Below are positions 1 to 64,000 of a DNA stretch of 64,000 nucleotides, piece after piece. The position numbers and the translations under genes were made by a program. The stretch is from Lactobacillus hominis DSM 23910 = CRBIP 24.179 (GTDB lineage: Bacteria; Bacillota; Bacilli; Lactobacillales; Lactobacillaceae). The stretch covers positions 62,001 to 126,000 of the forward strand of contig NZ_CAKE01000001.1 in NCBI RefSeq assembly GCF_000296835.1, in the 5' to 3' direction. Numbering within the stretch: position 1 is the stretch's first letter; each line of letters starts with the position of its first letter. A model generated the notes under the pieces. The model did not search any database, was not told where the DNA came from, and worked only from the letters and a program-made list of their open reading frames with translations.

Positions 1-1
1 T

Positions 2-1492
2 ACACTGCTTAAACGTACAGAAGTTGAAACTGTAATAATTTGCAGTATTTTTTTGTTAATTGAAGTACTTTTGTCAGATTTTCAGCCTGGATTTGTTAGA
101 GCTAGTTTAAGCTATATTTTGGCTAGCTTCTTTAACTTGAAGAAAATTCCATTAGCAGCAGGGGATCGATTAGGATTGGCGGTATTAATTCATCTGCTTA
201 TTAAGCCTAAGCTATTTTTTAGTTCAGGTGCGATTTTGTCTTATTTACTGGTCTTTGGCTTAGAGTTAACCAATAATTTAAGCAAGTTAAGGCAAAATAT
301 AAAATTAAATTTATTGATTAATCCGGTTTTGCTTTTTAGTTTTTATCGCATTAATATTTTGACGATTTTGTACAATATGATAATTGTGCCGGTTTTTAAT
401 TATGTGTTATTGCCGTTAACTTTTATTGCAATCACGTTAGGCAAGTTTCTACCATCAATAGTTGATATGATAGAAAAATTGTTTTTATTTATAATGAGAA
501 TAATTGAAATGATTGCAAATACCAAATTAGGGATGCTGACTTTTGGTCAATTAAAGTGGTGGCAGGCGATTTTCCTGCTTTTAGTTACAGTTGTTAGTAT
601 TTTACTGCCATCATTAGAATTAACAAAGCTAAGGTTGAAATATTGGGTGGTAGTTAGTTACTTGATAATCTTTATTCAGATTCATTTTCCTTTATATGGA
701 CAAGTAACTTTCATCGATGTAGGACAGGGCGATAGTATTTTAATTACGACACCTTTTAAACGTAAAGCTTATTTAATTGATACAGGCGGAAAAGTTAGTT
801 TCGGTAAGAAAAAATCTCAACCGCAAGTTAATCGTATTACTTTACCATTTTTGTACAGTCAAGGAATTGATCATTTAGATGGAATATTTTTATCGCATCA
901 AGATGCGGATCATGTAGGAGATTTAGGACCTTTACTTGATCAAATTAAAGTGAAAAAATTATATTTTGCAAAAGGACTAACAGATAATCCATCTTTTAGA
1001 AAAAGAATTGCCAATCATACTAATCAAATAAAGCTAGTCCCGCTTCTTGCTAATGATCAAGTCAAAGAGGGGGGACTAGTTTTCAATGTTGTTTATCCGT
1101 TTCAACCAGGTCTTGGTAAAAATGAAGATTCATTGTCTTTGTATTTTGAAATTGCACATAAGAAGTGGCTTTTTACTGGGGACTTAGACCGAAATGGTGA
1201 AAGAAAAATTATGGAGCATTATGGTCTTAAAGTAGATTATTTTAAATTGGGACATCATGGAAGTAAAACTGCTACTGATCCTGAATTTATGAAAAAGCTT
1301 ACTCCTGAATTGGTTTTTATTTCTTCTGGGAGAAATAATCGTTTCGGACATCCCCATCCAGAAACGTTGCAAACCTTGCAAGCACTTAATATCCCTGCCT
1401 TAAATACACAAGATAGTGGTACAATTACATGGACATACTCGAAATTTGGACCAAGTAAATTTACTACATTTTTATCAAGGAAAAATAAATGA
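2..1492 (+). CDS. comEC: ComEC/Rec2 competence protein, C-terminal part (5' end outside window)
   Basis: ComEC forms the inner-membrane channel that carries single-stranded DNA into the cell during transformation. The frame is open to the left edge of the window, so the N-terminus is missing; the TTG at 53 is internal. The first ~200 residues are hydrophobic competence-domain helices. From about base 700 a metallo-beta-lactamase domain follows, with an IDVGQGDS motif and the metal-binding motif HQDADH near base 895, then GDLD and GHHGSK. The C-terminal half therefore looks intact and catalytically complete. The stop overlaps the holA start (ATGA), which implies translational coupling. Whether the strain is competent cannot be judged from this gene alone. 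Confidence 0.93.
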   Translation, partial: TLLKRTEVETVIICSIFLLIEVLLSDFQPGFVRASLSYILASFFNLKKIPLAAGDRLGLAVLIHLLIKPKLFFSSGAILSYLLVFGLELTNNLSKLRQNIKLNLLINPVLLFSFYRINILTILYNMIIVPVFNYVLLPLTFIAITLGKFLPSIVDMIEKLFLFIMRIIEMIANTKLGMLTFGQLKWWQAIFLLLVTVVSILLPSLELTKLRLKYWVVVSYLIIFIQIHFPLYGQVTFIDVGQGDSILITTPFKRKAYLIDTGGKVSFGKKKSQPQVNRITLPFLYSQGIDHLDGIFLSHQDADHVGDLGPLLDQIKVKKLYFAKGLTDNPSFRKRIANHTNQIKLVPLLANDQVKEGGLVFNVVYPFQPGLGKNEDSLSLYFEIAHKKWLFTGDLDRNGERKIMEHYGLKVDYFKLGHHGSKTATDPEFMKKLTPELVFISSGRNNRFGHPHPETLQTLQALNIPALNTQDSGTITWTYSKFGPSKFTTFLSRKNK

Positions 1493-2478
1493 ATATCTTA
1501 TCATTATTTAAACAATCTAATTCTAAAATTCCGCAAACTTTAATTTTGGGAGAAGATGCTTTTTTAAATGACTATTTAGCTCGAAAATTTGTAGCTCAAG
1601 AGCAATTTAAAGATTTCGAACATATCACTCTTGATTGCAGCGAAGATGGGTTAGATGAATTAATGGCTAATTTAACTGAATCTTCTCTTTTTGATAATCA
1701 AAAAATTATTATTGCAAAAAATCCTTTCTTTTTAACTGCGAAAGTTGCAGCTAAATATAAAAAAGATATTGAAAAGCTACAAGTAATTATTGAGCATTTA
1801 AATGAAATAGAAAATATTGTAGTTTTTGTTGCAAATTATGAGAATATTGATCGCAGAAAAAAGATTAGTAAGGCTTTAATGAAACAAGTTAACGTCGTTG
1901 AAACCAAGTTAAAACCTTATGAAATTAGTGGCTTTTTAAAGGCATTGATTAAACAAGAAGGCTATACAATTACTAATCAAGCCTTGCAAATGTTAATCCA
2001 AAGAAGTGATCAGGTTTTAGATACTGCTTTAGCTAATTATTTGAAATTAAAAAATATTTGCGATGACGATCATAAAATTACTGAATCATTGATTGATAGA
2101 ACTATTGATCGATCCTTATCAGAAAATATTTTTGAAATTTTATCTGCGGCTTTTAAGGGCGATTATGTTCAAGCAAGCAAGCGTTTGGATGATCATTTAA
2201 GAGAAGGTAACAATGTTGTACAGCTTCTGGCGGTCTTTCAAAATCAATTAGAATTTTTAATGGTAGTCAAGGTTTTACAAAATAGGCGCTGGAGTCAAGA
2301 TCAGATAGTGAGAGAATTAAAGGCTAATCCATACAGAATAAAATTTGCAATGCAAAATCCTGTTAAATTGGCAAAGCTAAAAGACTTAATTAAGCATAGT
2401 ATTGAATTAGATTTTGGCTATAAAAATGGCACTTATCACGGCAACGAATTTTTGAAAATGTTTTTATTATCGATTTAA
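1489..2478 (+). CDS. holA: DNA polymerase III subunit delta
   Basis: HolA is the delta subunit of the clamp loader; it opens the beta sliding clamp at primed sites. The 329-residue length is normal for Firmicutes. The sequence has an N-terminal AAA+-like region (TLILGEDAFLNDYLARKF at the start) without a working P-loop, as expected for delta, and a helical C-terminal collar region (GNNVVQLLAVFQNQLEFL). It overlaps comEC by 4 bases, and the comEC-holA pairing followed by rpsT is conserved in Firmicutes. A strong hairpin ends the operon directly after the stop codon. Confidence 0.92.
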   Translation: MNILSLFKQSNSKIPQTLILGEDAFLNDYLARKFVAQEQFKDFEHITLDCSEDGLDELMANLTESSLFDNQKIIIAKNPFFLTAKVAAKYKKDIEKLQVIIEHLNEIENIVVFVANYENIDRRKKISKALMKQVNVVETKLKPYEISGFLKALIKQEGYTITNQALQMLIQRSDQVLDTALANYLKLKNICDDDHKITESLIDRTIDRSLSENIFEILSAAFKGDYVQASKRLDDHLREGNNVVQLLAVFQNQLEFLMVVKVLQNRRWSQDQIVRELKANPYRIKFAMQNPVKLAKLKDLIKHSIELDFGYKNGTYHGNEFLKMFLLSI

Positions 2479-2483
2479 GGCAG

Positions 2484-2520
2484 AAAAAAGACGGAAACTT
2501 TTAAAGTTTCCGTCTTTTTA
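2484..2520. terminator. Bidirectional terminator between holA and rpsT
   Basis: A perfect inverted repeat (AAAAAGACGGAAACTTT and its complement) is bordered by A-tracts and T-tracts on both sides. It lies between the convergent holA and rpsT genes and can serve both. Confidence 0.9.
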
Positions 2521-2536
2521 TTGATCAACTATAGAA

Positions 2537-2794
2537 TTACTTAGCTGCAGCCTTCTTAGCTAAACGTGACTTGTCACGGCTTGCCTTGTTCTTAGAAATA
2601 AGACCCTTTGAAGCAGCCTTGTCAAGTGCGCGAGCAGCTTTAACTTCTAAATCGAGGACGTCTTTTGCGTCAGATTCAACAGCTTCGTTGAATTTTCTTA
2701 CAGCAGTTCTCAATTTACTTAATTCTGAAGCATTGCGCTTGTTTGCAGTAGCGTTAGTCTTAACACGCTTAATTGCTGATTTAATTTGTGGCAT
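2537..2794 (-). CDS. rpsT: 30S ribosomal protein S20
   Basis: S20 is a primary 16S rRNA-binding protein of the small subunit. The Lys/Arg/Ala-rich 85-residue sequence starts [14 protein letters not shown] and has the family's usual length. A GTG codon 9 bases upstream would also be in frame, but it lies inside the AGGTGA Shine-Dalgarno sequence. The ATG at 2794 with about 6 bases of spacing is therefore the better start, and it gives the canonical MP-IKSA N-terminus. The gene is divergent from rpsO, with back-to-back promoters between them. Confidence 0.95.
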
Positions 2795-2830
2795 CAAACT
2801 CACCTCGATAAAATACAGATTTACCTGTTA

Positions 2831-2859
2831 ATTGTACTAAATGATTGTATTGGTTGCAA
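2831..2859 (-). promoter_or_regulatory. rpsT promoter
   Basis: On the minus strand, TTGCAA (2854-2859) and TACAAT (2831-2836) are separated by 17 bases, about 40 bases upstream of the rpsT start. Confidence 0.65.
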
Positions 2860-2871
2860 GGTAAATTAGTC

Positions 2872-2900
2872 TTGCTTTTTTAAAAATTTACAGGTATTAT
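2872..2900 (+). promoter_or_regulatory. rpsO promoter
   Basis: TTGCTT (2872-2877) and TATTAT (2895-2900) are separated by 17 bases. The transcript would begin just before the rpsO leader hairpin. Confidence 0.65.
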
Positions 2901-2910
2901 ATTTATTTGT

Positions 2911-2980
2911 TGGAACCATTAACGCTGTTTTCTCGCCGCCAACGGCTAACGTTGTTAATGGCAATTATAAAAAGAGAGGT
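2911..2980 (+). promoter_or_regulatory. Probable S15 autoregulatory leader
   Basis: The rpsO 5' UTR holds an inverted repeat, CCATTAAC (2916-2923) with GTTAATGG (2954-2961), enclosing a GC-rich region (TCTCGCCGCC and AACGGC). The Shine-Dalgarno AGAGAGG follows. S15 is known to repress its own translation through structured leaders in several bacterial lineages. Assignment to a specific leader family is inference. Confidence 0.5.
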
Positions 2981-2989
2981 ATTTTTCTA

Positions 2990-3259
2990 ATGGCAATTTC
3001 AAAAGAAAAGAAAGATGAATTAATCAAGAAGTTTGCTCGTCACGAAGGTGATACTGGTTCTCCAGAAGTTCAAATCGCATTACTTACTGACGATATTAAC
3101 AACTTAAATGCTCACTTGAAGGCTAACAAGCAAGACCACCACTCATACGTTGGTTTGCTTAAGAAGATTGGTCACCGTCGTAACTTACTTCGTTACTTAA
3201 AGAACAAAGATATTCAACGTTACCGTGACTTAATTCAAGAATTAGGTTTACGTCGTTAA
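2990..3259 (+). CDS. rpsO: 30S ribosomal protein S15
   Basis: S15 is a primary 16S rRNA binder in the platform of the 30S subunit. The 89-residue protein has the family hallmarks [16 protein letters not shown] near residue 18 and [21 protein letters not shown]-type helices, here as [21 protein letters not shown]. Length is exactly typical. Start ATG follows an AGAGAGG ribosome-binding site. It forms a single-gene transcript ended by the hairpin at 3287-3316, with a probable autoregulatory leader upstream. Confidence 0.97.
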
Positions 3260-3286
3260 TGAAATTATTAGCTTTTGCACACATTA

Positions 3287-3316
3287 AAAGACAGGTCTTT
3301 TGGACCTGTCTTTTTT
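3287..3316 (+). terminator. rpsO terminator
   Basis: Stem AAAAGACAGGTC pairs with GACCTGTCTTTT around a short T-rich loop and continues into a T-run. Confidence 0.88.
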
Positions 3317-3424
3317 CATACCCTTTTATCTTTTTTTCTAAATATGATAAAATTAATTAGATTAATTTCGTTTTGATCTTTTAGATCCACAAGAAAATTT
3401 AATATACATAGAAAGAAGAACATT

Positions 3425-5239
3425 ATGTCACAAAAGATTAAGATAATGATCTTGGGTGGAGTACGTGAAAATGGAAAAAACATGTATGCCGTTCAAGTAG
3501 ACGATGAAATTTTTATTTTGGATGCTGGACTAAAATATCCTGATAACTCTTTATTAGGAATTGATGTGGTTATTCCTGATTTGGACTTTTTCAAAGATTA
3601 TGGAGACAAAGTTGCTGGAATCTTTTTAACTCATGGTCATGCCGATGCAATTGGTGCTTTGCCATATATTTTGCGTAATTATGATATTCCAGTCTTTGGT
3701 TCAAAACTAACTATTGAATTGGCCAAGATTGCTGTTCAACACGAGAATCGTCATCGTAAAAATGATTTATTCCATGTTATTGATGCCGATACTGAAATTG
3801 ATTTTAAAAATGCAAGTGTGTCGTTCTTTAAGACTACGCACTCATTGCCAGATTCTTTAGGGATTGATGTTTCAACTAAAGAAGGAGAAATTGTTTATAC
3901 TGGTGATTTTAAATTTGATCCATCAGCTAAAAAGGGCTATAAGACTGACTTTGTGAGATTGTCAGAAATTTCTCAAAAGGGCGTTTTAGCACTTTTGAGC
4001 GATTCAACAAATGCCGAAGCAGTCTTTCCAAATGACCAACAAACCGCAATTGAAAATTATATTTTGAATACCTTTAAGAATCATAAAGGTAGAATTATTG
4101 CAGCTTCAAAAGCTTCAAATATAATTCGTGTTCAAGAAATTTTCCAAGCAGCTGCTAAAACCGGACGTCATGTTTACTTAACTGGTAAAGATCTTGGTAA
4201 GATTGTTTATACTGCCATGAAGCTTGGATACTTAGACGTTCCAAAAGGTTTATTAGTCCACTCTAAAGACTTAAAGAAGATTCCAGACGAAGAATTAGTA
4301 ATTCTTGAAACAGGTCGTATGGGAGAGCCCTTGAAGTCCTTGCAAAAGATGGCAATGAATCGTCACCGCATGATAAAAATTAAAAAAGGCGATTTAGTAT
4401 TTATTGCAACGACTCCCTCACACTCAGTGGAAACAATGGTTGCTCAAACTAGCGATATGATTTATCGTGCTGGCGGCACCGTAAAGCAATTAGGAATTGA
4501 TAAGCACACTAGTGGCCATGCTACAGGCAGAGATTTACAATTATTAATCGATACCATGAAGCCTAAGTATTTAATTCCAGCTATTGGCGAATATCGTTTG
4601 CTAGAAATTCATAAAAATCTTGCTGTCGAAGCAGGTATGAATCCTAAGGACATCTATTTAACTAAAAATGGTGACGCTTTGGAGTTGCAAAAGGGCAGAT
4701 TCTATCTAACTAATCCTGTTCCTGGCGAAGATACGATGATCGATGGTTCTGGAGTAGGAGACGTTGGAAATATTGTCTTGAGAGACCGTGAAGTCTTATC
4801 TGATGATGGTATCTTTATTGCAGCGGTTACGATTGATCGTAAAAAGAAAAAGATTATTTCTAACCCAATTGTTTCAACACGTGGCTTTGTTTATATTAAA
4901 GCCAACCACGATCTAATGGATGGTGCTGTCGAAGCTGTTAAAACTGCAATTGACAATAACTTTGCACACAAAAAGTTTGATTGGACTGAATTAAAGCAAG
5001 ACGTTAGAAATGATGTTGAAAAGTATCTCTATAAACAAACCGGACGTCGTCCAGTTGTCTTGCCAGTAGTAATGGAAGTCAATCAAAATCGCCACCGCGC
5101 AATGGTCAAAAGAAATGAAGCTAAAAGAGAAAATGAAAATAAGGCTCCATACAATAAAGAAAATAAACGTACTGATCGTCGACGCAGTTTGCAACATAAA
5201 AATATTAGAGTAAATAAAGAGGCTCAAAAAAATGACTAA
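3425..5239 (+). CDS. rnjB: Ribonuclease J, J2-like
   Basis: RNase J is a beta-CASP metallo-beta-lactamase nuclease (endonuclease and 5' exonuclease) that works in mRNA decay and rRNA maturation, usually as a J1/J2 complex. The 604 residues contain the metallo-beta-lactamase core (GGVRENGKN at the start, THSLPDS ~138, TGDFKFD ~160), the beta-CASP region, HTSGHATG near 360 and the C-terminal domain. The second motif reads HGHADA (~70-75) instead of the catalytic HGHxDH, so a metal-binding His is replaced. This is known in RNase J2 homologues and suggests weak catalysis. A basic Lys/Arg/Asn-rich tail extends past the family core. The stop overlaps the next gene by 8 bases. Confidence 0.85.
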   Translation: MSQKIKIMILGGVRENGKNMYAVQVDDEIFILDAGLKYPDNSLLGIDVVIPDLDFFKDYGDKVAGIFLTHGHADAIGALPYILRNYDIPVFGSKLTIELAKIAVQHENRHRKNDLFHVIDADTEIDFKNASVSFFKTTHSLPDSLGIDVSTKEGEIVYTGDFKFDPSAKKGYKTDFVRLSEISQKGVLALLSDSTNAEAVFPNDQQTAIENYILNTFKNHKGRIIAASKASNIIRVQEIFQAAAKTGRHVYLTGKDLGKIVYTAMKLGYLDVPKGLLVHSKDLKKIPDEELVILETGRMGEPLKSLQKMAMNRHRMIKIKKGDLVFIATTPSHSVETMVAQTSDMIYRAGGTVKQLGIDKHTSGHATGRDLQLLIDTMKPKYLIPAIGEYRLLEIHKNLAVEAGMNPKDIYLTKNGDALELQKGRFYLTNPVPGEDTMIDGSGVGDVGNIVLRDREVLSDDGIFIAAVTIDRKKKKIISNPIVSTRGFVYIKANHDLMDGAVEAVKTAIDNNFAHKKFDWTELKQDVRNDVEKYLYKQTGRRPVVLPVVMEVNQNRHRAMVKRNEAKRENENKAPYNKENKRTDRRRSLQHKNIRVNKEAQKND

Positions 5240-6086
5240 TGCTAGTCAAGATAATTTACTGTCACTAGCTCAAAAAGCACAAGCTAATAATGATATCTCC
5301 CAAGCAAAACAATACTTGTTAGAAGCTTTGAGAATGGGACATAGAACCGATATCGTTTGTCAGCTGTGTTCAATATATTTAAAAGAAGATCAGGCTGATC
5401 AAGCATATATTTTGCTGAAAGAAGAACCTGATCTTTTTTCTGATTCTGAAGTGTTTAAGCTTTATTTAGCAACACTTGAAAAAATGCATTACTTTATTGA
5501 GTTTTTGCAGCTAAAGAATCTATTGAATAAAAATATTGCAGCAAATGTTGAATGCGTAGATCCTGAAAAGCAAATAAAAATAATGCAAAATTTCCAGCAG
5601 CTAAAAAACATTACACAGGATGACTATTTGCAATTATTTTGTTTAAGCAAAGAAAATTTTGTTAATTTTGCTAAAAGCTTATTGTTTAATCCTAGCCAAG
5701 GCTTCGCATTAAGAATTTCTTTGTGTGAAGACTTAATAAAATTAGGAGTGGATGAGACGATCTCGGTTTATGTCTTGGGAAAACAAGAAAAATTTATTCC
5801 TAGTCAAACTGAACTTTTAGAAAAAGATGCAATATATCGCGAAGTTTGCGTAAGTATTGCTGATTATTTGCGTAGAGATCCAAGCAAATTGCCACTAATG
5901 ATTGGTGAAATGAACGTAGTATTAGGGATGCTTTATCCCAAATTGCATAAATATATTCAAAATCCGGATCAATTTGCTCATGACTTCAGACACTATATTG
6001 ATTCTAAAAATGGTGGAGTAAATCAAGATCTTTTAGAAAAAATCTACCAATATTTGGCTTATGAGAAATCAAATAACACTTTTTAA
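5232..6086 (+). CDS. TPR-like helical repeat protein, unknown function
   Basis: The 284-residue soluble protein begins with repeat-like helices (LAQKAQANNDISQAKQYLLE, then LLKEEPDLF) typical of tetratricopeptide folds and continues as an all-helical protein. No catalytic motif, signal peptide or membrane segment is visible. It overlaps the RNase J gene by 8 bases, so the two are probably translated together. This suggests, but does not show, a link to RNA metabolism or a scaffolding role. A DUF-level family is likely but I cannot name it with confidence. Confidence 0.7.
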   Translation: MTNASQDNLLSLAQKAQANNDISQAKQYLLEALRMGHRTDIVCQLCSIYLKEDQADQAYILLKEEPDLFSDSEVFKLYLATLEKMHYFIEFLQLKNLLNKNIAANVECVDPEKQIKIMQNFQQLKNITQDDYLQLFCLSKENFVNFAKSLLFNPSQGFALRISLCEDLIKLGVDETISVYVLGKQEKFIPSQTELLEKDAIYREVCVSIADYLRRDPSKLPLMIGEMNVVLGMLYPKLHKYIQNPDQFAHDFRHYIDSKNGGVNQDLLEKIYQYLAYEKSNNTF

Positions 6087-6107
6087 ATAACTTTCAGTCA
6101 AAAAAGG

Positions 6108-6135
6108 TTTACTTTTTTTCTGGATCTAGTATAAT
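6108..6135 (+). promoter_or_regulatory. Possible upstream tuf promoter
   Basis: TTTACT (6108-6113), a 16-base spacer and a consensus TATAAT (6130-6135). A second TATAAT at 6191-6196 lacks a clear -35 element. Confidence 0.45.
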
Positions 6136-6148
6136 CAGATAAGGATAT

Positions 6149-6232
6149 TTTCAAAGGGGTTCAAAGCTATGCTTTTACCTTTGAAAGTAGTATAATAATC
6201 AACAGAGAATTATCCGTTACTTACTCAACGGA
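6149..6232 (+). promoter_or_regulatory. tuf leader with two inverted repeats
   Basis: The region holds a perfect 9-base inverted repeat (TTTCAAAGG at 6149-6157, CCTTTGAAA at 6178-6186) just before the second -10 box. A second hairpin, TCCGTT...AACGGA, follows at about 6213-6232, close to the ribosome-binding site. Function is unknown: the first could be an operator, the second an mRNA structure. Confidence 0.4.
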
Positions 6233-6263
6233 CTTCTTGCAAATTTACAGGAGGGTCATTTTA

Positions 6264-7454
6264 ATGGCAGAAAAAGAACATTACGAAAGAACTAAGCCGC
6301 ACGTTAACATTGGTACTATCGGCCACGTTGACCATGGTAAGACCACTTTAACTGCAGCTATCACTACTGTTTTGGCAGAAGATGGTTTAGCACAAGCTGA
6401 AGATTACTCACAAATCGATGCAGCTCCAGAAGAAAAGGAACGTGGAATCACTATCAACACTGCCCACGTTGAATACGAAACTAAGAACCGTCACTACGCA
6501 CACATGGATGCTCCAGGCCACGCAGACTACATCAAGAACATGATTACTGGTGCTGCACAAATGGATGGTGCTATCTTAGTTGTTGCTGCAACTGATGGTC
6601 CTATGCCACAAACTCGTGAACACATCTTACTTGCTCGTCAAGTTGGTGTTAAGTACATTGTTGTATTCTTAAACAAGGTTGACTTAGTTGACGATCCAGA
6701 ATTGATCGACTTGGTTGAAATGGAAGTACGTGACTTGTTAACTGAATACGATTACCCTGGTGACGATGTTCCTGTTATCCGTGGTTCAGCTTTGAAGGCA
6801 CTTCAAGGTGACCCAGAACAACAAGACGTTATCAGAAAATTAATGGAAACTGTTGACGAATACATTCCAACTCCAGAACGTGATACTGATAAGCCATTCT
6901 TAATGCCAGTTGAAGACGTATTTACTATCACTGGTCGTGGTACTGTTGCTTCTGGTCGTATCGACCGTGGTACTGTTAAGGTCGGCGATGAAGTTGAAAT
7001 CGTTGGTTTAACTGACAAAGTTGAAAAATCAACTGTTACTGGTTTGGAAATGTTCCACAAGACTCTTGATCTTGGTGAAGCCGGCGATAACGTTGGTGTA
7101 TTGCTTCGTGGTATTGACCGTGACCAAGTTGAACGTGGACAAGTTTTAGCAGCTCCAGGTTCAATCCAAACCCATAAACAATTCAAGGGTCAAGTTTATA
7201 TCTTGAACAAAGACGAAGGTGGTCGTCACACTCCATTCTTCTCAGATTACCGTCCACAATTCTACTTCCACACTACTGATGTAACTGGTAAGATTGAATT
7301 GCCAGAAGGTACTGAAATGGTTATGCCTGGTGATAACGTTGAATTCACTGTTGAATTGATCAAGCCAGTTGCCATTGAAAAGGGTACTAAGTTTACTATC
7401 CGTGAAGGTGGTAAGACTGTTGGTGCTGGTCAAGTTACTGAAATTCTTGACTAA
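6264..7454 (+). CDS. tuf: Elongation factor Tu
   Basis: EF-Tu delivers aminoacyl-tRNA to the ribosome in a GTP-dependent cycle. The 396-residue protein has the P-loop GHVDHGKT (~18-25), switch I EEKERGIT, switch [10 protein letters not shown] (~80), NKVD (~135) and the complete beta-barrel domains 2 and 3 ending in [11 protein letters not shown] take the ATG at 6264 ([15 protein letters not shown]), which has a strong AGGAGGG site in front; an upstream in-frame extension to 6237 has none. Codon use is strongly biased, as expected for a very highly expressed gene. It is monocistronic, with a leader upstream and a terminator downstream. Confidence 0.98.
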
Positions 7455-7466
7455 TAACAGTTAGTT

Positions 7467-7500
7467 CAAAAAGATGTGTCGTTTGACACATCTTTTTTTT
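7467..7500 (+). terminator. tuf terminator
   Basis: AAAAAGATGTGTC and GACACATCTTTTT form a stem with a GTTT loop, followed by eight T residues. Confidence 0.92.
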
Positions 7501-7608
7501 ATCTTTTTTTGAAAATTGACCAATGAAATTTGTGTTTTTGCAAGGATTAGGGTAAGATAGTTGAGTGTGCAAGAGCAAACCCAAATTTGACATCGGAGGT
7601 ATTAATTA

Positions 7609-8982
7609 ATGTCTGCAAAATGGGAAAAGACCGGTAAAACCACTGGTGAATTAACTTTTGAAATTTCACAAGACGAAATTAAAAAGGGCTTAGACGAAGC
7701 TTTTAAACGTGTAAAAAAGAATTTGCGTGTACCTGGATTTCGTAAGGGTCACGTTTCTCGTGTAATTTTTGATCAATTTTATGGTGAAGAAGCACTTTAT
7801 GAAAATGCTTTAAACATTGTTCTTCCAGAAGCTTACTCGGAAGCTGTAAAGGAAGCTAAGATTGAACCAGTTGGTCAACCTCAAATTACTCCAGTTTCTA
7901 TGGATAAAGACAAGCCTTGGGTAATGAAGGCTACTGTTTCCGTAAAGCCTGAAGTTGAATTAGGTGACTACAAGGGTATTGAAGTTCCTAAGCAAAACAA
8001 ACGCGTTTTAGTAAAAGACGTTGATGCTGAACTTAAGAAGCGTCAAGAACAAAATGCTGAATTAGTTTTGAAAGATGGTAAAGCTAAGAAGGGCGATACT
8101 GTTACTATCGACTACGAAGGTACTGTTGATGGTAAGAAGTTCGATGGCGGTAGTGCTCAAAACTATTCATTAGAATTAGGTTCTAACACATTTATCCCAG
8201 GCTTTGAAGATCAACTTGAAGGTCACAAAGCTGGCGATGATGTTGATGTTAAAGTTACTTTCCCTAAGGATTACGGCGCAAAGGATTTAGCTGGTAAAGA
8301 AGCTCACTTTGCAACTAAGATTCATGAAGTAAAGTCTAAGGAATTACCTAAGTTAGATGATGAGTTTGCCAAGGACGTTGACGATACTGTTGAATCACTT
8401 GATGAATTAAAAGACAAGATTAAGAAAGACCTTAAGAAGCAAAAAGAAGACGCAGCTAAAGATGCTATTCAAGATGCCGCAATTAAGGGTGCTGTTGACA
8501 ACGCTAAGATCGACGAAATTCCTCAAGCTATGATTGATGAAGACGTTCAAAACCAAATGAACCAATACTTGGGCAACATGCAACGTCAAGGTATTGATCC
8601 ACAAACTTACTTCAAGTTAACTGGTACTACTGAAGCTCAATTGCGTGAACAATTAGCTAAGGATGCTGCAGAACGTGTTAAGACTAACTTAGTTCTTGAA
8701 GCTATCGTTGCTAAAGAAAAGCTTGATGCAACTGAAGATGAAATCAAGCAAGAAATTAAGGACTTGGCACATGATTACAACATGGATGAAAAAGTTGTAC
8801 GTAACACTTTATCAGATGACATGCTTAAACATGATATTGCTGTAAGAAAAGCAATTGATTTAGTTACTGATAAGGCAAAAGAAGTTGCAAAGAAGGCATC
8901 TTCTAAGAAGTCTTCAGGTAAATCAACTGCAAAGAAGTCTACTACTAAGAAATCTTCAACCAAAAAAGCTGACAAAGATTAA
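7609..8982 (+). CDS. tig: Trigger factor (peptidyl-prolyl isomerase / chaperone)
   Basis: Trigger factor binds at the ribosomal exit tunnel and folds nascent chains. The order is canonical: N-terminal ribosome-binding domain with [11 protein letters not shown] near residue 43, FKBP-type isomerase domain ([20 protein letters not shown], ~165-240) and C-terminal chaperone arms. The protein is 457 residues, about 30 more than common; the excess is a Lys/Ser/Thr repeat tail ([14 protein letters not shown]) at the very end. A GGAGGT site precedes the ATG. It lies between tuf and clpX, the usual Lactobacillus order, each with its own terminator. Confidence 0.95.
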
Positions 8983-9000
8983 TCAGCGAAATTAGAGATA

Positions 9001-9033
9001 GGGAAGGCGACTGTAGAGCGGTCGTCTTTTTTA
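9001..9033 (+). terminator. tig terminator
   Basis: AAGGCGACTG and CGGTCGTCTT pair (with G-U pairs) around TAGAG, followed by a T-run. Confidence 0.75.
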
Positions 9034-9056
9034 TATATTTTTAGCGAACTAGATTC

Positions 9057-9086
9057 TTTACCTAGTAACTTAATTCATGCTAAAGT
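9057..9086 (+). promoter_or_regulatory. Possible clpX promoter
   Basis: TTTACC (9057-9062), an 18-base spacer and an extended -10 element TGCTAAAGT (9078-9086). No obvious CtsR heat-shock operator was seen. Confidence 0.4.
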
Positions 9087-9117
9087 GAAGATATTATGTT
9101 GAGAGGGAGGTCATTTT

Positions 9118-10389
9118 TTGAATAATGATAAAACTCAACCGGAAGAAGTAAAATGTTCTTTTTGCGGTAAATCACAATCTCAAGTAAAGAAGATTGTTGC
9201 TGGAAATGGCGTATATATTTGCAATGAATGTATCGACTTATCAAAGAAAATAGTTGATGATGAGATGAAGGCAGATTCTTTAAAGGAAACTAAGGAGTTG
9301 CCTAAGCCAATGGAAATCAAAAAGCAACTTGATGAATATGTAATCGGCCAAGATCGTGCCAAAAAGGTTTTGTCAGTTGCTGTTTATAACCACTATAAAC
9401 GTATCAATCAAATGGATATGGATGATGGTGGCACTGAATTACAAAAGTCTAATATTGCATTAATTGGACCAACTGGTTCAGGAAAAACTTATTTAGCTCA
9501 AACGTTGGCAAGAATCTTAAATGTACCATTTGCAATTGCAGATGCGACTACATTAACTGAAGCAGGATATGTCGGTGAAGACGTTGAAAACATTTTGCTT
9601 AAGCTTCTTCAAAATGCGGACTATGATTTAGAGCGTGCACAGCGAGGAATTATCTATATTGATGAAATTGATAAAATTTCTAAAAAAGCAGAAAATGTAT
9701 CAATTACTCGTGATGTTTCTGGTGAAGGTGTTCAGCAATCTTTACTTAAGATTCTTGAAGGAACAATTGCTTCTGTTCCACCTCAAGGCGGTCGTAAGCA
9801 TCCGCAACAACAAATGATTAGAATGGATACTACTAATATCTTATTTATTGTTGGTGGTGCTTTTGATGGTATTCAAAATATTGTTAAGAATCGTTTAGGT
9901 AAGAAGACGATTGGTTTTGGTGCTGAAAATGAGCTAAATCAAGTAAATTCTGATGAATGGCAAAAGTACTTAACAACTGGTGACTTAGTAAAATTTGGTT
10001 TAATTCCAGAATTTATTGGTCGTATTCCAATTATTACTACGTTAGATAAATTAAGCGCTCAAGATTTAATTAGAATTTTGACTGAGCCTAAAAATGCACT
10101 TACTAAGCAATATAAGAAGCTTTTATCTTTAGATAATGTTGATTTAACTTTCACTGATGGAGCTTTAAAAGCAATTGCTGATTTAGCTATTAGTCGTCAC
10201 ATGGGTGCGCGTGGTTTGCGTTCTATTATTGAAAATTCTTTGATGGATATTATGTATCGCACACCTAGTGAAGACGATATTGAAGGCGTTCAAATTACTA
10301 AGGATGTCATCACTAAGCATGCTCAACCAAAAGTTACTTATAAAAGCGATGACAAAAAAGAAGATAAAGAAGTAAGGGCTGCCAAATAA
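9118..10389 (+). CDS. clpX: ATP-dependent Clp protease ATP-binding subunit ClpX
   Basis: ClpX is the AAA+ unfoldase that feeds substrates to ClpP. The 423 residues carry an N-terminal zinc finger (CSFCGKSQ ~13 and CNEC ~37), Walker A GPTGSGKT (~116), pore loop GYVGEDVEN, Walker [10 protein letters not shown] and the sensor region [10 protein letters not shown]. The start is a TTG ([10 protein letters not shown]) at suitable spacing from a GAGGGAGG site; the nearby ATG is out of frame. The stop overlaps the engB ATG (TAATG), so the two form an operon. The acidic/basic tail after [14 protein letters not shown] is ordinary for the genus. Confidence 0.96.
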
Positions 10390-10973
10390 TGAAAGTTAAT
10401 TCAAGTGAATTTGTAATCAGTGCAGTTTCTAATAAACAATATCCTAAAGATGATTTACCAGAGTTTGCTCTAGCAGGTAGATCAAATGTAGGAAAGTCTA
10501 GTTTAATTAACACGATCACTAATCGCAGAAAACTGGCTAGAACTTCTCAGCAACCAGGTAAAACTCAAACCCTTAATTTTTACAAAATAAACGACGCTCT
10601 GTACTTAGTTGATGTACCTGGGTATGGTTATGCTAAAGTGTCAAAAAAACAGCGTGAGCAGTTTGGAGAGATGATTCAGGACTATTTAGAAACCAGAGCT
10701 GATTTAAAGGGACTGATTTTGCTGGTAGACGCTCGTCATGATCCAACTAAAGATGACATCAATATGTTTAATTACATGACTTATCTTGATTTACCAATTT
10801 TAGTTGTTGCAACTAAAATGGACAAATTAAAGAAGATGCAAGCCAGTCAGATTAAGCAGAAAATTAGTAAGAATATTGATTTAAATAAAGAAAACGTAAC
10901 CTTTTTGCCTTTTTCTAGCGTGACTAAATTAAATGTTGACGAATTATGGAATTGGGTAGAAAAGAATATGTAA
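10389..10973 (+). CDS. engB: Ribosome biogenesis GTPase YsxC/EngB
   Basis: EngB (YihA/YsxC) is an essential GTPase for 50S assembly. The 194-residue protein has G1 GRSNVGKSS (~30), switch region QQPGKTQT, G3 DVPGYGYAKV, G4 TKMDKL and a short C-terminal G5. Length is typical. Its ATG overlaps the clpX stop, the normal clpX-engB pairing. A terminator begins a few bases after the stop. Confidence 0.95.
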   Translation: MKVNSSEFVISAVSNKQYPKDDLPEFALAGRSNVGKSSLINTITNRRKLARTSQQPGKTQTLNFYKINDALYLVDVPGYGYAKVSKKQREQFGEMIQDYLETRADLKGLILLVDARHDPTKDDINMFNYMTYLDLPILVVATKMDKLKKMQASQIKQKISKNIDLNKENVTFLPFSSVTKLNVDELWNWVEKNM

Positions 10974-10978
10974 AACGC

Positions 10979-11017
10979 CAGGCAGGTAAGACCAAAAGTC
11001 TTGCCTGCTTTTTTTCT
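10979..11017 (+). terminator. engB terminator
   Basis: GGCAGGTAAGAC and GTCTTGCCTGC form a stem (one G-U pair) with a CAAAA loop, then TTTTTTT. The permease remnant starts directly after it. Confidence 0.88.
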
Positions 11018-11019
11018 TA

Positions 11020-11403
11020 ATTGCTGTTGTTTCATTTGGTGGATCTGCTGCAAGTGCTTTTTATCAAATCTTAACTGATATGGGCAATGTAGCTGCGACT
11101 GCACCTTATATTTTCTTAATTGGTGCCTTCCCATTTTTCTTAAAAAAAGATTACCCAAGAAAATTCAGAGTTTTCACTAACTATAAGTGGACTTTGGCAT
11201 TAGTAATCTTTATAGAAATTATTGTATGCACGGGAATTATCTTTACGATTTTAGAGCCAATTCTTGAACATGACTACTCAACTGCCTTTTGGACAGCATT
11301 TGGACCAATCTTCTTTGGATTAGTTGCATATATCTTTTATCGGGTATCAAGCAAGAAAAATTTATCGGGTAAGAAAGTAAATGACGACATTATATCTGAT
11401 TAG
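11020..11403 (+). pseudogene. Amino-acid permease (APC family), C-terminal remnant
   Basis: The open frame has no start codon at its left end. It begins inside a membrane segment right after the engB terminator (IAVVSFGGSAASAFYQILTD) and ends normally. About 128 residues with three or four transmembrane helices remain, resembling the C-terminus of glutamate/GABA-antiporter or YjeM-type APC transporters, which are normally ~450-500 residues. An internal ATG at 11080 could initiate a 107-residue fragment, but this would not be a working transporter. A deletion that joined the engB terminator to the 3' end of a permease explains it best. Confidence 0.75.
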
Positions 11404-11426
11404 GCACAAATAAAGATATTAAAAAA

Positions 11427-11476
11427 TAAAATGTTCTTAATACATTTTTTTGAAGTGGGATTAAGAACATTTTTTG
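11427..11476 (+). terminator. Terminator after permease remnant
   Basis: ATGTTCTTAAT (11431-11441) pairs with ATTAAGAACAT (11460-11470) and is followed by T6. Confidence 0.85.
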
Positions 11477-11531
11477 TTTTTTCAATTGAAGCTAAAACTA
11501 GTATAATTATAAAAAGAAATCAGGTGAATCA

Positions 11532-12050
11532 ATGACACAAGTTTGGCCGATATTTTTAGGAATATTAATTATTGTAATTTTGACCTTAATTTTTAAAGAA
11601 AAAGACCATTTTTTCTTTGTAAAAGCATTAGTACTTTTTGCAGGGATGTTGCTTTTTTCAACGGTAAACTTTTTAATATTTTTCTTCATCAGTTTTCTTT
11701 TTATTCGAACTGATCATATTTTAAAATTAGGTAATCTTTTTGTCTTACTGGGGATTTTAGTAATTATTTCAGGTATTTTATTATATATAGGATTACGTCT
11801 TTTTAATAAAATATTCCCATTATCAGTTACTACGTTGACTTTAATTGAATATTACATCCAATGGACATTAATTTATGTGACAGTTTATCAAGCTATTTTT
11901 TCTAATGTAAAGAAAATAACTAGTGTCGCACATTACATAAGAGTAGGAAATTTTCTTGATCCTAACTTATTCGTGGTAATTATTTTGCCCTCGTTTATCT
12001 CAGCTTGGATTGCAGTTGTTTTATTTAAGCGGTATCGCAGGGCAATATAG
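11532..12050 (+). CDS. Membrane protein of unknown function
   Basis: The 172-residue protein is almost wholly hydrophobic, with about five transmembrane helices (IFLGILIIVILTLIF, then ALVLFAGMLLF and others) and a basic C-terminal end FKRYRRAI. No catalytic or transport motif is visible and I do not recognise the family. A CAGGTGA site precedes the ATG. The next gene starts 13 bases downstream in the same direction, so the two membrane proteins probably form an operon. Confidence 0.7.
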   Translation: MTQVWPIFLGILIIVILTLIFKEKDHFFFVKALVLFAGMLLFSTVNFLIFFFISFLFIRTDHILKLGNLFVLLGILVIISGILLYIGLRLFNKIFPLSVTTLTLIEYYIQWTLIYVTVYQAIFSNVKKITSVAHYIRVGNFLDPNLFVVIILPSFISAWIAVVLFKRYRRAI

Positions 12051-12063
12051 GTAGGAGCTTTAT

Positions 12064-12804
12064 ATGCATTTAAGTAAACTTTTTTCTTGGATCTTAAGAA
12101 TGATCCTGATTATTTGTATTTTTATTACAATGGGCACGACTTTATCAAGTGCGGTTACTTTGAAGGTTAATGCCCCGAATCTAGTAAAACATGTGATAAA
12201 TAAAACGGTGCAAGAATCAAATAATAGCAATGTTCAAAATGGCTTAGCTTTAGTGCAAGCTTTAGGGGTTGAAGATGCTTTATTAGAAAAACTGCCAAAA
12301 AACATAAAATTGCAAACTAGCATGTATCATTTTTATCAATTTACTGATTCTTATCAAAAAGAAGGTAAATTAACTGCAGAAAATTTAAAATTACCAAATA
12401 AGAATGATCAACAAAAAACAGTCAACGATTTGGTTTTAAAATTTGCCAACAGCAAGCTTGATGAAAACAAAAATGAAATCGCCCAAGGAATTTCATATTA
12501 TAAAATCTTTTTCTATGGAGTTTTAGTTTTATACTTGTTAGCTATTTTGTTTGTTTTATTAAATAAACGAATTGCGTTTATTCCGCTTTTACTGGCTAGT
12601 ATCGGTAGTTACGCAACCATAGGATACTTGGCTAGTCAATTAAATACTTCACTGCAAACCACGATTTATTCAGGAATACGAATAAGTCTAGATAGTGGAT
12701 TTTCGATGAGTATCATTTTATCAATTATTATTAGTGTGATTTGGTTTGCAACCGCTGGTTTAGGAAAAGATCATATGTTAAAGAAAGGAAAACACGCTGC
12801 TTAA
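12064..12804 (+). CDS. Membrane protein of unknown function
   Basis: The 246-residue protein has an N-terminal transmembrane or signal helix (~8-30), an extracytoplasmic region of about 120 residues rich in Lys/Asn/Gln, then four hydrophobic helices (from ~145) and a basic tail. The topology looks like a sensor or assembly protein, but no known domain is evident. A TAGGAG site fits the ATG. It is co-directional with, and 13 bases after, another membrane protein. The start of an 18-base repeat shared with the phosphatase gene lies at its stop codon. Confidence 0.7.
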   Translation: MHLSKLFSWILRMILIICIFITMGTTLSSAVTLKVNAPNLVKHVINKTVQESNNSNVQNGLALVQALGVEDALLEKLPKNIKLQTSMYHFYQFTDSYQKEGKLTAENLKLPNKNDQQKTVNDLVLKFANSKLDENKNEIAQGISYYKIFFYGVLVLYLLAILFVLLNKRIAFIPLLLASIGSYATIGYLASQLNTSLQTTIYSGIRISLDSGFSMSIILSIIISVIWFATAGLGKDHMLKKGKHAA

Positions 12805-12820
12805 TGAAGAAGATACTATT
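12803..12820 (+). repeat. 18-bp copy of the start of the tyrosine phosphatase gene
   Basis: AATGAAGAAGATACTATT is identical to 13163-13180, where it encodes the MKKILF start of the phosphatase. Here the same reading gives MKKILFVF and then a stop. Confidence 0.85.
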
Positions 12821-12837
12821 TGTGTTTTAGGTATAAT

Positions 12838-13059
12838 TGCAGTTTTATTATTCTTATAGAAAGTGATGCGTTAGATGGAAAAAATCTCAGAGCAAGAGTA
12901 AAAGCAAATAAAAAATGGGATAATAAAAATAAAGATCGTAAGCAATATTTAAATCAAAGATCAGTCGCTAAGAATTTTATTTTGAAAAAAGCTACCAAAG
13001 AAGATTTGAAAAGTATTGAACAGTATATTACAGACAGAAAGAATCAATTAGGGCTTTAA
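12838..13059 (+). pseudogene. Small basic protein, start codon lost
   Basis: An open frame of about 70 codons encodes a Lys/Asn/Arg-rich protein (ARVKANKKWDNKNKDRKQYL, then SVAKNFILKKATKEDLKSIEQYI). It resembles a small conserved hypothetical protein of Lactobacillales mobile elements. No ATG or GTG in this frame precedes the conserved part; the only initiation codon is a TTG at 12820, inside the duplicated phosphatase segment and without a ribosome-binding site. I read it as a gene whose 5' end was replaced. A working gene using a rare start cannot be excluded. Confidence 0.45.
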
Positions 13060-13162
13060 AAGGGACAAAAATTTGATAAATAGTGAAATTTATTGAAAGA
13101 TAGTGAAAGATTTAAAAGTCCCCAAATCCATTGATACCAAAGAAAAGGATTGATATTTAAGA

Positions 13163-13180
13163 AATGAAGAAGATACTATT
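13163..13180 (+). repeat. Second copy of the 18-bp repeat (start of phosphatase gene)
   Basis: Identical to 12803-12820 and 360 bases downstream; this copy contains the real phosphatase start codon. Confidence 0.85.
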
Positions 13181-13661
13181 CGTATGTCACGGAAATATTT
13201 GTAGATCGCCAATGGCGCAATTTATTATGCAAGACATGGTTAACAAAAAAGGACTTGGAGATAAATATTTTATTGATTCCGCTGCTACGACTCGGGATGA
13301 GATCAGTGCTAATGGCATGAGCCATCCGATGGATTTGCGGGCGAAAAAGATATTGACTGATCATAATATTCCTTATAAAAATCATTTTGCAAGACAACTT
13401 ATTCGCGATGACTATGATAAATTTGATTATTTGGTAGGGATGGATGAAGAAAATTTCTTTGATATGAATCGTATCACTCACGGCGATCGTAAGCACAAAG
13501 AAAAGAAATTGTTAACCTTTGCAAACTCTATGGCTGATGTCGATGATCCTTGGTATAGTGGTGATTTTGAAACGGCTTATCAAGATATTTATCGTGGATG
13601 TAGCGCAATGTTAGATGATTTAGAAAATCTTCGTCTAATAAAAGTTAAAAAATTGCATTAA
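13164..13661 (+). CDS. Low-molecular-weight protein-tyrosine phosphatase
   Basis: These enzymes dephosphorylate phosphotyrosine through a cysteine phospho-enzyme. The 165-residue protein opens with the P-loop CHGNICRSP (C8-x5-R14) and carries the general-acid motif DPWYSGDF near residue 129. Both are intact, so it should be active. In Firmicutes such enzymes often act on tyrosine kinases that control capsule or exopolysaccharide synthesis, but no such genes are adjacent here. A clear terminator follows. Confidence 0.92.
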   Translation: MKKILFVCHGNICRSPMAQFIMQDMVNKKGLGDKYFIDSAATTRDEISANGMSHPMDLRAKKILTDHNIPYKNHFARQLIRDDYDKFDYLVGMDEENFFDMNRITHGDRKHKEKKLLTFANSMADVDDPWYSGDFETAYQDIYRGCSAMLDDLENLRLIKVKKLH

Positions 13662-13669
13662 GAAGTTTG

Positions 13670-13704
13670 ATCACAGTAAGCAAGATTGCTTATTGTGATT
13701 TTTT
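13670..13704 (+). terminator. Phosphatase gene terminator
   Basis: ATCACAGTAAGCAA and TTGCTTATTGTGAT form a long stem followed by T6. Confidence 0.9.
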
Positions 13705-13766
13705 CTTGTGAGTAAAAAGAAGGGCTAGCTGATATAATTAAAATATCTATATGAAGGTGAGAAAAA

Positions 13767-14762
13767 ATGTCTAATAAAAAGCTATTACTTTTATCAACTG
13801 GTGGAACGATTGCTTCGGTAGTTTCTGAAGAAGGCTTAGTTCCAAAAGAATCTGGCGAAACTTTAATTAAACGCCTTGAAAAATTACCCTATGATATTGA
13901 TATAAAGGATATTCTCCAGCTTGATTCATCTAACATTCAGCCAGAAGAATGGCGTACAATTGCTGAAAATATTTATGATGCACGCAATGACTATGACGGA
14001 ATTGTCTTGTCTCATGGAACAGACACCATGGCTTATACAGCTTCAATGTTGACTTTTATGCTGCAAAAAATAAATATTCCTGTTGTATTAACAGGAAGTC
14101 AGGTGCCAATTAACGTTGTTTTAAGTGATGCACCTGACAATTTACGTTTAGCTTTTGCAGCTTCAGCAACTTGTAAACCTGGTATTTATTTAGCTTTTGA
14201 TAGAAAAGTAATGCTTGGCTGTCGAAGTGTTAAGGTACGTACAATCAACTTTAATGCCTTTGAAAGCGTGAATTATCCGGTGGTTGCCCAAGTTACGTCA
14301 GATGGTCTTGTATTCAATGAAGAAGCCAAGATACCATCCCATGACGGAAAAACCGTTTTAAATACTGAAATTGATCCCCATGTGGCAGTCATTAAGCTAT
14401 TTCCGGGCTTTGATCCTAACTTGCTTTACGCAATGGTGAATAATGGCTGTCAAGGAATCGTCATTGAAGGATATGGCTTAGGAGGAATGAACTTCATTCG
14501 TCGAAATATTGTGGCTGTTATCGGCGATTTAATTAAAAAAGGTATTCCTGTGATTGCTACAAGTCAGTGTTTGTACGAAAGAAGTGATTTGACGCGCTAT
14601 GAAGTTGGGCGCTTGGCCCTTTTAGAAGGAGCAATTTCTGCTTGCGATATGACGACTGAAAGTGCTGTTACAAAATTAATGTGGGCACTGGGGCAAAGTA
14701 TGGATGTTAAAGAAATTGCCCAATTTTTTGAAACGAATATTGCGGGTGAAGTTACCTTATAA
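13767..14762 (+). CDS. ansA: L-asparaginase
   Basis: The enzyme hydrolyses L-asparagine to aspartate and ammonia. The 331 residues contain the two family signatures: STGGTIAS at residues 9-16 with the catalytic Thr, and LSHGTDTMAYTASML near 82 with the second catalytic Thr and Asp. There is no signal peptide, which suggests the cytoplasmic type I enzyme. The GAAGGTGAG site fits the ATG. It is a single gene with no clear terminator before the TetR gene. Confidence 0.92.
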   Translation: MSNKKLLLLSTGGTIASVVSEEGLVPKESGETLIKRLEKLPYDIDIKDILQLDSSNIQPEEWRTIAENIYDARNDYDGIVLSHGTDTMAYTASMLTFMLQKINIPVVLTGSQVPINVVLSDAPDNLRLAFAASATCKPGIYLAFDRKVMLGCRSVKVRTINFNAFESVNYPVVAQVTSDGLVFNEEAKIPSHDGKTVLNTEIDPHVAVIKLFPGFDPNLLYAMVNNGCQGIVIEGYGLGGMNFIRRNIVAVIGDLIKKGIPVIATSQCLYERSDLTRYEVGRLALLEGAISACDMTTESAVTKLMWALGQSMDVKEIAQFFETNIAGEVTL

Positions 14763-14854
14763 TTCAATTAGTTTTAAATATCGTATAGCAATATTTCGCT
14801 TTTGTGCTAATTCCCTTTATTGAAAAAGATTACACCCGATAATTTAAAGAAGCA

Positions 14855-14883
14855 TTGACCTTATATATAAAACCGTATATTAT
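14855..14883 (+). promoter_or_regulatory. Promoter of TetR-family gene
   Basis: TTGACC (14855-14860), a 17-base spacer and TATTAT (14878-14883). The AT-rich imperfect dyad around 14872-14896 could be the autoregulatory operator, but it is weak. Confidence 0.6.
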
Positions 14884-14925
14884 AAATGTATAGGTATGAA
14901 TATCCTCAATAAAAGGTGAATGCTT

Positions 14926-15519
14926 ATGGGAAAACGTGAAGAAAATGCAAAGGCTACTAGAAAGGCAATTATGCATGCGACGATTGAATTAATTGCTGAA
15001 AAAGGTTATGAAAATGTAGTCGTTGAAGATATTACAAAAAGAGCTGGAATAGCTAAAGGCACTTTTTATAATTATTACAGGCAAAAAGATGATGTAATCA
15101 CGGAATTTTCCAATAGCTATTTCTCTAAGATAGAAGATCAAGCTTTAAACGTCGAAAGTTTTGATTCTCCTATTGAAGAATTAAGTTATTATTTAGAAAG
15201 TTCTATGCAGGTGGTTTTTGAATCTGGAATTTCTAGAACTCGAAAATGGATTAATTATATTAGTTTGCCTAGCTCAATCCCGAAAAAGTTTACTTTAGAT
15301 CTAGTTACAGTAACTAAGATTTTGCGGATTTTTGTTGAAAAAGGGTACTTAAAAGAGGATACCCCAGTAGAAAAAATTGCCGATCAAATTTTGACATATT
15401 ATTATGGTGCTATCTTTACTTGGGCAATTAACGAGAAAGAAGATCCACTTAAAAAAATCAAAAGATTTGATCAAAAAGTATTACCGCATATTTTAGCTCA
15501 ATATCTTATTAAGCAATAG
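14926..15519 (+). CDS. TetR/AcrR family transcriptional regulator
   Basis: The 197-residue protein has a typical N-terminal TetR helix-turn-helix (residues ~8-55, with GYENVVVEDITKRAGIAKGT and FYNYYRQKDDVI) and a helical ligand-binding C-terminus. Two ATGs occur; the second, at 14926, has the right distance from AAAGGTGA, whereas the one at 14920 is almost on top of it. The next gene, an NAD(P)-binding protein in the same direction, is a plausible target but is separated by a terminator. The ligand is unknown. Confidence 0.88.
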   Translation: MGKREENAKATRKAIMHATIELIAEKGYENVVVEDITKRAGIAKGTFYNYYRQKDDVITEFSNSYFSKIEDQALNVESFDSPIEELSYYLESSMQVVFESGISRTRKWINYISLPSSIPKKFTLDLVTVTKILRIFVEKGYLKEDTPVEKIADQILTYYYGAIFTWAINEKEDPLKKIKRFDQKVLPHILAQYLIKQ

Positions 15520-15545
15520 ACAGATGCAGATCTGCCTATTTTTTG
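15515..15545 (+). terminator. Terminator after TetR gene
   Basis: ATAGACAGAT and ATCTGCCTAT pair with one mismatch around GCAG, then T6. Confidence 0.7.
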
Positions 15546-15640
15546 TTGCTGAAGGCATATTATTATAATCTAGCTGGCCAATGGCTTAGAATAAGGATAA
15601 AAGAACACATGGGTAGTGGGCTTTTGGAAAGGAAATTAAT

Positions 15641-16240
15641 ATGCTCAATGTACTAATTCTCGGAACCAATAGCCAAATTGGAAATGCAGTAAGAAATTAT
15701 TTATTAGACAATACTGATGACCATGTCACCTTGCTAGGCAATGGCTTATCTAAAAAAGAATACGATTCTCAAAGACAGACAATTATTGCTGGCAGTATCG
15801 ATGACAAGCGCCAAATAGATTTTGCGATGAGAGATCAAGATGTGGTAGTTGTCTGTTTATGTAAAGATGTAGATGTTAAGATCGAAAAAATTATTGCCGC
15901 TATGAAAAAGTCTGACTTGTCGCGGATTATTTTTGTTGGCTTCATGGGTCCTTATGAGCAAAAGCCTTCTGTTCAAGAAGCTGCTCGCAATGCTACTTAT
16001 AAAACGCTTCAGCCATTTGCTAATGCTCATAAAGAGTTAAAAGATTCAGATTTGGATTATACTATTATTAGGTCTAATTGGGTTACGCAAGGTCCAATTA
16101 ATTATGAAGTTAATATTGGCGGGATGCCTTTTATTGAACAAGATGTCTCGTTAGATCAAATTGCCAGCTTAATTAATCAGCTAGTTGAAAGACGACATTT
16201 ATATGAGCGTCAAACGATTGGAATTAATACCCCCTTATGA
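15641..16240 (+). CDS. NAD(P)-binding, NmrA/SDR-like protein
   Basis: The 199-residue protein starts with a Rossmann motif (LNVLILGTNSQIGNAVRNYLL), follows the NAD(P)H-binding family pattern and has IIFVGFMGPYE and LDYTIIRSNWVTQ, typical of atypical SDR proteins such as YwnB-like oxidoreductases. No classical YxxxK catalytic pair is clear, so it could be a sensor-type or quinone-reductase-like protein. It lies downstream of a TetR regulator, an arrangement common for redox- or stress-inducible enzymes. Confidence 0.75.
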   Translation: MLNVLILGTNSQIGNAVRNYLLDNTDDHVTLLGNGLSKKEYDSQRQTIIAGSIDDKRQIDFAMRDQDVVVVCLCKDVDVKIEKIIAAMKKSDLSRIIFVGFMGPYEQKPSVQEAARNATYKTLQPFANAHKELKDSDLDYTIIRSNWVTQGPINYEVNIGGMPFIEQDVSLDQIASLINQLVERRHLYERQTIGINTPL

Positions 16241-16286
16241 AATTAAAGATTATATCTGAAAAAAGTTATAATTTAAAAGCAGACTA

Positions 16287-16316
16287 TTTACAGTTAAGTG
16301 CTATTTGCGATATAAT
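16287..16316 (+). promoter_or_regulatory. Promoter of a short RNA / attenuated leader
   Basis: TTTACA (16287-16292), an 18-base spacer and consensus TATAAT (16311-16316). Confidence 0.6.
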
Positions 16317-16322
16317 CTGCAT

Positions 16323-16379
16323 TGGGAAGTGGATTTATATATCACTTAAGGGAGGCAATTCTTTCGGATTGCCTCTTTT
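16323..16379 (+). ncRNA. Candidate short RNA or attenuator (~57 nt)
   Basis: The promoter at 16287-16316 would start RNA near 16323. That RNA forms a small hairpin (AAGTG 16327-16331 with CACTT 16343-16347) and then a terminator hairpin (GAGGCAAT 16352-16359 with ATTGCCTC 16368-16375) followed by T4. The terminator lies before the start of the next ORF at 16398. The element is therefore either an independent small RNA or a transcriptional attenuator for that ORF. No riboswitch family was recognised. Confidence 0.45.
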
Positions 16380-16397
16380 GCTTGTTATAGAGGAATT

Positions 16398-16613
16398 ATG
16401 AAATATAGATCTAACGATAATAATCGTCCATTAACTCGTAAAGAAAAAATTCTATTAGAAAAAATTTCGAGTATATTTTGGATTTTAATATGTCTAATTT
16501 TAGTTCATTTTCTACAAGAAAATTCTAATAATCTTGTGTTATTTATCTTAAGTTTTGTAACTGCAATTTTGGGTGGTTGGCATTATGATCGCTATCAAAA
16601 ACTGAAAAAATAA
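16398..16613 (+). CDS. Small membrane protein, unknown function
   Basis: The 71-residue protein has a basic N-terminus (NRPLTRKEKILLEK), two transmembrane helices (~26-40 and ~47-60) and a basic end YDRYQKLKK. A GAGGAATT site precedes the ATG. Its transcription probably begins upstream of the candidate attenuator at 16323-16379. No family recognised. Confidence 0.6.
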   Translation: MKYRSNDNNRPLTRKEKILLEKISSIFWILICLILVHFLQENSNNLVLFILSFVTAILGGWHYDRYQKLKK

Positions 16614-16644
16614 GTAAAAAGTGTCTTAAAAAATTCAGAAATAG

Positions 16645-16700
16645 AAAAAATCCTACTAAATCTTGGTATTAGTAAACCTTGATTTAATAGGATTTTTCTT
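16645..16700. terminator. Bidirectional terminator between small membrane protein and adhesin
   Basis: AAAAATCCTA and TAGGATTTTT, with further pairing AAATC/GATTT, flank a loop; A- and T-tracts lie on both sides between convergent genes. Confidence 0.75.
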
Positions 16701-16765
16701 TTGAGCAAAAGCATAAAATTAACTAAAAATAGACTTTTTTCCCAAACACTTATTTTTTGCTCAAG

Positions 16766-19222
16766 TTAAATTTTTCTCTTTTTAGTAAATAAGGTTAAAC
16801 CAATTCCTGCTATTAATAATCCCGCTAAAGCAGCAAGATTAGAAGTGTCTTTTTCATTAGAAGTTTGTGGTAATTTCTTTTTATCTTTATGTATCAAGAT
16901 AAAATCCTGAGAAACTTTGCTTTCTACGTGCTTATCTTTTGTCAGCGCATTAGCTGCAGTATGATCGTCTGCTTCAGAGTCAATGGTAGAGTCGGGGTTT
17001 TGATTAGGTGCAGTAGAATCTGAAAAGCGTGGGGGTTCTTCATTAGAATGAGGAATTATGGTTTCCGGTTCTTCAGGCAATGGTTCTGGATTATGATTTG
17101 GTTGACTGTCTGGAAGTTGTGGAGTTGGGATAATATCTGTAGGTTTGTTGTTAGGATCAATTGGTTTTTGATCTGGGGTATCAGGCTTATTTTTAGTATA
17201 GTAAACAGTAAATTCTAAGTTCTTTTCACTTGGTAAAACATCTTGAGTTGCAATTTCTGCTTTATCAAAGCTATAACCATCTTTTCGTGGAGATTTCACT
17301 GCTTCAAAGTTGCCAGTTTTAGGAACCCATTTATTTTCAGTAAATTTGTTTGTAACTAAGTCGGTATCTTTTTCTTGGGTAAAGACAATTGATTTGGTGT
17401 AGTCATTGAAGACATGGTTGGTAGTTACTTTACCTTCTGCATCTTTGTAGTAGTAATGGATGGTTTCAGTGACAGTTTGGATGACTTTTTCTTTAGTGTG
17501 GTCATGTTTAAAGTGAACCTCATAAACTTGGTTGTCAGGCTGGTTATCGCTATCAAAGATTAAAGTTTCTCCATTAGTTAAGTCAGACACTAAGAGATAA
17601 TGTTTAACCTTAAAATCTTTAATTTTAGCTTGAGTTGAATACTTGCTACTGGTGTTAGGAACGCCTTCAATTAACCTGTCTGAATCAAGAATTTTATTTT
17701 CATCGTCATCAATATATTTGACGAGAATATTTTCTCTAACTTGCGAACCGGTTCCAGAAGCGGTGTTAAAGCCTAAGAATGTTTGCGTCTTTAAATTTCT
17801 ATCGCCACTACCGTTAATGTTATGACCGCTTTGTGGAGTGTAAGAAATCGATGGGCCATTATTTGGAAGCGACCAGGTTGGTAAGTTCTTTTTAACATCT
17901 AATAAGGTATCTAATTGAATGAAGTAGGCGCCTTGCTTTGAGTAATCTTTGTCATTTACTGTAAAAGGTCCCGTTTGATTAATAGAAATTTGAGATTGGT
18001 CTTGACTGATATTATCTTGCAAAAACTTTTCAAAGTTAGGATCTTCATTTTCACATGCAGTTAATTTGTCGTAAGTTTTTTTATCGGTTGCCTTGCGTTC
18101 AATTTGGTGGGTTATAGGGTTAATGTTACCAATGAATGAAGGATCGGTAATCTTAAATACTTTGATCGTGTGAGGTAAGATTTTTTGTCCATCGTTAAAT
18201 TGTAATTTGGCAATTACATTATTTAATGGATCAACGATAGGATCTTCAAGGCCTCGACCATAGTTCCAGTTAATAATATATTGCATTAAACGAGCATCTT
18301 GTTGGTCTTTTTCTGGAATATCAGCTTTAGCAGATTCTTCTGGGCCAGTGTATGTAACATTATTTTCTTTAAAGCCGTTTGAATCATGTGGGGTAAAGAC
18401 AACTTTTCCTTGCCAAGGATAGCCACTGATCATTTCTTGACGATCAACAATGTTTGCATATGGATATAAGCCAATTGCAATATTTTGATTAACGGGTGCT
18501 TGCTTAGGGAAGGCCACAGTAACTTTAGGGTTTATATATACAATTTGATTATTAGCTGCATGATGATCGTGATTGTATTTAACCACAGCATCATTATTAC
18601 CAGTGAAGTTAAGCGTTACGTTACCTTCTTGAAGATTAAAAGGATTTTGTCCTTGGTAAGTAAAAGTATAAGTGTCATCGTTTTTACTTGGCTTAAAGTC
18701 TGACAGAGGAGCATTAAAAGTGGGTAAATTTGATGAAAATTTCAAAAGATTATCTGGATTTTCAACGGAAATTGAAAATGAATCTCCATTGTTGAATAAG
18801 TAAGAATCCTGATCGCCACTAAATTTCACTTGAATAGCACCAGTATCATTATTGGCCATTAGATATTTATTGTTGGTTCCAGATGGAGTATCAATTTCAA
18901 CTTTGAAGGGACTATTTTTTTGAGTGTTAGTACTAGTTTGCTGATTAGTTTTAGAAGATTGAGTATCTTTTGCTTCTGCATTATTTTGTTTGTTTGACGT
19001 TATTGCAGCAGAAGTAGCTTGGGTTGAGTTGGTCTCAGTTTCTTTTTTACTTGTAACTATATCTGAGTTATTTTCATTATTTTCAGCTTGAACTGGGGAA
19101 GAAAAAGCAAGAAAAGTAGCTCCCAAAACAACAGTTGTCAAGCCAACAGATAATTTTCTTAATCCGAATCTTTGAATGCTATTTATTTGTGAAATAAAAT
19201 TAGTATTTTTCTTTTTATTCAT
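16766..19222 (-). CDS. Sortase-anchored YSIRK-type surface adhesin with MucBP-like modules
   Basis: This 818-residue protein is exported and bound covalently to peptidoglycan. Visible in order: a YSIRK-type signal peptide (FGLRKLSVGLTTVVLG, ~20-45), a Ser/Thr/Asn/Gln-rich stalk, a large beta-rich region (~100-480), two modules resembling mucin-binding repeats (ILVKYIDDDENKILDS ~500 and IHYYYKDAEGKVTTNH ~590), a Pro-rich wall spacer, then LPQTS, a hydrophobic helix and KKRKI. The anchor is complete. A role in binding mucus or host matrix is inferred from the modules. It is a single gene, with a palindromic site in its leader. Confidence 0.88.
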   Translation of the reverse strand: MNKKKNTNFISQINSIQRFGLRKLSVGLTTVVLGATFLAFSSPVQAENNENNSDIVTSKKETETNSTQATSAAITSNKQNNAEAKDTQSSKTNQQTSTNTQKNSPFKVEIDTPSGTNNKYLMANNDTGAIQVKFSGDQDSYLFNNGDSFSISVENPDNLLKFSSNLPTFNAPLSDFKPSKNDDTYTFTYQGQNPFNLQEGNVTLNFTGNNDAVVKYNHDHHAANNQIVYINPKVTVAFPKQAPVNQNIAIGLYPYANIVDRQEMISGYPWQGKVVFTPHDSNGFKENNVTYTGPEESAKADIPEKDQQDARLMQYIINWNYGRGLEDPIVDPLNNVIAKLQFNDGQKILPHTIKVFKITDPSFIGNINPITHQIERKATDKKTYDKLTACENEDPNFEKFLQDNISQDQSQISINQTGPFTVNDKDYSKQGAYFIQLDTLLDVKKNLPTWSLPNNGPSISYTPQSGHNINGSGDRNLKTQTFLGFNTASGTGSQVRENILVKYIDDDENKILDSDRLIEGVPNTSSKYSTQAKIKDFKVKHYLLVSDLTNGETLIFDSDNQPDNQVYEVHFKHDHTKEKVIQTVTETIHYYYKDAEGKVTTNHVFNDYTKSIVFTQEKDTDLVTNKFTENKWVPKTGNFEAVKSPRKDGYSFDKAEIATQDVLPSEKNLEFTVYYTKNKPDTPDQKPIDPNNKPTDIIPTPQLPDSQPNHNPEPLPEEPETIIPHSNEEPPRFSDSTAPNQNPDSTIDSEADDHTAANALTKDKHVESKVSQDFILIHKDKKKLPQTSNEKDTSNLAALAGLLIAGIGLTLFTKKRKI

Positions 19223-19244
19223 TTTACTTATCCTCGAAGTTTTT

Positions 19245-19264
19245 TATTTGTTAAATAACAAATA
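19245..19264. promoter_or_regulatory. Palindrome in the adhesin leader
   Basis: Arms TATTTGTTA and TAACAAATA are perfect, separated by two bases, 23 bases upstream of the adhesin start. Part of the arm (TTGTTATTTAA on the minus strand) recurs about 20 bases further up. A repressor operator or mRNA hairpin is possible. Confidence 0.4.
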
Positions 19265-19391
19265 TATCTTCGCACTATTAAATAACAATAGCAACAAGAT
19301 TATAAGAAAAAGTTAATTTTGAAATAAAAACATTGATTTATTTCGTGGTTGATAAGAAGAAATAAATAACAACATAGGTATAGAAGAACTA

Positions 19392-19425
19392 ATAAAAAAA
19401 GCATGGTTGTTACCATGTTTTTTGA
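19392..19425. terminator. Terminator downstream of YbjQ-family gene
   Basis: CATGGT (19402-19407) and ACCATG (19412-19417) with flanking A7 and T6 runs; on the minus strand it follows the YbjQ gene. Confidence 0.8.
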
Positions 19426-19450
19426 AAACTATATTTTGAGTTTTTTCTTT

Positions 19451-19777
19451 CTATTGGTCTAAAAACTTAACAGCGGTGCCATAGGCAACAACTGATTGCA
19501 TATCGCCAGCAATTGATGCTGAGTCAAAACGCATCATGACAACTGCATCTGCACCTTTTTCAAGTGCTGCTTGGCGCATTCTTTCAATTGATTCATCACG
19601 AGAATCGTGGAGCATTTTAGTATAGGTTTTAATTTCTCCACCAACGATATTTTTTAAGTTAGCCCCAAGATTAGAAAATACATTTCGTGATTGTGTGGTA
19701 ATGCCAAATACTTCGCCTAAAACTTCGTATTTTTTACCAGGGATGTTTTCAGTAGTAGTTACTAAAATTTCTGCCAT
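19451..19777 (-). CDS. YbjQ/UPF0145 family protein
   Basis: The 108-residue protein matches the YbjQ family of small putative heavy-metal-binding proteins that assemble into pentamers: it begins [25 protein letters not shown] and has [19 protein letters not shown] plus the VVAYGTAVK end. Length is typical. An AAGGAGA site precedes the ATG. The family function is not established; the metal-binding idea comes from the fold. It is transcribed in the same direction as the DUF2974 gene upstream. Confidence 0.88.
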
Positions 19778-19835
19778 AATTCATTCTCCTTAAGATTTTT
19801 TCGCTATTATAAAGGAAAAGAGTCATATTTGCAAC

Positions 19836-21428
19836 TTACCGATGCTCTTTTGGCATTTTTCTCAATCTGAATAATTCCATGATTAGTTTGAAAAATCCAT
19901 AAACAATTAAGAATATACCAAGAAAAATTAGTGATTCTTTAGAAAAAGTTCTTGGTCTAACAATTACAGTGACACCAACTGCAAAAGCAAGTAATCCCTC
20001 GATTACGTCTAAAACAATGCGTAAGATTCCTGTGATTTTACGCAAAATTACTGCACGCAATTTTACGTAAGCAAACCCAATCAAGAATGCGCCCAAGGCA
20101 TAGTGAGCTAAAAATGTTAACCAGCTATTATTAGATAAAATACCCACAGAAAGAGCGAAAGTTATTAGATAAGAAATAATAAAAAATCTTTTGGATCTTG
20201 GCTTTAATTTAGAATTAGCTGCAGTAATAATATGGTCAGCACTCCAAAATAAAGTAAAGACGGCCGCTAATGCACCGAAGGCACGATAAGTATAATTGGG
20301 TATTTTTAAGTCAATCAGTCCTAAAATGATCATCGCCCAGCCAATTAAAGATGCACGAGTCATAAATAATCGCTCTAAATGCAAACTCTTAAATCTTTGT
20401 AAAATAGCGCGCCATAGACTTCCCAAAACAAATCGGGTTCTTCTAGATGAATCAGTAAGTGAAAGTAAAATGGCACCAAATCCGCCAAAGCCATTTTTGT
20501 TTAATTCGGTTATTTTTGTTGCTCCGCTTGCTGCAAAAGAGTCAAATAAATCATTAGTCAAAGCTTCTCTTTCAGCAGGGGATGCCTCTTCGATCCATTG
20601 ATTGATCATTTGATTATAGATGCGCGATTCAGGATTACGGTGCTTACGCGTTACAAACTGTGATCCTTCAATTTCCCAACTCATTGGGTCATGCTGGGCT
20701 AATTTTGGCCGATCGCTAACTACAATAGTTGCTTTTAATCCTTCTTCTGGTTCAAACAAGCGACCAATAATACTAAATTCTGGCACAAAGCGATGAATTT
20801 TAGGTTGAATTTCATCAACGCGCTTGCTTAGACCCGGACTATCAAAAGTATAAACTGCGCTGATGCGTTCACGTTGCTTTTGAGACAAAGAAAATAGGGC
20901 ATATTCAGCTAAATTACCACCCTTGGAGTGACCACCTAAAACAAAGACTTCATTATTATCTTTAAGCATTTCTTTGAGATAAGTAGCTGCCGCCTCTTGG
21001 GCAGGGGTTGTTTTAAAAGAAATTTCAAAATCCTCTTTCCAGCCCACTAAGCTGTCGTCAGTTCCTCTGAAAGCTAAGAAATTCGTTCCATCATCTAAAG
21101 TAACACGCATTGCGCAAAACTGAGTTTTATCAGTTAAAATAAAAACAAAGTTAGATAATTTAGCATTTGCAAAACGTACTGAACCTGCCATGAGCTTAAG
21201 CAGACTTTGGTAACGAATGCCGTTTTTATCATGGGGTGAATCGCTAGAAAAGTATTCCTCAGCAGCCTTTTTTACGGTAATTGTCTTATTGGAAGAAGGA
21301 ACGATACCTTTAAAATCAATATAAACAAAACAAGATAAAACTAACGCATCAACAGCGCTAAAAGGGCGTGCATTAAGATCAATATCACCACGCCAAGTGA
21401 TATATGAAAGTACATTATTGTTTTCCAT
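19836..21428 (-). CDS. DUF2974 (Mbeg1-like) hydrolase fused to a membrane domain
   Basis: The 530-residue protein has an N-terminal alpha/beta-hydrolase-like domain of the DUF2974 family (~1-300). It carries a lipase-type nucleophile elbow, GGHSKGGN near residue 165, and FRGTDDSLVGWKEDFE upstream, as in class-3-lipase-like proteins. From ~340 on there are about six transmembrane helices in pairs, like a DUF308-type repeat, and a basic end. The substrate is unknown; an esterase acting at the membrane is the simplest guess. It is followed on the same strand by the YbjQ gene, about 60 bases apart. Confidence 0.82.
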   Translation of the reverse strand: MENNNVLSYITWRGDIDLNARPFSAVDALVLSCFVYIDFKGIVPSSNKTITVKKAAEEYFSSDSPHDKNGIRYQSLLKLMAGSVRFANAKLSNFVFILTDKTQFCAMRVTLDDGTNFLAFRGTDDSLVGWKEDFEISFKTTPAQEAAATYLKEMLKDNNEVFVLGGHSKGGNLAEYALFSLSQKQRERISAVYTFDSPGLSKRVDEIQPKIHRFVPEFSIIGRLFEPEEGLKATIVVSDRPKLAQHDPMSWEIEGSQFVTRKHRNPESRIYNQMINQWIEEASPAEREALTNDLFDSFAASGATKITELNKNGFGGFGAILLSLTDSSRRTRFVLGSLWRAILQRFKSLHLERLFMTRASLIGWAMIILGLIDLKIPNYTYRAFGALAAVFTLFWSADHIITAANSKLKPRSKRFFIISYLITFALSVGILSNNSWLTFLAHYALGAFLIGFAYVKLRAVILRKITGILRIVLDVIEGLLAFAVGVTVIVRPRTFSKESLIFLGIFLIVYGFFKLIMELFRLRKMPKEHR

Positions 21429-21637
21429 TTTAACGTTCCTTAATTTCTATACATTGACTATCTTAATTTTAACGCTCTTGTATGAATAAAATATAAAGAT
21501 TCGATGTTAAATTTAAAAACTTGAATAATTTATTAAATAATATGTTAGGCAGGCTTATTAATTGAAAGAGCAATTACTATGAGCGTAAAATGAAATTGTG
21601 AAGATCAGATACTGCAGAAAATAGATAGGAAATCGAA

Positions 21638-22138
21638 ATGTTACATTTTTTTAAGAAGAAGACCCCCCAAGCTGTATTTACAGTGACTGCTCCGATAAAT
21701 GGTGTTTTAATGAGTTTGTCCGATGTCAGTGATCCAGTGTTTGCGCAAAAATTGATTGGAGATGGCTTTGCAATAGTACCTGATAAAGAATCAAATACAA
21801 TTTATTCGCCAGTTTCAGGCCAGGTAGCAAGTCTTCCTGAAACACGACAAGCAGTATTGCTTGATACATCTGATGACATGCAGGTATTAGTGCACGTCGG
21901 CGTGGATACAATTGATTTATTAGGCAATGGATTTTATGCTTATACTGACCGAGGTAAAAAGGTAAAACAAGGACAAAAACTATTATGTTTTAGTCGAGAA
22001 TTAATGAATCAAAAAGGTCTTGATTCAACAGTTATGGTTATTTTTTCAAAGGGAGAAAATCCAGATTTATTAGTAGATTATGGTTCGCCAGTTGTCGAAG
22101 GCGATGTTTTAATGCGCGAAGTAATTAACCAGTATTAA
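21638..22138 (+). CDS. PTS sugar transporter subunit IIA (glucose type)
   Basis: Single-domain EIIA-Glc-like protein of 166 residues. It accepts phosphate from HPr and passes it to a sugar EIIB or has a regulatory role. The family order is clear: APINGVLMSLSDVSDPVFAQKLIGDGFAIVP-type start, SPVSGQV, then LVHVGVDTIDLLG, whose His (~90) is the phosphorylation site. No EIIBC gene is adjacent, so it probably serves a permease elsewhere, or regulation. Confidence 0.9.
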   Translation: MLHFFKKKTPQAVFTVTAPINGVLMSLSDVSDPVFAQKLIGDGFAIVPDKESNTIYSPVSGQVASLPETRQAVLLDTSDDMQVLVHVGVDTIDLLGNGFYAYTDRGKKVKQGQKLLCFSRELMNQKGLDSTVMVIFSKGENPDLLVDYGSPVVEGDVLMREVINQY

Positions 22139-22209
22139 AAAACCAGTATTCTTTGGCCTTTTTGAACATGTATAATTAACATACAATCACAAGAATTGAG
22201 GCTAAATAA

Positions 22210-22440
22210 ATGTTAATTGAGATTAAGAGTAAAAAAATAGGCAATTCAATTTCTTTAACCTTGCCCAAAAGTTTGAAAATAGATGTTGATCAGGTTTTTG
22301 TGGTCACTAAAATGCATAATGGTGCGCTAATTTTGACGCCTAAAATTGAAAATCCTTATGGTGCAGATAAGCAAGTTGATATGAGAGATCCAGAAGGTGA
22401 TTATTTTGAAGAGCAATCAATTCAAGATTGGCAAGATTGA
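22210..22440 (+). CDS. mazE: MazE-like antitoxin (AbrB-fold)
   Basis: The 76-residue protein has the swapped-hairpin DNA-binding N-terminus of MazE (IKSKKIGNSISLTLPKSLKI) and an acidic C-terminal tail (DPEGDYFEEQSIQDWQD) of the kind that fills the toxin's active groove. The toxin gene overlaps its 3' end. A small inverted repeat (TGTAT...ATACA) in the ~22170 region could be the autoregulatory operator. Confidence 0.85.
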   Translation: MLIEIKSKKIGNSISLTLPKSLKIDVDQVFVVTKMHNGALILTPKIENPYGADKQVDMRDPEGDYFEEQSIQDWQD

Positions 22441-22786
22441 AAGTGAGAGAGAGCATTTTCGTCAAGGCGATTTTGTTTGGTTGAACTTTTCACCATCTGA
22501 AGGACTTGAAATGAGAGGTAAGCATCCGGCAGTTATCGTGTCAACTGATGCATACAATCAAGCTGGTAACTATATTATTGTTTGTCCAATTACTTCGCAT
22601 GGCAGCAATGCGCCAATTTATTTTAAACTGATTGATTATCGCACCGTTCATGGTCGAGTGAACTGTTCGCAAATTCATAGTTTTGATCAAAAAAGAGTTA
22701 TTGCGAAGACTGGCGAGCGTATGGAAGCGTCCGATTTTTCTTATGTTCACCAATTGCTCAACCTAGCTTTGATGATGGATTACTAA
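22406..22786 (+). CDS. mazF: MazF/PemK-family mRNA interferase toxin
   Basis: MazF-type toxins cut mRNA at short sequence motifs. The protein shows the family core: FRQGDFVWLNFSPSEGLEMRGKHPAVIVS, then YIIVCPITSHG and GRVNCSQIHSFDQ. The start is unclear. The frame opens with GTG at 22397 or TTG at 22406; the TTG is 6 bases after AAGGTG, which I prefer, but both give a non-family N-terminal extension. A TTG overlapping the mazE stop (22437) gives the expected MKVRE start but is out of frame by a two-base step in a GAGAGAGAG tract. The toxin core itself is intact. Confidence 0.82.
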   Translation: MKSNQFKIGKIESEREHFRQGDFVWLNFSPSEGLEMRGKHPAVIVSTDAYNQAGNYIIVCPITSHGSNAPIYFKLIDYRTVHGRVNCSQIHSFDQKRVIAKTGERMEASDFSYVHQLLNLALMMDY

Positions 22787-22820
22787 AATAGCTTTAGAAC
22801 TGAACTAAAGCTATTTTAAT
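22784..22820 (+). terminator. mazEF terminator
   Basis: AAAATAGCTTTAG and CTAAAGCTATTTT pair perfectly around a 7-base loop. Confidence 0.88.
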
Positions 22821-22866
22821 TTTGCCTATTTTTGTTGAAAAGCTAAATTTGGTTTAAAATTACTAT

Positions 22867-23532
22867 ATGAATTATCAAGAACTAATAAATAAATTTGAAG
22901 CAAAGCAAAATCCTGAAAATTCCCAGCATATGAAGGCTTATATGCGTGATAAGTTTGATTTTTACGGTTATCAATCAGCTAGTAGAAAGCAAGTCTATCA
23001 TCAAGTCTTACTCGCTGAGAAAAAGCAAAAAACGATTGATTGGAATTTACTTAATCAAGCTTGGAAAGATCCACACCGCGAATTGCAGTATTTTGTTTGT
23101 GATTATCTAATTGCGATGCAAAAATTTCTACAATATGAAGATATGCCTCAAATTAAACATTACGCGGTTACAAAATCCTGGTGGGACACTATCGATAGTT
23201 TAATTAAGCCAATTGGAAAATTAGGGTTGCGGGATAAACGCATAAATGATCTGATGCTCAATTGGTCGCAAAATGACAATATTTGGTTAAGACGGATTGC
23301 TATCGAGCATCAACTGCTTAGAAAAAAGCAGACTAATACTGAATTGCTAGCACAAATTATTGAAAATAATATTCCTAGTCAAGAGTTTTTTATAAATAAA
23401 GCTATTGGCTGGGCTTTACGCGATTATTCAAAGACAGATCCCAAATGGGTAAGAAACTTTCTTGAAAATCATTTAGATCTTAAGCCACTTTCAGTCAAAG
23501 AAGCTAGTAAGTATTTAGATAGAAAAGGCTAG
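22867..23532 (+). CDS. AlkD-like DNA alkylation repair protein
   Basis: The 221-residue, all-helical protein belongs to the DNA alkylation repair family: start YQELINKFEAKQNPENSQHMKAYMRDKF, KSWWDTIDSLIKPIGKLGL, and RRIAIEHQLLRKKQTNTE, FINKAIGWALRDYSKTDP near the end. AlkD proteins are HEAT-repeat glycosylases that remove bulky or 7-methyl/3-methyl purines without base flipping. The conserved Trp and Asp of the WWDTID and WALRDY motifs are present. It is monocistronic, between mazEF and a lipoprotein gene. Confidence 0.88.
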   Translation: MNYQELINKFEAKQNPENSQHMKAYMRDKFDFYGYQSASRKQVYHQVLLAEKKQKTIDWNLLNQAWKDPHRELQYFVCDYLIAMQKFLQYEDMPQIKHYAVTKSWWDTIDSLIKPIGKLGLRDKRINDLMLNWSQNDNIWLRRIAIEHQLLRKKQTNTELLAQIIENNIPSQEFFINKAIGWALRDYSKTDPKWVRNFLENHLDLKPLSVKEASKYLDRKG

Positions 23533-23583
23533 ACGCTTTTTTATAAAATGGTAGGATTAAATTATAGAAAAAAGGGGATAGAA

Positions 23584-24180
23584 ATGAAGAAAAGTATTAA
23601 ATTCACAGTCGCTTTGCTTAGTTTATTTGCTTTAGCGGGATGTTCAAACGTCCACACTTCAAAAGATGGTAATAATTTAGAAATTGGTCAAAAATCAAAA
23701 AAGAGATCAACTAAAAAGACTAAGACTAGCAAGCCAACTGCTAGGAAAAAACAAACTAATTCAAGTCAAAGTTTAACTGATAAACAGCAAGCAAGTTTAG
23801 ATAAAACGATGGCTGATTATGGCAAAAAGAGAAAGATTAGCTATGTTCGCTATGATGGCAAGCATCTTTTGAAAAATAGTGCCGGTCGAATTTATCCAGA
23901 TACATTTAAAAAAGATACCTTTATTTTAAATAACAAAAAAATTTCTATTGGTTGGGCTCCGCAAGGTGGGGATCAATTTGCTTATAAAGTTTTAGCAATT
24001 TACAACCATGATTTTGATCAAAAGGGCAAGCATGAAACTTACATTTTCTGTATTCATGATAAAAAGCCAATTGTGTTAGTTGATACTGCAAAGGAGGGCA
24101 ATAAGATTGTTTTGACTCAAAGTCAAGATAGAGAATTAAACCAACATTTTGACGGTATCATGAACGGTACACAATATTAA
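23584..24180 (+). CDS. DUF4767-family lipoprotein
   Basis: The 198-residue secreted lipoprotein starts at the ATG of MKKSIKFTVALLSLFAL with lipobox LAGC; upstream in-frame codons lack a ribosome-binding site. A basic Lys/Thr/Ser linker follows the Cys, then a C-terminal domain with GRIYPDTF, NNKKISIGWAP, KVLAIYNHDF and HDKKPIVLVD. That domain matches the DUF4767 pattern and the lipoprotein at 27677-28213. The function of the family is unknown. A terminator follows. Confidence 0.8.
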   Translation: MKKSIKFTVALLSLFALAGCSNVHTSKDGNNLEIGQKSKKRSTKKTKTSKPTARKKQTNSSQSLTDKQQASLDKTMADYGKKRKISYVRYDGKHLLKNSAGRIYPDTFKKDTFILNNKKISIGWAPQGGDQFAYKVLAIYNHDFDQKGKHETYIFCIHDKKPIVLVDTAKEGNKIVLTQSQDRELNQHFDGIMNGTQY

Positions 24181-24186
24181 TAAAAT

Positions 24187-24237
24187 AACAAAAGCATCCA
24201 AAATAGCTATATAACGCTGTTTTGGGTGCTTTTTTCA
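24187..24237 (+). terminator. Lipoprotein gene terminator
   Basis: AAAAGCATCCAAAATAGC pairs imperfectly with GCTGTTTTGGGTGCTTTT, then TT. Confidence 0.8.
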
Positions 24238-24301
24238 CTTGCATTTAACTTTAAATTAATGGTATAAAAAGTATATACAAAGTAGAGTAAGGTTGATTAG
24301 G

Positions 24302-25105
24302 ATGACACAATATAGTATTGGCGAGCTTTCTCAAAATCCTCGAGCGGTGCAAGTGAAGAATGTTAAAAAAGCTATTATTCAAATTCAGTATCAAGATGAC
24401 TTTTTAGATTATAAACTAGAAAATATTGATTCAGCATTTGTAACAGCTGCTTTAAGGCTATTATCTGCGGCAGTGATTACTCATGATGTACAAATTGCTT
24501 CATTGTTAAAATTAAAACTAAACGTAATTGGCTATCAAGATGATCAATTAATTCAAGAAATTGATCAATTTCAAAAAACTACAATTCAAAAGGCTATTTC
24601 TGAACTTGAAGACGCTGATTTTTATTTAGCTTTTAAATTAGCTCCAATCATTGTTGCTTTTGAGCACGGAGACAAGAAATTAGAAACTTTGCCTTTGCCC
24701 AATAAGCAGACAATCGTGCATGTACAGGCCATGCTAGAAAGGACGCAAGATTTTTTAACAAAAATAGGTGAAATCAAAGAAACTAACGTTTTAACTTACA
24801 GTAAAAATCAAGCAATTTGTGGTGTAATGGATTGGATCACACCTCAGGCAATTATTGAATTGAATGCAAGTGCTAAAAAGAATGTTTCGCTTAAAAACGT
24901 TCGTCGCGTTCTTTTATATTATTATCTAGTTTCAAGTCAAAGAAAAATCGATATTAATTATTTGGCTGTATATAATCCGCGCTATGATGTAATTAATAAA
25001 GGAAAAGTAGAAAATATTTCGAGTGACGTACTCACTCGCATTGCAAGTAAAGTCAATTCTATAGATAGATTTGCTAATATGAGTTTAATGGATCGCCTTA
25101 AATAA
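24302..25105 (+). CDS. Hypothetical cytoplasmic protein
   Basis: The 267-residue protein is soluble and mostly helical, with no signal peptide, membrane segment or motif I can name. A Leu/Ala-rich helix (FVTAALRLLSAAVITHDVQI, ~43-62) and several charged helices follow MTQYSIGELSQNPRAVQVKN. The ATG at 24302 has AAGG at correct spacing; a TTG 9 bases upstream does not. It has its own terminator, and no neighbour suggests a role. Confidence 0.55.
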   Translation: MTQYSIGELSQNPRAVQVKNVKKAIIQIQYQDDFLDYKLENIDSAFVTAALRLLSAAVITHDVQIASLLKLKLNVIGYQDDQLIQEIDQFQKTTIQKAISELEDADFYLAFKLAPIIVAFEHGDKKLETLPLPNKQTIVHVQAMLERTQDFLTKIGEIKETNVLTYSKNQAICGVMDWITPQAIIELNASAKKNVSLKNVRRVLLYYYLVSSQRKIDINYLAVYNPRYDVINKGKVENISSDVLTRIASKVNSIDRFANMSLMDRLK

Positions 25106-25139
25106 AACTGATGCAACTAAAGCATCAGTTTTTTTATTT
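25106..25139 (+). terminator. Terminator
   Basis: AAACTGATGC and GCATCAGTTT pair around AACTAAA, then a T-run. Confidence 0.9.
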
Positions 25140-25159
25140 ATCCAAGTATATATATGAAA

Positions 25160-25195
25160 TTTCGATAATCGAAACCGTTTTCTTTGCTTTATAAT
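25160..25195 (+). promoter_or_regulatory. Palindrome overlapping a cre-like site and -10 box
   Basis: TTTCGATAATCGAAA (25160-25174) is a perfect 15-base palindrome around a central A. It overlaps CGAAACCGTTTTCT (25170-25183), which differs from a CcpA cre consensus mainly at its first base. TATAAT is at 25190-25195. The gene downstream, a DsbA/FrnE-like protein, may be under catabolite and specific control. Confidence 0.5.
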
Positions 25196-25250
25196 CAGCA
25201 TCCCTGTAATCTTAAGGTGCAATGAGTATATTAAGCGAGAGGTGGCAGAG

Positions 25251-25910
25251 ATGAGAATAGAGATTTGGTCAGATTTTGCTTCGCCTGAATGTTATGTAGG
25301 ACAGGTAAGATTGCAGCATGTTATTCAGCGCTTAGGAATGCAACGCGATGTTGATTATCGACAAGATGCTTATTTAATAGATCCGCAGGCTCCTGTAAGA
25401 TCTGTAGAAACAAATGCTGAAAAGTTAGCCTATGATAAAGGCATTTCATTAAAACAAGCCCATGAACGATATGAGCACTGGAAGCGGCTTGGCGCAACAG
25501 AAGGGTTAAATATTAGATATGGTTTTGCATATAACACAAATACGATGGATGCCCACCGTTTAGTATTGTGGGTCCAAGATGAATATGACGACCCTACTTT
25601 GACGCAAAGATTAATTGATTTATTGTTTAAGGCTAATCTAACTAATAATTTTATTCTAGCTGATCGTGAAGTTTTAGAAGAGATAGGACAAGCAGCAGGT
25701 CTTAATGGAAAAGAAATAATTAGAATGCTTTCTTCTAATGCTTATAAAAAAGCAGTAATTGCTCAAACTGCTCATTTTAATGATCTAGGCGAAAGCAGCT
25801 TGCCGTTTTTTATTATCGGCAAGAAAAGTTTTGCTGGAATTCAGCCTCGTCAAGTATTTGCGGATGCATTAAATAAAGATGCAGATGAGTTTGTAAATGC
25901 TAGATTATAA
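25251..25910 (+). CDS. DsbA/FrnE-family thioredoxin-fold protein with altered active site
   Basis: The 219-residue protein belongs to the FrnE/2-hydroxychromene-carboxylate-isomerase branch of DsbA. It begins MRIEIWSDFASPECYVGQVRLQHV, has NTMDAHRLVLW near 100 and a cis-Pro loop SSLPFFII near 185. The usual CPxC is SPEC, so only the second Cys remains; a dithiol redox cycle is not possible in the ordinary way. The ATG at 25251 has GAGAGGTGG at good spacing; a GTG nine bases earlier lies inside that site. A paralogue with an intact CPYC is at 35339-35986. Confidence 0.82.
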   Translation: MRIEIWSDFASPECYVGQVRLQHVIQRLGMQRDVDYRQDAYLIDPQAPVRSVETNAEKLAYDKGISLKQAHERYEHWKRLGATEGLNIRYGFAYNTNTMDAHRLVLWVQDEYDDPTLTQRLIDLLFKANLTNNFILADREVLEEIGQAAGLNGKEIIRMLSSNAYKKAVIAQTAHFNDLGESSLPFFIIGKKSFAGIQPRQVFADALNKDADEFVNARL

Positions 25911-26007
25911 AAACTAATATATAAAGTCATTATTTTATATAAATTGCAACACTTGAGTTACACTAAAAGTGTAAAGTGTTATTTAAAAAGATAAGAGGTA
26001 GATACTT

Positions 26008-26244
26008 ATGAGTAAAAGAGTTTGGAAAACAATTGGTATTATTTCAGCTGTAGCAGGAGTTGCTGCAGGTGCAACTGCAATTGTCAAGCACAAGATTGAT
26101 CAAAACAAGGATGAAAACGAAAATGCTGATGACTTTGTAGAAGTTAGCGACGGTGTAGGTACTGAAGATACGCAAGCTGCTTCTGACGATTCAAGTCAAG
26201 ACAGTGATGACAGCCAAGACAATTCAGAAGATGAAAATAATTAA
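26008..26244 (+). CDS. Small membrane-anchored protein with acidic tail
   Basis: The 78-residue protein has a single N-terminal membrane helix (TIGIISAVAGVAAGATAIV, ~8-26) followed by a very acidic Asp/Glu/Ser/Gln tail without structure. SD AAGAGGTAG precedes the ATG. It resembles the small protein at 27340-27630 in design. No family function is known to me; a cell-envelope role is inference. Confidence 0.65.
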   Translation: MSKRVWKTIGIISAVAGVAAGATAIVKHKIDQNKDENENADDFVEVSDGVGTEDTQAASDDSSQDSDDSQDNSEDENN

Positions 26245-26249
26245 TTAGT

Positions 26250-26281
26250 TCCCTCTGGCTTAAAAGCTAGGGGGATTTTTG
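26250..26281 (+). terminator. Terminator
   Basis: CCCTCTGGCTT and AAGCTAGGGGG pair imperfectly, followed by ATTTTT. Confidence 0.65.
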
Positions 26282-26374
26282 TGCAATAAATAACATCTTA
26301 GCTTATGTTATAAGTCATAATTTCTTCTATAATAAAGTTGATTAGACATTTTAAAATAAAGAAAGATATTAATA

Positions 26375-27247
26375 ATGAAAAAGAGTCTTATAGCAGCGCA
26401 AGTAATTACGAGTGCATTGCTGTTAGGAATTAGTCAGCAAGTTAAAGCTGATACTGTTAATCAAAGTGACGAAAATGAAACTGTTTCTCGAAAACAAGAG
26501 AATGAATCAGCGATCGTTTCATTTTCTAATTTTGGTCAGGCAGCTGCCAATCAAGTGTTACGTACGCAAAATAATCCTCAAATTACCTATCAAAATCAAA
26601 GTCGCCAGGTGACGGAGACGATTTATTTTCAAAATACTGCTGGTCAAGAAATCGCACCTCCACAAAAGCAAGTAGTAATACTGCATCGTGTAAATACCTT
26701 GCAAAATGGCACAGTAATTAATTATGGAGCTTGGTCGAAAGCGGATTTTGCTCAAGTTAAAGCACCTGAAATTCCTGGCTATACACCAACGCAACCTTAT
26801 TTAGATGCTTTGCCTGCTAACCAAAGTTTTTATTTTATCTGGCAATATCGTAAAAACAATAATGCGCAAAACCATACTACTAGTTTTCAACCCGCACCAG
26901 TTCATCCAACTAGCGTTGAAACTAATCCTTTAAATAATTCAAATGTTGACCAAACTAATATCCATCATCCAGCTACTAACTTAAGAAATGCTGCTCGATT
27001 AAGAAATAGTACGCAATATAACATCAATGCATTAAAGGATAATTTTAATAAGCTAGATAACTTTCAAAATAAGCAAGTCATCAATCAAACCAAGTCAAAT
27101 TTAAATTCGTATATCTCAAAAAAGAGAATTGCTAAACAATTGCCTCAAACAAGCGTTAAAAATTCTAATGCGCTTAGTTTGATTGGACTTGTCGGAACAA
27201 TGGCTTTTATTGGTTTATGCGGAGTGCATAAGCCAAAAAATGCTTAA
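26375..27247 (+). CDS. Small sortase-anchored surface protein with MucBP-like segment
   Basis: The 290-residue protein has a signal peptide (MKKSLIAAQVITSALLLG, cleaved after VKA), a domain resembling the second half of a mucus-binding repeat (RQVTETIYFQNTAGQEIAPP, then INYGAWSKADFAQVKAPEIP and SFYFIWQYR), an Asn/Gln-rich stalk and a C-terminal LPQTS signal with hydrophobic helix and basic end. It is far shorter than normal mucus-binding proteins, with a single partial module. It sits in a cluster of small envelope genes. Confidence 0.82.
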   Translation: MKKSLIAAQVITSALLLGISQQVKADTVNQSDENETVSRKQENESAIVSFSNFGQAAANQVLRTQNNPQITYQNQSRQVTETIYFQNTAGQEIAPPQKQVVILHRVNTLQNGTVINYGAWSKADFAQVKAPEIPGYTPTQPYLDALPANQSFYFIWQYRKNNNAQNHTTSFQPAPVHPTSVETNPLNNSNVDQTNIHHPATNLRNAARLRNSTQYNINALKDNFNKLDNFQNKQVINQTKSNLNSYISKKRIAKQLPQTSVKNSNALSLIGLVGTMAFIGLCGVHKPKNA

Positions 27248-27339
27248 TTAGGAGTTTCAAGGGTTCTTTTTATGTATACACACCTAAATGGTTTACAATT
27301 AAAGTGATTAGTAAAAATGTAATTTTTGAGGTGATAGAA

Positions 27340-27630
27340 ATGGCAAAAAAGTTTTTAACAATATCTTTAATTAGTGCAGGGCTGAGTGCAGTTGCTGCAG
27401 GTGTTTATTTATTTTTAAAGAAGAGGAAAGAAAATAGTGCTGATGAAAATTATTCCATCGATAATGGGCAAGAATTAGACTTAAGTTCTGATCCATTCTT
27501 TAATAAAGATTTGCCGCATATCAAGCATCAAACAATTCCTGGTCAAGCAGAAATGGAAGTTAAGAATTATACTTATTCTTCAACTACTCCTGCTGATCGG
27601 ATGCCAAGTAAAACGAGTCATGCGGATTAA
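27340..27630 (+). CDS. Small membrane-anchored protein
   Basis: The 96-residue protein has one N-terminal membrane helix (KKFLTISLISAGLSAVAAGV), then KKRK and a mainly acidic, disordered outer or inner tail. The ATG at 27340 is correctly placed after GAGGTGA; an in-frame GTG further up has no such site. It is similar in design, though not clearly in sequence, to 26008-26244. Function unknown. Confidence 0.65.
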   Translation: MAKKFLTISLISAGLSAVAAGVYLFLKKRKENSADENYSIDNGQELDLSSDPFFNKDLPHIKHQTIPGQAEMEVKNYTYSSTTPADRMPSKTSHAD

Positions 27631-27633
27631 TTA

Positions 27634-27660
27634 GAAGCTCGATTTAATCGGGCTTTTTTC
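27634..27660 (+). terminator. Terminator
   Basis: AAGCTCGATT and AATCGGGCTT form a stem followed by TTTT, just before the next gene's GGAGGAG site. Confidence 0.75.
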
Positions 27661-27676
27661 GTAGGAGGAGTTAAAA

Positions 27677-28213
27677 ATGAAAAAACTTATCTTGCTTCTG
27701 CCTTTAAGTATTAGCTTGTTTGGTCTGACTGCTTGCCAAAATCAAAGCAATAATAGCAATAGTAGTCGAATTTTTTCAGGCGGCGTAAAACACGATAAAA
27801 AGCTTCTTAAAATTGCCCAGCAAAAAGATCTAGATCAGGCAGTAAAGACTTATGGCAAAAAGAATAATTTAAAATTCAAAAAATATGATGGAAAAAATGA
27901 TCTCAAAGTAAAGCAAGATCGGCTTTATCCAGCTGCTTTTAAAAATGATGAATTTTACTTAAATAATAAAAAAATCTCAATTGGCTGGGATCCTTATGGC
28001 AAATATGCATATGATTATGAAGTGCTTGCAATTTACAATGCTAATTTAGCTAAAGATGATCACCAGACTTTTCTATTTTGTCGCCACGATAAAAAACCAA
28101 TTGTTTTAATTGAACAAGACAATACACGCTCACATAAAATTGAACTAAAGCAAAGTCCAGATAGTGGTTTAAACAGTGCTTTTGTTGGGATTATGAATGG
28201 GTTTAATAAATAG
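27677..28213 (+). CDS. DUF4767-family lipoprotein (paralogue)
   Basis: The 178-residue lipoprotein has signal MKKLILLLPLSISLFGL with lipobox LTAC. Its C-terminal domain (RLYPAAFKNDEFYLNNKKIS, GWDPYGKYAYDYEVLAIYN, HDKKPIVLIEQ) closely matches that of 23584-24180, including GLN..F.GIMNG at the end. The N-terminal basic linker is shorter. The two genes are about 3.5 kb apart and probably arose by duplication. Family function unknown. Confidence 0.8.
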   Translation: MKKLILLLPLSISLFGLTACQNQSNNSNSSRIFSGGVKHDKKLLKIAQQKDLDQAVKTYGKKNNLKFKKYDGKNDLKVKQDRLYPAAFKNDEFYLNNKKISIGWDPYGKYAYDYEVLAIYNANLAKDDHQTFLFCRHDKKPIVLIEQDNTRSHKIELKQSPDSGLNSAFVGIMNGFNK

Positions 28214-28305
28214 AAAAAAAGAAAGATCAAATTTTTGTTAATCTAGGTTTTTCATTCTACAATAGAATTTGAATGTTACTTAAGAAAAAGAATGGAGGTT
28301 TAGTT

Positions 28306-28476
28306 ATGGCATTACCAAAATTTGATCAAGAAAAAGAAGATATTATTAAAGAAGTTAGAGAAATGATTCACCGCGACCGCGATAATGGCTATATTTTAGA
28401 AAGCCTACAATCGCAATATGGCGAAGATTTTTCTGATGCGGACTTAAAGAAGTTTATTCAAGAAGCCAGCAACTAG
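28306..28476 (+). CDS. Small hypothetical protein
   Basis: The 56-residue charged, helical protein begins MALPKFDQEKEDIIKEVREM and ends DLKKFIQEASN. The ATG at 28306 is 8 bases after GGAGG; upstream in-frame codons are inside or before that site. No signal or membrane segment. A terminator-like hairpin follows at 28498-28533. Function unknown. Confidence 0.6.
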   Translation: MALPKFDQEKEDIIKEVREMIHRDRDNGYILESLQSQYGEDFSDADLKKFIQEASN

Positions 28477-28497
28477 TTATTGTAAAAACTGAATATT

Positions 28498-28533
28498 TCT
28501 TAAGAAGATAGAAAAGTTTCTGTCTTCTTTTTT
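28498..28533 (+). terminator. Terminator
   Basis: AAGAAGATAGAAA and TTTCTGTCTTCTT pair with one mismatch, followed by T-run. Confidence 0.8.
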
Positions 28534-28573
28534 ATCCGTATTTTTAAAATGTAGTAAAAAACACAAAATTATG

Positions 28574-28684
28574 ATGACAAATTTACTATTGTCATGTATT
28601 CTTGTTATCTGGGTCTTTTCACATTTGTTAAACTAGAAGTACGGATGAAATGTTTTTTACACTTGAATATGAAAATAATATATA
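28574..28684 (+). promoter_or_regulatory. hsdM upstream region: inverted repeat and promoter
   Basis: The 313-base gap before hsdM holds a perfect inverted repeat, ATGACAA (28574-28580) with TTGTCAT (28589-28595). It also holds a promoter-like pair, TTTACA (28656-28661) and TATATA (28679-28684), 17 bases apart. A TATAAT at 28736-28741 is a further -10 candidate. Nothing else is recognisable in the gap. Confidence 0.45.
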
Positions 28685-28788
28685 ATTTTTAGAATTTATA
28701 ATATACACATATCTATTATTATGCGAGCCGAGCGTTATAATAAATGTAGAATAACAGATGTCATCTAGTAAAAGTTGGAAAGAATATT

Positions 28789-30363
28789 ATGTCTGATAAA
28801 AAAATTGTTGCTTTGCAGTCAGCATTATATAGTGCTGCAGATGCTCTCAGAGCAAAGATGGATGCGAATGATTACAAAGATTACTTATTAGGAATCATTT
28901 TTTATAAATATTTGTCTGATCAAGAATTATATTTGATTGCAGACCTAAAGGAAAAACCAAATATTAGCTTGAAACAAGCGCAAGAACTATTTGAAAGTGA
29001 ACCTAATTTGTATAAACAGGTGAAATCTAAGCTCGGCTATAGTATCGTTTCTGAAGATACTTTTACCAATATGATTAATAAAATAGCTCAGGAAAACTTT
29101 AAGATTTCTGATTTAGAGATGGCTATTCACAAGATTTCCAATGATAATCAGCAACTTGCTGGGCTTTTTCAAGATGTTCGATTAGATTCGCCTCGTTTAG
29201 GACCGACTGCAATTAAAAGAGCAGCCACAATTGCTCAAGTTTTACAAACTTTGGCACCTTTAGAAATCGTCAAGACAAAAGGCGATACTCTTGGGGATGC
29301 ATATGAGTATTTAATTGGTCAATTTGCTTCAGAAGTTGGTAAAAAGTCAGGAGAATTTTATACTCCGCAAAAAATTTCAGAACTTTTGACAAAGCTTGCT
29401 TTGATTGACCAAGATCCAGATAAAAAGTTATCTGTATATGATCCAGCTATGGGATCAGGGTCTTTGCTGTTGAATTTTAAGAAGTATTTTGCAGCGCCCG
29501 AAAAAGTGGCTTATTACGGTCAAGAAATTAATATTTCTACTTTTAACTTGGCGAAGATGAACATGATTTTGCACGGCGTGTCTTATGAACAACAACACTT
29601 ACATAATGGCGATACGCTAGAAAAGGATTGGCCACCGCAAAATTTTAATGCCGTAGTTATGAATCCACCATATTCTTTAAAATGGAGCGCAGACAACGAA
29701 TATCTAAAGGATCCGCGCTTTAAGCAATTTGGAGTTTTAGCACCAAAGTCAAAGGCTGACTATGCCTTTTTGCTTCATGGATTTTACCATTTGAAAGATA
29801 ACGGAACCTTAGCAATTGTGCTTCCGACTGGCGTTTTGTTTAGACAAGCTGCTGAAGGAAAAATTCGTAAGCAATTGCTTGAAATGGGAGCAATTGATGC
29901 GGTAATTGAGCTTCCAGTTAATTTGTTTTATAATACGACGATTCCGACTGTTGTCTTGGTGTTAAAAAAGAAAAAGCAAAATCGTGATGTGATGTTTATA
30001 GATGCATCTCGCGAATTTCAAAAAGAGAAAAAGCAAAATTATTTGCGTGAAAAAGACATTCAACATATTTTAACTACATATCGCAAGCACGAAAATATCG
30101 ATGGCTACGCTCATTTAGCTAGTTTTGATGAAATTAAAGATAATGGTTTTAATTTGAATTTACATCGCTATGTCGATACTTTTGAAACCCAAGAAGACAT
30201 TAATTTGAGCGATTTAGCAGGCGAGTTAAAGGAAGTTGATCAACAAATAAATGCTAAACAAACTGAATTAGTAGGTTTGCTGAAGAAATATCACTCAAAA
30301 GATGCTAAAACCATGAAAGGCTTAAATGATATTATTGAAGAATTAGAAAGAGAATTAAAGTGA
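28789..30363 (+). CDS. hsdM: Type I restriction-modification methyltransferase subunit (first system)
   Basis: HsdM is the adenine-N6 methyltransferase subunit of type I systems. The 524 residues show a helical N-terminal domain (YSAADALRAKMDANDYKDYLLG), S-adenosylmethionine motif DPAMGSGSLLLNF near 217 and catalytic motif MNPPYS near 290. The C-terminal coiled coil (ELKEVDQQINAKQTELVGLL) contacts HsdS. All parts are intact. It overlaps hsdS, but no hsdR lies beside it: recQ follows. The protein is clearly different from the second HsdM at 46427, so the two systems have separate origins. Confidence 0.93.
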   Translation: MSDKKIVALQSALYSAADALRAKMDANDYKDYLLGIIFYKYLSDQELYLIADLKEKPNISLKQAQELFESEPNLYKQVKSKLGYSIVSEDTFTNMINKIAQENFKISDLEMAIHKISNDNQQLAGLFQDVRLDSPRLGPTAIKRAATIAQVLQTLAPLEIVKTKGDTLGDAYEYLIGQFASEVGKKSGEFYTPQKISELLTKLALIDQDPDKKLSVYDPAMGSGSLLLNFKKYFAAPEKVAYYGQEINISTFNLAKMNMILHGVSYEQQHLHNGDTLEKDWPPQNFNAVVMNPPYSLKWSADNEYLKDPRFKQFGVLAPKSKADYAFLLHGFYHLKDNGTLAIVLPTGVLFRQAAEGKIRKQLLEMGAIDAVIELPVNLFYNTTIPTVVLVLKKKKQNRDVMFIDASREFQKEKKQNYLREKDIQHILTTYRKHENIDGYAHLASFDEIKDNGFNLNLHRYVDTFETQEDINLSDLAGELKEVDQQINAKQTELVGLLKKYHSKDAKTMKGLNDIIEELERELK

Positions 30364-30365
30364 TA

Positions 30366-31571
30366 ATGACATCCACTTACCCCGAGCCTAACTTGCGTAT
30401 AAGCGAATTTTCTGATGGCTGGAAACTTCGAAAAATTGGTCAGATCACTGAGCGGATAAAATCCTATAACATTTCCCACAAATTAGAAGTTAAGCAAGAT
30501 ACAGGCGTTAAGTCGTTGCATTATGGTGAAATCCATCGCGGTTATCTTAATCGCATTAAGAATTTTGATAGTCTGCCTAACGTTGTAGATGACGATTATG
30601 CTTGCTTAAAAAAAGGCGATGTAATTGTTGCTGATGCTTCAGAAGATTTACCAGGATTAGGTGAATCTTGTTTTATTGCTCAAGAACCTCAAAATGAAAA
30701 GGTTGTTGCAGGGCTGCATACTTTAGTTTTACGACCTTCAGAAAATTTGGATCCGGATTTTTTGTTTGCTTATTTGAAAACAATTCAATTTAAAAGATAT
30801 ATATATCAAGTCGCAACTGGCTTAAAAGTTTATTCGTTAGCCCCCACAGCTTTAACAAATTTTAAATTGCGTGTGCCAAGTTTAGCAGAACAAAAAGCAG
30901 TCACTAAGCCCTTAACTTTGATTCAAGATGAAATTGAACTGAATTATAGTAGAAAAGCGGCTTATGAAAAATTAAGATCAGATTTTATTAGTAACGCAAT
31001 TATCAATAATCGTACGATTGCCAAAAAGAAACTAAAAAATTATATTCACTATAAGAAAAAGACGATTTTTCCGAATAAAATTAAAGATAGGCAATACTAT
31101 GAATTTTCGATGCCAGCTTTTGATGAAGATGGCAAACCAGCTCTGAAATCCGGTAAAAAGATGCGCAGTACGCGTTTTATCTTAGACGAGCCATGTATTT
31201 TGTTTAATAAGCTGAATGTTTATAAAAAGAGAATTTGGAATTTACACCATATTCCGGAAAATTCCGTCTCGTCAGCTGAATTTTTGCCAATTATTTGTGA
31301 AAATATCAATCAAGACTATCTTTTTGAAATTTTACGCAGCGATTATTTGACCAGTCAGGTAATAGCACTGTCGATAGGTTCTTCTAATAGTCAAAAACGA
31401 CTTCATCCATCGGATTTATTGCAAATAAGTATTCCGATGCCTGATTTAGCTGAGCAAGCGCAGTTAGTAGAAATCATTTCTTGTTTTAATGACAGTATTA
31501 ACGAGATTGATCAAAAAATTAAAAAGTTGATTTCATTGCGAGATTTTTTACTTAAAAACACATTTATTTAA
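30366..31571 (+). CDS. hsdS: Type I restriction-modification specificity subunit (first system)
   Basis: HsdS reads the two halves of the DNA target. The 401-residue protein has two target-recognition domains (~10-170 and ~220-375), each followed by a helical spacer; the first ends with LAEQKAVTKPLTLIQDEIEL and the second with LAEQAQLVEIISCFNDSINEI. This is the usual full-length, two-domain form. ATG at 30366 is three bases beyond the hsdM stop; a GTG overlapping that stop is the alternative. Terminator at 31568-31601. Confidence 0.88.
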   Translation: MTSTYPEPNLRISEFSDGWKLRKIGQITERIKSYNISHKLEVKQDTGVKSLHYGEIHRGYLNRIKNFDSLPNVVDDDYACLKKGDVIVADASEDLPGLGESCFIAQEPQNEKVVAGLHTLVLRPSENLDPDFLFAYLKTIQFKRYIYQVATGLKVYSLAPTALTNFKLRVPSLAEQKAVTKPLTLIQDEIELNYSRKAAYEKLRSDFISNAIINNRTIAKKKLKNYIHYKKKTIFPNKIKDRQYYEFSMPAFDEDGKPALKSGKKMRSTRFILDEPCILFNKLNVYKKRIWNLHHIPENSVSSAEFLPIICENINQDYLFEILRSDYLTSQVIALSIGSSNSQKRLHPSDLLQISIPMPDLAEQAQLVEIISCFNDSINEIDQKIKKLISLRDFLLKNTFI

Positions 31572-31601
31572 TAAGCTGAGGATAACCCAGCTTATTTTTG
31601 A
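31568..31601 (+). terminator. hsdMS terminator
   Basis: AATAAGCTG and CAGCTTATT pair around AGGATAACC, followed by TTTT. Confidence 0.85.
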
Positions 31602-31649
31602 TGGTAGAATATATTTTGTTATTTTCGCAAAAAGGGAGGGGAACCAAAG

Positions 31650-33416
31650 ATGCAGATGCCACAGCAAATATTAAAGCAAGTTTTTGGCTATTCAAATTTT
31701 AGGCCAGGTCAAGAGAAAGTGATTTCGCTTGTTTTAAATAAACAAAACACTTTGGCTGTTATGCCAACAGGTGGAGGAAAATCAATATGTTATCAAATTC
31801 CTGCACTAATTCAGCCTGGTGTTACATTGGTGGTTTCGCCTTTAATTTCTTTAATGAAAGATCAAATCGATTCTTTGCGTCAAAACGGAATTGTAGCTGC
31901 TGCATTAAATTCTAGTACTCCTCAAGAAGAAGTGAATCCGATTTTGCGTCAGGCTTATCAAGGAAAAATCAAATTGCTTTATGTGACGCCTGAACGACTG
32001 GCTATGGATTATTTTCGCTATCAGTTAAATTTTTTAGACATTGATTTAGTGGCAGTTGATGAAGCTCACTGTATTTCGCAATGGGGACATGATTTTAGAC
32101 CAGCTTATCGTCAGCTATTAGATGGTATTAAGGTCTTAAAGAGTAAGCCCAGTATTTTAGCATTAACTGCGACTGCTACGCCGCGAGTTCAAAAAGATAT
32201 TGCTGAACAATTGGATATTCCAACGCAAAATTTCGTAATTACATCTTTTGCAAGATCCAATCTTAAATTTAGCGTTTTAAATTCAATAAAAAATACTAAC
32301 GCTTATATGTTACAGATTATTCGCGCTCATCCTAATCAAGCTGGTATTATTTACAGCAATACCCGCAAAAAAGTTGAAGAAATTAATGAATATCTTAAAA
32401 GATATGACATTAAATTAGCGGCATATCATGCAGGATTAAGTAATTCTTTGCGTGAAGAAATTCAAGATGACTTTCAATTTAATCGTCTGCAAGTGATTGT
32501 GGCAACGAATGCTTTTGGTATGGGAATTGATAAAAGCAATGTGCGATTTGTTATTCATGCAAATAGTGCGTCTAATATAGAATCTTATTATCAAGAAGCA
32601 GGACGTGCCGGTCGAGATGGCGAAGAATCGGAAGTAATTTTAATTTATCATCCTGGCGATGTACGACAATATCGCTGGTTTATTGATGAATCAGATGCTT
32701 CAGATGAATATAAAAAATTGCAATACGAAAAACTACAGAAAGTAACCAATTATGCTAATACTGATCAATGCCTGCAGCAATTTATCGTGCGCTATTTTGG
32801 TCAAGATTGCGATGCTTGTCAAAAATGCTCTAATTGTTTAAATGAAAATAAGAAAGTTGACGTAACAGATTACGTTAAAAAGATTATCTCGATGATTTAT
32901 GAACTTGATGGACGCTTCGGTAAGAGTGTAGTTGCTCAGGCTGTCTCAGGTTCAACTAATCAGCGCATGAAAGAAATTGGCGCTAATAAATTAGAGCATT
33001 TTGGCAGTTTAAAGATTTCTCAAAAAGAAATTATGAGTATTATTGATTTTTTGATTGCGAATAATTTCTTAGAAAGCATTGGCGATCAGTATCCGGTTAT
33101 TCATGTAACTAATCGCGGGTGGGATGTCTTGGATGGAAAAGTTAAGGTCTTAAAGAAAGAAGCGAAAAAGCCAAGACAAGTAGCTATTAGCGATAACCTT
33201 GATTTATTTGATGATCTGCGCCAGATGCGCTTAGAATTAGCGCGCAAGCAAAAGGTGCCGGCTTTTATGATTTTGTCAGATAAAACTTTGCACGAAGTTG
33301 CGGCTAAAAAACCGGATAGTCGTGAAAAGCTGCTCGAAATTAGTGGTATAGGACGAGAAAAGATGCGTAGATATGGTAAAAAAATTTTGCAAACAGTTAC
33401 TGGGTTTCAAAAATAG
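31650..33416 (+). CDS. recQ: RecQ-family ATP-dependent DNA helicase
   Basis: A 3'-5' helicase of recombination and repair. The 588 residues show FGYSNFRPGQEKVI (motif 0), Walker A MPTGGGKSICYQIP near 38, DEAH box with aromatic loop VDEAHCISQWGHDFRP near 133, helicase C motifs (YYQEAGRAGRDG ~320), the RecQ zinc-binding cysteines (CLQQF...CDACQKCSNC, ~375-400), winged helix and a C-terminal HRDC domain (~510-585). All expected parts are present. GGGAGGGG lies before the ATG. It follows the hsdMS pair after a terminator, so it is a separate transcription unit. Confidence 0.94.
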   Translation: MQMPQQILKQVFGYSNFRPGQEKVISLVLNKQNTLAVMPTGGGKSICYQIPALIQPGVTLVVSPLISLMKDQIDSLRQNGIVAAALNSSTPQEEVNPILRQAYQGKIKLLYVTPERLAMDYFRYQLNFLDIDLVAVDEAHCISQWGHDFRPAYRQLLDGIKVLKSKPSILALTATATPRVQKDIAEQLDIPTQNFVITSFARSNLKFSVLNSIKNTNAYMLQIIRAHPNQAGIIYSNTRKKVEEINEYLKRYDIKLAAYHAGLSNSLREEIQDDFQFNRLQVIVATNAFGMGIDKSNVRFVIHANSASNIESYYQEAGRAGRDGEESEVILIYHPGDVRQYRWFIDESDASDEYKKLQYEKLQKVTNYANTDQCLQQFIVRYFGQDCDACQKCSNCLNENKKVDVTDYVKKIISMIYELDGRFGKSVVAQAVSGSTNQRMKEIGANKLEHFGSLKISQKEIMSIIDFLIANNFLESIGDQYPVIHVTNRGWDVLDGKVKVLKKEAKKPRQVAISDNLDLFDDLRQMRLELARKQKVPAFMILSDKTLHEVAAKKPDSREKLLEISGIGREKMRRYGKKILQTVTGFQK

Positions 33417-33538
33417 TGTTTGAGTTAAATAGTTTAAATAACAGCAGACTACTATTTAGAAAAGATATATGATGATATAATTCTAATCCTGATTTATATA
33501 AAATAATAAAAGTTATTTTTAATAGAAAGGAGAATTAT

Positions 33539-34102
33539 ATGCGGCCAGTAACTGTTGGCTTAGCTGATAAGATAAGAAAAAATACTTTTCAAATATATCA
33601 AAAATCAGGACATAAAAAAATTACTTTGCGTCATATAGCACAGGTTTGCTCTTGTAGTCCCGTTCCAGTATATGGAGCTTTTGGAACTTATGATGAGATG
33701 CTTCATTATTGTTTGAAAAGTTCAGTAGATGAAGTTATTAGTAAGGCTGAAGATGAGCATTCCCATAGTTTACTTTTAGATTTCGATCTTGCCTTATTAA
33801 AATGTGTTGCTACTAACAAGGGCTTTAAAGAAGAATTTACTTTAAAAGCATCTAAAGTTATTCTCGAGAAGGAATTAAGCTGTGGATGTGAAAAATTGTT
33901 AAATGCACATAAAATTGAATTGACAAAAAAGATGAAGTTTGAAGTTAATCAAAATACGAAATTTATATATAATTTCGTTTCTTTGCTTCATCCTGGCTTT
34001 TTGGAAAAAGACAATTCTCATATCTTTGAAAATGTAATCATAAATTTGCATAAACATACTTTGAATTTAGATGATAAGCATAAAATTAGCGTTGAATTTT
34101 AA
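33539..34102 (+). CDS. TetR-like transcriptional regulator
   Basis: The 187-residue protein has a helix-turn-helix of TetR type (IRKNTFQIYQKSGHKKITLR, then HIAQVCSCSPVPVYGAFGTY, ~10-60) and a helical C-terminus rich in Cys (SCGCEKLL). A strong AAAGGAG site precedes the ATG. The gene is convergent with the glycosyltransferase and has no obvious target next to it. The Cys cluster might permit redox or metal sensing, but that is speculation. Confidence 0.7.
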   Translation: MRPVTVGLADKIRKNTFQIYQKSGHKKITLRHIAQVCSCSPVPVYGAFGTYDEMLHYCLKSSVDEVISKAEDEHSHSLLLDFDLALLKCVATNKGFKEEFTLKASKVILEKELSCGCEKLLNAHKIELTKKMKFEVNQNTKFIYNFVSLLHPGFLEKDNSHIFENVIINLHKHTLNLDDKHKISVEF

Positions 34103-34119
34103 TGATTCAACGCTTTTTT
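34088..34119. terminator. Terminator overlapping the TetR gene end
   Basis: AGCGTTGAAT (34088-34097) and ATTCAACGCT (34105-34114) pair perfectly, followed by T6. The stem covers the last codons of the gene. Confidence 0.88.
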
Positions 34120-35210
34120 GCACTCCTTATCATTGAAAGGGCCATTTTTGCACATTTGTTAACATTTAAGCTTCGTGCGTAGGTTTGATATTTTTTGCTC
34201 ATATTCCCCAACTCTAAAGGATGTTCATACCAGTATTCAATCCTTTTTGCTAGTTCGTGGTAATCTTCGGCTTTAAACTGATTATTTTTAGTTAAGCTAT
34301 AAGAAGCTGTCGAAGATAAATCGCTACTTGCAATAATTGGTACGCAGCCACTGGCAAAAGCTTCCATGCAAGACATTCCTTCAACTTCAACGTTTGCACA
34401 ATGAACAACGAGCTGGCTTTTGGCTTCTAATTTGCGAAGTTGCTTGCTATTAAAGTAGCGCATAATTGGTTTTCGGGGTAAAGTTTTGGCTAAAGCTTCA
34501 AATTTATCTTTGAGCGGTCCTTGTCCAGCAAAGATTAAATTAATATTTTTTGCATATTTGCAAACTTGCATTGCCCTAAATAAAGTGTATTGATCTTTTT
34601 CATTAGAAAATCGGCCAATGCATAAGATAGTAAAATCTTGTTGAGTATCAGTTTTATGTGGATTATCAATAAAAGCTTGCGCAATTCCATTAGAAATGAC
34701 GACTAATTTTTGCGGGAAATGATACTTTTGTAAGTTTCGTTTTACTTTAGCCGTCGGACACTGGATGACGTCGCAATTTTTGTAAGAAATCTTTTTAAAA
34801 ACAAACATGATCAAATTGTTGATCCATTTTTGATTCAAGATGGGTACCGAAGCGGTCATATTTTGCGGATAAATGTGAAATGTGCCAGTAACGGTTTTGC
34901 CCATCTTTTTGGCTAAATGTCCAGCTTGCCAGCCGATAGGAAATGGTGTATCTAGATGAACGTAATCTGCCCATTGAACGGCTTTTAAAGTGGTCTTTCT
35001 GACTGGAAGAGCAAAATGGAATCCTTGCTGGGCAATCAATTTGGCGAAAAATGGGATTTTCATTTCTGGTAAAGAGTAGGATACATCGCCAATTGCTAAA
35101 ACGCGCACGTCGCAGCCTAATTTTTTGAATTCTTTAACAAAGCGTTGCGTTGAAATGGACATGCCATTGCTATTGTTATGATAATCGTCAATTACAATCA
35201 GAATTTTCAT
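34107..35210 (-). CDS. Glycosyltransferase family 4 protein
   Basis: A GT-B fold enzyme of 367 residues, probably transferring a sugar from a nucleotide sugar to a lipid or glycan acceptor. Visible: the N-terminal acceptor domain (MKILIVIDDYHNNSNGMSIS), TILCIGRFSNEKDQYTLFRA near 193, and the donor-site stretch VEVEGMSCMEAFASGCVPII near 280 with the conserved Glu residues. No transmembrane segment is evident. The sequence resembles diacylglycerol glucosyltransferases of glycolipid or lipoteichoic-acid-anchor synthesis, but the acceptor cannot be read from sequence alone. Monocistronic. Confidence 0.85.
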   Translation of the reverse strand: MKILIVIDDYHNNSNGMSISTQRFVKEFKKLGCDVRVLAIGDVSYSLPEMKIPFFAKLIAQQGFHFALPVRKTTLKAVQWADYVHLDTPFPIGWQAGHLAKKMGKTVTGTFHIYPQNMTASVPILNQKWINNLIMFVFKKISYKNCDVIQCPTAKVKRNLQKYHFPQKLVVISNGIAQAFIDNPHKTDTQQDFTILCIGRFSNEKDQYTLFRAMQVCKYAKNINLIFAGQGPLKDKFEALAKTLPRKPIMRYFNSKQLRKLEAKSQLVVHCANVEVEGMSCMEAFASGCVPIIASSDLSSTASYSLTKNNQFKAEDYHELAKRIEYWYEHPLELGNMSKKYQTYARSLNVNKCAKMALSMIRSAKKR

Positions 35211-35338
35211 CGTTGTGCTCCTTAATAACTTTATTTTAACAAAGTAAAGCGGATCTAAATAATTGAAGAACCTAATTTATTTACTTAGAATATGAACTGT
35301 AAAGATCCATGTTAATTTAAGAGAAAGAAGTACTTATT

Positions 35339-35986
35339 ATGGAAATATCAATTTGGATGGACTATGCATGTCCATATTGCTATGTTGATTTTGTCAGACT
35401 ACAAAAAGTTATTCAAAATTTAGATTTAGACAAAAAAATTTATCTTAATATCCATGCTGCGCAAATCGATCCTGGCGCTCCCAAGACTAGCGCTAATACT
35501 ACTGGCCAGCTGCTTGCTATTAAAGATGGTTTAACTAAAAAGGAAGTTTTGCAAAGGTTTGAAACAATTAAAGAACTGGGACAAAACGCAGGAGTCGATA
35601 TTAAGTATCAAGATACAAGAAATACTAATACTATGGATGCGCATCGTTTGGTGCAATGGGTGTTGCATGGCTTAAAAAATCAAGATAAGGCTGTAAAACT
35701 TGCTAATTTATTATTTAAGACTTATTTTACTGAAAATAAGGAATTAGCAGATCATGAAGTTCTGATCGACCGTGCTTATCAAGTAGGCATTGATAAAGCA
35801 AAAACTAAGAAAATGCTTGATAGTGATGAATATCGCGACTTGGTAATTGAACAAGAAGATATTTTGCAAGATCGAAACATTAATTCCGTGCCATATATGG
35901 TTATTGATGGACATGCTTATACTGGAATTCAAGACGAAAATGTATTAAAGCAAGCAATTACGCATGCTTTTTACACGGTAAATTAG
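35339..35986 (+). CDS. DsbA/FrnE-family thioredoxin-fold oxidoreductase
   Basis: The 215-residue cytoplasmic protein starts MEISIWMDYACPYCYVDFVRLQKV with a complete CPYC redox motif near residue 10. It has the family stretch NTNTMDAHRLVQW near 98 and the cis-Pro loop INSVPYMVI near 182. Its paralogue at 25251-25910 shares the same layout but has SPEC in place of CPYC. The likely role is thiol-disulfide exchange in oxidative-stress defence; the partner is unknown. Terminator-like hairpin at 36003-36036. Confidence 0.86.
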   Translation: MEISIWMDYACPYCYVDFVRLQKVIQNLDLDKKIYLNIHAAQIDPGAPKTSANTTGQLLAIKDGLTKKEVLQRFETIKELGQNAGVDIKYQDTRNTNTMDAHRLVQWVLHGLKNQDKAVKLANLLFKTYFTENKELADHEVLIDRAYQVGIDKAKTKKMLDSDEYRDLVIEQEDILQDRNINSVPYMVIDGHAYTGIQDENVLKQAITHAFYTVN

Positions 35987-36002
35987 GAAGATATTGAGAA
36001 TT

Positions 36003-36036
36003 TAGACGCTGGAAAAAGTTTCAGCGTTTATTTTTT
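36003..36036 (+). terminator. Terminator
   Basis: ACGCTG and CAGCGT with additional A-T pairs form a stem followed by a T-rich run. Confidence 0.75.
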
Positions 36037-36102
36037 TGCCCAAAAACATTTTTGTATAGTGTAAACTAAATTATGGATATTTATTAATACTAGGAGAGAG
36101 AA

Positions 36103-36756
36103 ATGGAAAATAAGATTGTCAAAGTCATTATGTGGATCTTATTTTGGTGGTATTTAATTCCATATTATTTGTTTAAAAAATATGTTTTTCGTAAAGACCA
36201 TCAAATTTTGTATTCTGCATTGTCTAGCATTATTGTGTTATTCATACTTTTGTTTGTTATTGCGGTAAATTCGCCAGATGATTCTTCGTCAACTAAAAAA
36301 GATGAAGCACCAACTGTGCATGTCGTAACTAAAAAAGTGGGGAGCGACAAGCTAAAAAAGAGTAAAGCAAAACAAAAGATCTTAGCAGCTCAAAAGTCTG
36401 AAAAGCAGAAAGAATACGATAAGCTTAAAGATGAGCTAGACGATAAAAAACAAGAACAAGAGCAAAAGCAAGAAGAAGAAAAACAGCAAAAACAGGAGCA
36501 AGAAGAGCAAGCTAAGCAAAAGACTGAGCAAGAACAAAAAGCTCAAGAACGTGCTCAAAAAAATCAGACACATGAAGCACCGACGAATCATGGTGATTTA
36601 AATACTGCTTCAACCGGCACCATTGTTGGAAATTCGCGTTCGCATATTTATCATGTGCCTGGTCAAGCCGGCTATCGTATGAATTCAGCTAATGCTGTTT
36701 ACTTTAATAGTGAGCAAGAGGCGATCAATGCAGGTTACAGAAAGGCTAAGAGATAA
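36103..36756 (+). CDS. Membrane protein with coiled coil and C-terminal sunset-like domain
   Basis: The 217-residue protein has a hydrophobic N-terminus with one or two membrane helices (~5-20, ~43-62). A long Lys/Glu/Gln coiled coil follows (~80-165), then a short C-terminal domain (IVGNSRSHIYHVPGQAGYRM, AVYFNSEQEAINAGYRKAKR) of the type found at the end of many secreted Firmicutes nucleases. It overlaps the nuclease gene (TAATGA), so both are made together. It likely presents or anchors the nuclease at the cell surface; this is inference from context and domain. Confidence 0.75.
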   Translation: MENKIVKVIMWILFWWYLIPYYLFKKYVFRKDHQILYSALSSIIVLFILLFVIAVNSPDDSSSTKKDEAPTVHVVTKKVGSDKLKKSKAKQKILAAQKSEKQKEYDKLKDELDDKKQEQEQKQEEEKQQKQEQEEQAKQKTEQEQKAQERAQKNQTHEAPTNHGDLNTASTGTIVGNSRSHIYHVPGQAGYRMNSANAVYFNSEQEAINAGYRKAKR

Positions 36757-37607
36757 TGAAAAAGAAAATTTATGCAGTATTTGCTAGCGTAATGCTCATA
36801 GCTGGTATTGGAGTAAGCAGTGTTAATACTAATGGTAATTTAGCAATTGCTAAAACAAAGATCGTTACTAAATACAAATATGATCATAGCGATGAGCGTA
36901 AAGCTAAAAAGATCGATCAAGAAAATAAATCCACTGAAAAGAAGATTCGTTCTTTAGATAAGAAAATTAAAAAGCTGCGTGAGCAGTTAGAAAAATATTC
37001 TAAAGGCACTAGTGTTGAATCAGTCAGCGCTCAGAAATTAGCTTCTTTAAATTATTCAGGTCAAGATATTATTACAGTAAATAATAATAATCCCAGTTTC
37101 ACACAAGCTGATCTTTCAACAAGTCAAGGTGCTTGGCAAAGATATTCAGATCTTGATAATTTGAATCGAGCACAAAGTGCCAATGCGCTTTTGAATAGTT
37201 CATTGATGCCAACGAGTAAGAGAGAACCGTTAAGAGTAAATCCGACAGGCTGGCATAATAAACGCATTGCTGGTGGTTGGCTATATAATCGTAGCCACTT
37301 AATCGGTTATCAATTAACTGGACAAAATAATAATTGGAAGAACTTGATTACAGGGACGCGTCAGTTGAATGATCCGGATATGCTTCGTTATGAAGATGAA
37401 GTAGCACAATATTTAAAGCGATCACCGAGTCATTTTGTAAGATATCGCGTAACGCCAATTTTTAGAGGAAACGAATTGCTAGCTCGCGGAGTAGAGATGG
37501 AGGGACAATCGATTTCTTCAAATGAAGTTCATTTTAATGTTTATATTTTTAATGTTGAAAATGGGATGGATCTGAATTACGCTGATGGAACTAGTAAAGT
37601 TGCTTAA
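36756..37607 (+). CDS. Secreted DNA/RNA non-specific endonuclease (EndA-like)
   Basis: The 283-residue protein has an N-terminal signal or membrane-anchor helix (~4-28), a charged coiled coil (~45-85) and a beta-beta-alpha-metal nuclease domain (~105-283). The active-site region is WLYNRSHLIGYQLTG (His ~180) followed by NLITGTRQLNDPDM, with the metal-binding Asn. It resembles streptococcal EndA/DNase, which cuts DNA at the surface for uptake or nutrition. The gene overlaps the coiled-coil membrane protein before it. A terminator follows. Confidence 0.88.
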   Translation: MKKKIYAVFASVMLIAGIGVSSVNTNGNLAIAKTKIVTKYKYDHSDERKAKKIDQENKSTEKKIRSLDKKIKKLREQLEKYSKGTSVESVSAQKLASLNYSGQDIITVNNNNPSFTQADLSTSQGAWQRYSDLDNLNRAQSANALLNSSLMPTSKREPLRVNPTGWHNKRIAGGWLYNRSHLIGYQLTGQNNNWKNLITGTRQLNDPDMLRYEDEVAQYLKRSPSHFVRYRVTPIFRGNELLARGVEMEGQSISSNEVHFNVYIFNVENGMDLNYADGTSKVA

Positions 37608-37646
37608 AAAAGCTTTGTAAGTTTAAAAGCTTGCAAGGCTTTTTAT
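37603..37646 (+). terminator. Nuclease operon terminator
   Basis: AAAAAGCTTTGTAAG and CTTGCAAGGCTTTTT pair imperfectly around TTTAAAAG. Confidence 0.85.
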
Positions 37647-37721
37647 TTAAAAATTTTTTATGCAAAATATAACTTATTACGTATAATCAATAGTATCAGT
37701 TTTGATTAGAAGTTGGTTTTA

Positions 37722-40472
37722 ATGGATAAATTTGAAGCGAAAAAATTATTAAAAGATTTAGATATTGTACAAGAATTTTTAAAAGACAAAGATTTACCAC
37801 AGTTGGAACGCCAGTTAAGTTCTGAAGTGGAAACTTTAAAAAAAGAGGACTATGATATTTGGATTAATTCTATTCCGGATTCTGTTAAAGAAATTATGTA
37901 TAAGAAATTAATGCCGGAAGAAATGTATGACGTATTTTTTCCATCTTTACTTCATAGTGACCTTTCTAAGAATGAAATTATTTTAGTTTTCTCTATCTTA
38001 AAGTCTGAAAAAGAAATAGACCAATGTACATTAGAAAATTCAGGTAAATTGAATGATTTAAAAGTGATTTTACAATTTATCGTAGAAAATGATCGATCAA
38101 AATTTTTATCAATTTTTCAAAATCCTGAAGTTAAGCAAAAATTGCTTCGGGCTAAAGAGTTTGCCGAAAAAAACAAAAATTTAATTTCCAATATTTTGTT
38201 TCGGAAAAGAAATGAATGGGATGAGATAGCTGAGTCATTTGAAGGCTTAGATATGAGTTTAAAAGATGATCGACAGATATATTTGGCTCCATTTGTAAAT
38301 CAAAATACAGAAACGCTCAATGAAGATAAATTTTTTTCAATTATACAAGAGTTTCTTAAAAATCAAACGAATTTATTATCAATTCAAAGTAAAAATGGTA
38401 TAGAAGAAAGTGTTCGTGATATTTGGGAAGAATTGAAAAAAGAAGAGCTTGCGCAACAATTAAATTCTTTTTCCATTGAAATGCTAAAAAAGCGGATCAA
38501 AAATGAACAGATAGCTGCTGCGTTGAATGATTTTAATAGTGTTGAAGAGATAATTAAGTTATCAGTTAATGATATTGTTGAAAGGTATGATTTAAGTGTT
38601 CAACAAGGCACAGAACTTTTAAAGCAAGCTAAAGATATACGGAACAAGTTGAAATCTAATGTTTATCCTAAATTGACATTAGACAAATTAAAAGGAAAAA
38701 GATTGCAACTGCTTCATCTTTTAAATGTTTATAGAAATTATCCCAATGATCAAGCTGTAGAAGAAAAAGTGGTTTTGGAAAACTATAAGCAATTGGAAGA
38801 AAAATTGAATAGTCTTGAAAGTATCGCACCTAATAGGTATCTAACTAATTCAATAAGTTCAAATTCTTTTGAATACTGGCGAGAGAGCGAAAAAGAAATT
38901 TATAGAATAATAGATGGTTGTATTCGAGTTAATAGAACATTTAAAAATTATTTGAAGGATAATTTGAATGATCAAGAAATTAAGGCTCTTTTTGAAAAAG
39001 ATAGTGCCACATTTTATGCACTAATCGAAGAAATTACAGGTAATAAGAAGAATTATAATCCATCTGATTTACCAGATTATATTGTGCAAGAAGTCCAGAA
39101 AACTAAGCTTGATCTTAAAGGATTTAAAGCGCATTTGAGATCATATCAAGATTTTGGTAGCAAATATATTTTCTATTTTCAAAAGACTTTATTGGGAGAT
39201 GAAATGGGACTGGGTAAGACAATTCAGGCTCTTGCAGTAGCCACACATCTTTCAAATCAAGGAAAGAATCGTTGTTTAGTTGTTAGTCCATTAAGTGTTC
39301 TTGAAAACTGGAGAAGAGAGATTGAAAAATGGACAAATTTAAAGTGTTTTGTATTTAGAGGAAATAAGGCTACTAAAGAACAAAATTTAGCAAAGTGGGA
39401 AGAAACAGGTGGTATTTTACTTACTAACTATTCTCAATGTGGCATATTAAAAGAAAGTAGAGAAAAAATTGACTTTGATTTTGCAATAGTAGATGAAGCG
39501 CATTTAATCAAAAATCCGTCAACCAAACGCAGTAAAAATGTTAATGATCTAATTAAGAATTGTGATTATAAATTACTTATGACCGGTACTGCTTTAGAAA
39601 ACAGAATAAATGAAATGTTTAATTTAATTGAACTTCTTAATAAATCTTTAGCAGAGAAGGTTGCTAATAATTTGAATAATAAAACTTATAAAACTGATAT
39701 AGCTCAAGTTTATTTAAGGCGAAAAAGAAAAGAAGTTTTACATGAGCTTCCAGCCCTTAGTTTTACTACGATGTGGTCAACATTTAATGATGAAGAGCAA
39801 GTCTTTTATGATCAAGCAATACGAGAAGGCACAGGGGCTGGTGTCTTGATGAAAATGCGTAGAGCAGCATTTATCGATGCTGATAGTCAAAAAATTAAAC
39901 AGATTATTGATATTTGTATCGATGCTCATGAAAATAATGAAAAAGTTCTGGTCTTCTCCTTCTTTAAATATTATGTCCTTCAATTTTTGAAGAAACATTT
40001 ACCATATTTAGCAGATGACATTATTAGTGGTGATCTGCCACCCAATCAACGACAAGAAGTGATTGACATTTTTTCTAAAAATCCCAAACAGAATGTACTT
40101 TTGGTGCAGATTGATGCAGGAGGATTTGGACTGAATATTCAAGCTGCAAATAGGGTCATTTTGTGTGAACCACAATGGAAGCCATCGACAGAGAATCAGG
40201 CTATAAGCAGAGCATATAGAATGGGACAAAATAGAAATGTTATGGTTTATCGTTTGTTGACTAAAGATAGTGTTGATGAAACTATGATGGAAATCATTCA
40301 TAAAAAAGAAGACATTTTTAATACTTATGCTAATGACTCAGCTGTTGCCGATGCATTTATGAATTCCGACTCAGATAAAGAAGAGAATGAGGAAGTAGTG
40401 AAGAAAAAAGTATTCCAGATTGAACGAGAGCGTTTAGAAAAGAAACAGGAAGTGGTTGGGGCTAATGGATAG
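37722..40472 (+). CDS. SNF2-family helicase with large unknown N-terminal region
   Basis: The 916-residue protein has a C-terminal Swi2/Snf2 ATPase: Walker A GDEMGLGKTIQ near 494, DEAH box VDEAHLIKNP near 589, GTALENRI, and motif VI SRAYRMGQNRNVM near 828. The first ~450 residues are charged and helical, without a domain I can name. Such helicases move along double-stranded DNA and occur in several phage-defence systems. Stop and next start overlap, so it is made with a membrane-anchored partner. The ATG at 37722 is chosen; the ribosome-binding site is weak. Confidence 0.85.
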   Translation: MDKFEAKKLLKDLDIVQEFLKDKDLPQLERQLSSEVETLKKEDYDIWINSIPDSVKEIMYKKLMPEEMYDVFFPSLLHSDLSKNEIILVFSILKSEKEIDQCTLENSGKLNDLKVILQFIVENDRSKFLSIFQNPEVKQKLLRAKEFAEKNKNLISNILFRKRNEWDEIAESFEGLDMSLKDDRQIYLAPFVNQNTETLNEDKFFSIIQEFLKNQTNLLSIQSKNGIEESVRDIWEELKKEELAQQLNSFSIEMLKKRIKNEQIAAALNDFNSVEEIIKLSVNDIVERYDLSVQQGTELLKQAKDIRNKLKSNVYPKLTLDKLKGKRLQLLHLLNVYRNYPNDQAVEEKVVLENYKQLEEKLNSLESIAPNRYLTNSISSNSFEYWRESEKEIYRIIDGCIRVNRTFKNYLKDNLNDQEIKALFEKDSATFYALIEEITGNKKNYNPSDLPDYIVQEVQKTKLDLKGFKAHLRSYQDFGSKYIFYFQKTLLGDEMGLGKTIQALAVATHLSNQGKNRCLVVSPLSVLENWRREIEKWTNLKCFVFRGNKATKEQNLAKWEETGGILLTNYSQCGILKESREKIDFDFAIVDEAHLIKNPSTKRSKNVNDLIKNCDYKLLMTGTALENRINEMFNLIELLNKSLAEKVANNLNNKTYKTDIAQVYLRRKRKEVLHELPALSFTTMWSTFNDEEQVFYDQAIREGTGAGVLMKMRRAAFIDADSQKIKQIIDICIDAHENNEKVLVFSFFKYYVLQFLKKHLPYLADDIISGDLPPNQRQEVIDIFSKNPKQNVLLVQIDAGGFGLNIQAANRVILCEPQWKPSTENQAISRAYRMGQNRNVMVYRLLTKDSVDETMMEIIHKKEDIFNTYANDSAVADAFMNSDSDKEENEEVVKKKVFQIERERLEKKQEVVGANG

Positions 40473-41367
40473 TAATATTGATAATAAACAAGTTTATGTT
40501 AGGACGAAGACGTGTTTGATTTGGAATATTCTAGGCTTAGCAGTTTTACTAATATCATTTACAGTCATTGCATTTCCTGAAATAATAATATTATTGATCA
40601 CTTTAATAAAACGCGAGGTTAAAGTTTATTCCTTAAAAGAGAATAATTATTTAATTATTTCAAAAAGAAGATGGAAGGAATATAGGAGAATAAATAATAT
40701 AGGCTTTTGGAGTCAATATTCTCTCGTTTCAGTAACAAATATAGTTAAGCAGAATTACCATGAAGTTAATTTAGAAAAGCCCAATATAGCAAAACAAGGT
40801 GATCATGAAGAAAGTGCTCAAGAGATAGAAGATATATCTAAGATGGTACCCGTTAAAACAAAAAGAAATTTAAGAGATGTAGACATAGATATTACACATT
40901 ATTTAAATGAATCTACTAAAGATGAAAAGTCTAGTAGTTTGAGTGAAATTTTTAAGGATAGTGATTTTAGTTTTGTTAAAACTAGACTTACTGATCGAAA
41001 TAGTAAACAAAATAAAGCAAGTTTAAACAAAAAGAATCTTTTACCGAACGAGCGACAAGAGTATGAAAATTTAAAAAATAAAATAAAACTTGAAAATAAT
41101 GGAGACGCGAATTTTGGAGTAGATTTTAATAATAAAGTAATATTTATTGATAAATTATATGAATCTGAAAGTTTCAATAAATTAACGTTTGGCGATTTAT
41201 CAGATGTGAAAATAAATCAAAATATAAGTGATATTGACTTTATTAAAAAAGACGGTAATAAAATTAAAGCATCTTTCATAAAATATCCTGTTAGTGAAGA
41301 AGAAAAAAATTTAGATAGTATAATTTTGAAACAATTAGTACTTAAAATTAAATCGAAGATTTCATAG
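40465..41367 (+). CDS. Membrane-anchored partner of the SNF2 helicase, unknown function
   Basis: The 300-residue protein has two closely spaced membrane helices near the N-terminus (LIWNILGLAVLLISFTVIAF, then EIIILLITLI, ~16-48), a basic stretch (KRRWKEYRRINN) and a long, charged, probably cytoplasmic tail rich in Asn, Lys and Asp. No enzymatic motif. Its ATG lies inside the end of the helicase gene (8-base overlap), which implies coupled translation and a shared job. Base use is noticeably AT-rich. I do not recognise the family. Confidence 0.65.
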   Translation: MDSNIDNKQVYVRTKTCLIWNILGLAVLLISFTVIAFPEIIILLITLIKREVKVYSLKENNYLIISKRRWKEYRRINNIGFWSQYSLVSVTNIVKQNYHEVNLEKPNIAKQGDHEESAQEIEDISKMVPVKTKRNLRDVDIDITHYLNESTKDEKSSSLSEIFKDSDFSFVKTRLTDRNSKQNKASLNKKNLLPNERQEYENLKNKIKLENNGDANFGVDFNNKVIFIDKLYESESFNKLTFGDLSDVKINQNISDIDFIKKDGNKIKASFIKYPVSEEEKNLDSIILKQLVLKIKSKIS

Positions 41368-41429
41368 TTATATTCATAATATCTTCATTAAATGATAAAC
41401 TTAATTAATAAAAATGGAGGTACAAATAC

Positions 41430-43373
41430 ATGAGACATTATTTTAGCGTGCGTGGCGGGGCTGGCGATCTTACTAAGCCAGATGTAAATACCCGTATTCA
41501 AGATAATTTATATTTGGCAGTTAATTCGAAGTGGCTTTCTGAAGCAAAGATTCCAGCAGATCGTACTTCAACTGGAGTTAACTTGATCTTAGATATGAAA
41601 ATTGAAGATCGAATGATGAAGGACTTTGCTGATTTTGCCAGTGGAAAAAAAGATGTACCAGCTGTTAAAAATTTACAAAAATCTGTTGATCTTTATAAAC
41701 TGGCTATCGATTTTGGTAAACGTAACAAGGATCAAGCCCAGCCAATTCAAAAAGATTTAGAAAAACTTGCTTCCCTAAAAGATTTTGCTGATTTGAATAA
41801 ACAAGCAGCAGAATTAGTTCAAGCTGGCTTTGATTTTCCAATTGAAGCTTTCGTTTCAGAAGATATGAAAGATACTTCTCATTATTCGCTTTACTTAAAT
41901 GGATCAGGTACTTTCTTGCCAGATACGACTGCCTATCAAACGCCAGACGCAGAAAAGTTGCTTGATACTTTAGCTAAGCAGAGCGTTGAATTATTCAAGA
42001 AGGCTGGCGTAGATGAAGATCGTGCAAAGCAATGGACTAAAGACGGTTTATCATTTGATAGGAAATTATCTAAAGTAGTTAAGTCTGCGGAAGAATGGGC
42101 TGATTATGCAGGGATGTATAATGCAATTAGTCTTGCTGATTTTGAAAATAAATTTGATCAATTTGATATTCATGCATTTTTAGAAAAATTATTTGAAAAA
42201 CTACCTGAAAATGTAGTTATGGCCGAAACGCGCTTTTTTGATAAGATTAATGAAGTGCTTAATGAAGACAACTTTGATGAAATCAAAGGCTGGATGTTAG
42301 TTAAATTTATTAACTCTGCTGCTGGATATTTATCTCAAGACTTTAGAAAAGCAGCGTTTCCATTTAGACAAGCTGTTTATGGTGTGGCTGAAATGCCATC
42401 TCAGGAAAAGCACGCTTATCGTTTGGCTGATGCGAGTTTTGATGAAGTTGACGGTATTTATTATGGTCAAACTTACTTTGGTGAAGATGCCAAAAACGAT
42501 GTCATCAGCATGATTAAGAACATGCTTAAAGTTTACGAAGAACGTATTCAAAATAATACTTGGCTTTCAGACGATACTAAAAAGCAAGCTATTGTAAAAT
42601 TAAAAGCTTTGAAGCTTAAGGTAGGCTATCCTGAAAAGCAACAAGCTATCTTTGATCGTTTGCAAGTTGATCCAACCAAGAGTCTTTATGAAAATGAAGT
42701 TAAGATCACTCAAGAAAAAATCAAATATAACTTTGAAAAACTCAATCAACCGGTTGATTCAAGCGTTTGGGCAATGGCTGGTAACTTGAATAATGCATGT
42801 TACGATCCACAAAATAATGATTTGACTTTCCCTGCAGGAATCTTGCAAGCGCCATTTTATGATGCAAAACAATCGCGTGGTGCTAACTATGGTGGTATTG
42901 GAGCAACTATCGGTCACGAAGTATCACACGCCTTTGATAATAACGGTGCTCAATTTGACGAAAAGGGTAATTTAAAGAACTGGTGGACTGATGAAGATTA
43001 CGCTGAATTTAATAAGCGAACTAAAGCGGTTGCCGATATTTTTGATGGCTTACAATACGGACCAGCTAAGTTAAATGGGAAGCAGGTTGTTTCTGAAAAT
43101 ATTGCAGATTTAAGTGGCTTGAGCTGTGCAGTTGATGCAAATAAATTGGATCACGGCGATATGCAAGATCTTTTTAAGACTTACGCAAAGAGCTGGATGC
43201 AAAAGCAACGTCCTGAAGCAATTACTGCTGAAGTTCAATCAGACGTTCACGCTCCACAACCTACAAGAGTTAATATTCCATCTCAATGTCAAGATGCCTT
43301 CTATGAAGCATTTGATGTTAAAGAAACTGATGGAATGTGGCTTGATCCAAAAGACAGAATTCAGATTTGGTAG
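41430..43373 (+). CDS. pepO: M13-family metalloendopeptidase PepO
   Basis: A neprilysin-like zinc endopeptidase that cuts oligopeptides inside the cell; lactobacilli use it in peptide utilisation. The 647-residue protein has no signal peptide and shows NAYYDPxxN-like region NNACYDPQNNDLTFPAGILQ, the zinc motif GHEVSHAFDNNGAQFD near 493 (HExxH) and the third ligand in ENIADLSGL near 556. All catalytic residues are present. AATGGAGG precedes the ATG. Terminator at 43376-43410. Confidence 0.94.
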   Translation: MRHYFSVRGGAGDLTKPDVNTRIQDNLYLAVNSKWLSEAKIPADRTSTGVNLILDMKIEDRMMKDFADFASGKKDVPAVKNLQKSVDLYKLAIDFGKRNKDQAQPIQKDLEKLASLKDFADLNKQAAELVQAGFDFPIEAFVSEDMKDTSHYSLYLNGSGTFLPDTTAYQTPDAEKLLDTLAKQSVELFKKAGVDEDRAKQWTKDGLSFDRKLSKVVKSAEEWADYAGMYNAISLADFENKFDQFDIHAFLEKLFEKLPENVVMAETRFFDKINEVLNEDNFDEIKGWMLVKFINSAAGYLSQDFRKAAFPFRQAVYGVAEMPSQEKHAYRLADASFDEVDGIYYGQTYFGEDAKNDVISMIKNMLKVYEERIQNNTWLSDDTKKQAIVKLKALKLKVGYPEKQQAIFDRLQVDPTKSLYENEVKITQEKIKYNFEKLNQPVDSSVWAMAGNLNNACYDPQNNDLTFPAGILQAPFYDAKQSRGANYGGIGATIGHEVSHAFDNNGAQFDEKGNLKNWWTDEDYAEFNKRTKAVADIFDGLQYGPAKLNGKQVVSENIADLSGLSCAVDANKLDHGDMQDLFKTYAKSWMQKQRPEAITAEVQSDVHAPQPTRVNIPSQCQDAFYEAFDVKETDGMWLDPKDRIQIW

Positions 43374-43375
43374 AA

Positions 43376-43410
43376 AAGATGTCAGAACGAAAAGTTCTGG
43401 CATTTTTTGC
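43376..43410 (+). terminator. pepO terminator
   Basis: ATGTCAGAAC and GTTCTGGCAT pair around GAAAA, then TTTTT. Confidence 0.85.
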
Positions 43411-43414
43411 AAAC

Positions 43415-43447
43415 AAAAACCAATGAAGCAATCAGAGCTTCATTGGT
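43415..43447. terminator. Terminator of the truncated PTS gene
   Basis: AACCAATGAAGC and GCTTCATTGGTT pair perfectly around AATCAGA, with A-tract on the left serving the minus-strand remnant. Confidence 0.8.
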
Positions 43448-43457
43448 TTACTCTATA

Positions 43458-43628
43458 TTAAGCTGTAGCATTTAACTTGGCAGATTTCTTAGCAACTTTT
43501 TCATCAATTTTTATAAATGGAATGTAGAACAAAGTTGTAAGAACGATGATGATAATTTGTAATAAAACAACTTTCCAATCTCCGCCACTTGCTAAGAATC
43601 CTGAAATAAATGGTGGAGTGGTCCATGG
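43458..43628 (-). pseudogene. PTS lactose/cellobiose-type EIIC, C-terminal fragment
   Basis: On the minus strand the frame reads LPWTTPPFISGFLASGGDWK, VVLLQIIIIVLTTLFYIPF and then IKIDEKVAKKSAKLNATA before the stop. The WTTPP.ISGFL motif is characteristic of the end of EIIC permeases of the lactose/cellobiose family, which are normally ~430 residues. No start codon and no upstream permease sequence remain; it is joined directly to a glycoside hydrolase fragment in another frame. Confidence 0.8.
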
Positions 43629-44296
43629 CAAGTAGACGGATAAACTTCGCTGTAAGCAAGCATGCCACCAATTTTACATTCAGTTGTTGTTTCATGAATA
43701 TAATTAGCAATTGCTGCATGACAATACATAATGTTATGAGTTATTTGGTAAAGATCTTTTAATGAATGTTTATCGCTCATCACACCAGCAATTTTGAATG
43801 TACCTGGTTGAGAATAAAGATTTTGTTCATTAAAAGTAATCCAGTACTTAACTCGATTTTTAAAATGATCAACTAAAACTTTTCCGTATCTGATGAAAGC
43901 TTCGGCTGTTTCTTTGCTTAAAAAGCCATCGTATTTTTCAGCTAAGTGAAGTGGCATATCAAAATGATAAAGGCAAATCATTGGCTGAATATTTCTCTTT
44001 AAGCAGCCGTCAACCAATTTGTCGTAGAAGGTCAATCCTTCTTGATTTATTTCGCCATCGCCATCTTTAATAACACGTGACCAGGAAACAGAGAAACGAT
44101 ACATTGTCATCCCTAAATCTTGCATTAAATCCAAATCTTCATCGAAATGATGATAATTATCATTAGCAAAGTGCCAATCGCTTACTTGATCGCTTGCTTG
44201 ACGAATATCGTAAACTGATTTAGATTTGCCGCCTTCGTTATAGCCACCTTCAGTTTGCATGCTTGAAACTGAGTTGCCCCAATAAAATGGTTTCAT
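43592..44296 (-). pseudogene. 6-phospho-beta-glucosidase (GH1), 3'-truncated
   Basis: The first ~222 residues of a GH1 enzyme are present: MKPFYWGNSVSSMQTEGGYN, VSDWHFANDNYHHFDEDLDL, MYRFSVSWSRV and the acid/base region ITFNEQN near 166. After GGMLAYSEVYPST the sequence runs into the PTS EIIC fragment out of frame and stops 12 codons later. Normal length is ~470 residues; the nucleophile motif is lost, so the product cannot be an active hydrolase. A deletion between bgl and an EIIC gene is the likely cause. The start and promoter with a cre site are intact, and a GntR gene is divergent. Confidence 0.85.
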
Positions 44297-44317
44297 TTTA
44301 AAATCTCCCTCTGCAAT

Positions 44318-44331
44318 TGAAACCGTTTTCT
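44318..44331. promoter_or_regulatory. CcpA cre site
   Basis: TGAAACCGTTTTCT matches the catabolite-responsive element consensus (TGWAANCGNTNNCW). It lies 22 bases upstream of the truncated bgl start, in the region shared with the divergent GntR gene. Confidence 0.75.
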
Positions 44332-44424
44332 TATTACATATACAATTATAGAAAGGACTAGTTTTTAAATAAATAGGTGCTATGCTAGATGTAAAGAAAT
44401 AAGTTTACAACTTGGATTTGAAAA

Positions 44425-45144
44425 ATGACGAAATATATTGAAATTGCAAATGACATTGAACGCAAGATTTTAGGAAAACAGTATAAGAGAAAGCTTCCTA
44501 GTGAACAAAAATTAGCTGATGAATATCAAACTAGTAGAGTAGTAATTTCTAAAGCTTTAAATTGGCTCGCTGCTAAAAATACAGTTGAAACAATTGTTGG
44601 TAGTGGTACTTATGTTAAAGAAAAGAAGTATTATCAAGCTAACATGCAAGAAATTCCAGCCAACTTGCATGATGGGTTTTATCATTCAATGCGAGGAAAA
44701 GGCGAAGGAAAGATTGAAAGTCATATAGTTTCTTTTTCGATTAGGGAAGCAGATAATGAGGAAGCAAAAAAATTAAACTTAAAGCCTGGAGATGAAGTCT
44801 ATGACATTATTCGTCAACGTTTAGTTGAAAATCATCCCAGAAAATTAGAATATACGGTAATGCCAGTCAAAGTTATTCCTGGAATTACGTTAGACGTTCT
44901 TCATAAATCCGTGTATTCGTATATTCAAAATGAGCTAGGTTTAGAAATAGGAAAAGCTAATCGAGTAATTAGTGCTGATAAAGCTGATGCCTACGATCAA
45001 GATTATTTAGATTGTAAGCCTGATGACGCAGTCTTATCGGTACATCAACTTGCCTTTTTAAAAGATGGGCGGCCTTTTGAAATTTCAGAAACGCGCGATC
45101 GTTACGATAGAGCAGAGTATATTCTTTATCAAGTTAAAAATTAG
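44425..45144 (+). CDS. GntR/HutC-family transcriptional regulator (UTRA domain)
   Basis: The 239-residue protein has a GntR winged helix (~1-70; YIEIANDIERKILGKQYKRK, LPSEQKLADEYQTSRVVISKALN) and a UTRA ligand domain (~85-235; EVYDIIRQRLVEN, LEYTVMPVKVIPG). Regulators of this type beside a GH1/PTS operon usually sense a phosphorylated beta-glucoside. Its divergent target operon is now truncated, so it may be losing its role. The next gene follows 9 bases downstream. Confidence 0.9.
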   Translation: MTKYIEIANDIERKILGKQYKRKLPSEQKLADEYQTSRVVISKALNWLAAKNTVETIVGSGTYVKEKKYYQANMQEIPANLHDGFYHSMRGKGEGKIESHIVSFSIREADNEEAKKLNLKPGDEVYDIIRQRLVENHPRKLEYTVMPVKVIPGITLDVLHKSVYSYIQNELGLEIGKANRVISADKADAYDQDYLDCKPDDAVLSVHQLAFLKDGRPFEISETRDRYDRAEYILYQVKN

Positions 45145-45153
45145 GAGAAAATT

Positions 45154-45507
45154 ATGGCAATTGAATGGATTTGTTACAAAGAAAATGGCGATTTGAACTA
45201 TAAACTACCTTTCAGTCCAGATCACGTAAAGCAATTTGTCGGTCAAAAAACGCGGGTAACTTTAAAAGATGGTAGTCAAAAAGTGGGCTTTACCAGCAAT
45301 AATTTCGTTAATAATAATTTAGAGTTATGGACCTTTGAGAATTTAGATGAGCAAAAGCATGCTTTAACTGGCAAAGACCGGCTTAAGCAAAATTATGTAA
45401 AAGTTAGTTTAGCTGATGTAAAAACGATTGAGACTATTTTAAACAGTAATCCACGTAGCGGGATGATTTTAACGAATAAGTTTCAAACTGATAATAAAAA
45501 GCTGTAG
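45154..45507 (+). CDS. Hypothetical protein, possible Sm-like small beta protein
   Basis: The 117-residue soluble protein begins MAIEWICYKENGDLNYKLPF and contains FVGQKTRVTLKDGSQKVGFT, which resembles the Sm-like strand pattern 'control of a modification on a small beta barrel', a weak impression only. It lies 9 bases after the GntR gene and is probably co-transcribed. No known function. Confidence 0.6.
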   Translation: MAIEWICYKENGDLNYKLPFSPDHVKQFVGQKTRVTLKDGSQKVGFTSNNFVNNNLELWTFENLDEQKHALTGKDRLKQNYVKVSLADVKTIETILNSNPRSGMILTNKFQTDNKKL

Positions 45508-45592
45508 ATTATAGTAATCGATCTAGAAAATAATTAAATCTCTTTAGATACCTCTTAAGCCTAAAGGCTTTGAAAGTGCTTAGTTGAATATT

Positions 45593-45620
45593 TTGCAATT
45601 GAACGATTGCAATTTGTTTA
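45593..45620. terminator. Possible terminator
   Basis: TTGCAAT (45593-45599) and ATTGCAA (45606-45612) pair around TGAACG, followed by TTTGTTT. Confidence 0.45.
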
Positions 45621-45645
45621 ATGAAATTAGAATCTAGATGAATTT

Positions 45646-45801
45646 TTAATTAAATCGTTCTTTCCTAGGATTATTTTTAGCTTTACTCAATCGAATCTTT
45701 ACAGGATTAAAATTGATTAATTTTTGTTGCTTTTGCGATTTAACTTTATTTTTAAGCATCTTTTTAAAAGTCAATAAATCTTTCTTATTTATCGTGTTCA
45801 T
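45646..45801 (-). pseudogene. Short basic ORF, probably part of a decayed locus
   Basis: A 51-residue Lys/Asn-rich frame (MNTINKKDLLTFKKMLKNKV...) begins inside the end of the degraded gene upstream (overlap by 15 bases or so). It has no recognisable domain and may be either a small genuine gene or a frameshifted tail of that gene. Confidence 0.35.
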
Positions 45802-46223
45802 AATTAAGCTTACTAAGCCATATAGATACATATTCTTGCTGATTGTCGAATGTTTGATAAGTAAAAGAGATACGACTACTTTCATCTAGACAAATATGTG
45901 GCTTCAAATTGAATGTGGGATTAGTTTGGCGCAAATCTTGGATGACTCGTTTAAGCGAATAAATATAAGCGCTAGTTAGAAAGGGCTTAACAACATCTAA
46001 GGCCGAAACATTCATGCTCTTTCTTTTTTTAGCGAGAACGGTAGATTTTTTGAAAATAACGATTGTATAAATCCTTTAGCCGAAAAGTTGGGATGACTAG
46101 AAAGCCAGTATAGAATTTTTCAGTCGTATTGTTTGATTGAGATTAAAAAGAGATATTTTCATCAATAAAAATATGAAATTGCTTAGTATGACGATGTGGT
46201 TGAAATAATTTCTTTAAGATCAT
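45785..46223 (-). pseudogene. Degraded hypothetical gene (possible DUF3800-like)
   Basis: The minus strand starts with a good ribosome-binding site and MILKKLFQPHRHTKQFHIFI, then DENISF and a stop at once. The same frame continues with TEKFYTGFLVIPTFRLKDLY to a second stop. A shifted frame then carries MNVSALDVVKPFLTSAYIYS through LDESSRISFTYQTF to the end. Two stops and a frameshift in a continuous protein show decay. FIDEN and the aromatic pattern vaguely recall DUF3800 proteins; this is weak. Most of the 920-base gap between 45507 and 46427 is explained by it. Confidence 0.6.
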
Positions 46224-46426
46224 ATTTTTTCTCCAAGTAGATTTTATAGAAGTATTATATCGAACACAAGTTCTGAAAGAAAGCGAACAAGAAAAATATT
46301 ATTGTGAATCATTTTTTTATTATGTGAAGTTGCTGAACGTATATTCTTAATGAACTTGTTGTGAAATGGGAGTTCAGGGTAAAATAGAAATATTATTTGA
46401 ACAAAAACAATTTTTAGGAGTTAGCA

Positions 46427-47941
46427 ATGATAAATGGAGAATTAAAAAGTAAGATAGATAGTTTATGGGATACATTTGCTGCTGGAGGCTTAACTAATCC
46501 TTTAAATGTTATTGAGCAAATTACATATTTGATGTTCATTAAAGATCTAGATGATTTAGATAATAAAAAGAAAAAAGATAATTTATTATTAGGATTAAAT
46601 GATTATAAATCAATCTATGATGGTGAAGTTCAGGTTGATGATGATTTAGTTGTAAATGGCGATGAACTTAGATGGTCAACTTTTAAAGATTTTGCTCCAG
46701 ATAAGATGTTTACCGTAGTACAAATAGAAGTTTTTCCTTTTATTAAAAATTTGAAAAATGGTGAAGATAGTTCTTTTGCTCGACATATGAAAGATGCAAC
46801 ATTTTTAATACCAACACCAGGTTTGTTATCTAAAGTTGTAGAAGCGTTGGATGAAATTTATCGCTTGATGGATGCAGATGTTTCAAAGAGAGCTGATATT
46901 CGTGGGGATGTTTATGAATATCTCTTAGGAAAGTTATCTACTGCTGGGCGAAATGGTCAATTCAGAACACCACGCCATATTATTAAGATGATGGTTGAAT
47001 TAATGGATCCGCGAGCTGATGATAAAATTGCTGATCCTGCAGCAGGTACGGCTGGATTTTTAGTTGAAGCTGCTGAATACCTTCAAACTAAGAAAAAAGA
47101 CGAAATTTTTTATACTAAAGAAAATAAACATTACTTCAATAATGAAATGTTTACGGGTTATGATACGGATCAAACCATGCTTCGAATTGGAGCGATGAAT
47201 ATGCTTACTCACGGAGTGGATAATCCTAATATCGATTATCATGACAGCTTATCTGATCAAAATACGGACAAAGATGAATATTCATTGATCTTAGCTAATC
47301 CTCCTTTTAAGGGGAGTTTAGATTATGATACGGTTTCAAATGATTTGCTTAAAGTATGTAAAACTAAAAAAACAGAGCTTCTATTTTTAACTTTATTTTT
47401 GAGAATGCTAAGAGTAGGCGGTAGATGTGCATGTATTGTGCCAGATGGAGTTTTATTCGGTTCATCTAAAGCTCATAAATCAATTAGAAAAGTATTGGTT
47501 GAAGATAATAACTTAGAAGCAGTAATTTCAATGCCTTCAGGTGTATTTAAACCATACGCTGGAGTTTCAACTGCAATTTTGATATTTACTAAGACTGGTA
47601 ATGGCGGCACTGATAAAGTTTGGTTCTATGATATGACAGCTGATGGTTTTTCACTTGATGATAAACGAACACCTGTTAAAGAAAATGATATTCCTGATAT
47701 TATTGAAAGATTTAAGCATTTAGACAAAGAAATTGATCGTAAAAAGACTGAAAAGTCATTTATGGTTGATAAGAAAGACATTGTTGATAATGATTATGAT
47801 CTTTCAATTAATCGTTATAAAGAAATAGAGTATAAACCAGTTGAATATCCACCAACTAAAGATATTATTGCTGAAATTGAAAAATTAGATAAAGAAGCAA
47901 ATGATGCATTACAAGAGTTAAAAGCTCTTTTAAAAGACTAG
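46427..47941 (+). CDS. hsdM: Type I restriction-modification methyltransferase subunit (second system)
   Basis: The 504-residue HsdM has an N-terminal helical domain (LWDTFAAGGLTNPLNVIEQI, TYLMFIKDLDDLD), SAM motif DPAAGTAGFLVEAAEYL near 202 and catalytic NPPFKGSLD near 290. The C-terminus ends with a coiled coil (ENDIPDIIERFKHLDKEID). It heads the operon hsdM-hsdS1-recombinase-hsdS2-hsdR. It resembles the HsdM of phase-variable type I loci of other Firmicutes in layout. Intact. TAGGAG site before ATG. Confidence 0.94.
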   Translation: MINGELKSKIDSLWDTFAAGGLTNPLNVIEQITYLMFIKDLDDLDNKKKKDNLLLGLNDYKSIYDGEVQVDDDLVVNGDELRWSTFKDFAPDKMFTVVQIEVFPFIKNLKNGEDSSFARHMKDATFLIPTPGLLSKVVEALDEIYRLMDADVSKRADIRGDVYEYLLGKLSTAGRNGQFRTPRHIIKMMVELMDPRADDKIADPAAGTAGFLVEAAEYLQTKKKDEIFYTKENKHYFNNEMFTGYDTDQTMLRIGAMNMLTHGVDNPNIDYHDSLSDQNTDKDEYSLILANPPFKGSLDYDTVSNDLLKVCKTKKTELLFLTLFLRMLRVGGRCACIVPDGVLFGSSKAHKSIRKVLVEDNNLEAVISMPSGVFKPYAGVSTAILIFTKTGNGGTDKVWFYDMTADGFSLDDKRTPVKENDIPDIIERFKHLDKEIDRKKTEKSFMVDKKDIVDNDYDLSINRYKEIEYKPVEYPPTKDIIAEIEKLDKEANDALQELKALLKD

Positions 47942-47951
47942 AAAGGAAAAA

Positions 47952-47971
47952 CAAATTCAGGTTTGTAGGGT
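47952..47971 (+). repeat. Direct repeat A1, upstream of hsdS1
   Basis: CAAATTCAGGTTTGTAGGGT, identical to 50072-50091 and 2120 bases from it. With the flanking base it contains ACAAA-TTCAGG-TTTGT, short inverted arms around a 6-base core as in tyrosine-recombinase crossover sites; it also holds the AGGGT ribosome-binding site of hsdS1. Confidence 0.9.
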
Positions 47972-47976
47972 AAAAA

Positions 47977-49059
47977 TTGATAGTAAAGCTTGAAGATGTA
48001 TGTATAAAAGGTACATCAAATATTAGACAAAAGGATCTTATTAATAAAGATGGCAAATATTCTGTTTATGGTGCATCTGGAATAGCTGGGTATTTGAATT
48101 CATTTCAGTTTGAAAAGCCATATGTTGGAGTAGTCAAAGATGGAGCAGGCATAGGAAGAGCTATGTATTTACCCCAAAATTCTTCAATTATTGGTACCAT
48201 GCAAGCTTTAATTCCTAAAGAAAATATATTGCCTAAATATCTTTATTATGCTGTTTCAGCTATGCATTTGGATAAGTATTATAGTGGAGCGACTATCCCA
48301 CATATTTATTTTAAAAACTATAAGCATGAAAAGTTTAATTTAGTATCTGTAGAAGAACAAAAACAGATTATTACTATATTTTCAGCGATAGAAAAAAATA
48401 TTAACTATAGAAATCATCAGTTGAATAAGCTAAATGAACTAATCAAAGCCCGATTTGTCGAGATGTTTGGTGATCCGATATTAAATTCTCATTATTATAA
48501 TCTGGTTAAATTAAGTAGTCTAGGAACATTAGCGAGAGGAAAATCAAAACATCGGCCTAGAAATGATCCCCAACTTTTAGGCGGTCCATATCCTTTAATT
48601 CAAACTGGGGAAATAGCAAATTCAGATATTTTTATTAAAAAATTCACTAACACGTATTCTGAATTAGGTCTTCAACAGAGTAAAATGTGGCCAAAGGGCA
48701 CTTTGTGCATAACTATTGCTGCTAATATAGCACAAACAGCAATTTTGTCATTCGACGCATGTTTTCCGGATAGCGTTGTAGGTTTTATCCCTGGAAATTG
48801 TGATATTATGCCACTTTATTTACATTATTGGTTTTCCTTCTTTCAAAAAATAATTGATTCTCAAGCATCGCAAGTAGCACAAAAAAATATAAATCTTAAA
48901 GTCCTTTCCAACCTTGAAGTAATGTTGCCTCCGAAAAATGAACAAAACGAATTTGCGAACTTCGTCCAACAAGTCGACAAATCAAAAGTTGCAGTTCAAA
49001 AATCACTTGATGAGACACAAAAATTATTTGATAGCTTAATGCAAGAATATTTTGGCTAA
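47977..49059 (+). CDS. hsdS: Type I specificity subunit, copy 1
   Basis: The 360-residue HsdS has two recognition domains. TRD1 (~1-135) begins MIVKLEDVCIKGTSNIRQKD. A central conserved spacer contains LNELIKARFVEMFGDP (~150-167), then TRD2 (~170-330), ending with FVQQVDKSKVAVQKSLDETQ KL. The start is TTG, 5 bases after AGGGT in repeat A1. Spacer and end are identical at DNA level to hsdS2 in two blocks, while the TRDs differ completely. With the recombinase that follows it forms a unit bounded by repeats A1 and A2. Confidence 0.9.
   Translation: MIVKLEDVCIKGTSNIRQKDLINKDGKYSVYGASGIAGYLNSFQFEKPYVGVVKDGAGIGRAMYLPQNSSIIGTMQALIPKENILPKYLYYAVSAMHLDKYYSGATIPHIYFKNYKHEKFNLVSVEEQKQIITIFSAIEKNINYRNHQLNKLNELIKARFVEMFGDPILNSHYYNLVKLSSLGTLARGKSKHRPRNDPQLLGGPYPLIQTGEIANSDIFIKKFTNTYSELGLQQSKMWPKGTLCITIAANIAQTAILSFDACFPDSVVGFIPGNCDIMPLYLHYWFSFFQKIIDSQASQVAQKNINLKVLSNLEVMLPPKNEQNEFANFVQQVDKSKVAVQKSLDETQKLFDSLMQEYFG
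48434..48476 (+). repeat. Direct repeat B1, central spacer of hsdS1
   Basis: A 43-base block coding for NELIKARFVEMFGDP, identical to 50558-50600 in hsdS2. Confidence 0.9.
48961..48987 (+). repeat. Direct repeat C1, 3' spacer of hsdS1
   Basis: A 27-base block coding for FVQQVDKSK, identical to 51088-51114 in hsdS2. Confidence 0.9.
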
Positions 49060-49071
49060 AAAGTGGTTTAA

Positions 49072-49103
49072 TAGTGAAAAACTCTAAAATGGGAGATTCA
49101 CTA
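49072..49103 (+). promoter_or_regulatory. Inverted repeat enclosing the recombinase ribosome-binding site
   Basis: TAGTGAA (49072-49078) and TTCACTA (49097-49103) flank an 18-base loop that contains GGGAG, and the second arm reaches the A of the start codon. The mRNA hairpin could hide the start site; an operator is the other reading. Confidence 0.5.
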
Positions 49104-50071
49104 TGGATGAGAAGTTTGTTGAAATAATAAATGAAATGGCTGAAGTGCTTAATGCGGCACAATTAAAGCGACTTCAGGAAGTAATGCTAAAGCATTTGGT
49201 CGAAAGAGAACCACGAAAAAGAAAAATTAGTAATAGGGAATACTTGGCTAAATTTCTTGAAGCTAAAAAGATGGAAGGTTGTTCTGACAGAACAATTAAA
49301 TATTACAAAGTTACCGTTGAACAGTTGCTGACTAAAGTAATCCGACCAATACGTAAAATTACTACGGAAGAAATGCGTGAATATTTAGTTGAGTATCAAA
49401 AAATCAATAATTGTGGAAAGACGACTATTGATAATATTCGCCGTAATATTTCTAGTTTTTTCTCATGGCTTGAGGAAGAAGATTATATCTTGAAAAGTCC
49501 TATGCGACGTATTCATAAGATACGATCAGAAAAATTAGTAAAAAATGTAATTACTGATGAAGATATTGAAAAGCTACGTGATGGCTGTTCTTGTCTAAGA
49601 GATGTTGCAATGATTGATTTACTGTATTCAACGGGCATTAGAGTAGGCGAACTTGTTCGACTTAACAGAAATGATATTAATTTCTCTGAACGTGAATGTG
49701 TGGTATTTGGAAAGGGAGATAAGGAAAGACGAGTATATTTTGACGCTAAATCAAAAGTACATCTTATTAATTACCTAAGAAGCAGAGAAGACGACAACCC
49801 AGCTCTTTTTGTTTCCTTAGACAAGCCAAATGATAGATTGAAAATTAGTGGAGTAGAGATTAGGTTACGACAACTTGGAAGAAAACTACATTTAGATAGA
49901 ATTCATCCTCATAAATTTAGACGGAGTATGGCTACTAGAGCTATTGATAAAGGTATGCCAATTGAACAAGTACAGAAAATTTTAGGACATTCTCAGATAG
50001 ATACAACAATGCAATATGCAATTGTTAATCAAAATAATGTAAAGGCGGCCCATAGAAAATACATATCCTAG
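49103..50071 (+). CDS. Tyrosine recombinase within the type I locus
   Basis: The 322-residue site-specific recombinase has an N-terminal SAM-like core-binding domain (~45-140) and a catalytic domain with all residues: Arg in STGIRVGELVRL (~178), Lys in FGKGDKERRV, HPHKFRRS (HxxR), LGHSQ and nucleophile Tyr in TMQYAIVNQ (~304). An N-terminal extension of ~45 residues precedes the usual start. It is placed between hsdS1 and hsdS2 on the same strand and its stop is one base from repeat A2. Such enzymes shuffle hsdS genes in other bacteria; here the target repeats are direct, so excision or exchange is expected. Confidence 0.92.
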   Translation: MDEKFVEIINEMAEVLNAAQLKRLQEVMLKHLVEREPRKRKISNREYLAKFLEAKKMEGCSDRTIKYYKVTVEQLLTKVIRPIRKITTEEMREYLVEYQKINNCGKTTIDNIRRNISSFFSWLEEEDYILKSPMRRIHKIRSEKLVKNVITDEDIEKLRDGCSCLRDVAMIDLLYSTGIRVGELVRLNRNDINFSERECVVFGKGDKERRVYFDAKSKVHLINYLRSREDDNPALFVSLDKPNDRLKISGVEIRLRQLGRKLHLDRIHPHKFRRSMATRAIDKGMPIEQVQKILGHSQIDTTMQYAIVNQNNVKAAHRKYIS

Positions 50072-50091
50072 CAAATTCAGGTTTGTAGGGT
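50072..50091 (+). repeat. Direct repeat A2, upstream of hsdS2
   Basis: Identical to A1 (47952-47971). It begins one base after the recombinase stop and provides the ribosome-binding site of hsdS2. Confidence 0.9.
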
Positions 50092-50097
50092 GCAGTG

Positions 50098-51192
50098 TTG
50101 ATTCAAAAGTTTACAACTTTATTTAAAGATGTAACTAGACAGGGTACTAAAATCCCTAAAGAAGAATATTTAAGTCATGGAAAAAATATAATAATAGATC
50201 AAGGACAAGATATTATTGCTGGTTATACAAATTGTGAAGATGGTATATTTAAAAAAATTCCAGCTATAGTTTTTGGTGATCATACAAGGATAATCAAATA
50301 TGTTGATACGCCATTTTTCTTAGGAGCAGATGGAGTAAAAGTGTTGAAATGTACTGATAAAGATGCAAACTATAGGTATTTATACTATGCTTTAAAGAAT
50401 GCACATATTCCAAATACAGGCTATAATCGACATTTCAAATGGCTTAAAGAAATAACTATAAATTATCCAGACAAAAATAGACAAAATGATATTGTTAATA
50501 TTCTTGATAAATTAGAATACATTATTAAAATGAAATCTCAAGAATTAGATAAGTTCGATGAACTAATCAAAGCCCGATTTGTCGAGATGTTTGGTGATCC
50601 TTTTAACAATCCTCAAAAATTTGATATGGCTCGATTAGGAGATATAGCGGATTTGGTTAGTGGAGGGACTCCGTCTAGAAAGAATATGAAATTTTATAAT
50701 GGTAATATTCCATTTATTACCACTGTTGCTTTAGGCCCCAATTATGTTGAGTCTAAAAATGCGCAAGATTTTATAACTTTAGAAGGTGTAAACAATTCAT
50801 CTACAAAAGTTATAAGAAAAAACACCTTATTAATAGGTACTAGAGTTGGTGTAGGAAAGACATCTATAACCAATGACAATATGGCTATTAATCAAGATAT
50901 AGTTGCACTGAATAATGTTGATATGGCAAGTTATGATTTGTTTTATTTAAAAGCTGTTTTAGATCAATATCAGTATTATTTTAATCTTCAAAAAAGAGGA
51001 GCAACTATTAAGGGAATAACATCTAAAATTATTAAACAAGTTCAGATTCCAATATCACCAATTGATCTTCAAAAAAAATATCATAATTTCGTCCAACAAG
51101 TCGACAAATCAAAATTTGAAAATATAGTATACTTAAATAAAACGCTCTCAAGCAAAATTCTCAGTCAATTAGGAGATGCTATCCGTGACTAA
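50098..51192 (+). CDS. hsdS: Type I specificity subunit, copy 2
   Basis: The 364-residue HsdS has TRD1 (~1-140, LIQKFTTLFKDVTRQGTKIP), the same central block as copy 1 (DELIKARFVEMFGDP ~155-168) and TRD2 (~170-335, MARLGDIADLVSGGTPSRKN) ending in FVQQVDKSKFENIVYL. The recognition domains are unrelated to those of hsdS1. The last ~20 residues differ from the usual VQKSLDETQKLFDSLMQEYF end seen in copy 1. Start is TTG at 50098 (GTG 50095 is closer to the ribosome-binding site). The 3' end overlaps hsdR, so this is the copy in the expressed operon position next to hsdR. Confidence 0.9.
   Translation: MIQKFTTLFKDVTRQGTKIPKEEYLSHGKNIIIDQGQDIIAGYTNCEDGIFKKIPAIVFGDHTRIIKYVDTPFFLGADGVKVLKCTDKDANYRYLYYALKNAHIPNTGYNRHFKWLKEITINYPDKNRQNDIVNILDKLEYIIKMKSQELDKFDELIKARFVEMFGDPFNNPQKFDMARLGDIADLVSGGTPSRKNMKFYNGNIPFITTVALGPNYVESKNAQDFITLEGVNNSSTKVIRKNTLLIGTRVGVGKTSITNDNMAINQDIVALNNVDMASYDLFYLKAVLDQYQYYFNLQKRGATIKGITSKIIKQVQIPISPIDLQKKYHNFVQQVDKSKFENIVYLNKTLSSKILSQLGDAIRD
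50558..50600 (+). repeat. Direct repeat B2, central spacer of hsdS2
   Basis: 43 bases identical to B1 (48434-48476). Confidence 0.9.
51088..51114 (+). repeat. Direct repeat C2, 3' spacer of hsdS2
   Basis: 27 bases identical to C1 (48961-48987). Confidence 0.9.
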
Positions 51193-54100
51193 CTTTGATT
51201 ATTTATTAGAAGAACCACAATTTAAAGATTTCGTGGAAATTGCAATAGCTGCTGAGAAAGTAGCTGTTATTGATCCTGCAACATCGGTTATTGACTGCCG
51301 ACGTGCAATGGAATTGGCAGTTAAGTGGATGTATTCGGTTGATAAAGATTTAAGAACGCCATACCAGGATAAATTGGTAACATTGATAAATACCTTAGAC
51401 TTTAAAGATATTGTTGATCCTAATACTTGGCAGGGTTTGGATTTGATTCGAAGATTAGGAAACGTAGCAGTACATACTAATCGAAAAGTATCTCTAGATG
51501 AAGCTGTTTTATGTTTAAAGGCTTTATTTAGTTTTTTTGACATGCTTGATTATTGTTATGGTAGCAACTATCAAAAGAAAGATTTTGATAAATCTCTTAT
51601 TGGAAAATATCGTTTGGAATTTGTTCCAAAAGTAGCGCCAGTCAAAGAAACTACGGTTTCCCTTGATAAACTGACGAAGAAGAATGAATCTTTGCAAGAA
51701 TCTATGACTGCGCAAAGAAAGGCACAGGAAGATAGCTATAATCCAAAGCCTTTTGGAATATCAGAATTCAAAACTAGAAAAATTTATATTGATACCATGT
51801 TAGCAGAAGCTGGCTGGGTTGAAGGGCAAAATTGGTTAAATGAAGTAGAACTTAAAGGAATGCCTAATAAGGCAGGCATAGGATACGCTGATTATGTTCT
51901 ATATGATGATGCACACCAACCTCTTGCCCTTATTGAGGCAAAGAAAACGTGCAAAGATGTTGCTGTTGGTCGTCAGCAAGCAAAACTATATGCTGATTTA
52001 TTAGAGAAAAAATACGGACGTAGACCAGTTGTATTTTTAAGTAATGGCTTTGAAACAAGAATTATCGATAACCAATATCCGGAAAGACAGGTTTCATCTA
52101 TTTATTCTAAGCGTGATTTAGAAAAGTTATTTAATTTACAAAAAGTTCGTCAACCATTAACTAATATCACAGTTGATGATAATATTGCTGGTCGGTATTA
52201 CCAAAAAGCTGCTATTCAAGCAGTGTGTGAAAGTTTTTCAAAGGAAAATAGACGCAAAGCGTTATTAGTCATGGCAACGGGATCGGGTAAAACTAGAACT
52301 GCAGTGGGCTTGGTTAAGGTTCTTTTGAATGCTGGATGGATTAAACATGTCTTATTTTTGGCTGATAGGGATGCACTAGTAACACAGGCTAAAAGAAGCT
52401 TTGTAAACTTGTTACCAGATTTATCTTCCACTAATTTAGTCGAAGATAAGTCAAATTATAATGCACGATGTGTATTTTCTACCTATGCAACAATGATGAA
52501 TGTTATCGATACTGTAACAGATGATGATAAAAAGAAGTTATATACTGCGGGACATTTTGATCTAATTATTGTCGATGAAGCTCACAGGTCAATTTATAAT
52601 AAATATCGAAATATATTCACTTATTTTGATGCTCCATTGGTTGGACTCACTGCAACTCCTAAAGATGATATTGATAAAAACACATATTCGATTTTTAATC
52701 TAGAAGATGGCGTTCCGACTTATGGCTATGATTTGGCACAAGCAGTTGATGATGGTTACTTAGTGCCATATAAATCTATCGAAACTCATTTAAAGTTTAT
52801 AGAAAATGGTATTAATTACGATGATCTAAGTACTCAAGAAAAAGAAGAATATGAAGAAACTTTCACTGATGAGGATGGTGATTTACCAAAGAAGATAGAC
52901 TCAGGAAAGTTGAATAAATGGTTGTTTAATAAAGATACAATTCGTAAAGTTTTGAATATCTTAATGAATCAGAGTCTAAAGATTGATTATGGCGAAAAAA
53001 TAGGGAAAACTATTATTTTTGCTAAAAATCATCGTCATGCAGAAGAAATTCTAAAAGTTTTCAATGAAGAGTATCCTCAATTTAGTAGAAATACTCATGG
53101 ACAACCATATGCAACCGTAATCGATAATTACACTAACTATTCTCAAAGTGCAATCGATGAATTTTCAGATCTAGATAAGTTGCCACAAATTGCTATTTCA
53201 GTTGATATGTTGGATACGGGTATTGATGTACCTGAATGCTTAAATTTGGTATTTTTCAAAAAAGTAATGAGCAAAGCAAAATTCTTCCAAATGATCGGAC
53301 GTGGAACTCGATTGTGTCCGCACTTATTAGATGGAAAAGATAAGCAAGAATTTTATATTTTTGATTTTTGTGATAACTTCCATTTTTTCCGTATGGGAAA
53401 AGGTCATGAAGCAGGAGTTCAAGAAACTTTGCAAAGTGCTCTATTCAACTTAAAGATAGAATTAACTCATAAGTTGCAGGAAGAGCCTTATCAAACAGAT
53501 GATTTTAAGCAATATCGTAAAACATTGGTTGAAGACTTATCTAAAAAGGTTAAAGAATTAAATAGAAATAATTTTGCTGTTAAGCAACATATTGCTTACG
53601 TTGATAAGTTTTCTCAAATTGAAAATTATAATAATTTGACTTATGAAGATATTGTAAATGCTCAGAAGGAATTATCTCCATTGATTCTTCCTGATAATGG
53701 TGAACCTAATGCTCTAAGATTTGATGCTTTAGTTTATAAAATGGAACTTGCAAAAATGTCGCAAGAATCATATGGGCGCCTCAAAATTGACCTATGCAAT
53801 AAGATTTCTAAACTCTCTGATTTAATGACCATCCCACAAGTTAAGGAAAAGAAAGATTTAATTAAGAAAATATTACAACCAGAATATGTTGAATCTACTG
53901 ATGTGAAAGATTTAGAGCATATCCGTCAAAATATTAGAGATCTTATTCAGTACCTTCCTAAGAAAGGAACGGTATATTATACAAATTTTGCTGATACTGT
54001 ATTAGATTCGACTATTCATGACGCTGAACTTGAAACAGACACTTTAAAGAACTATAAGGCAAAGGCAGAATTTTATATTAAACAACATCAAAGTGAAAAT

Positions 54101-54517
54101 CTTATGGTGAGGATTAGAGACAATGAACCTTTGAGCAGTCAGGATTTAAAAGAATTAGAATCCATTTTATGGCAAAAGTTGGGAAGTAAGGAAGAATATC
54201 AAAAGGAAATTGGTAATAAGGCACCAGGCGAATTTGTACGTAGCATAGTTGGGTTAGATATGCATGCGGCTAAAAAGGCTTTTAATAAATATCTAGATAC
54301 TGTTCCTTTAAATAAGCAACAAATTTATTTTATAAATGAAATTATCGAGTATATTGTTAAAAATGGAACACTGACTGATATGCATGTTCTACAGGAGTCT
54401 CCATTTACAAATCAAGGTTCGATCTCTGAACTTTTTGAGTCAGATATAACTATTTGGTTAAAAGTTAAAACAGCAATTGATGAAATCAATAGTAATGCTG
54501 GAGTAGTTGTAGCTTAA
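51185..54517 (+). CDS. hsdR: Type I restriction endonuclease subunit R
   Basis: HsdR translocates and cuts unmethylated DNA. The 1110 residues have an N-terminal DUF4145-like domain (~1-130, CRRAMELAVKWMYSVD), the nuclease motif ADYVLYDD...LIEAKKT (~235-255), Walker A MATGSGKTRTA (~362), DEAH box VDEAHRSIYNKY (~463), GLTATPKDD, DMLDTGIDVPE and GRGTRL (~700), and an EcoEI-type C-terminal domain. All catalytic parts are intact. The GTG at 51185 gives VTNFDYLLEEPQF at 9 bases from AGGAG; the ATG at 51176 is too near. It overlaps hsdS2 by 8 bases. Confidence 0.94.
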   Translation: MTNFDYLLEEPQFKDFVEIAIAAEKVAVIDPATSVIDCRRAMELAVKWMYSVDKDLRTPYQDKLVTLINTLDFKDIVDPNTWQGLDLIRRLGNVAVHTNRKVSLDEAVLCLKALFSFFDMLDYCYGSNYQKKDFDKSLIGKYRLEFVPKVAPVKETTVSLDKLTKKNESLQESMTAQRKAQEDSYNPKPFGISEFKTRKIYIDTMLAEAGWVEGQNWLNEVELKGMPNKAGIGYADYVLYDDAHQPLALIEAKKTCKDVAVGRQQAKLYADLLEKKYGRRPVVFLSNGFETRIIDNQYPERQVSSIYSKRDLEKLFNLQKVRQPLTNITVDDNIAGRYYQKAAIQAVCESFSKENRRKALLVMATGSGKTRTAVGLVKVLLNAGWIKHVLFLADRDALVTQAKRSFVNLLPDLSSTNLVEDKSNYNARCVFSTYATMMNVIDTVTDDDKKKLYTAGHFDLIIVDEAHRSIYNKYRNIFTYFDAPLVGLTATPKDDIDKNTYSIFNLEDGVPTYGYDLAQAVDDGYLVPYKSIETHLKFIENGINYDDLSTQEKEEYEETFTDEDGDLPKKIDSGKLNKWLFNKDTIRKVLNILMNQSLKIDYGEKIGKTIIFAKNHRHAEEILKVFNEEYPQFSRNTHGQPYATVIDNYTNYSQSAIDEFSDLDKLPQIAISVDMLDTGIDVPECLNLVFFKKVMSKAKFFQMIGRGTRLCPHLLDGKDKQEFYIFDFCDNFHFFRMGKGHEAGVQETLQSALFNLKIELTHKLQEEPYQTDDFKQYRKTLVEDLSKKVKELNRNNFAVKQHIAYVDKFSQIENYNNLTYEDIVNAQKELSPLILPDNGEPNALRFDALVYKMELAKMSQESYGRLKIDLCNKISKLSDLMTIPQVKEKKDLIKKILQPEYVESTDVKDLEHIRQNIRDLIQYLPKKGTVYYTNFADTVLDSTIHDAELETDTLKNYKAKAEFYIKQHQSENLMVRIRDNEPLSSQDLKELESILWQKLGSKEEYQKEIGNKAPGEFVRSIVGLDMHAAKKAFNKYLDTVPLNKQQIYFINEIIEYIVKNGTLTDMHVLQESPFTNQGSISELFESDITIWLKVKTAIDEINSNAGVVVA

Positions 54518-54566
54518 CATTTAAACAAAATAAGTTGATGAACAAAATATAGGTTAGGTGTAAAAA

Positions 54567-54989
54567 ATGAAAAAAGTAATCAAAGTTGTTGGCGCAGCTA
54601 TTCTTAATCAGGAACAAAATAAAATTTTAGTAGCTAAAAGAGACTCAGATAGAATTTTACATGATATGTGGGAATTTCCTGGCGGAAAGATTGAAAAAGG
54701 AGAGACGCCACAACAAGCTATTAAAAGAGAAATTAAAGAAGAGCTTAATGTAGATATTAAAGTTGGACCTCAAGTGGGAAAAAGCACCGAATTTGAATAT
54801 GACTTTGGAATTGTGCATTTGACAGTTTTTTATTCTAGGTTGTTAACTACTGATTTTGAACTGGTTGCTCACAGCACAATGAAATGGGTAACGAAAAAAG
54901 AATTATCAGATCTGATTTGGCCCGCTGCTGATAAAGAAATTGTTGCAGAACTAAAAAATCAAAAGTTAGAGGATATCAACTTTGAATAG
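54567..54989 (+). CDS. NUDIX hydrolase (MutT-like)
   Basis: The 140-residue protein hydrolyses a nucleoside diphosphate derivative, of the 8-oxo-dGTP or (deoxy)NTP pyrophosphatase type. The NUDIX box is complete: GGKIEKGETPQQAIKREIKE EL near residues 35-56, after DMWEFP. It overlaps the following helicase gene by 8 bases, so the two are translationally coupled; this suggests a role beyond general nucleotide-pool cleaning. It is 50 bases downstream of hsdR. Confidence 0.9.
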   Translation: MKKVIKVVGAAILNQEQNKILVAKRDSDRILHDMWEFPGGKIEKGETPQQAIKREIKEELNVDIKVGPQVGKSTEFEYDFGIVHLTVFYSRLLTTDFELVAHSTMKWVTKKELSDLIWPAADKEIVAELKNQKLEDINFE

Positions 54990-57897
54990 TAATTTAAGAC
55001 AGGATTTACTAAACACAGTTAAAAACAATTTTATCGATAAAGATGATTATGTCGGAGTAGGTAATTTATCTGCAGGATTAGTTTTAAATCAGTCAACAGA
55101 TACCAATGTTTATCGTGTTTTAAAAATGGAGTTAGCTACTTGTGAGTCTTTTACTTTTGCAGTAGCTTTTATTAATCACCAAGGTTTAGCCACTTTATTA
55201 ACAGTTTTACGTGATTTACATAAACGCGGGATAAAGGGACGTATTCTAACTTCAACATACTTGTATTTTAATAAACCTGAAGTTTTTCGCGCCTTACTTG
55301 AAATACCTAATGCTGAGGTTCGTTTATTTAATGAAAAAAATGCGAAAAACGAAGTACTTCCTTTTCATGCTAAAGGTTATCTCTTTGAACACAAAAAATA
55401 TATGTCAGCTATTATTGGAAGTTCTAATTTAACTTCTAGTGCTATTTTAAATAATTATGAATGGAATTTTAGAGTTAACTCTCTTACTAATGCTGAATTA
55501 ACTCAAGAACTTAGTCTTCAAATTAAAGATGAATGGCAAAAGGCTATTCCATTAACTTGGCAGTGGTGTGAAAGATATCGTTATGAATATGAAAACAAAC
55601 ATAATGATGAGAATATCCTAGATCATCCTCAAGTACCATACTATGTTGAGGATCGTCGACCAATTGAACCAAATTTAATGCAAAAATCTGCTCTAGGAGA
55701 AATTGCCGATTTAAGAAATAAAGGAATCGATAAAGCCTTAATTATCTCTGCTACTGGTACAGGAAAGACGTATTTAGGAGCTTTTGATGTTAAGAACTAT
55801 CAACCCAAGAGATTCTTATTTGTTGTGCATCGTGAGCAAATTTTAGAAGATGCACTAGAAAGTTTTTATAAAGTTATTGGCGGAAATAGGCACGATTATG
55901 GTATTTATAGTGGAAATCATCAAATAGATTTAAACACAAAATATGTCTTTGCGACCTCGCAAACCTTGTCAAAAGATGAACGACTGACACAATTTTCTAA
56001 GGATGAATTTGATTACGTGATGTTTGATGAAGCTCATCATTTAGGCGCTAATCAATATCTAAAGATTTTTAACTATTTTAAACCTAAATTTTGTTTAGGT
56101 ATGACCGCTACTCCTGAACGAACTGATGATTTTAATATTTTTAAGTTATTTGATTATCATATTGCGTATGAAATACGACTTCAAGATGCTTTGGAGAATG
56201 AGATGCTAGTTCCTTTCCAGTATTATGGAGTTGAAGATTATGTTCATGATAATCAGGTAATTAGTGATGCAAGTTCTCTAAAAGAATTAGTTGCTGATGA
56301 GCGTGTTGATTATATTATTCAGCAAACGAAGTATTATGGTTATTCTGGAGATACACTGCACGGTTTGATATTTTGTAGTAGCAATGCAGAAGCAGAAGAA
56401 CTTGCTGAGGGTCTTGAAAATCGTGGTATCAAGGCTAAAGCGTTATCAGGAGAAGATAGTATTAAAACTCGTGATCAAGTAGTTAAAGAACTAGAAAAAG
56501 GTAAGATTAATTATATAGTTACGGTTGATATTTTTAATGAAGGAATCGATATTCCATGCATTAATCAAATTGTTTTGCTTAGAAGCACACAGTCTAGTAT
56601 TATTTTCGTTCAACAGCTAGGGCGTGGCTTACGTAAATTTCCTGGTAAAGATTATTTAACAGTAATTGATTTTATTGGTGCATATGACAATAATTATCTA
56701 ATCCCAATAGCTTTAACTGGAGATAAGGCTCACAATAAAGATAATGTAAAGGATGAATTAGAAATTGAACCGATTTATGGTGTATCAGTTATTAATTTCA
56801 CACATGTAGCTAAAGAACGAATTTTTGAATCGATCAATCACTCTAATTTAACTGTTAAAAGAAAATTACGAGAAGAGTATATAAATGAAAAAAGAAAAAT
56901 TGGTCATATTCCTCAGATGACAGACTTGCAATCTAGTTCGATTGATTGTCAAGTGATTGCAGATAAGTATAAAAATTATTACAAATTTTTGCTTGAGATG
57001 GGGGAAGAACTAGATAATTTAAGTGATTATCAGCAAAAAATCCTTTCATTTTTGACGGTAGTTTTGTCTAATGGAAAAAGAAAACATGAATTACTACTTC
57101 TGAGAAATCTTATTGAAAAAGACAAAATTAATGATGAACTTTATGAAAAAATATTAAAACAAAATAATTGTTACTATGATCAAGAAACGGTAAATTCTGT
57201 AAATTATATTTTATCGTTGGACTTTTTCAAGGGGAAAGCTCTTCCTAATGAACAATCATATGGTGGACAAGCACTTGTAATATATAAAAATGGTGAATAT
57301 CGGCTAAATTCAATTTTAAGGGAAAATTTAAAAAATAATTTATTTTTTGAATTATTTAAAGATGCTATTGAAACGGGACTATTACGTTCAAAAAAATATT
57401 TATCTAATAAATCTTTTACAATAGGTGAAAGATATTCTCGTTTGGATGCCTGTCGTTTATTAAATTGGAAACATGTTGTTTCTGGTCAAAATATTGGTGG
57501 TTACCGTTTTGATGACGAATTAAAGAATTGTCCTATTTTTGTGACTTACGATAAGCGAAAAAGTAATTCTATTAATTATCCCGATCGTTTTATTAGTCCG
57601 AGTGTCATCAATATTTATTCAAAAACTAATCGAAAACTAGATAGTAGTGAAGTAGCCAAATTTAAGGACTCAGAGATGTCGTTGTATTTATTTGTGAAGA
57701 AATCAAATGATGACGGTGTTAGTTTTATATATTTGGGTCAATGTAAGCCAGAAGAAAGAAGCTTTACTCAAGAATATCAGAAGATTACTCATAAATCCTT
57801 GGAGAAAAAGTTAGTTCCAGTAGTTTCCTTTAATTTGCAATTGAGTACACCTGTTGATTTAAATAGATACTATATGTTAACGAAACTAGATTATTAA
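54982..57897 (+). CDS. PLD-nuclease / DEAD-box helicase / DUF3427 protein
   Basis: The 971-residue protein combines an N-terminal HKD-type (phospholipase D-like) nuclease domain (FHAKGYLF ~127 and IIGSSNLTSSA ~140) with a superfamily 2 helicase. The helicase shows SATGTGKTYLGA ~255, FDEAHHLGANQYL ~347, GMTATPERTDD ~371, FNEGIDIPCINQ and QQLGRGLRKFP ~545. A C-terminal DUF3427 region (~740-960, YSRLDACRLLNWKH and FVTYDKRKS) follows. This architecture is known from bacterial DNA-repair or defence helicases. One HxK motif is visible, so nuclease activity may need a dimer. It starts inside the NUDIX gene. Confidence 0.88.
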   Translation: MNSNLRQDLLNTVKNNFIDKDDYVGVGNLSAGLVLNQSTDTNVYRVLKMELATCESFTFAVAFINHQGLATLLTVLRDLHKRGIKGRILTSTYLYFNKPEVFRALLEIPNAEVRLFNEKNAKNEVLPFHAKGYLFEHKKYMSAIIGSSNLTSSAILNNYEWNFRVNSLTNAELTQELSLQIKDEWQKAIPLTWQWCERYRYEYENKHNDENILDHPQVPYYVEDRRPIEPNLMQKSALGEIADLRNKGIDKALIISATGTGKTYLGAFDVKNYQPKRFLFVVHREQILEDALESFYKVIGGNRHDYGIYSGNHQIDLNTKYVFATSQTLSKDERLTQFSKDEFDYVMFDEAHHLGANQYLKIFNYFKPKFCLGMTATPERTDDFNIFKLFDYHIAYEIRLQDALENEMLVPFQYYGVEDYVHDNQVISDASSLKELVADERVDYIIQQTKYYGYSGDTLHGLIFCSSNAEAEELAEGLENRGIKAKALSGEDSIKTRDQVVKELEKGKINYIVTVDIFNEGIDIPCINQIVLLRSTQSSIIFVQQLGRGLRKFPGKDYLTVIDFIGAYDNNYLIPIALTGDKAHNKDNVKDELEIEPIYGVSVINFTHVAKERIFESINHSNLTVKRKLREEYINEKRKIGHIPQMTDLQSSSIDCQVIADKYKNYYKFLLEMGEELDNLSDYQQKILSFLTVVLSNGKRKHELLLLRNLIEKDKINDELYEKILKQNNCYYDQETVNSVNYILSLDFFKGKALPNEQSYGGQALVIYKNGEYRLNSILRENLKNNLFFELFKDAIETGLLRSKKYLSNKSFTIGERYSRLDACRLLNWKHVVSGQNIGGYRFDDELKNCPIFVTYDKRKSNSINYPDRFISPSVINIYSKTNRKLDSSEVAKFKDSEMSLYLFVKKSNDDGVSFIYLGQCKPEERSFTQEYQKITHKSLEKKLVPVVSFNLQLSTPVDLNRYYMLTKLDY

Positions 57898-57927
57898 TGA
57901 CTAACTTAATTTGCATAACTCAATAGA

Positions 57928-58279
57928 CCAAAAACTGTATTGCAGATATTTTTACTACGTATTGTTTTTATTCAAATTCTCAAAATAAACTAACCCTTGC
58001 GAAAAGATTTCAAAATATTGTAGATTATTACTTAAAAGCAAAAAAGATTAATGAAACTCCTATTGAATTATGTTCTAGAAATCAAACAGAGAAAGAGCGC
58101 AGAGAGATATTAAGATATCTAGTTTTGTTTTTTGCTAGATATTTCCTCTGTTGTTAGAAATATTAATACAAGTATTTCAAATAGAGAACAGATAAGTATT
58201 GATAACAGTTCTGATTTAATAAAAATTCTGGGGACTTTTATCATGATTGAAGCGCGACATAGTCCACATATTTCCTAAC
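57928..58279 (+). pseudogene. Degraded ORF, unidentified
   Basis: The + strand reads without a start codon through FYSNSQNKLTLAKRFQNIVD and ELCSRNQTEKERREILRYLV to a stop near 58158. A shifted frame continues SSVVRNINTSISNREQISID to HSPHIS and a stop at 58277-58279. One frameshift joins them into a ~110-residue helical protein. I cannot name it. It sits directly before a strong terminator. Confidence 0.4.
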
Positions 58280-58285
58280 CACAAC

Positions 58286-58333
58286 AAAAAGAGCAAGACT
58301 TGATCAATAACTGAATCAAATCTTGCTCTTTTT
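58286..58333. terminator. Bidirectional terminator
   Basis: AAAAAGAGCAAGA (58286-58298) and TCTTGCTCTTTTT (58321-58333) with inner TTGAT/ATCAA pairs form a long stem. It terminates the defence operon on one side and the carotenoid-like remnant on the other. Confidence 0.9.
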
Positions 58334-58334
58334 C

Positions 58335-58988
58335 TTATTTATTTAATTCTTTAAAGTGGTCTTGGATTAGGATAAATCCAATCCAAGCTACGAAGCAAAG
58401 GGTGAAGACGGCAATTAGACCTGCATAATGCCAAATTTCTAAATGAGTGTGCTTAATAATTGCTGTTTCAACATAGCTAAGTCCTTGCATCATATATACG
58501 GCTGGAGCGATATACCAGTAAGCAGCCGGATAGTCTGAACTGATTCGGTTCTTTATATTTGCTTTTGAAATGTATAAAGCAAAGATCTGCATAAATACGT
58601 ATACCACGAAGAACCAGCCGGGAAAGTTAGAGATAGGGATGTTAAAGAATGTACTGCCATCTTCCCAAACCCAGTTTCTGTTTAAAGTAGAAGCAGATGG
58701 ATCTAATACAACATCCCACATTACCATGATAAAAGTTGCTGTGAATGGAACTAGAAATGTTTTGATACCAGATAATTTCTTTTCATATTAATTGTTAATT
58801 ACAAGTGATAAAATCCAAGCAAAGTAACCCATTCCAAAGTAGGCTGACATAATAACAATTGGAATGTCCCATATTCTTGAACCAGAAATATCATAGTGAT
58901 AATTTCCAAATGGGAAACCTACATGAATACTGAAACCTTCAAAGAAATTGCTGACTACCCAGCATATAATAAAGAATAGGACAAACCA
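58335..58988 (-). pseudogene. Carotenoid-biosynthesis-family (DUF422-like) membrane protein, broken
   Basis: The minus strand encodes a hydrophobic protein from NWFVLFFIICWVVSNFFEGF through GNYHYDISGSRIWDIPIVIM to LVINN, then a TAA at 58788-58790. It goes on in the same frame with YEKKLSGIKTFLVPFTATFI, MWDVVLDPSAS, NIPISNFPGWFFV and the normal end. The MWDVVLDP and IPISNFxGWF motifs fit the CruF/DUF422 family. The N-terminus is missing at ~58988, where sequence of another gene begins. Premature stop plus 5' truncation make it a pseudogene, although the 130-residue 3' part could be translated. Confidence 0.75.
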
Positions 58989-59218
58989 ATTCCGTACTTG
59001 TATGGTGCAGGTAAATTAGGTGGTAATCAGCATCAAGGTGGAGGGGTAACCTGAGCTGAGTGTTTTATTTTTGGTAAGATTGCAGGCGAGCACTAAAAGA
59101 GATTCCAGAGCTTATCATTAAAGAAAATAACCCAGATGTTGATGCGGTTTCTGGTGCATCTGCTACAAGTCGCGCAATCAGTGAAGCTGTCCGCAAGGCT
59201 TTGAAAAATGTGAAATAA
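58989..59218 (+). pseudogene. Fumarate reductase / FMN-binding flavoprotein remnant
   Basis: On the + strand, YGAGKLGGNQHQGGG, a TGA stop and AECFIFGKIAGEH match the end of the FAD domain of bacterial fumarate-reductase-type flavoproteins. After a second stop and a frameshift, ALKEIPELIIKENNPDVDAV and SGASATSRAISEAVRKAL match the end of an FMN-binding domain, ending with TAA at 59216-59218. Several hundred codons are missing. Both pieces come from the same kind of flavoprotein, probably once one gene. Confidence 0.75.
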
Positions 59219-59220
59219 GT

Positions 59221-59266
59221 CGGTTGAAAAGAGAATTGTTGTCTTTTTCAACGGCAAAACGGTCGA
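59221..59266 (+). repeat. Extra motif copies left of the Mrr cassette
   Basis: CGGTTGAAAA (59221-59230) faces TTTTTCAACGG (59244-59254) as an inverted pair, and AACGGTCGA occurs at 59258-59266. These relate to the motif of the flanking 52-base repeat and start directly after the flavoprotein remnant. Confidence 0.6.
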
Positions 59267-59280
59267 GAAAATTGAATAAT

Positions 59281-59332
59281 CGCGTGCAAAACGGTTGAAA
59301 AAACGGTCGAATAGCTTTTCGACCGTTTTTTG
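59281..59332 (+). repeat. 52-bp flanking direct repeat, left copy
   Basis: 44 of 52 bases equal the copy at 61591-61642, no gaps. It holds AACGGTTGA (59290), AACGGTCGA (59302) and the inverted TCGACCGTT (59319). The last two form a hairpin with an 8-base loop followed by T6. It lies immediately upstream of the -10 box of the AlbA-ATPase gene. Confidence 0.88.
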
Positions 59333-59339
59333 ATATAAT
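59331..59339 (+). promoter_or_regulatory. Extended -10 promoter of the AlbA-ATPase/Mrr operon
   Basis: TGATATAAT is a consensus extended -10 element; the -35 position falls inside the hairpin of the left repeat, so a protein bound there would block RNA polymerase. Confidence 0.6.
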
Positions 59340-59358
59340 GAAACTGAGGTGATGACAG

Positions 59359-60621
59359 ATGCGCGAAACTAAAGATTTAGAATTTAAAGAACAAGTTACA
59401 AATACTTTTCTAAAAACTGTCAGTGCTTTTGCTAATTATGGTACTGGAAAAATAAAATTTGGAATAAAAGATAATGGGCAAGTAATAGGCTTAAACAATC
59501 CAGTAGATGCCTGCATAAATATTGAAAACAAAATCAATGATTCAATTAAGCCCAATCCTGATTATAATCTAATAATTGATGATAAAACTAAAGTTATTAC
59601 TTTAATAGTAAATAAAGGAAATAATGCGCCATATTTCTATAAATCAAAAGCATATAAAAGAAATGACAGCGCATCTGTAGAAGTAGATCCAGTCGAATTA
59701 TCTCGTTTGATTTTAAAATCTGAAAATAAATCTTATGATAGTTTAGTGTCAAATAATCAAGATTTAACTTTTAACATGCTTGAACAGGCTTTAAAAGATC
59801 ACTTAGGAATCAGTAACTTAACCAGCGATATTCTAATTACTCTAGAGTTGAAAAATCGTGAAGGTCACTATACTAATGCGGGTGCTCTTTTAGCAGACAA
59901 AAATAATTATCGTGGAATTGATATTGTAAGATTCGGTGAGAATATTAACATTATGCTTGATCGGCTGGCTTATGAGCAGATGTCTATTCTCGAAGAATAT
60001 AAGCAAGCAATTGAAAAATATCGTCAATATTATCAACATGAAGAAATTATTGGCTCTGAACGAAAGAAGATACAATCTATCCCCGAAAAAGCATTTCGTG
60101 AAGCTGTAGCTAATGCCTTAGTCCATCGTACTTGGGATGTAAATGCTCAAATTAAAATTTCTATGTTTGATGATCGAATTGAAATTATTTCTCCGGGTGG
60201 ACTGCCAGATGGTTTGAGCAAAGAAGAATATTTAGCAGGCCAGATTTCTATTTTAAGAAATCCAATTATTGCAGGCGTATTTTTTCGTTTAGGATTAATT
60301 GAACAATTTGGAACTGGTGTACAGCGTATTTTAAAAGAATATAGTCACAGCATTATTCAACCACAATTTTTGATTTATGATAATTCAATAACTATTAAAC
60401 TCCCAGTTGTTCAAGAATCGCTTCAAGATTTAACTGGAGATGAGCAAAAAGTTTATAGTGTGCTGAAAGATAAAGAATTGAGTACTTCAGAAATTGTTCA
60501 AATGACTGGTTTTGGGAGAACTAAGACCTTAAATGTGATTAAAAAACTAATTGATGATGGTTATGCTACAAAAATTGGTAATGGACGCAGTACGAAGTAT
60601 CGAGTAGCAAAAAATAAGTAA
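59359..60621 (+). CDS. Schlafen/AlbA_2-domain ATPase with C-terminal winged helix
   Basis: The 420-residue protein has an N-terminal AlbA_2 (Schlafen-like) domain (~1-120: ETKDLEFKEQVTNTFLKTVS, AFANYGTGKIKFGI), a middle GHKL-type ATPase C-terminal region (HATPase_c_4: AFREAVANALVHRTWD ~245, ISPGGLPDG ~277, FGTGVQRI ~318) and a winged helix (~365-415: STSEIVQMTGFGRTKTLNVI). Such proteins are often annotated as RecG-like or transcription regulators. Here the gene heads a two-gene unit with an Mrr-like endonuclease and is flanked by repeat operators, which the winged helix might bind. The start ATG has GAGGTGATG upstream. Confidence 0.85.
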   Translation: MRETKDLEFKEQVTNTFLKTVSAFANYGTGKIKFGIKDNGQVIGLNNPVDACINIENKINDSIKPNPDYNLIIDDKTKVITLIVNKGNNAPYFYKSKAYKRNDSASVEVDPVELSRLILKSENKSYDSLVSNNQDLTFNMLEQALKDHLGISNLTSDILITLELKNREGHYTNAGALLADKNNYRGIDIVRFGENINIMLDRLAYEQMSILEEYKQAIEKYRQYYQHEEIIGSERKKIQSIPEKAFREAVANALVHRTWDVNAQIKISMFDDRIEIISPGGLPDGLSKEEYLAGQISILRNPIIAGVFFRLGLIEQFGTGVQRILKEYSHSIIQPQFLIYDNSITIKLPVVQESLQDLTGDEQKVYSVLKDKELSTSEIVQMTGFGRTKTLNVIKKLIDDGYATKIGNGRSTKYRVAKNK

Positions 60622-60638
60622 TATAGGATTTTTAGATA

Positions 60639-61580
60639 ATGATTGATTATAAAACACTGAAACATAGTGATAATGGAATGCCAACTTGGGATGCTTTTCT
60701 AGGTCCTGTATTACAGGTGGCAAGTACAAAAGATGAGTGGATAGGAAAAGAATTAGACCAAGCTGTACTTGATGAAGTCAATTTACCTGAAGAACTTGCT
60801 AATTTAAGATATGCATCTAAATATCACGATTTAATTGCATATAATCGTGTCGGATGGGCCTTAAGTGAGTTCAAATTGTCAGGTTTACTTAATTCACCTA
60901 GAAGAAGTATCTATAGGATAAGTGAAACAGGAAAAGAAGCATTAGATAAATACGGACTAAATATTACACGTGATTTTGTTCATTCTCAACCAGCATATAT
61001 TGAGCATCAAAGTAATTTGAAGAATAAAAAAGAAGTTGATAATGACATCACAGAAGATCAAACTTTTGAATTAACTGAAAAGCAAATCAAAGATTGGTTT
61101 GATAAGCAAAGTAGTGACTTATCTGAAGAATTGATTGCTAAATTACGTGGTACTGATCCATATCAATTTGAACATATGATGGTTCGACTGTTAAATAAAA
61201 TGGGGTACAAAGGAACTAACGGACAGTCTGTTGTAACGCAAAAGTCTAATGATGGTGGTATTGATGGAATTATAAATCAAGATCTATTGGGCTTGCGGAC
61301 TGTTTATGTGCAAGTTAAGCGTTATGGCGAAAAGAATATTGTAGGTAGTCCTGAAATTAATAGCTTTTTTGGTGCACTTAGACGTAAACAAGCAGATCGT
61401 GGTGTGTTTATCACTACTTCTTCTTTTACTAATGATGCGAGAGACGCAGCAAAACAGTTAAACATTGCCTTAGTTGATGGTGAAATGCTGACAAACTTGA
61501 TGATTCAATATAAAGTTGGCGTACAGGTTAGTCAGATTTATGAATTGTATGATATTGATGATGATTTTTTTGAAGAATAA
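60639..61580 (+). CDS. Mrr-family restriction endonuclease
   Basis: The 313-residue protein has an Mrr N-terminal winged-helix domain (~1-110, MPTWDAFLGPVLQVA to ISETGKEAL) and a PD-(D/E)xK catalytic domain (~165-300): FEHMMVRLLNKMGYKGT, SNDGGIDGII with the Asp near 207, and VYVQVKRYGE with the QxK near 223. Catalytic residues are intact. Mrr enzymes cut methylated DNA. It lies 17 bases after the AlbA-ATPase gene, in the same operon, and is followed at once by the right 52-base repeat with its terminator hairpin. If it cuts methylated DNA, the products of the two local HsdM enzymes are a possible conflict or partner. Confidence 0.9.
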   Translation: MIDYKTLKHSDNGMPTWDAFLGPVLQVASTKDEWIGKELDQAVLDEVNLPEELANLRYASKYHDLIAYNRVGWALSEFKLSGLLNSPRRSIYRISETGKEALDKYGLNITRDFVHSQPAYIEHQSNLKNKKEVDNDITEDQTFELTEKQIKDWFDKQSSDLSEELIAKLRGTDPYQFEHMMVRLLNKMGYKGTNGQSVVTQKSNDGGIDGIINQDLLGLRTVYVQVKRYGEKNIVGSPEINSFFGALRRKQADRGVFITTSSFTNDARDAAKQLNIALVDGEMLTNLMIQYKVGVQVSQIYELYDIDDDFFEE

Positions 61581-61590
61581 TCTATTTTCT

Positions 61591-61642
61591 CGCGCGCGAA
61601 ACGGTCGAAAAAACGGCTGATTAGCTAATCGACCGTTTTTTG
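61591..61642 (+). repeat. 52-bp flanking direct repeat, right copy
   Basis: Same layout as the left copy: AACGGTCGA (61600), AACGGCTGA (61612) and inverted TCGACCGTT (61629), spacings 12 and 17 as on the left. The hairpin plus T6 can terminate the mrr transcript; the repeat ends at the cutC ribosome-binding site. Confidence 0.88.
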
Positions 61643-61656
61643 GGAGGATGAAAATC

Positions 61657-62292
61657 ATGATAAAAGAAGTTTGCATTGAAAATTTTACTGATGTATCAAG
61701 ATTTATAAAATTAGGAGCTGATCGTTTTGAATTAAATAGCGATTTAGCAGCAGGAGGTCTCACGCCATCTTTTGGTATGATAAAAAAGACGGTCGAGGTT
61801 GCTCATCAAAGCCATATCTCAGTTGAAACGATGATTCGTCCGCGTGGTGGCAATTTTGTTTATTCAGATAATGAGATTGCAATAATGAAAGATGATATTC
61901 AAATGGCTGCGCTGCTTAATAGCGATGGAGTAGTTTTTGGCTGTTTGACAAGCGATAACAAGCTAGACAAAGATAAGATGAAACAGCTGATTGATCTGGC
62001 ACGCAGTTTAAATTTAGAAATTGTGATGCATATGGCATTTGATGAAATTGCGCCAGAGCAATGGGAAGAAACTATTGACTGGCTCGCAAAGCATGGCATT
62101 AAAAGAATTCTCACTCATGGCGGTCCACTCAGTCAATCAATGTTTAATACAATTCCAAATCTTAGAAAAGTTATCGATTTAGCTAGAAATAAGATCGAAA
62201 TTTTGCCAGGTGGTGGAATTAACTCAGATAATTTATTCCAAGTTGATAAATTGCTACATTGTGACCAATATCATGGAAGCAAAATAATCTAA
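61657..62292 (+). CDS. cutC: Copper homeostasis protein CutC family
   Basis: The 211-residue TIM-barrel protein has the family start EVCIENFTDVSRFIKLGADR, FELNSDLAAGGLTPS, RPRGGNFVYSDNE and the end ILPGGGINSDN. Its role in copper handling is only weakly supported in general. The ATG at 61657 is 9 bases after GGGAGG; the ATG at 61648 abuts that site. The site itself borders the right repeat of the Mrr cassette, and no own promoter is visible upstream, so expression may depend on read-through. Confidence 0.88.
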   Translation: MIKEVCIENFTDVSRFIKLGADRFELNSDLAAGGLTPSFGMIKKTVEVAHQSHISVETMIRPRGGNFVYSDNEIAIMKDDIQMAALLNSDGVVFGCLTSDNKLDKDKMKQLIDLARSLNLEIVMHMAFDEIAPEQWEETIDWLAKHGIKRILTHGGPLSQSMFNTIPNLRKVIDLARNKIEILPGGGINSDNLFQVDKLLHCDQYHGSKII

Positions 62293-62296
62293 AACT

Positions 62297-62328
62297 AAAC
62301 AGATAGAAATTTGATTCTATCTGTTTTT
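62297..62328 (+). terminator. cutC terminator
   Basis: AACAGATAGAA and TTCTATCTGTT pair around ATTTGA, then T-run. Confidence 0.9.
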
Positions 62329-62365
62329 TATATGCATTAAATAACAAAAATCTAATATATAAACC

Positions 62366-62394
62366 TTGTTAAAATTCTTTTATGGTCCTATAAT
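62366..62394 (+). promoter_or_regulatory. Promoter of the BspA-like gene
   Basis: TTGTTA (62366-62371), a 17-base spacer and TATAAT (62389-62394). Confidence 0.7.
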
Positions 62395-62452
62395 AAGCTA
62401 CGAAAGATAACGGTAGTTATATAAATAAATTTAGTGCCCGGAGGAGTCGAAA

Positions 62453-64000
62453 ATGAGAAAAGATATGGATAGTTGCCAACATTTTTCGATTAGAAAATTA
62501 ACAGTAGGTGCTGCTTCAGTATTAATTGGCGTCAGTTTCTTAGGTTTTAATAGCTCACAAGTAAAAGCTGATAGCGTAAAGCCTGAAGCTGATAAAAATA
62601 ATGATAATATTCAAAAAGATGAAGATGCTTCTGTTACAGTTGATAAAAATGCTGCAACGGTTGATGTAAAAAAGCAAGAACAACAATTGAAAGTTAAGAA
62701 GCCAGTTCAATTATCAGTTAAAAAGTCTGATGAAGATAAGCAAGAACAAACTCAAACTACTGATAAAGATAAAAACTTAACTGAAAGCAAAGAAGCTACT
62801 CCAGCAAAAGAAATCAAGGCTGATTCACAAAAAGCTTCAACTAAAACAGCTAATCAAGATAAAGCTCAAGTTGTTAAAGACGTTAAGGTAGCTTCTGACG
62901 CTAAAAATAAAAAGGTAAATGAAAATGATGCTGCAAAGCAATTTAATTTAAATGATTGGGATAAGACAGTTTCTGATGGTGATTTAACTTTAGGTAAATA
63001 CATCGGTCAAGGGGCAGAGACTATTTATATCCCTAACGCAGCCGATGTTCAAAATATTACTGAATACCACGATATTCAAAAAGTTATTATTAAGAAAGAT
63101 ACAATTACTAGCTTAGTCGGCAAGACTCACAACTTAACAGTTAGTGATACTGATGATCAAAAAGTCTATGCTCAAGGCGACATGTCGTCTGCTTTCCAAT
63201 CACATAACAATAACTGGCACCAAGTTGACTTAACTAACCTTGATACTTCTGGCGTAAATAATATGTACGCTATGTTTGCTAATGAACATGATTTAACCAG
63301 CGTTGGTGATTTATCAGGTTGGGATACAAGTAACGTGGTAAATATGCAATTTATGTTTAATGATTGCCCAGAATTAACTGGTACTTTGAATCTTTCTGGT
63401 TGGGATTTAAGCAGTCTTAACCATAATTATTATCCTGTATCACAAATGTTTTCAGGAGATGCCAAGATTAGCGATCTTAATGTAAGCAACTGGAAGTTAG
63501 GTAACGATGTTACTGATATCGGTGGCTTATTTGGCGGTTTAGCTGGAGTAAAAACCATTGACGTAACCAACATGGACTTAAATAAAGTCACTAATGCTCA
63601 TGGGATGTTTAATGGCGATTCATCTTTGACCACTATTAAAGGTTTAGATACTTTAAAGACCAATAACGTCACTAATATGAGCAATATGTTTGACGGCGAT
63701 AGTTCTTTAGCTCAACTTGATTTAAACAACTTTGATACTACTAATGTCACTGATATGAGTGCAATGTTTCAAAATTGTTATTCATTGAGCAACTTGAGCG
63801 GTCTTTCAAACTGGAATATATCTAATGTTAAAAGCATGAATCACATGTTCTGGGGTGTTGGCAGTCAAACTAATGCTGGTCAAAGAGCAAACTTAGATTT
63901 ATCTTCTTGGAAAGTGGATCCTTCAAAATCTCAAGTTTACGATATTTTTACAAACGCTCACTTTGATAGTTTGAAGCTTTCAGGCTGGAAGTTTAACGAT
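62453..64000 (+). CDS. BspA-type repeat surface protein, 5' part (continues beyond window)
   Basis: The frame stays open from the ATG at 62453 to the window end (516 codons). It begins with a YSIRK signal peptide (HFSIRKLTVGAASVLIGVSF, ~10-40), then a Lys/Asp/Gln-rich stalk (~45-160) and BspA-like leucine-rich repeats of the DUF285 type from ~235 on (NNMYAMFANEHDLTSVGDLS, GWDTSNVVNMQFMFNDCPEL, VTNMSNMFDGDSSLAQLDL). Such proteins usually end with an LPxTG anchor, outside the window. Role in host or matrix binding is inferred. CGGAGGAG precedes the ATG. Confidence 0.9.
   Translation, partial: MRKDMDSCQHFSIRKLTVGAASVLIGVSFLGFNSSQVKADSVKPEADKNNDNIQKDEDASVTVDKNAATVDVKKQEQQLKVKKPVQLSVKKSDEDKQEQTQTTDKDKNLTESKEATPAKEIKADSQKASTKTANQDKAQVVKDVKVASDAKNKKVNENDAAKQFNLNDWDKTVSDGDLTLGKYIGQGAETIYIPNAADVQNITEYHDIQKVIIKKDTITSLVGKTHNLTVSDTDDQKVYAQGDMSSAFQSHNNNWHQVDLTNLDTSGVNNMYAMFANEHDLTSVGDLSGWDTSNVVNMQFMFNDCPELTGTLNLSGWDLSSLNHNYYPVSQMFSGDAKISDLNVSNWKLGNDVTDIGGLFGGLAGVKTIDVTNMDLNKVTNAHGMFNGDSSLTTIKGLDTLKTNNVTNMSNMFDGDSSLAQLDLNNFDTTNVTDMSAMFQNCYSLSNLSGLSNWNISNVKSMNHMFWGVGSQTNAGQRANLDLSSWKVDPSKSQVYDIFTNAHFDSLKLSGWKFND

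What the first reader, a model, noticed from the sequence alone, without database searches (positions are those of the whole stretch)
59221..61642. Two-gene AlbA-ATPase + Mrr cassette framed by 52-bp direct repeats with matching motif triplets
Seen: an AlbA_2/Schlafen-type ATPase with a winged helix and an Mrr-like endonuclease, 17 bases apart, sit between two gapless 52-base direct repeats (44/52 identical). Each repeat has motif AACGGYYGA twice and its inverse once, with identical spacings of 12 and 17, and a hairpin with T6. The left edge abuts a flavoprotein remnant, the right edge the cutC ribosome-binding site. Known: Mrr cuts methylated DNA; AlbA_2 ATPases occur in defence contexts. Inferred: a self-contained restriction module whose ATPase may act as regulator on the repeats, or which moves by recombination between them. 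I do not recognise it as a named system.
Basis: partly seen in the sequence, partly recalled or inferred. Interest (0 to 1): 0.82.

Follow-up and report, generated by a model that had tools for sequence, protein, structure and literature searches.

The report
Self-operator-bracketed bacterial Schlafen ATPase gene
A bacterial cousin of the antiviral Schlafen proteins sits in a Lactobacillus genome between two copies of what looks like its own DNA switch, and in relatives the switch sequence changes together with the protein's DNA-reading part, so the unit looks like a self-regulating cassette whose passenger gene (here a DNA-cutting enzyme) can be swapped.

Summary
In detail: an ATPase gene (59359-60621) and a Mrr gene (60639-61580) lie between two direct repeats (53 nt, 85% identical), each with the same half-site array. 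But the repeats belong to the ATPase, not to the pair: Mrr is beside 1 of 71 full-length ATPase relatives, and the ATPase beside 2 of 11 full-length Mrr relatives. In 41 of 62 non-redundant loci the ATPase relatives have an upstream palindrome of the same geometry but different sequence. It covaries with the protein's helix-turn-helix more than with other parts, and often ends 18-19 nt (here 7) before the -10 box. A second copy directly after the gene occurs in 12 of 70 loci, against 0 of 128 control ORFs. The protein's N-terminus superposes on the SLFN13 RNase lobe, followed by a GHKL-type ATPase and a winged helix. Best reading: an autoregulated bacterial Schlafen bracketed by its cognate operators. 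In sister Lactobacillus genomes the palindromes remain while the cargo between them differs or the ATPase is missing. Binding, repression, RNase activity, looping, recombination and phage defence are inferred, not shown. The domain architecture is known; my searches (open-licence papers only) found no description of the bracketing, diversifying operator.

The parts
59258..59332 (+). Left operator array: outlying half-site 59258-59266, direct half-site 59290-59298, palindrome core 59303-59326 (8-nt arm, 8-nt spacer, 8-nt arm); repeat copy L = 59280-59332
59331..59339 (+). Extended -10 box (TG-n-TATAAT), starting 7 nt after the palindrome
   Evidence: (sequence)
59359..60621 (+). ATPase: Schlafen/AlbA_2 RNase-like domain, GHKL-type ATPase, winged helix-turn-helix (HTH helices 376-383 and 387-399 in the model)
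60639..61580 (+). Mrr-type nuclease (type IV restriction-like): the cargo gene here
61590..61642 (+). Right operator array without a promoter (repeat copy R); palindrome core 61613-61636, T6 tail
58980..59218 (+). Remnant of the flavoprotein gene that is intact and followed by the same palindrome in sister genome G014
61648..62292 (+). cutC, downstream neighbour (not considered part of the unit)

Best explanation
The ATPase is a bacterial Schlafen-family protein (RNase-like lobe + GHKL-type ATPase + winged helix) that controls its own promoter by binding the palindromic operator. The site lies at or over the -35 region, so simple autorepression is most likely. wHTH and operator diverge together, giving the copies different, private operators. 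In some members, as here, a second operator copy at the far end closes the unit: it can serve as terminator (hairpin + T6 here) and probably as an auxiliary binding site. What lies between the two copies (here Mrr) is co-expressed cargo. On a trigger (phage or other stress, perhaps sensed through the ATPase domain) repression is lifted; the RNase-like domain arrests growth while Mrr cuts modified DNA. Recombination between the two copies can delete or replace what lies between and leave one palindrome. Seen in sequence: operator geometry, its position at the promoter, HTH-operator covariation, the second copy, cargo differences between sisters. Inferred: binding, repression, RNase activity, trigger, looping, recombination.
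For: Upstream 8-8-8 palindrome in 27 of 62 non-redundant loci vs 0.65 (mononucleotide shuffles) and 4 of 62 (-1000..-880); 31 of 71 ATPase genes vs 16 of 145 other ORFs of the same loci, Fisher 1.4e-7. Partial Mantel, operator vs HTH, controlling for residues 1-350: r 0.258 (12 residues) and 0.370 (367-399), n 41, p 2e-4; of 68 windows of 12 residues the best four start at 373, 385, 379, 367; window 385-396 is top in the three thinned sets and without Lactobacillus. Operator end to -10: 18-19 nt in 19 of the 35 loci (of 41) with a good -10; 7 nt in the window, L026, L221. Extra direct half-site exactly 12 nt upstream in 13 of 41. Second copy just downstream: 9 of 41 operators; 12 of 70 genes vs 0 of 128 control ORFs, Fisher 2e-6. 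In G010 and G034 the exact palindrome occurs only at the two edges of the ATPase gene. A relative of 29% identity (L041) has 30 identical nt upstream and 10 nt after its stop. Sister loci. Fold: SLFN13 203-324, Z 10.2, 94 residues, rmsd 1.9; DIP2311 (3LMM) Z 23, 327 residues, rmsd 14. E3 70/71, E8 69/71, D38 61/71; SLFN13 triad E205/E210/D248 from passages of PMC5862951.
Against: 21 of 62 non-redundant loci gave no operator by my criterion, and 58 of 70 genes lack the downstream copy: the bracket is not universal. In the cross-locus control 118 of 1354 pairs also gave some copy (0.038 per pair downstream, 0.066 upstream), because several loci share similar operators. The Mantel permutation does not fully model phylogeny; at the hardest thinning (n 11) p is 0.07. 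'CG in both arms' was a selection criterion, so CG conservation is circular. D38 is N in 9 of 71. The palindrome is also terminator-like in many loci (T-run in 23 of 41), which alone could explain a copy after the gene. Exact palindromes persist in four genomes with no ATPase match and in G068, which has only distant relatives, so they may have another use. Phage defence was not tested.
Confidence: 0.72

Rival explanations
1. The palindromes are merely bidirectional intrinsic terminators that insulate a laterally moved gene; no binding by the ATPase.
For: T-run after the palindrome in 23 of 41; palindromes stay in sister genomes without the ATPase.
Against: Covariation with the HTH specifically; preferred spacing to the -10 box; extra direct half-site at 12 nt, useless for a terminator; 18 of 41 operators lack a T-run.
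Confidence: 0.12
2. The repeats are ends of a non-autonomous mobile cassette (att-like or REP-like); the regulatory role is secondary. The ATPase gene moves between sites and the direct repeats are footprints of insertion. (Not exclusive of the best explanation.)
For: 15 Lactobacillus ATPase loci lie in about 11 flanking contexts. thiI and rsuA are 47-104 nt apart in 19 of 30 rsuA loci, while G010 has about 6.5 kb there with the bracketed ATPase and G068 one palindrome. Repeats of 48-69 nt, 96-99% alike in L026, L028, L204 and L260, with homology beyond the palindrome.
Against: No recombinase between the repeats; 58 of 70 genes lack the second copy; the left flank of the G068 palindrome is not clearly that of G010, so a clean excision scar is not shown; the G010 insertion is larger than the bracketed unit and holds a Mutator-family transposase, which may have brought it.
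Confidence: 0.35
3. ATPase + Mrr form a dedicated two-gene restriction system, the ATPase being a partner or controller of Mrr.
For: 17-nt spacing and one apparent promoter; the pair also in L. taiwanensis.
Against: Mrr in 1 of 71 full-length ATPase loci. Of 11 full-length Mrr relatives 2 have the ATPase beside them; others stand next to a second Mrr or other genes. The L. taiwanensis ATPase has stop codons while its Mrr is open.
Confidence: 0.1
4. The upstream repeat is an RNA antitoxin or attenuator (type III toxin-antitoxin-like) for the RNase-like protein.
For: Repeats plus hairpin precede a putative RNase gene.
Against: The -10 box lies after the palindrome (59334-59339), so the array is upstream of the predicted transcript; similar order in many relatives; no Rfam family at gathering level.
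Confidence: 0.05

Closest known systems
Schlafen-family RNase fused to a minimal histidine kinase and wHTH (bacterial Schlafens; BREX survey PMC12839542, which cites a preprint on anti-phage bacterial Schlafens)
   Same: Same three-part architecture (passages of PMC12839542)
   Different: Here solitary or with Mrr; no BREX core gene among the window proteins scanned with PADLOC. Bracketed by its own diverging palindromes, which the passages that I saw do not mention
TrlG of Photorhabdus (Alba_2 + HATPase_c_4; PMC7554251)
   Same: Two shared Pfam domains; mutations in trlG let the strain grow at 36 C, i.e. the intact protein restricts growth there (passages)
   Different: TrlG sits in an operon with a separate small regulator TrlR and TrlF; the passages name only two Pfam domains
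DIP2311 (PDB 3LMM), uncharacterised protein
   Same: Closest solved relative over most of the chain, Z 23, 327 residues, rmsd 14
   Different: About 20% identity; domains arranged differently (large rmsd); entry title gives no function
SLFN13 N-domain (PDB 5YD0)
   Same: Residues 1-96 superpose at 1.9 A on the lobe that carries E205/E210/D248
   Different: Here one such lobe per chain plus ATPase and wHTH
Mrr type IV restriction enzymes
   Same: Mrr_N + Mrr_cat, PADLOC mREase_IV 1.7e-60
   Different: Behind a Schlafen-type operator only in this group among the 11 full-length Lactobacillus relatives

Membership tests
Bacterial Schlafen (SLFN_AlbA_2 + HATPase_c_4 + wHTH) | AlbA_2/Schlafen fold | tested here: met
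   Pfam 1e-18; SLFN13 superposition, 94 residues, 1.9 A, Z 10.2
Bacterial Schlafen (SLFN_AlbA_2 + HATPase_c_4 + wHTH) | Acidic triad of the RNase site | tested here: met
   E3 70/71, E8 69/71, D38 61/71 (9 N); equivalence to E205/E210/D248 inferred from the aligned ranges, not from coordinates; D38 the least certain
Bacterial Schlafen (SLFN_AlbA_2 + HATPase_c_4 + wHTH) | GHKL-type ATPase domain and wHTH | tested here: met
   HATPase_c_4 2.1e-20, DIP2311-like_C 9.5e-9; HTH in the model
Bacterial Schlafen (SLFN_AlbA_2 + HATPase_c_4 + wHTH) | RNase activity / anti-phage effect | not testable with these tools
   no bench data
Autoregulator with cognate operator | Palindrome at the own promoter, covarying with the recognition helix | tested here: met
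Autoregulator with cognate operator | Demonstrated binding and repression | not testable with these tools
   no bench data
Autonomous mobile element | Encodes its own recombinase or transposase | tested here: not met
   only ATPase and Mrr between the repeats
Non-autonomous mobile cassette | Empty site with one repeat | tested here: inconclusive
   G068 keeps one palindrome at the G010 site; right flank homologous, left flank unclear
Type IV restriction (Mrr) | Mrr_N and Mrr_cat domains | tested here: met
Dedicated two-gene ATPase-Mrr system | Conserved gene pair | tested here: not met
   1 of 71 ATPase loci; 2 of 11 Mrr loci
Type III toxin-antitoxin | Transcribed RNA repeats before the RNase gene | tested here: inconclusive
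   predicted -10 lies after the repeats; no transcript data; no Rfam match

The most novel reading that the evidence does not exclude
A widespread class of single-gene bacterial Schlafen cassettes carries private operators that co-evolve with the recognition helix and, in a subset, mark both edges of the unit; the protein bridges the two marks into a closed loop that silences itself and whatever cargo lies inside, and recombination between marks makes the unit an integrase-free slot for exchanging defence cargo.
Probability: 0.2. Interest if true: 0.82.

Novelty: new variant of a known kind. Interest (0 to 1): 0.62.

Why it matters
Bacterial Schlafens are a newly recognised class of putative defence RNases, and how such a potentially harmful enzyme is kept silent is open. 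The data give a directly testable answer: each reads its own diverging operator. The natural series allows a specificity code to be measured (in classes drawn up after the fact, 0 of 16 GCAACG-type operators and 6 of 6 CGGTCG/CGGACG-type ones go with 'FG' before the recognition helix). It also explains how a Mrr gene can come under Schlafen control without being its partner.

Tried and rejected
Common terminator of this genome: rejected, the half-site arrays are found only here in the 1.93-Mb genome. Conserved ATPase-Mrr pair: rejected. Known RNA element: four hits far below the gathering scores, all to eukaryotic or plastid families, taken as chance. Empty-site test at the L. psittaci locus (GATase neighbour): the sister G021 has neither repeat nor ATPase and another terminator, so it says nothing on excision. 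cutC as anchor for the window's own empty site: orthologues are at most 67% identical; the flavoprotein gene and Mrr were used instead. In G014 the stretch between the two palindromes holds a 229-aa ORF without Pfam hit, and G069 a 304-aa one without Pfam hit; that both look like surface-protein genes is my reading by eye. An early idea that the repeat of L041 lies inside the coding region was wrong: it starts 10 nt after the stop. Orientation of '-' loci was wrong (those loci are not gene-oriented); redone. Rows left out: of the ATPase loci in hand I gave only 83 (distant or fragmentary ones such as L030, L038, L041, L051-L060, L066, L105 were not given); 12 of 83 were then dropped (truncated, with stops, or under 120 nt upstream), and 9 of 71 as near-identical upstreams. 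Flank after the stop is short in a few of the 71 (1 and 218 nt the shortest). Control ORFs are mechanical ORFs of at least 150 aa, not checked genes. The -10 control covers the 38 of 41 loci with over 950 nt upstream. Further copies of the operator upstream of the gene were seen in 4 of 41 loci. Literature: searches listed no paper on operators of this family; subscription papers and preprints are not held, and the preprint on bacterial Schlafens (10.1101/2025.07.24.666596) was seen only as a citation. Of PMC12839542, PMC7554251, PMC5862951 and PMC7641849 I saw passages only.
Full report
What is in the sequence. Two direct repeats (59280-59332 and 61590-61642, 53 nt, 84.9% identical) frame an ATPase gene (59359-60621) and a Mrr gene (60639-61580). 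Each repeat has two direct half-sites AACGGYYGA 12 nt apart and one inverted copy 17 nt on, i.e. a direct half-site followed by a palindrome of two 8-nt arms around an 8-nt spacer (59303-59326; 61613-61636). A further half-site lies at 59258. In the window 8 half-sites are found against 0.70 expected; in the whole genome 25, of which the 7 in these two arrays are the only clustered ones. The left copy is followed after 7 nt by an extended -10 box (59334-59339); the right copy has no promoter and runs into the cutC leader.

What the ATPase is. Pfam gives SLFN_AlbA_2, HATPase_c_4 and a DIP2311-like C-terminal winged helix. An AlphaFold2 model from 55 aligned sequences has mean pLDDT 90.7. Among solved structures DIP2311 (3LMM) covers most of the chain (Z 23, 327 residues, rmsd 14, so domains are placed differently), and residues 1-96 superpose on SLFN13 203-324 (Z 10.2, 94 residues, 1.9 A). 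The acidic residues of SLFN13 needed for RNA cleavage (E205, E210, D248; passages of PMC5862951) have likely counterparts E3, E8 and, allowing for an insertion, D38, conserved in 70, 69 and 61 of 71 homologues; this equivalence is my reading of the aligned ranges. The domain order equals the 'Schlafen RNase - minimal histidine kinase - wHTH' proteins that a BREX survey reports in at least 1017 taxa (PMC12839542, passages). A relative with the first two domains, TrlG, restricts growth of Photorhabdus at 36 C: mutants in it grow there (PMC7554251, passages).

How widespread. At E <= 1e-60 the protein finds relatives in 9 of 397 genomes of its taxonomic family, 4 of 398 of the class sample, 37 of 264 of the order of an Erysipelotrichaceae locus and 27 of 249 of the order of an Anaerococcus locus. 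At E <= 0.001, 30 of 75 genomes of the genus have a match. I compared 83 loci, 71 of them full length with at least 120 nt upstream, 62 with non-redundant upstream regions.

The palindrome belongs to the ATPase gene. An 8-8-8 palindrome lies in the 120 nt before the gene in 27 of 62 loci (mononucleotide shuffles 0.65; region -1000..-880: 4 of 62). With other ORFs of the same loci as control: 31 of 71 versus 16 of 145 (Fisher 1.4e-7). By a looser criterion on arms that also asks for CG in both arms, 41 of 62 have an operator. Sequences differ widely (CGGTCGA, GCGGACGA, TGCAACGA, TCAATCGT, GCGAACGC and others). The position is preferred: in 35 of 41 a good -10 box follows; the palindrome ends 18-19 nt before it in 19 of these, and 7 nt before it in the window, L026 and L221, about one helical turn closer. 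A good -10 within 24 nt is found in 29 of 41 against 9.6 in the control. An additional direct half-site exactly 12 nt upstream occurs in 13 of 41 (11 nt in 5; at most 4 at any other upstream offset from 8 to 45).

The palindrome covaries with the helix-turn-helix. Operator distance correlates with recognition-region distance after removing distance over residues 1-350: r 0.258 (12 residues) and 0.370 (residues 367-399), n 41, p 2e-4. Scanning 68 windows along the protein, the four best start at 373, 385, 379 and 367, i.e. the HTH. Window 385-396, the recognition helix, is the top window in the three sets thinned to divergent members and without Lactobacillus; the 367-399 test gives p 2e-4 (n 32), 0.0014 (n 19) and 0.07 (n 11) in the thinned sets. 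This is the main evidence that the repeats are binding sites of the ATPase; the test does not model the tree fully.

The second copy. For 9 of 41 operators a copy lies directly after the gene (13-76 nt after the stop; in the window after Mrr), in direct orientation. The cross-locus control gives 0.038 copies per pair in 1500 nt downstream, and 118 of 1354 pairs had some copy, partly because operators of different loci can be alike. By local alignment of upstream and downstream regions 12 of 70 ATPase genes against 0 of 128 control ORFs are bracketed (Fisher 2e-6). Some of the 12 are close relatives (L248/L249/L250 and L204/L252), so about 9 independent cases, plus the window, which is not counted because Mrr intervenes. 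Homology runs beyond the palindrome (68/69 nt in L. psittaci, 65/66 in L. pasteurii). Outside this set, a relative of 29% identity (L041) has 30 identical nt upstream and again 10 nt after its stop codon. The exact 26-nt CGGTCGA palindrome occurs in 8 of 75 genomes of the genus, always with an 8-nt spacer although 2-12 was allowed; the reversed control gives 0. In G010 and G034, which have intact ATPase genes and this palindrome, it occurs only at the two edges of the gene.

Sister loci. (a) Of 30 rsuA loci fetched (44 genomes matched), thiI lies 47-104 nt upstream in 19 (18 without such a palindrome, one with an unrelated one); G010 carries the bracketed ATPase there within about 6.5 kb of extra DNA that also holds a Mutator-family transposase, and G068 carries one palindrome and no ATPase there. 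The right flank of that palindrome matches G010; the left flank does not clearly. (b) At the window's locus, G014 has flavoprotein - palindrome - 229-aa ORF - palindrome; G069 and G070 have broken flavoprotein - diverged palindrome with -10 box - Mrr - a Sigma70_r4 gene (366 aa in G058 and G071, interrupted in G069/G070) - palindrome, with no ATPase; G058 has the same right part and, on another contig, flavoprotein - palindrome; a second G069 contig has palindromes around a 304-aa ORF and ion-channel fragments; L. taiwanensis (G071) has a broken ATPase - Mrr - Sigma70_r4 gene - palindrome. G069 and G070 are incomplete assemblies (79% and 71%), so their order is less certain. Thus cargo changes while palindromes stay. 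(c) The 15 Lactobacillus ATPase loci compared fall into about 11 flanking contexts.

The Mrr gene. 19 of 75 genomes of the genus have a relative at E <= 1e-20; of 11 full-length ones of at least 60% identity, 2 have the ATPase beside them, 5 a palindrome, 6 neither within the flanks read (one of these, L269, has only about 270 nt upstream). Conversely a Mrr relative lies in 1 of the 71 full-length ATPase loci, the window. Mrr is therefore cargo.

Mechanism. Most likely the ATPase represses its own promoter through the operator and is released under a trigger, raising itself and the cargo. Autoregulation: supported by sequence, not shown. RNase effector: inferred from fold and residues. Second operator as terminator plus auxiliary site, with a loop of about 1.4-2.3 kb: possible, no direct evidence. 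Loss or exchange of cargo by recombination between the copies: suggested by sister loci. Anti-phage role: inferred from the family and from the restriction-rich surroundings.

Novelty. The protein architecture is known. My searches (open-licence PMC only) listed no description of its diversifying, gene-bracketing operators. I rate it a new variant of a known kind, interest 0.62.

Noticed in passing
window 46427-54517: Type I restriction-modification locus with two hsdS genes (47977-49059, 50095-51192) around a tyrosine recombinase (49103-50071), a layout typical of phase-variable specificity switching (recalled).
   Followed up: partly
window 28789-31571, 37713-40472, 54982-57897: Further defence-like genes: a second type I methylase/specificity pair, a SNF2 helicase with DpdE/DrmD-like matches, and a PLD-helicase-DUF3427 type IV-like enzyme; the finding lies in a defence-rich region.
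   Followed up: partly
L187:9425-10525 (G058), also G069, G070 (interrupted) and G071: A gene with a Sigma70 region 4 domain follows Mrr in four sister genomes but not in the window.
   Followed up: partly
L041:4895-4924 and 6282-6311: In a distant relative (29% identity) a 30-nt iteron-like sequence lies upstream of the gene and again, identical, 10 nt after the stop: the bracket may reach far beyond the close family.
   Followed up: partly
L057, L060: Tandem AAAAAGCGTT-type repeats beside distant ATPase homologues in Lactobacillus.
   Followed up: no
L106 vs L107 (G010 vs G068): The loop of the palindrome upstream of rsuA is inverted between the two genomes (TTTTGTTTT vs AAAACAAAA in gene orientation).
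   Followed up: no
L189:10062-13361 (G069): A 1099-aa SIR2-like protein next to the same palindrome slot.
   Followed up: no
window 58335-58727: Fragment of a carotenoid-biosynthesis-like (Caroten_synth) membrane protein gene, matching only positions 110-194 of 209 of the profile.
   Followed up: no
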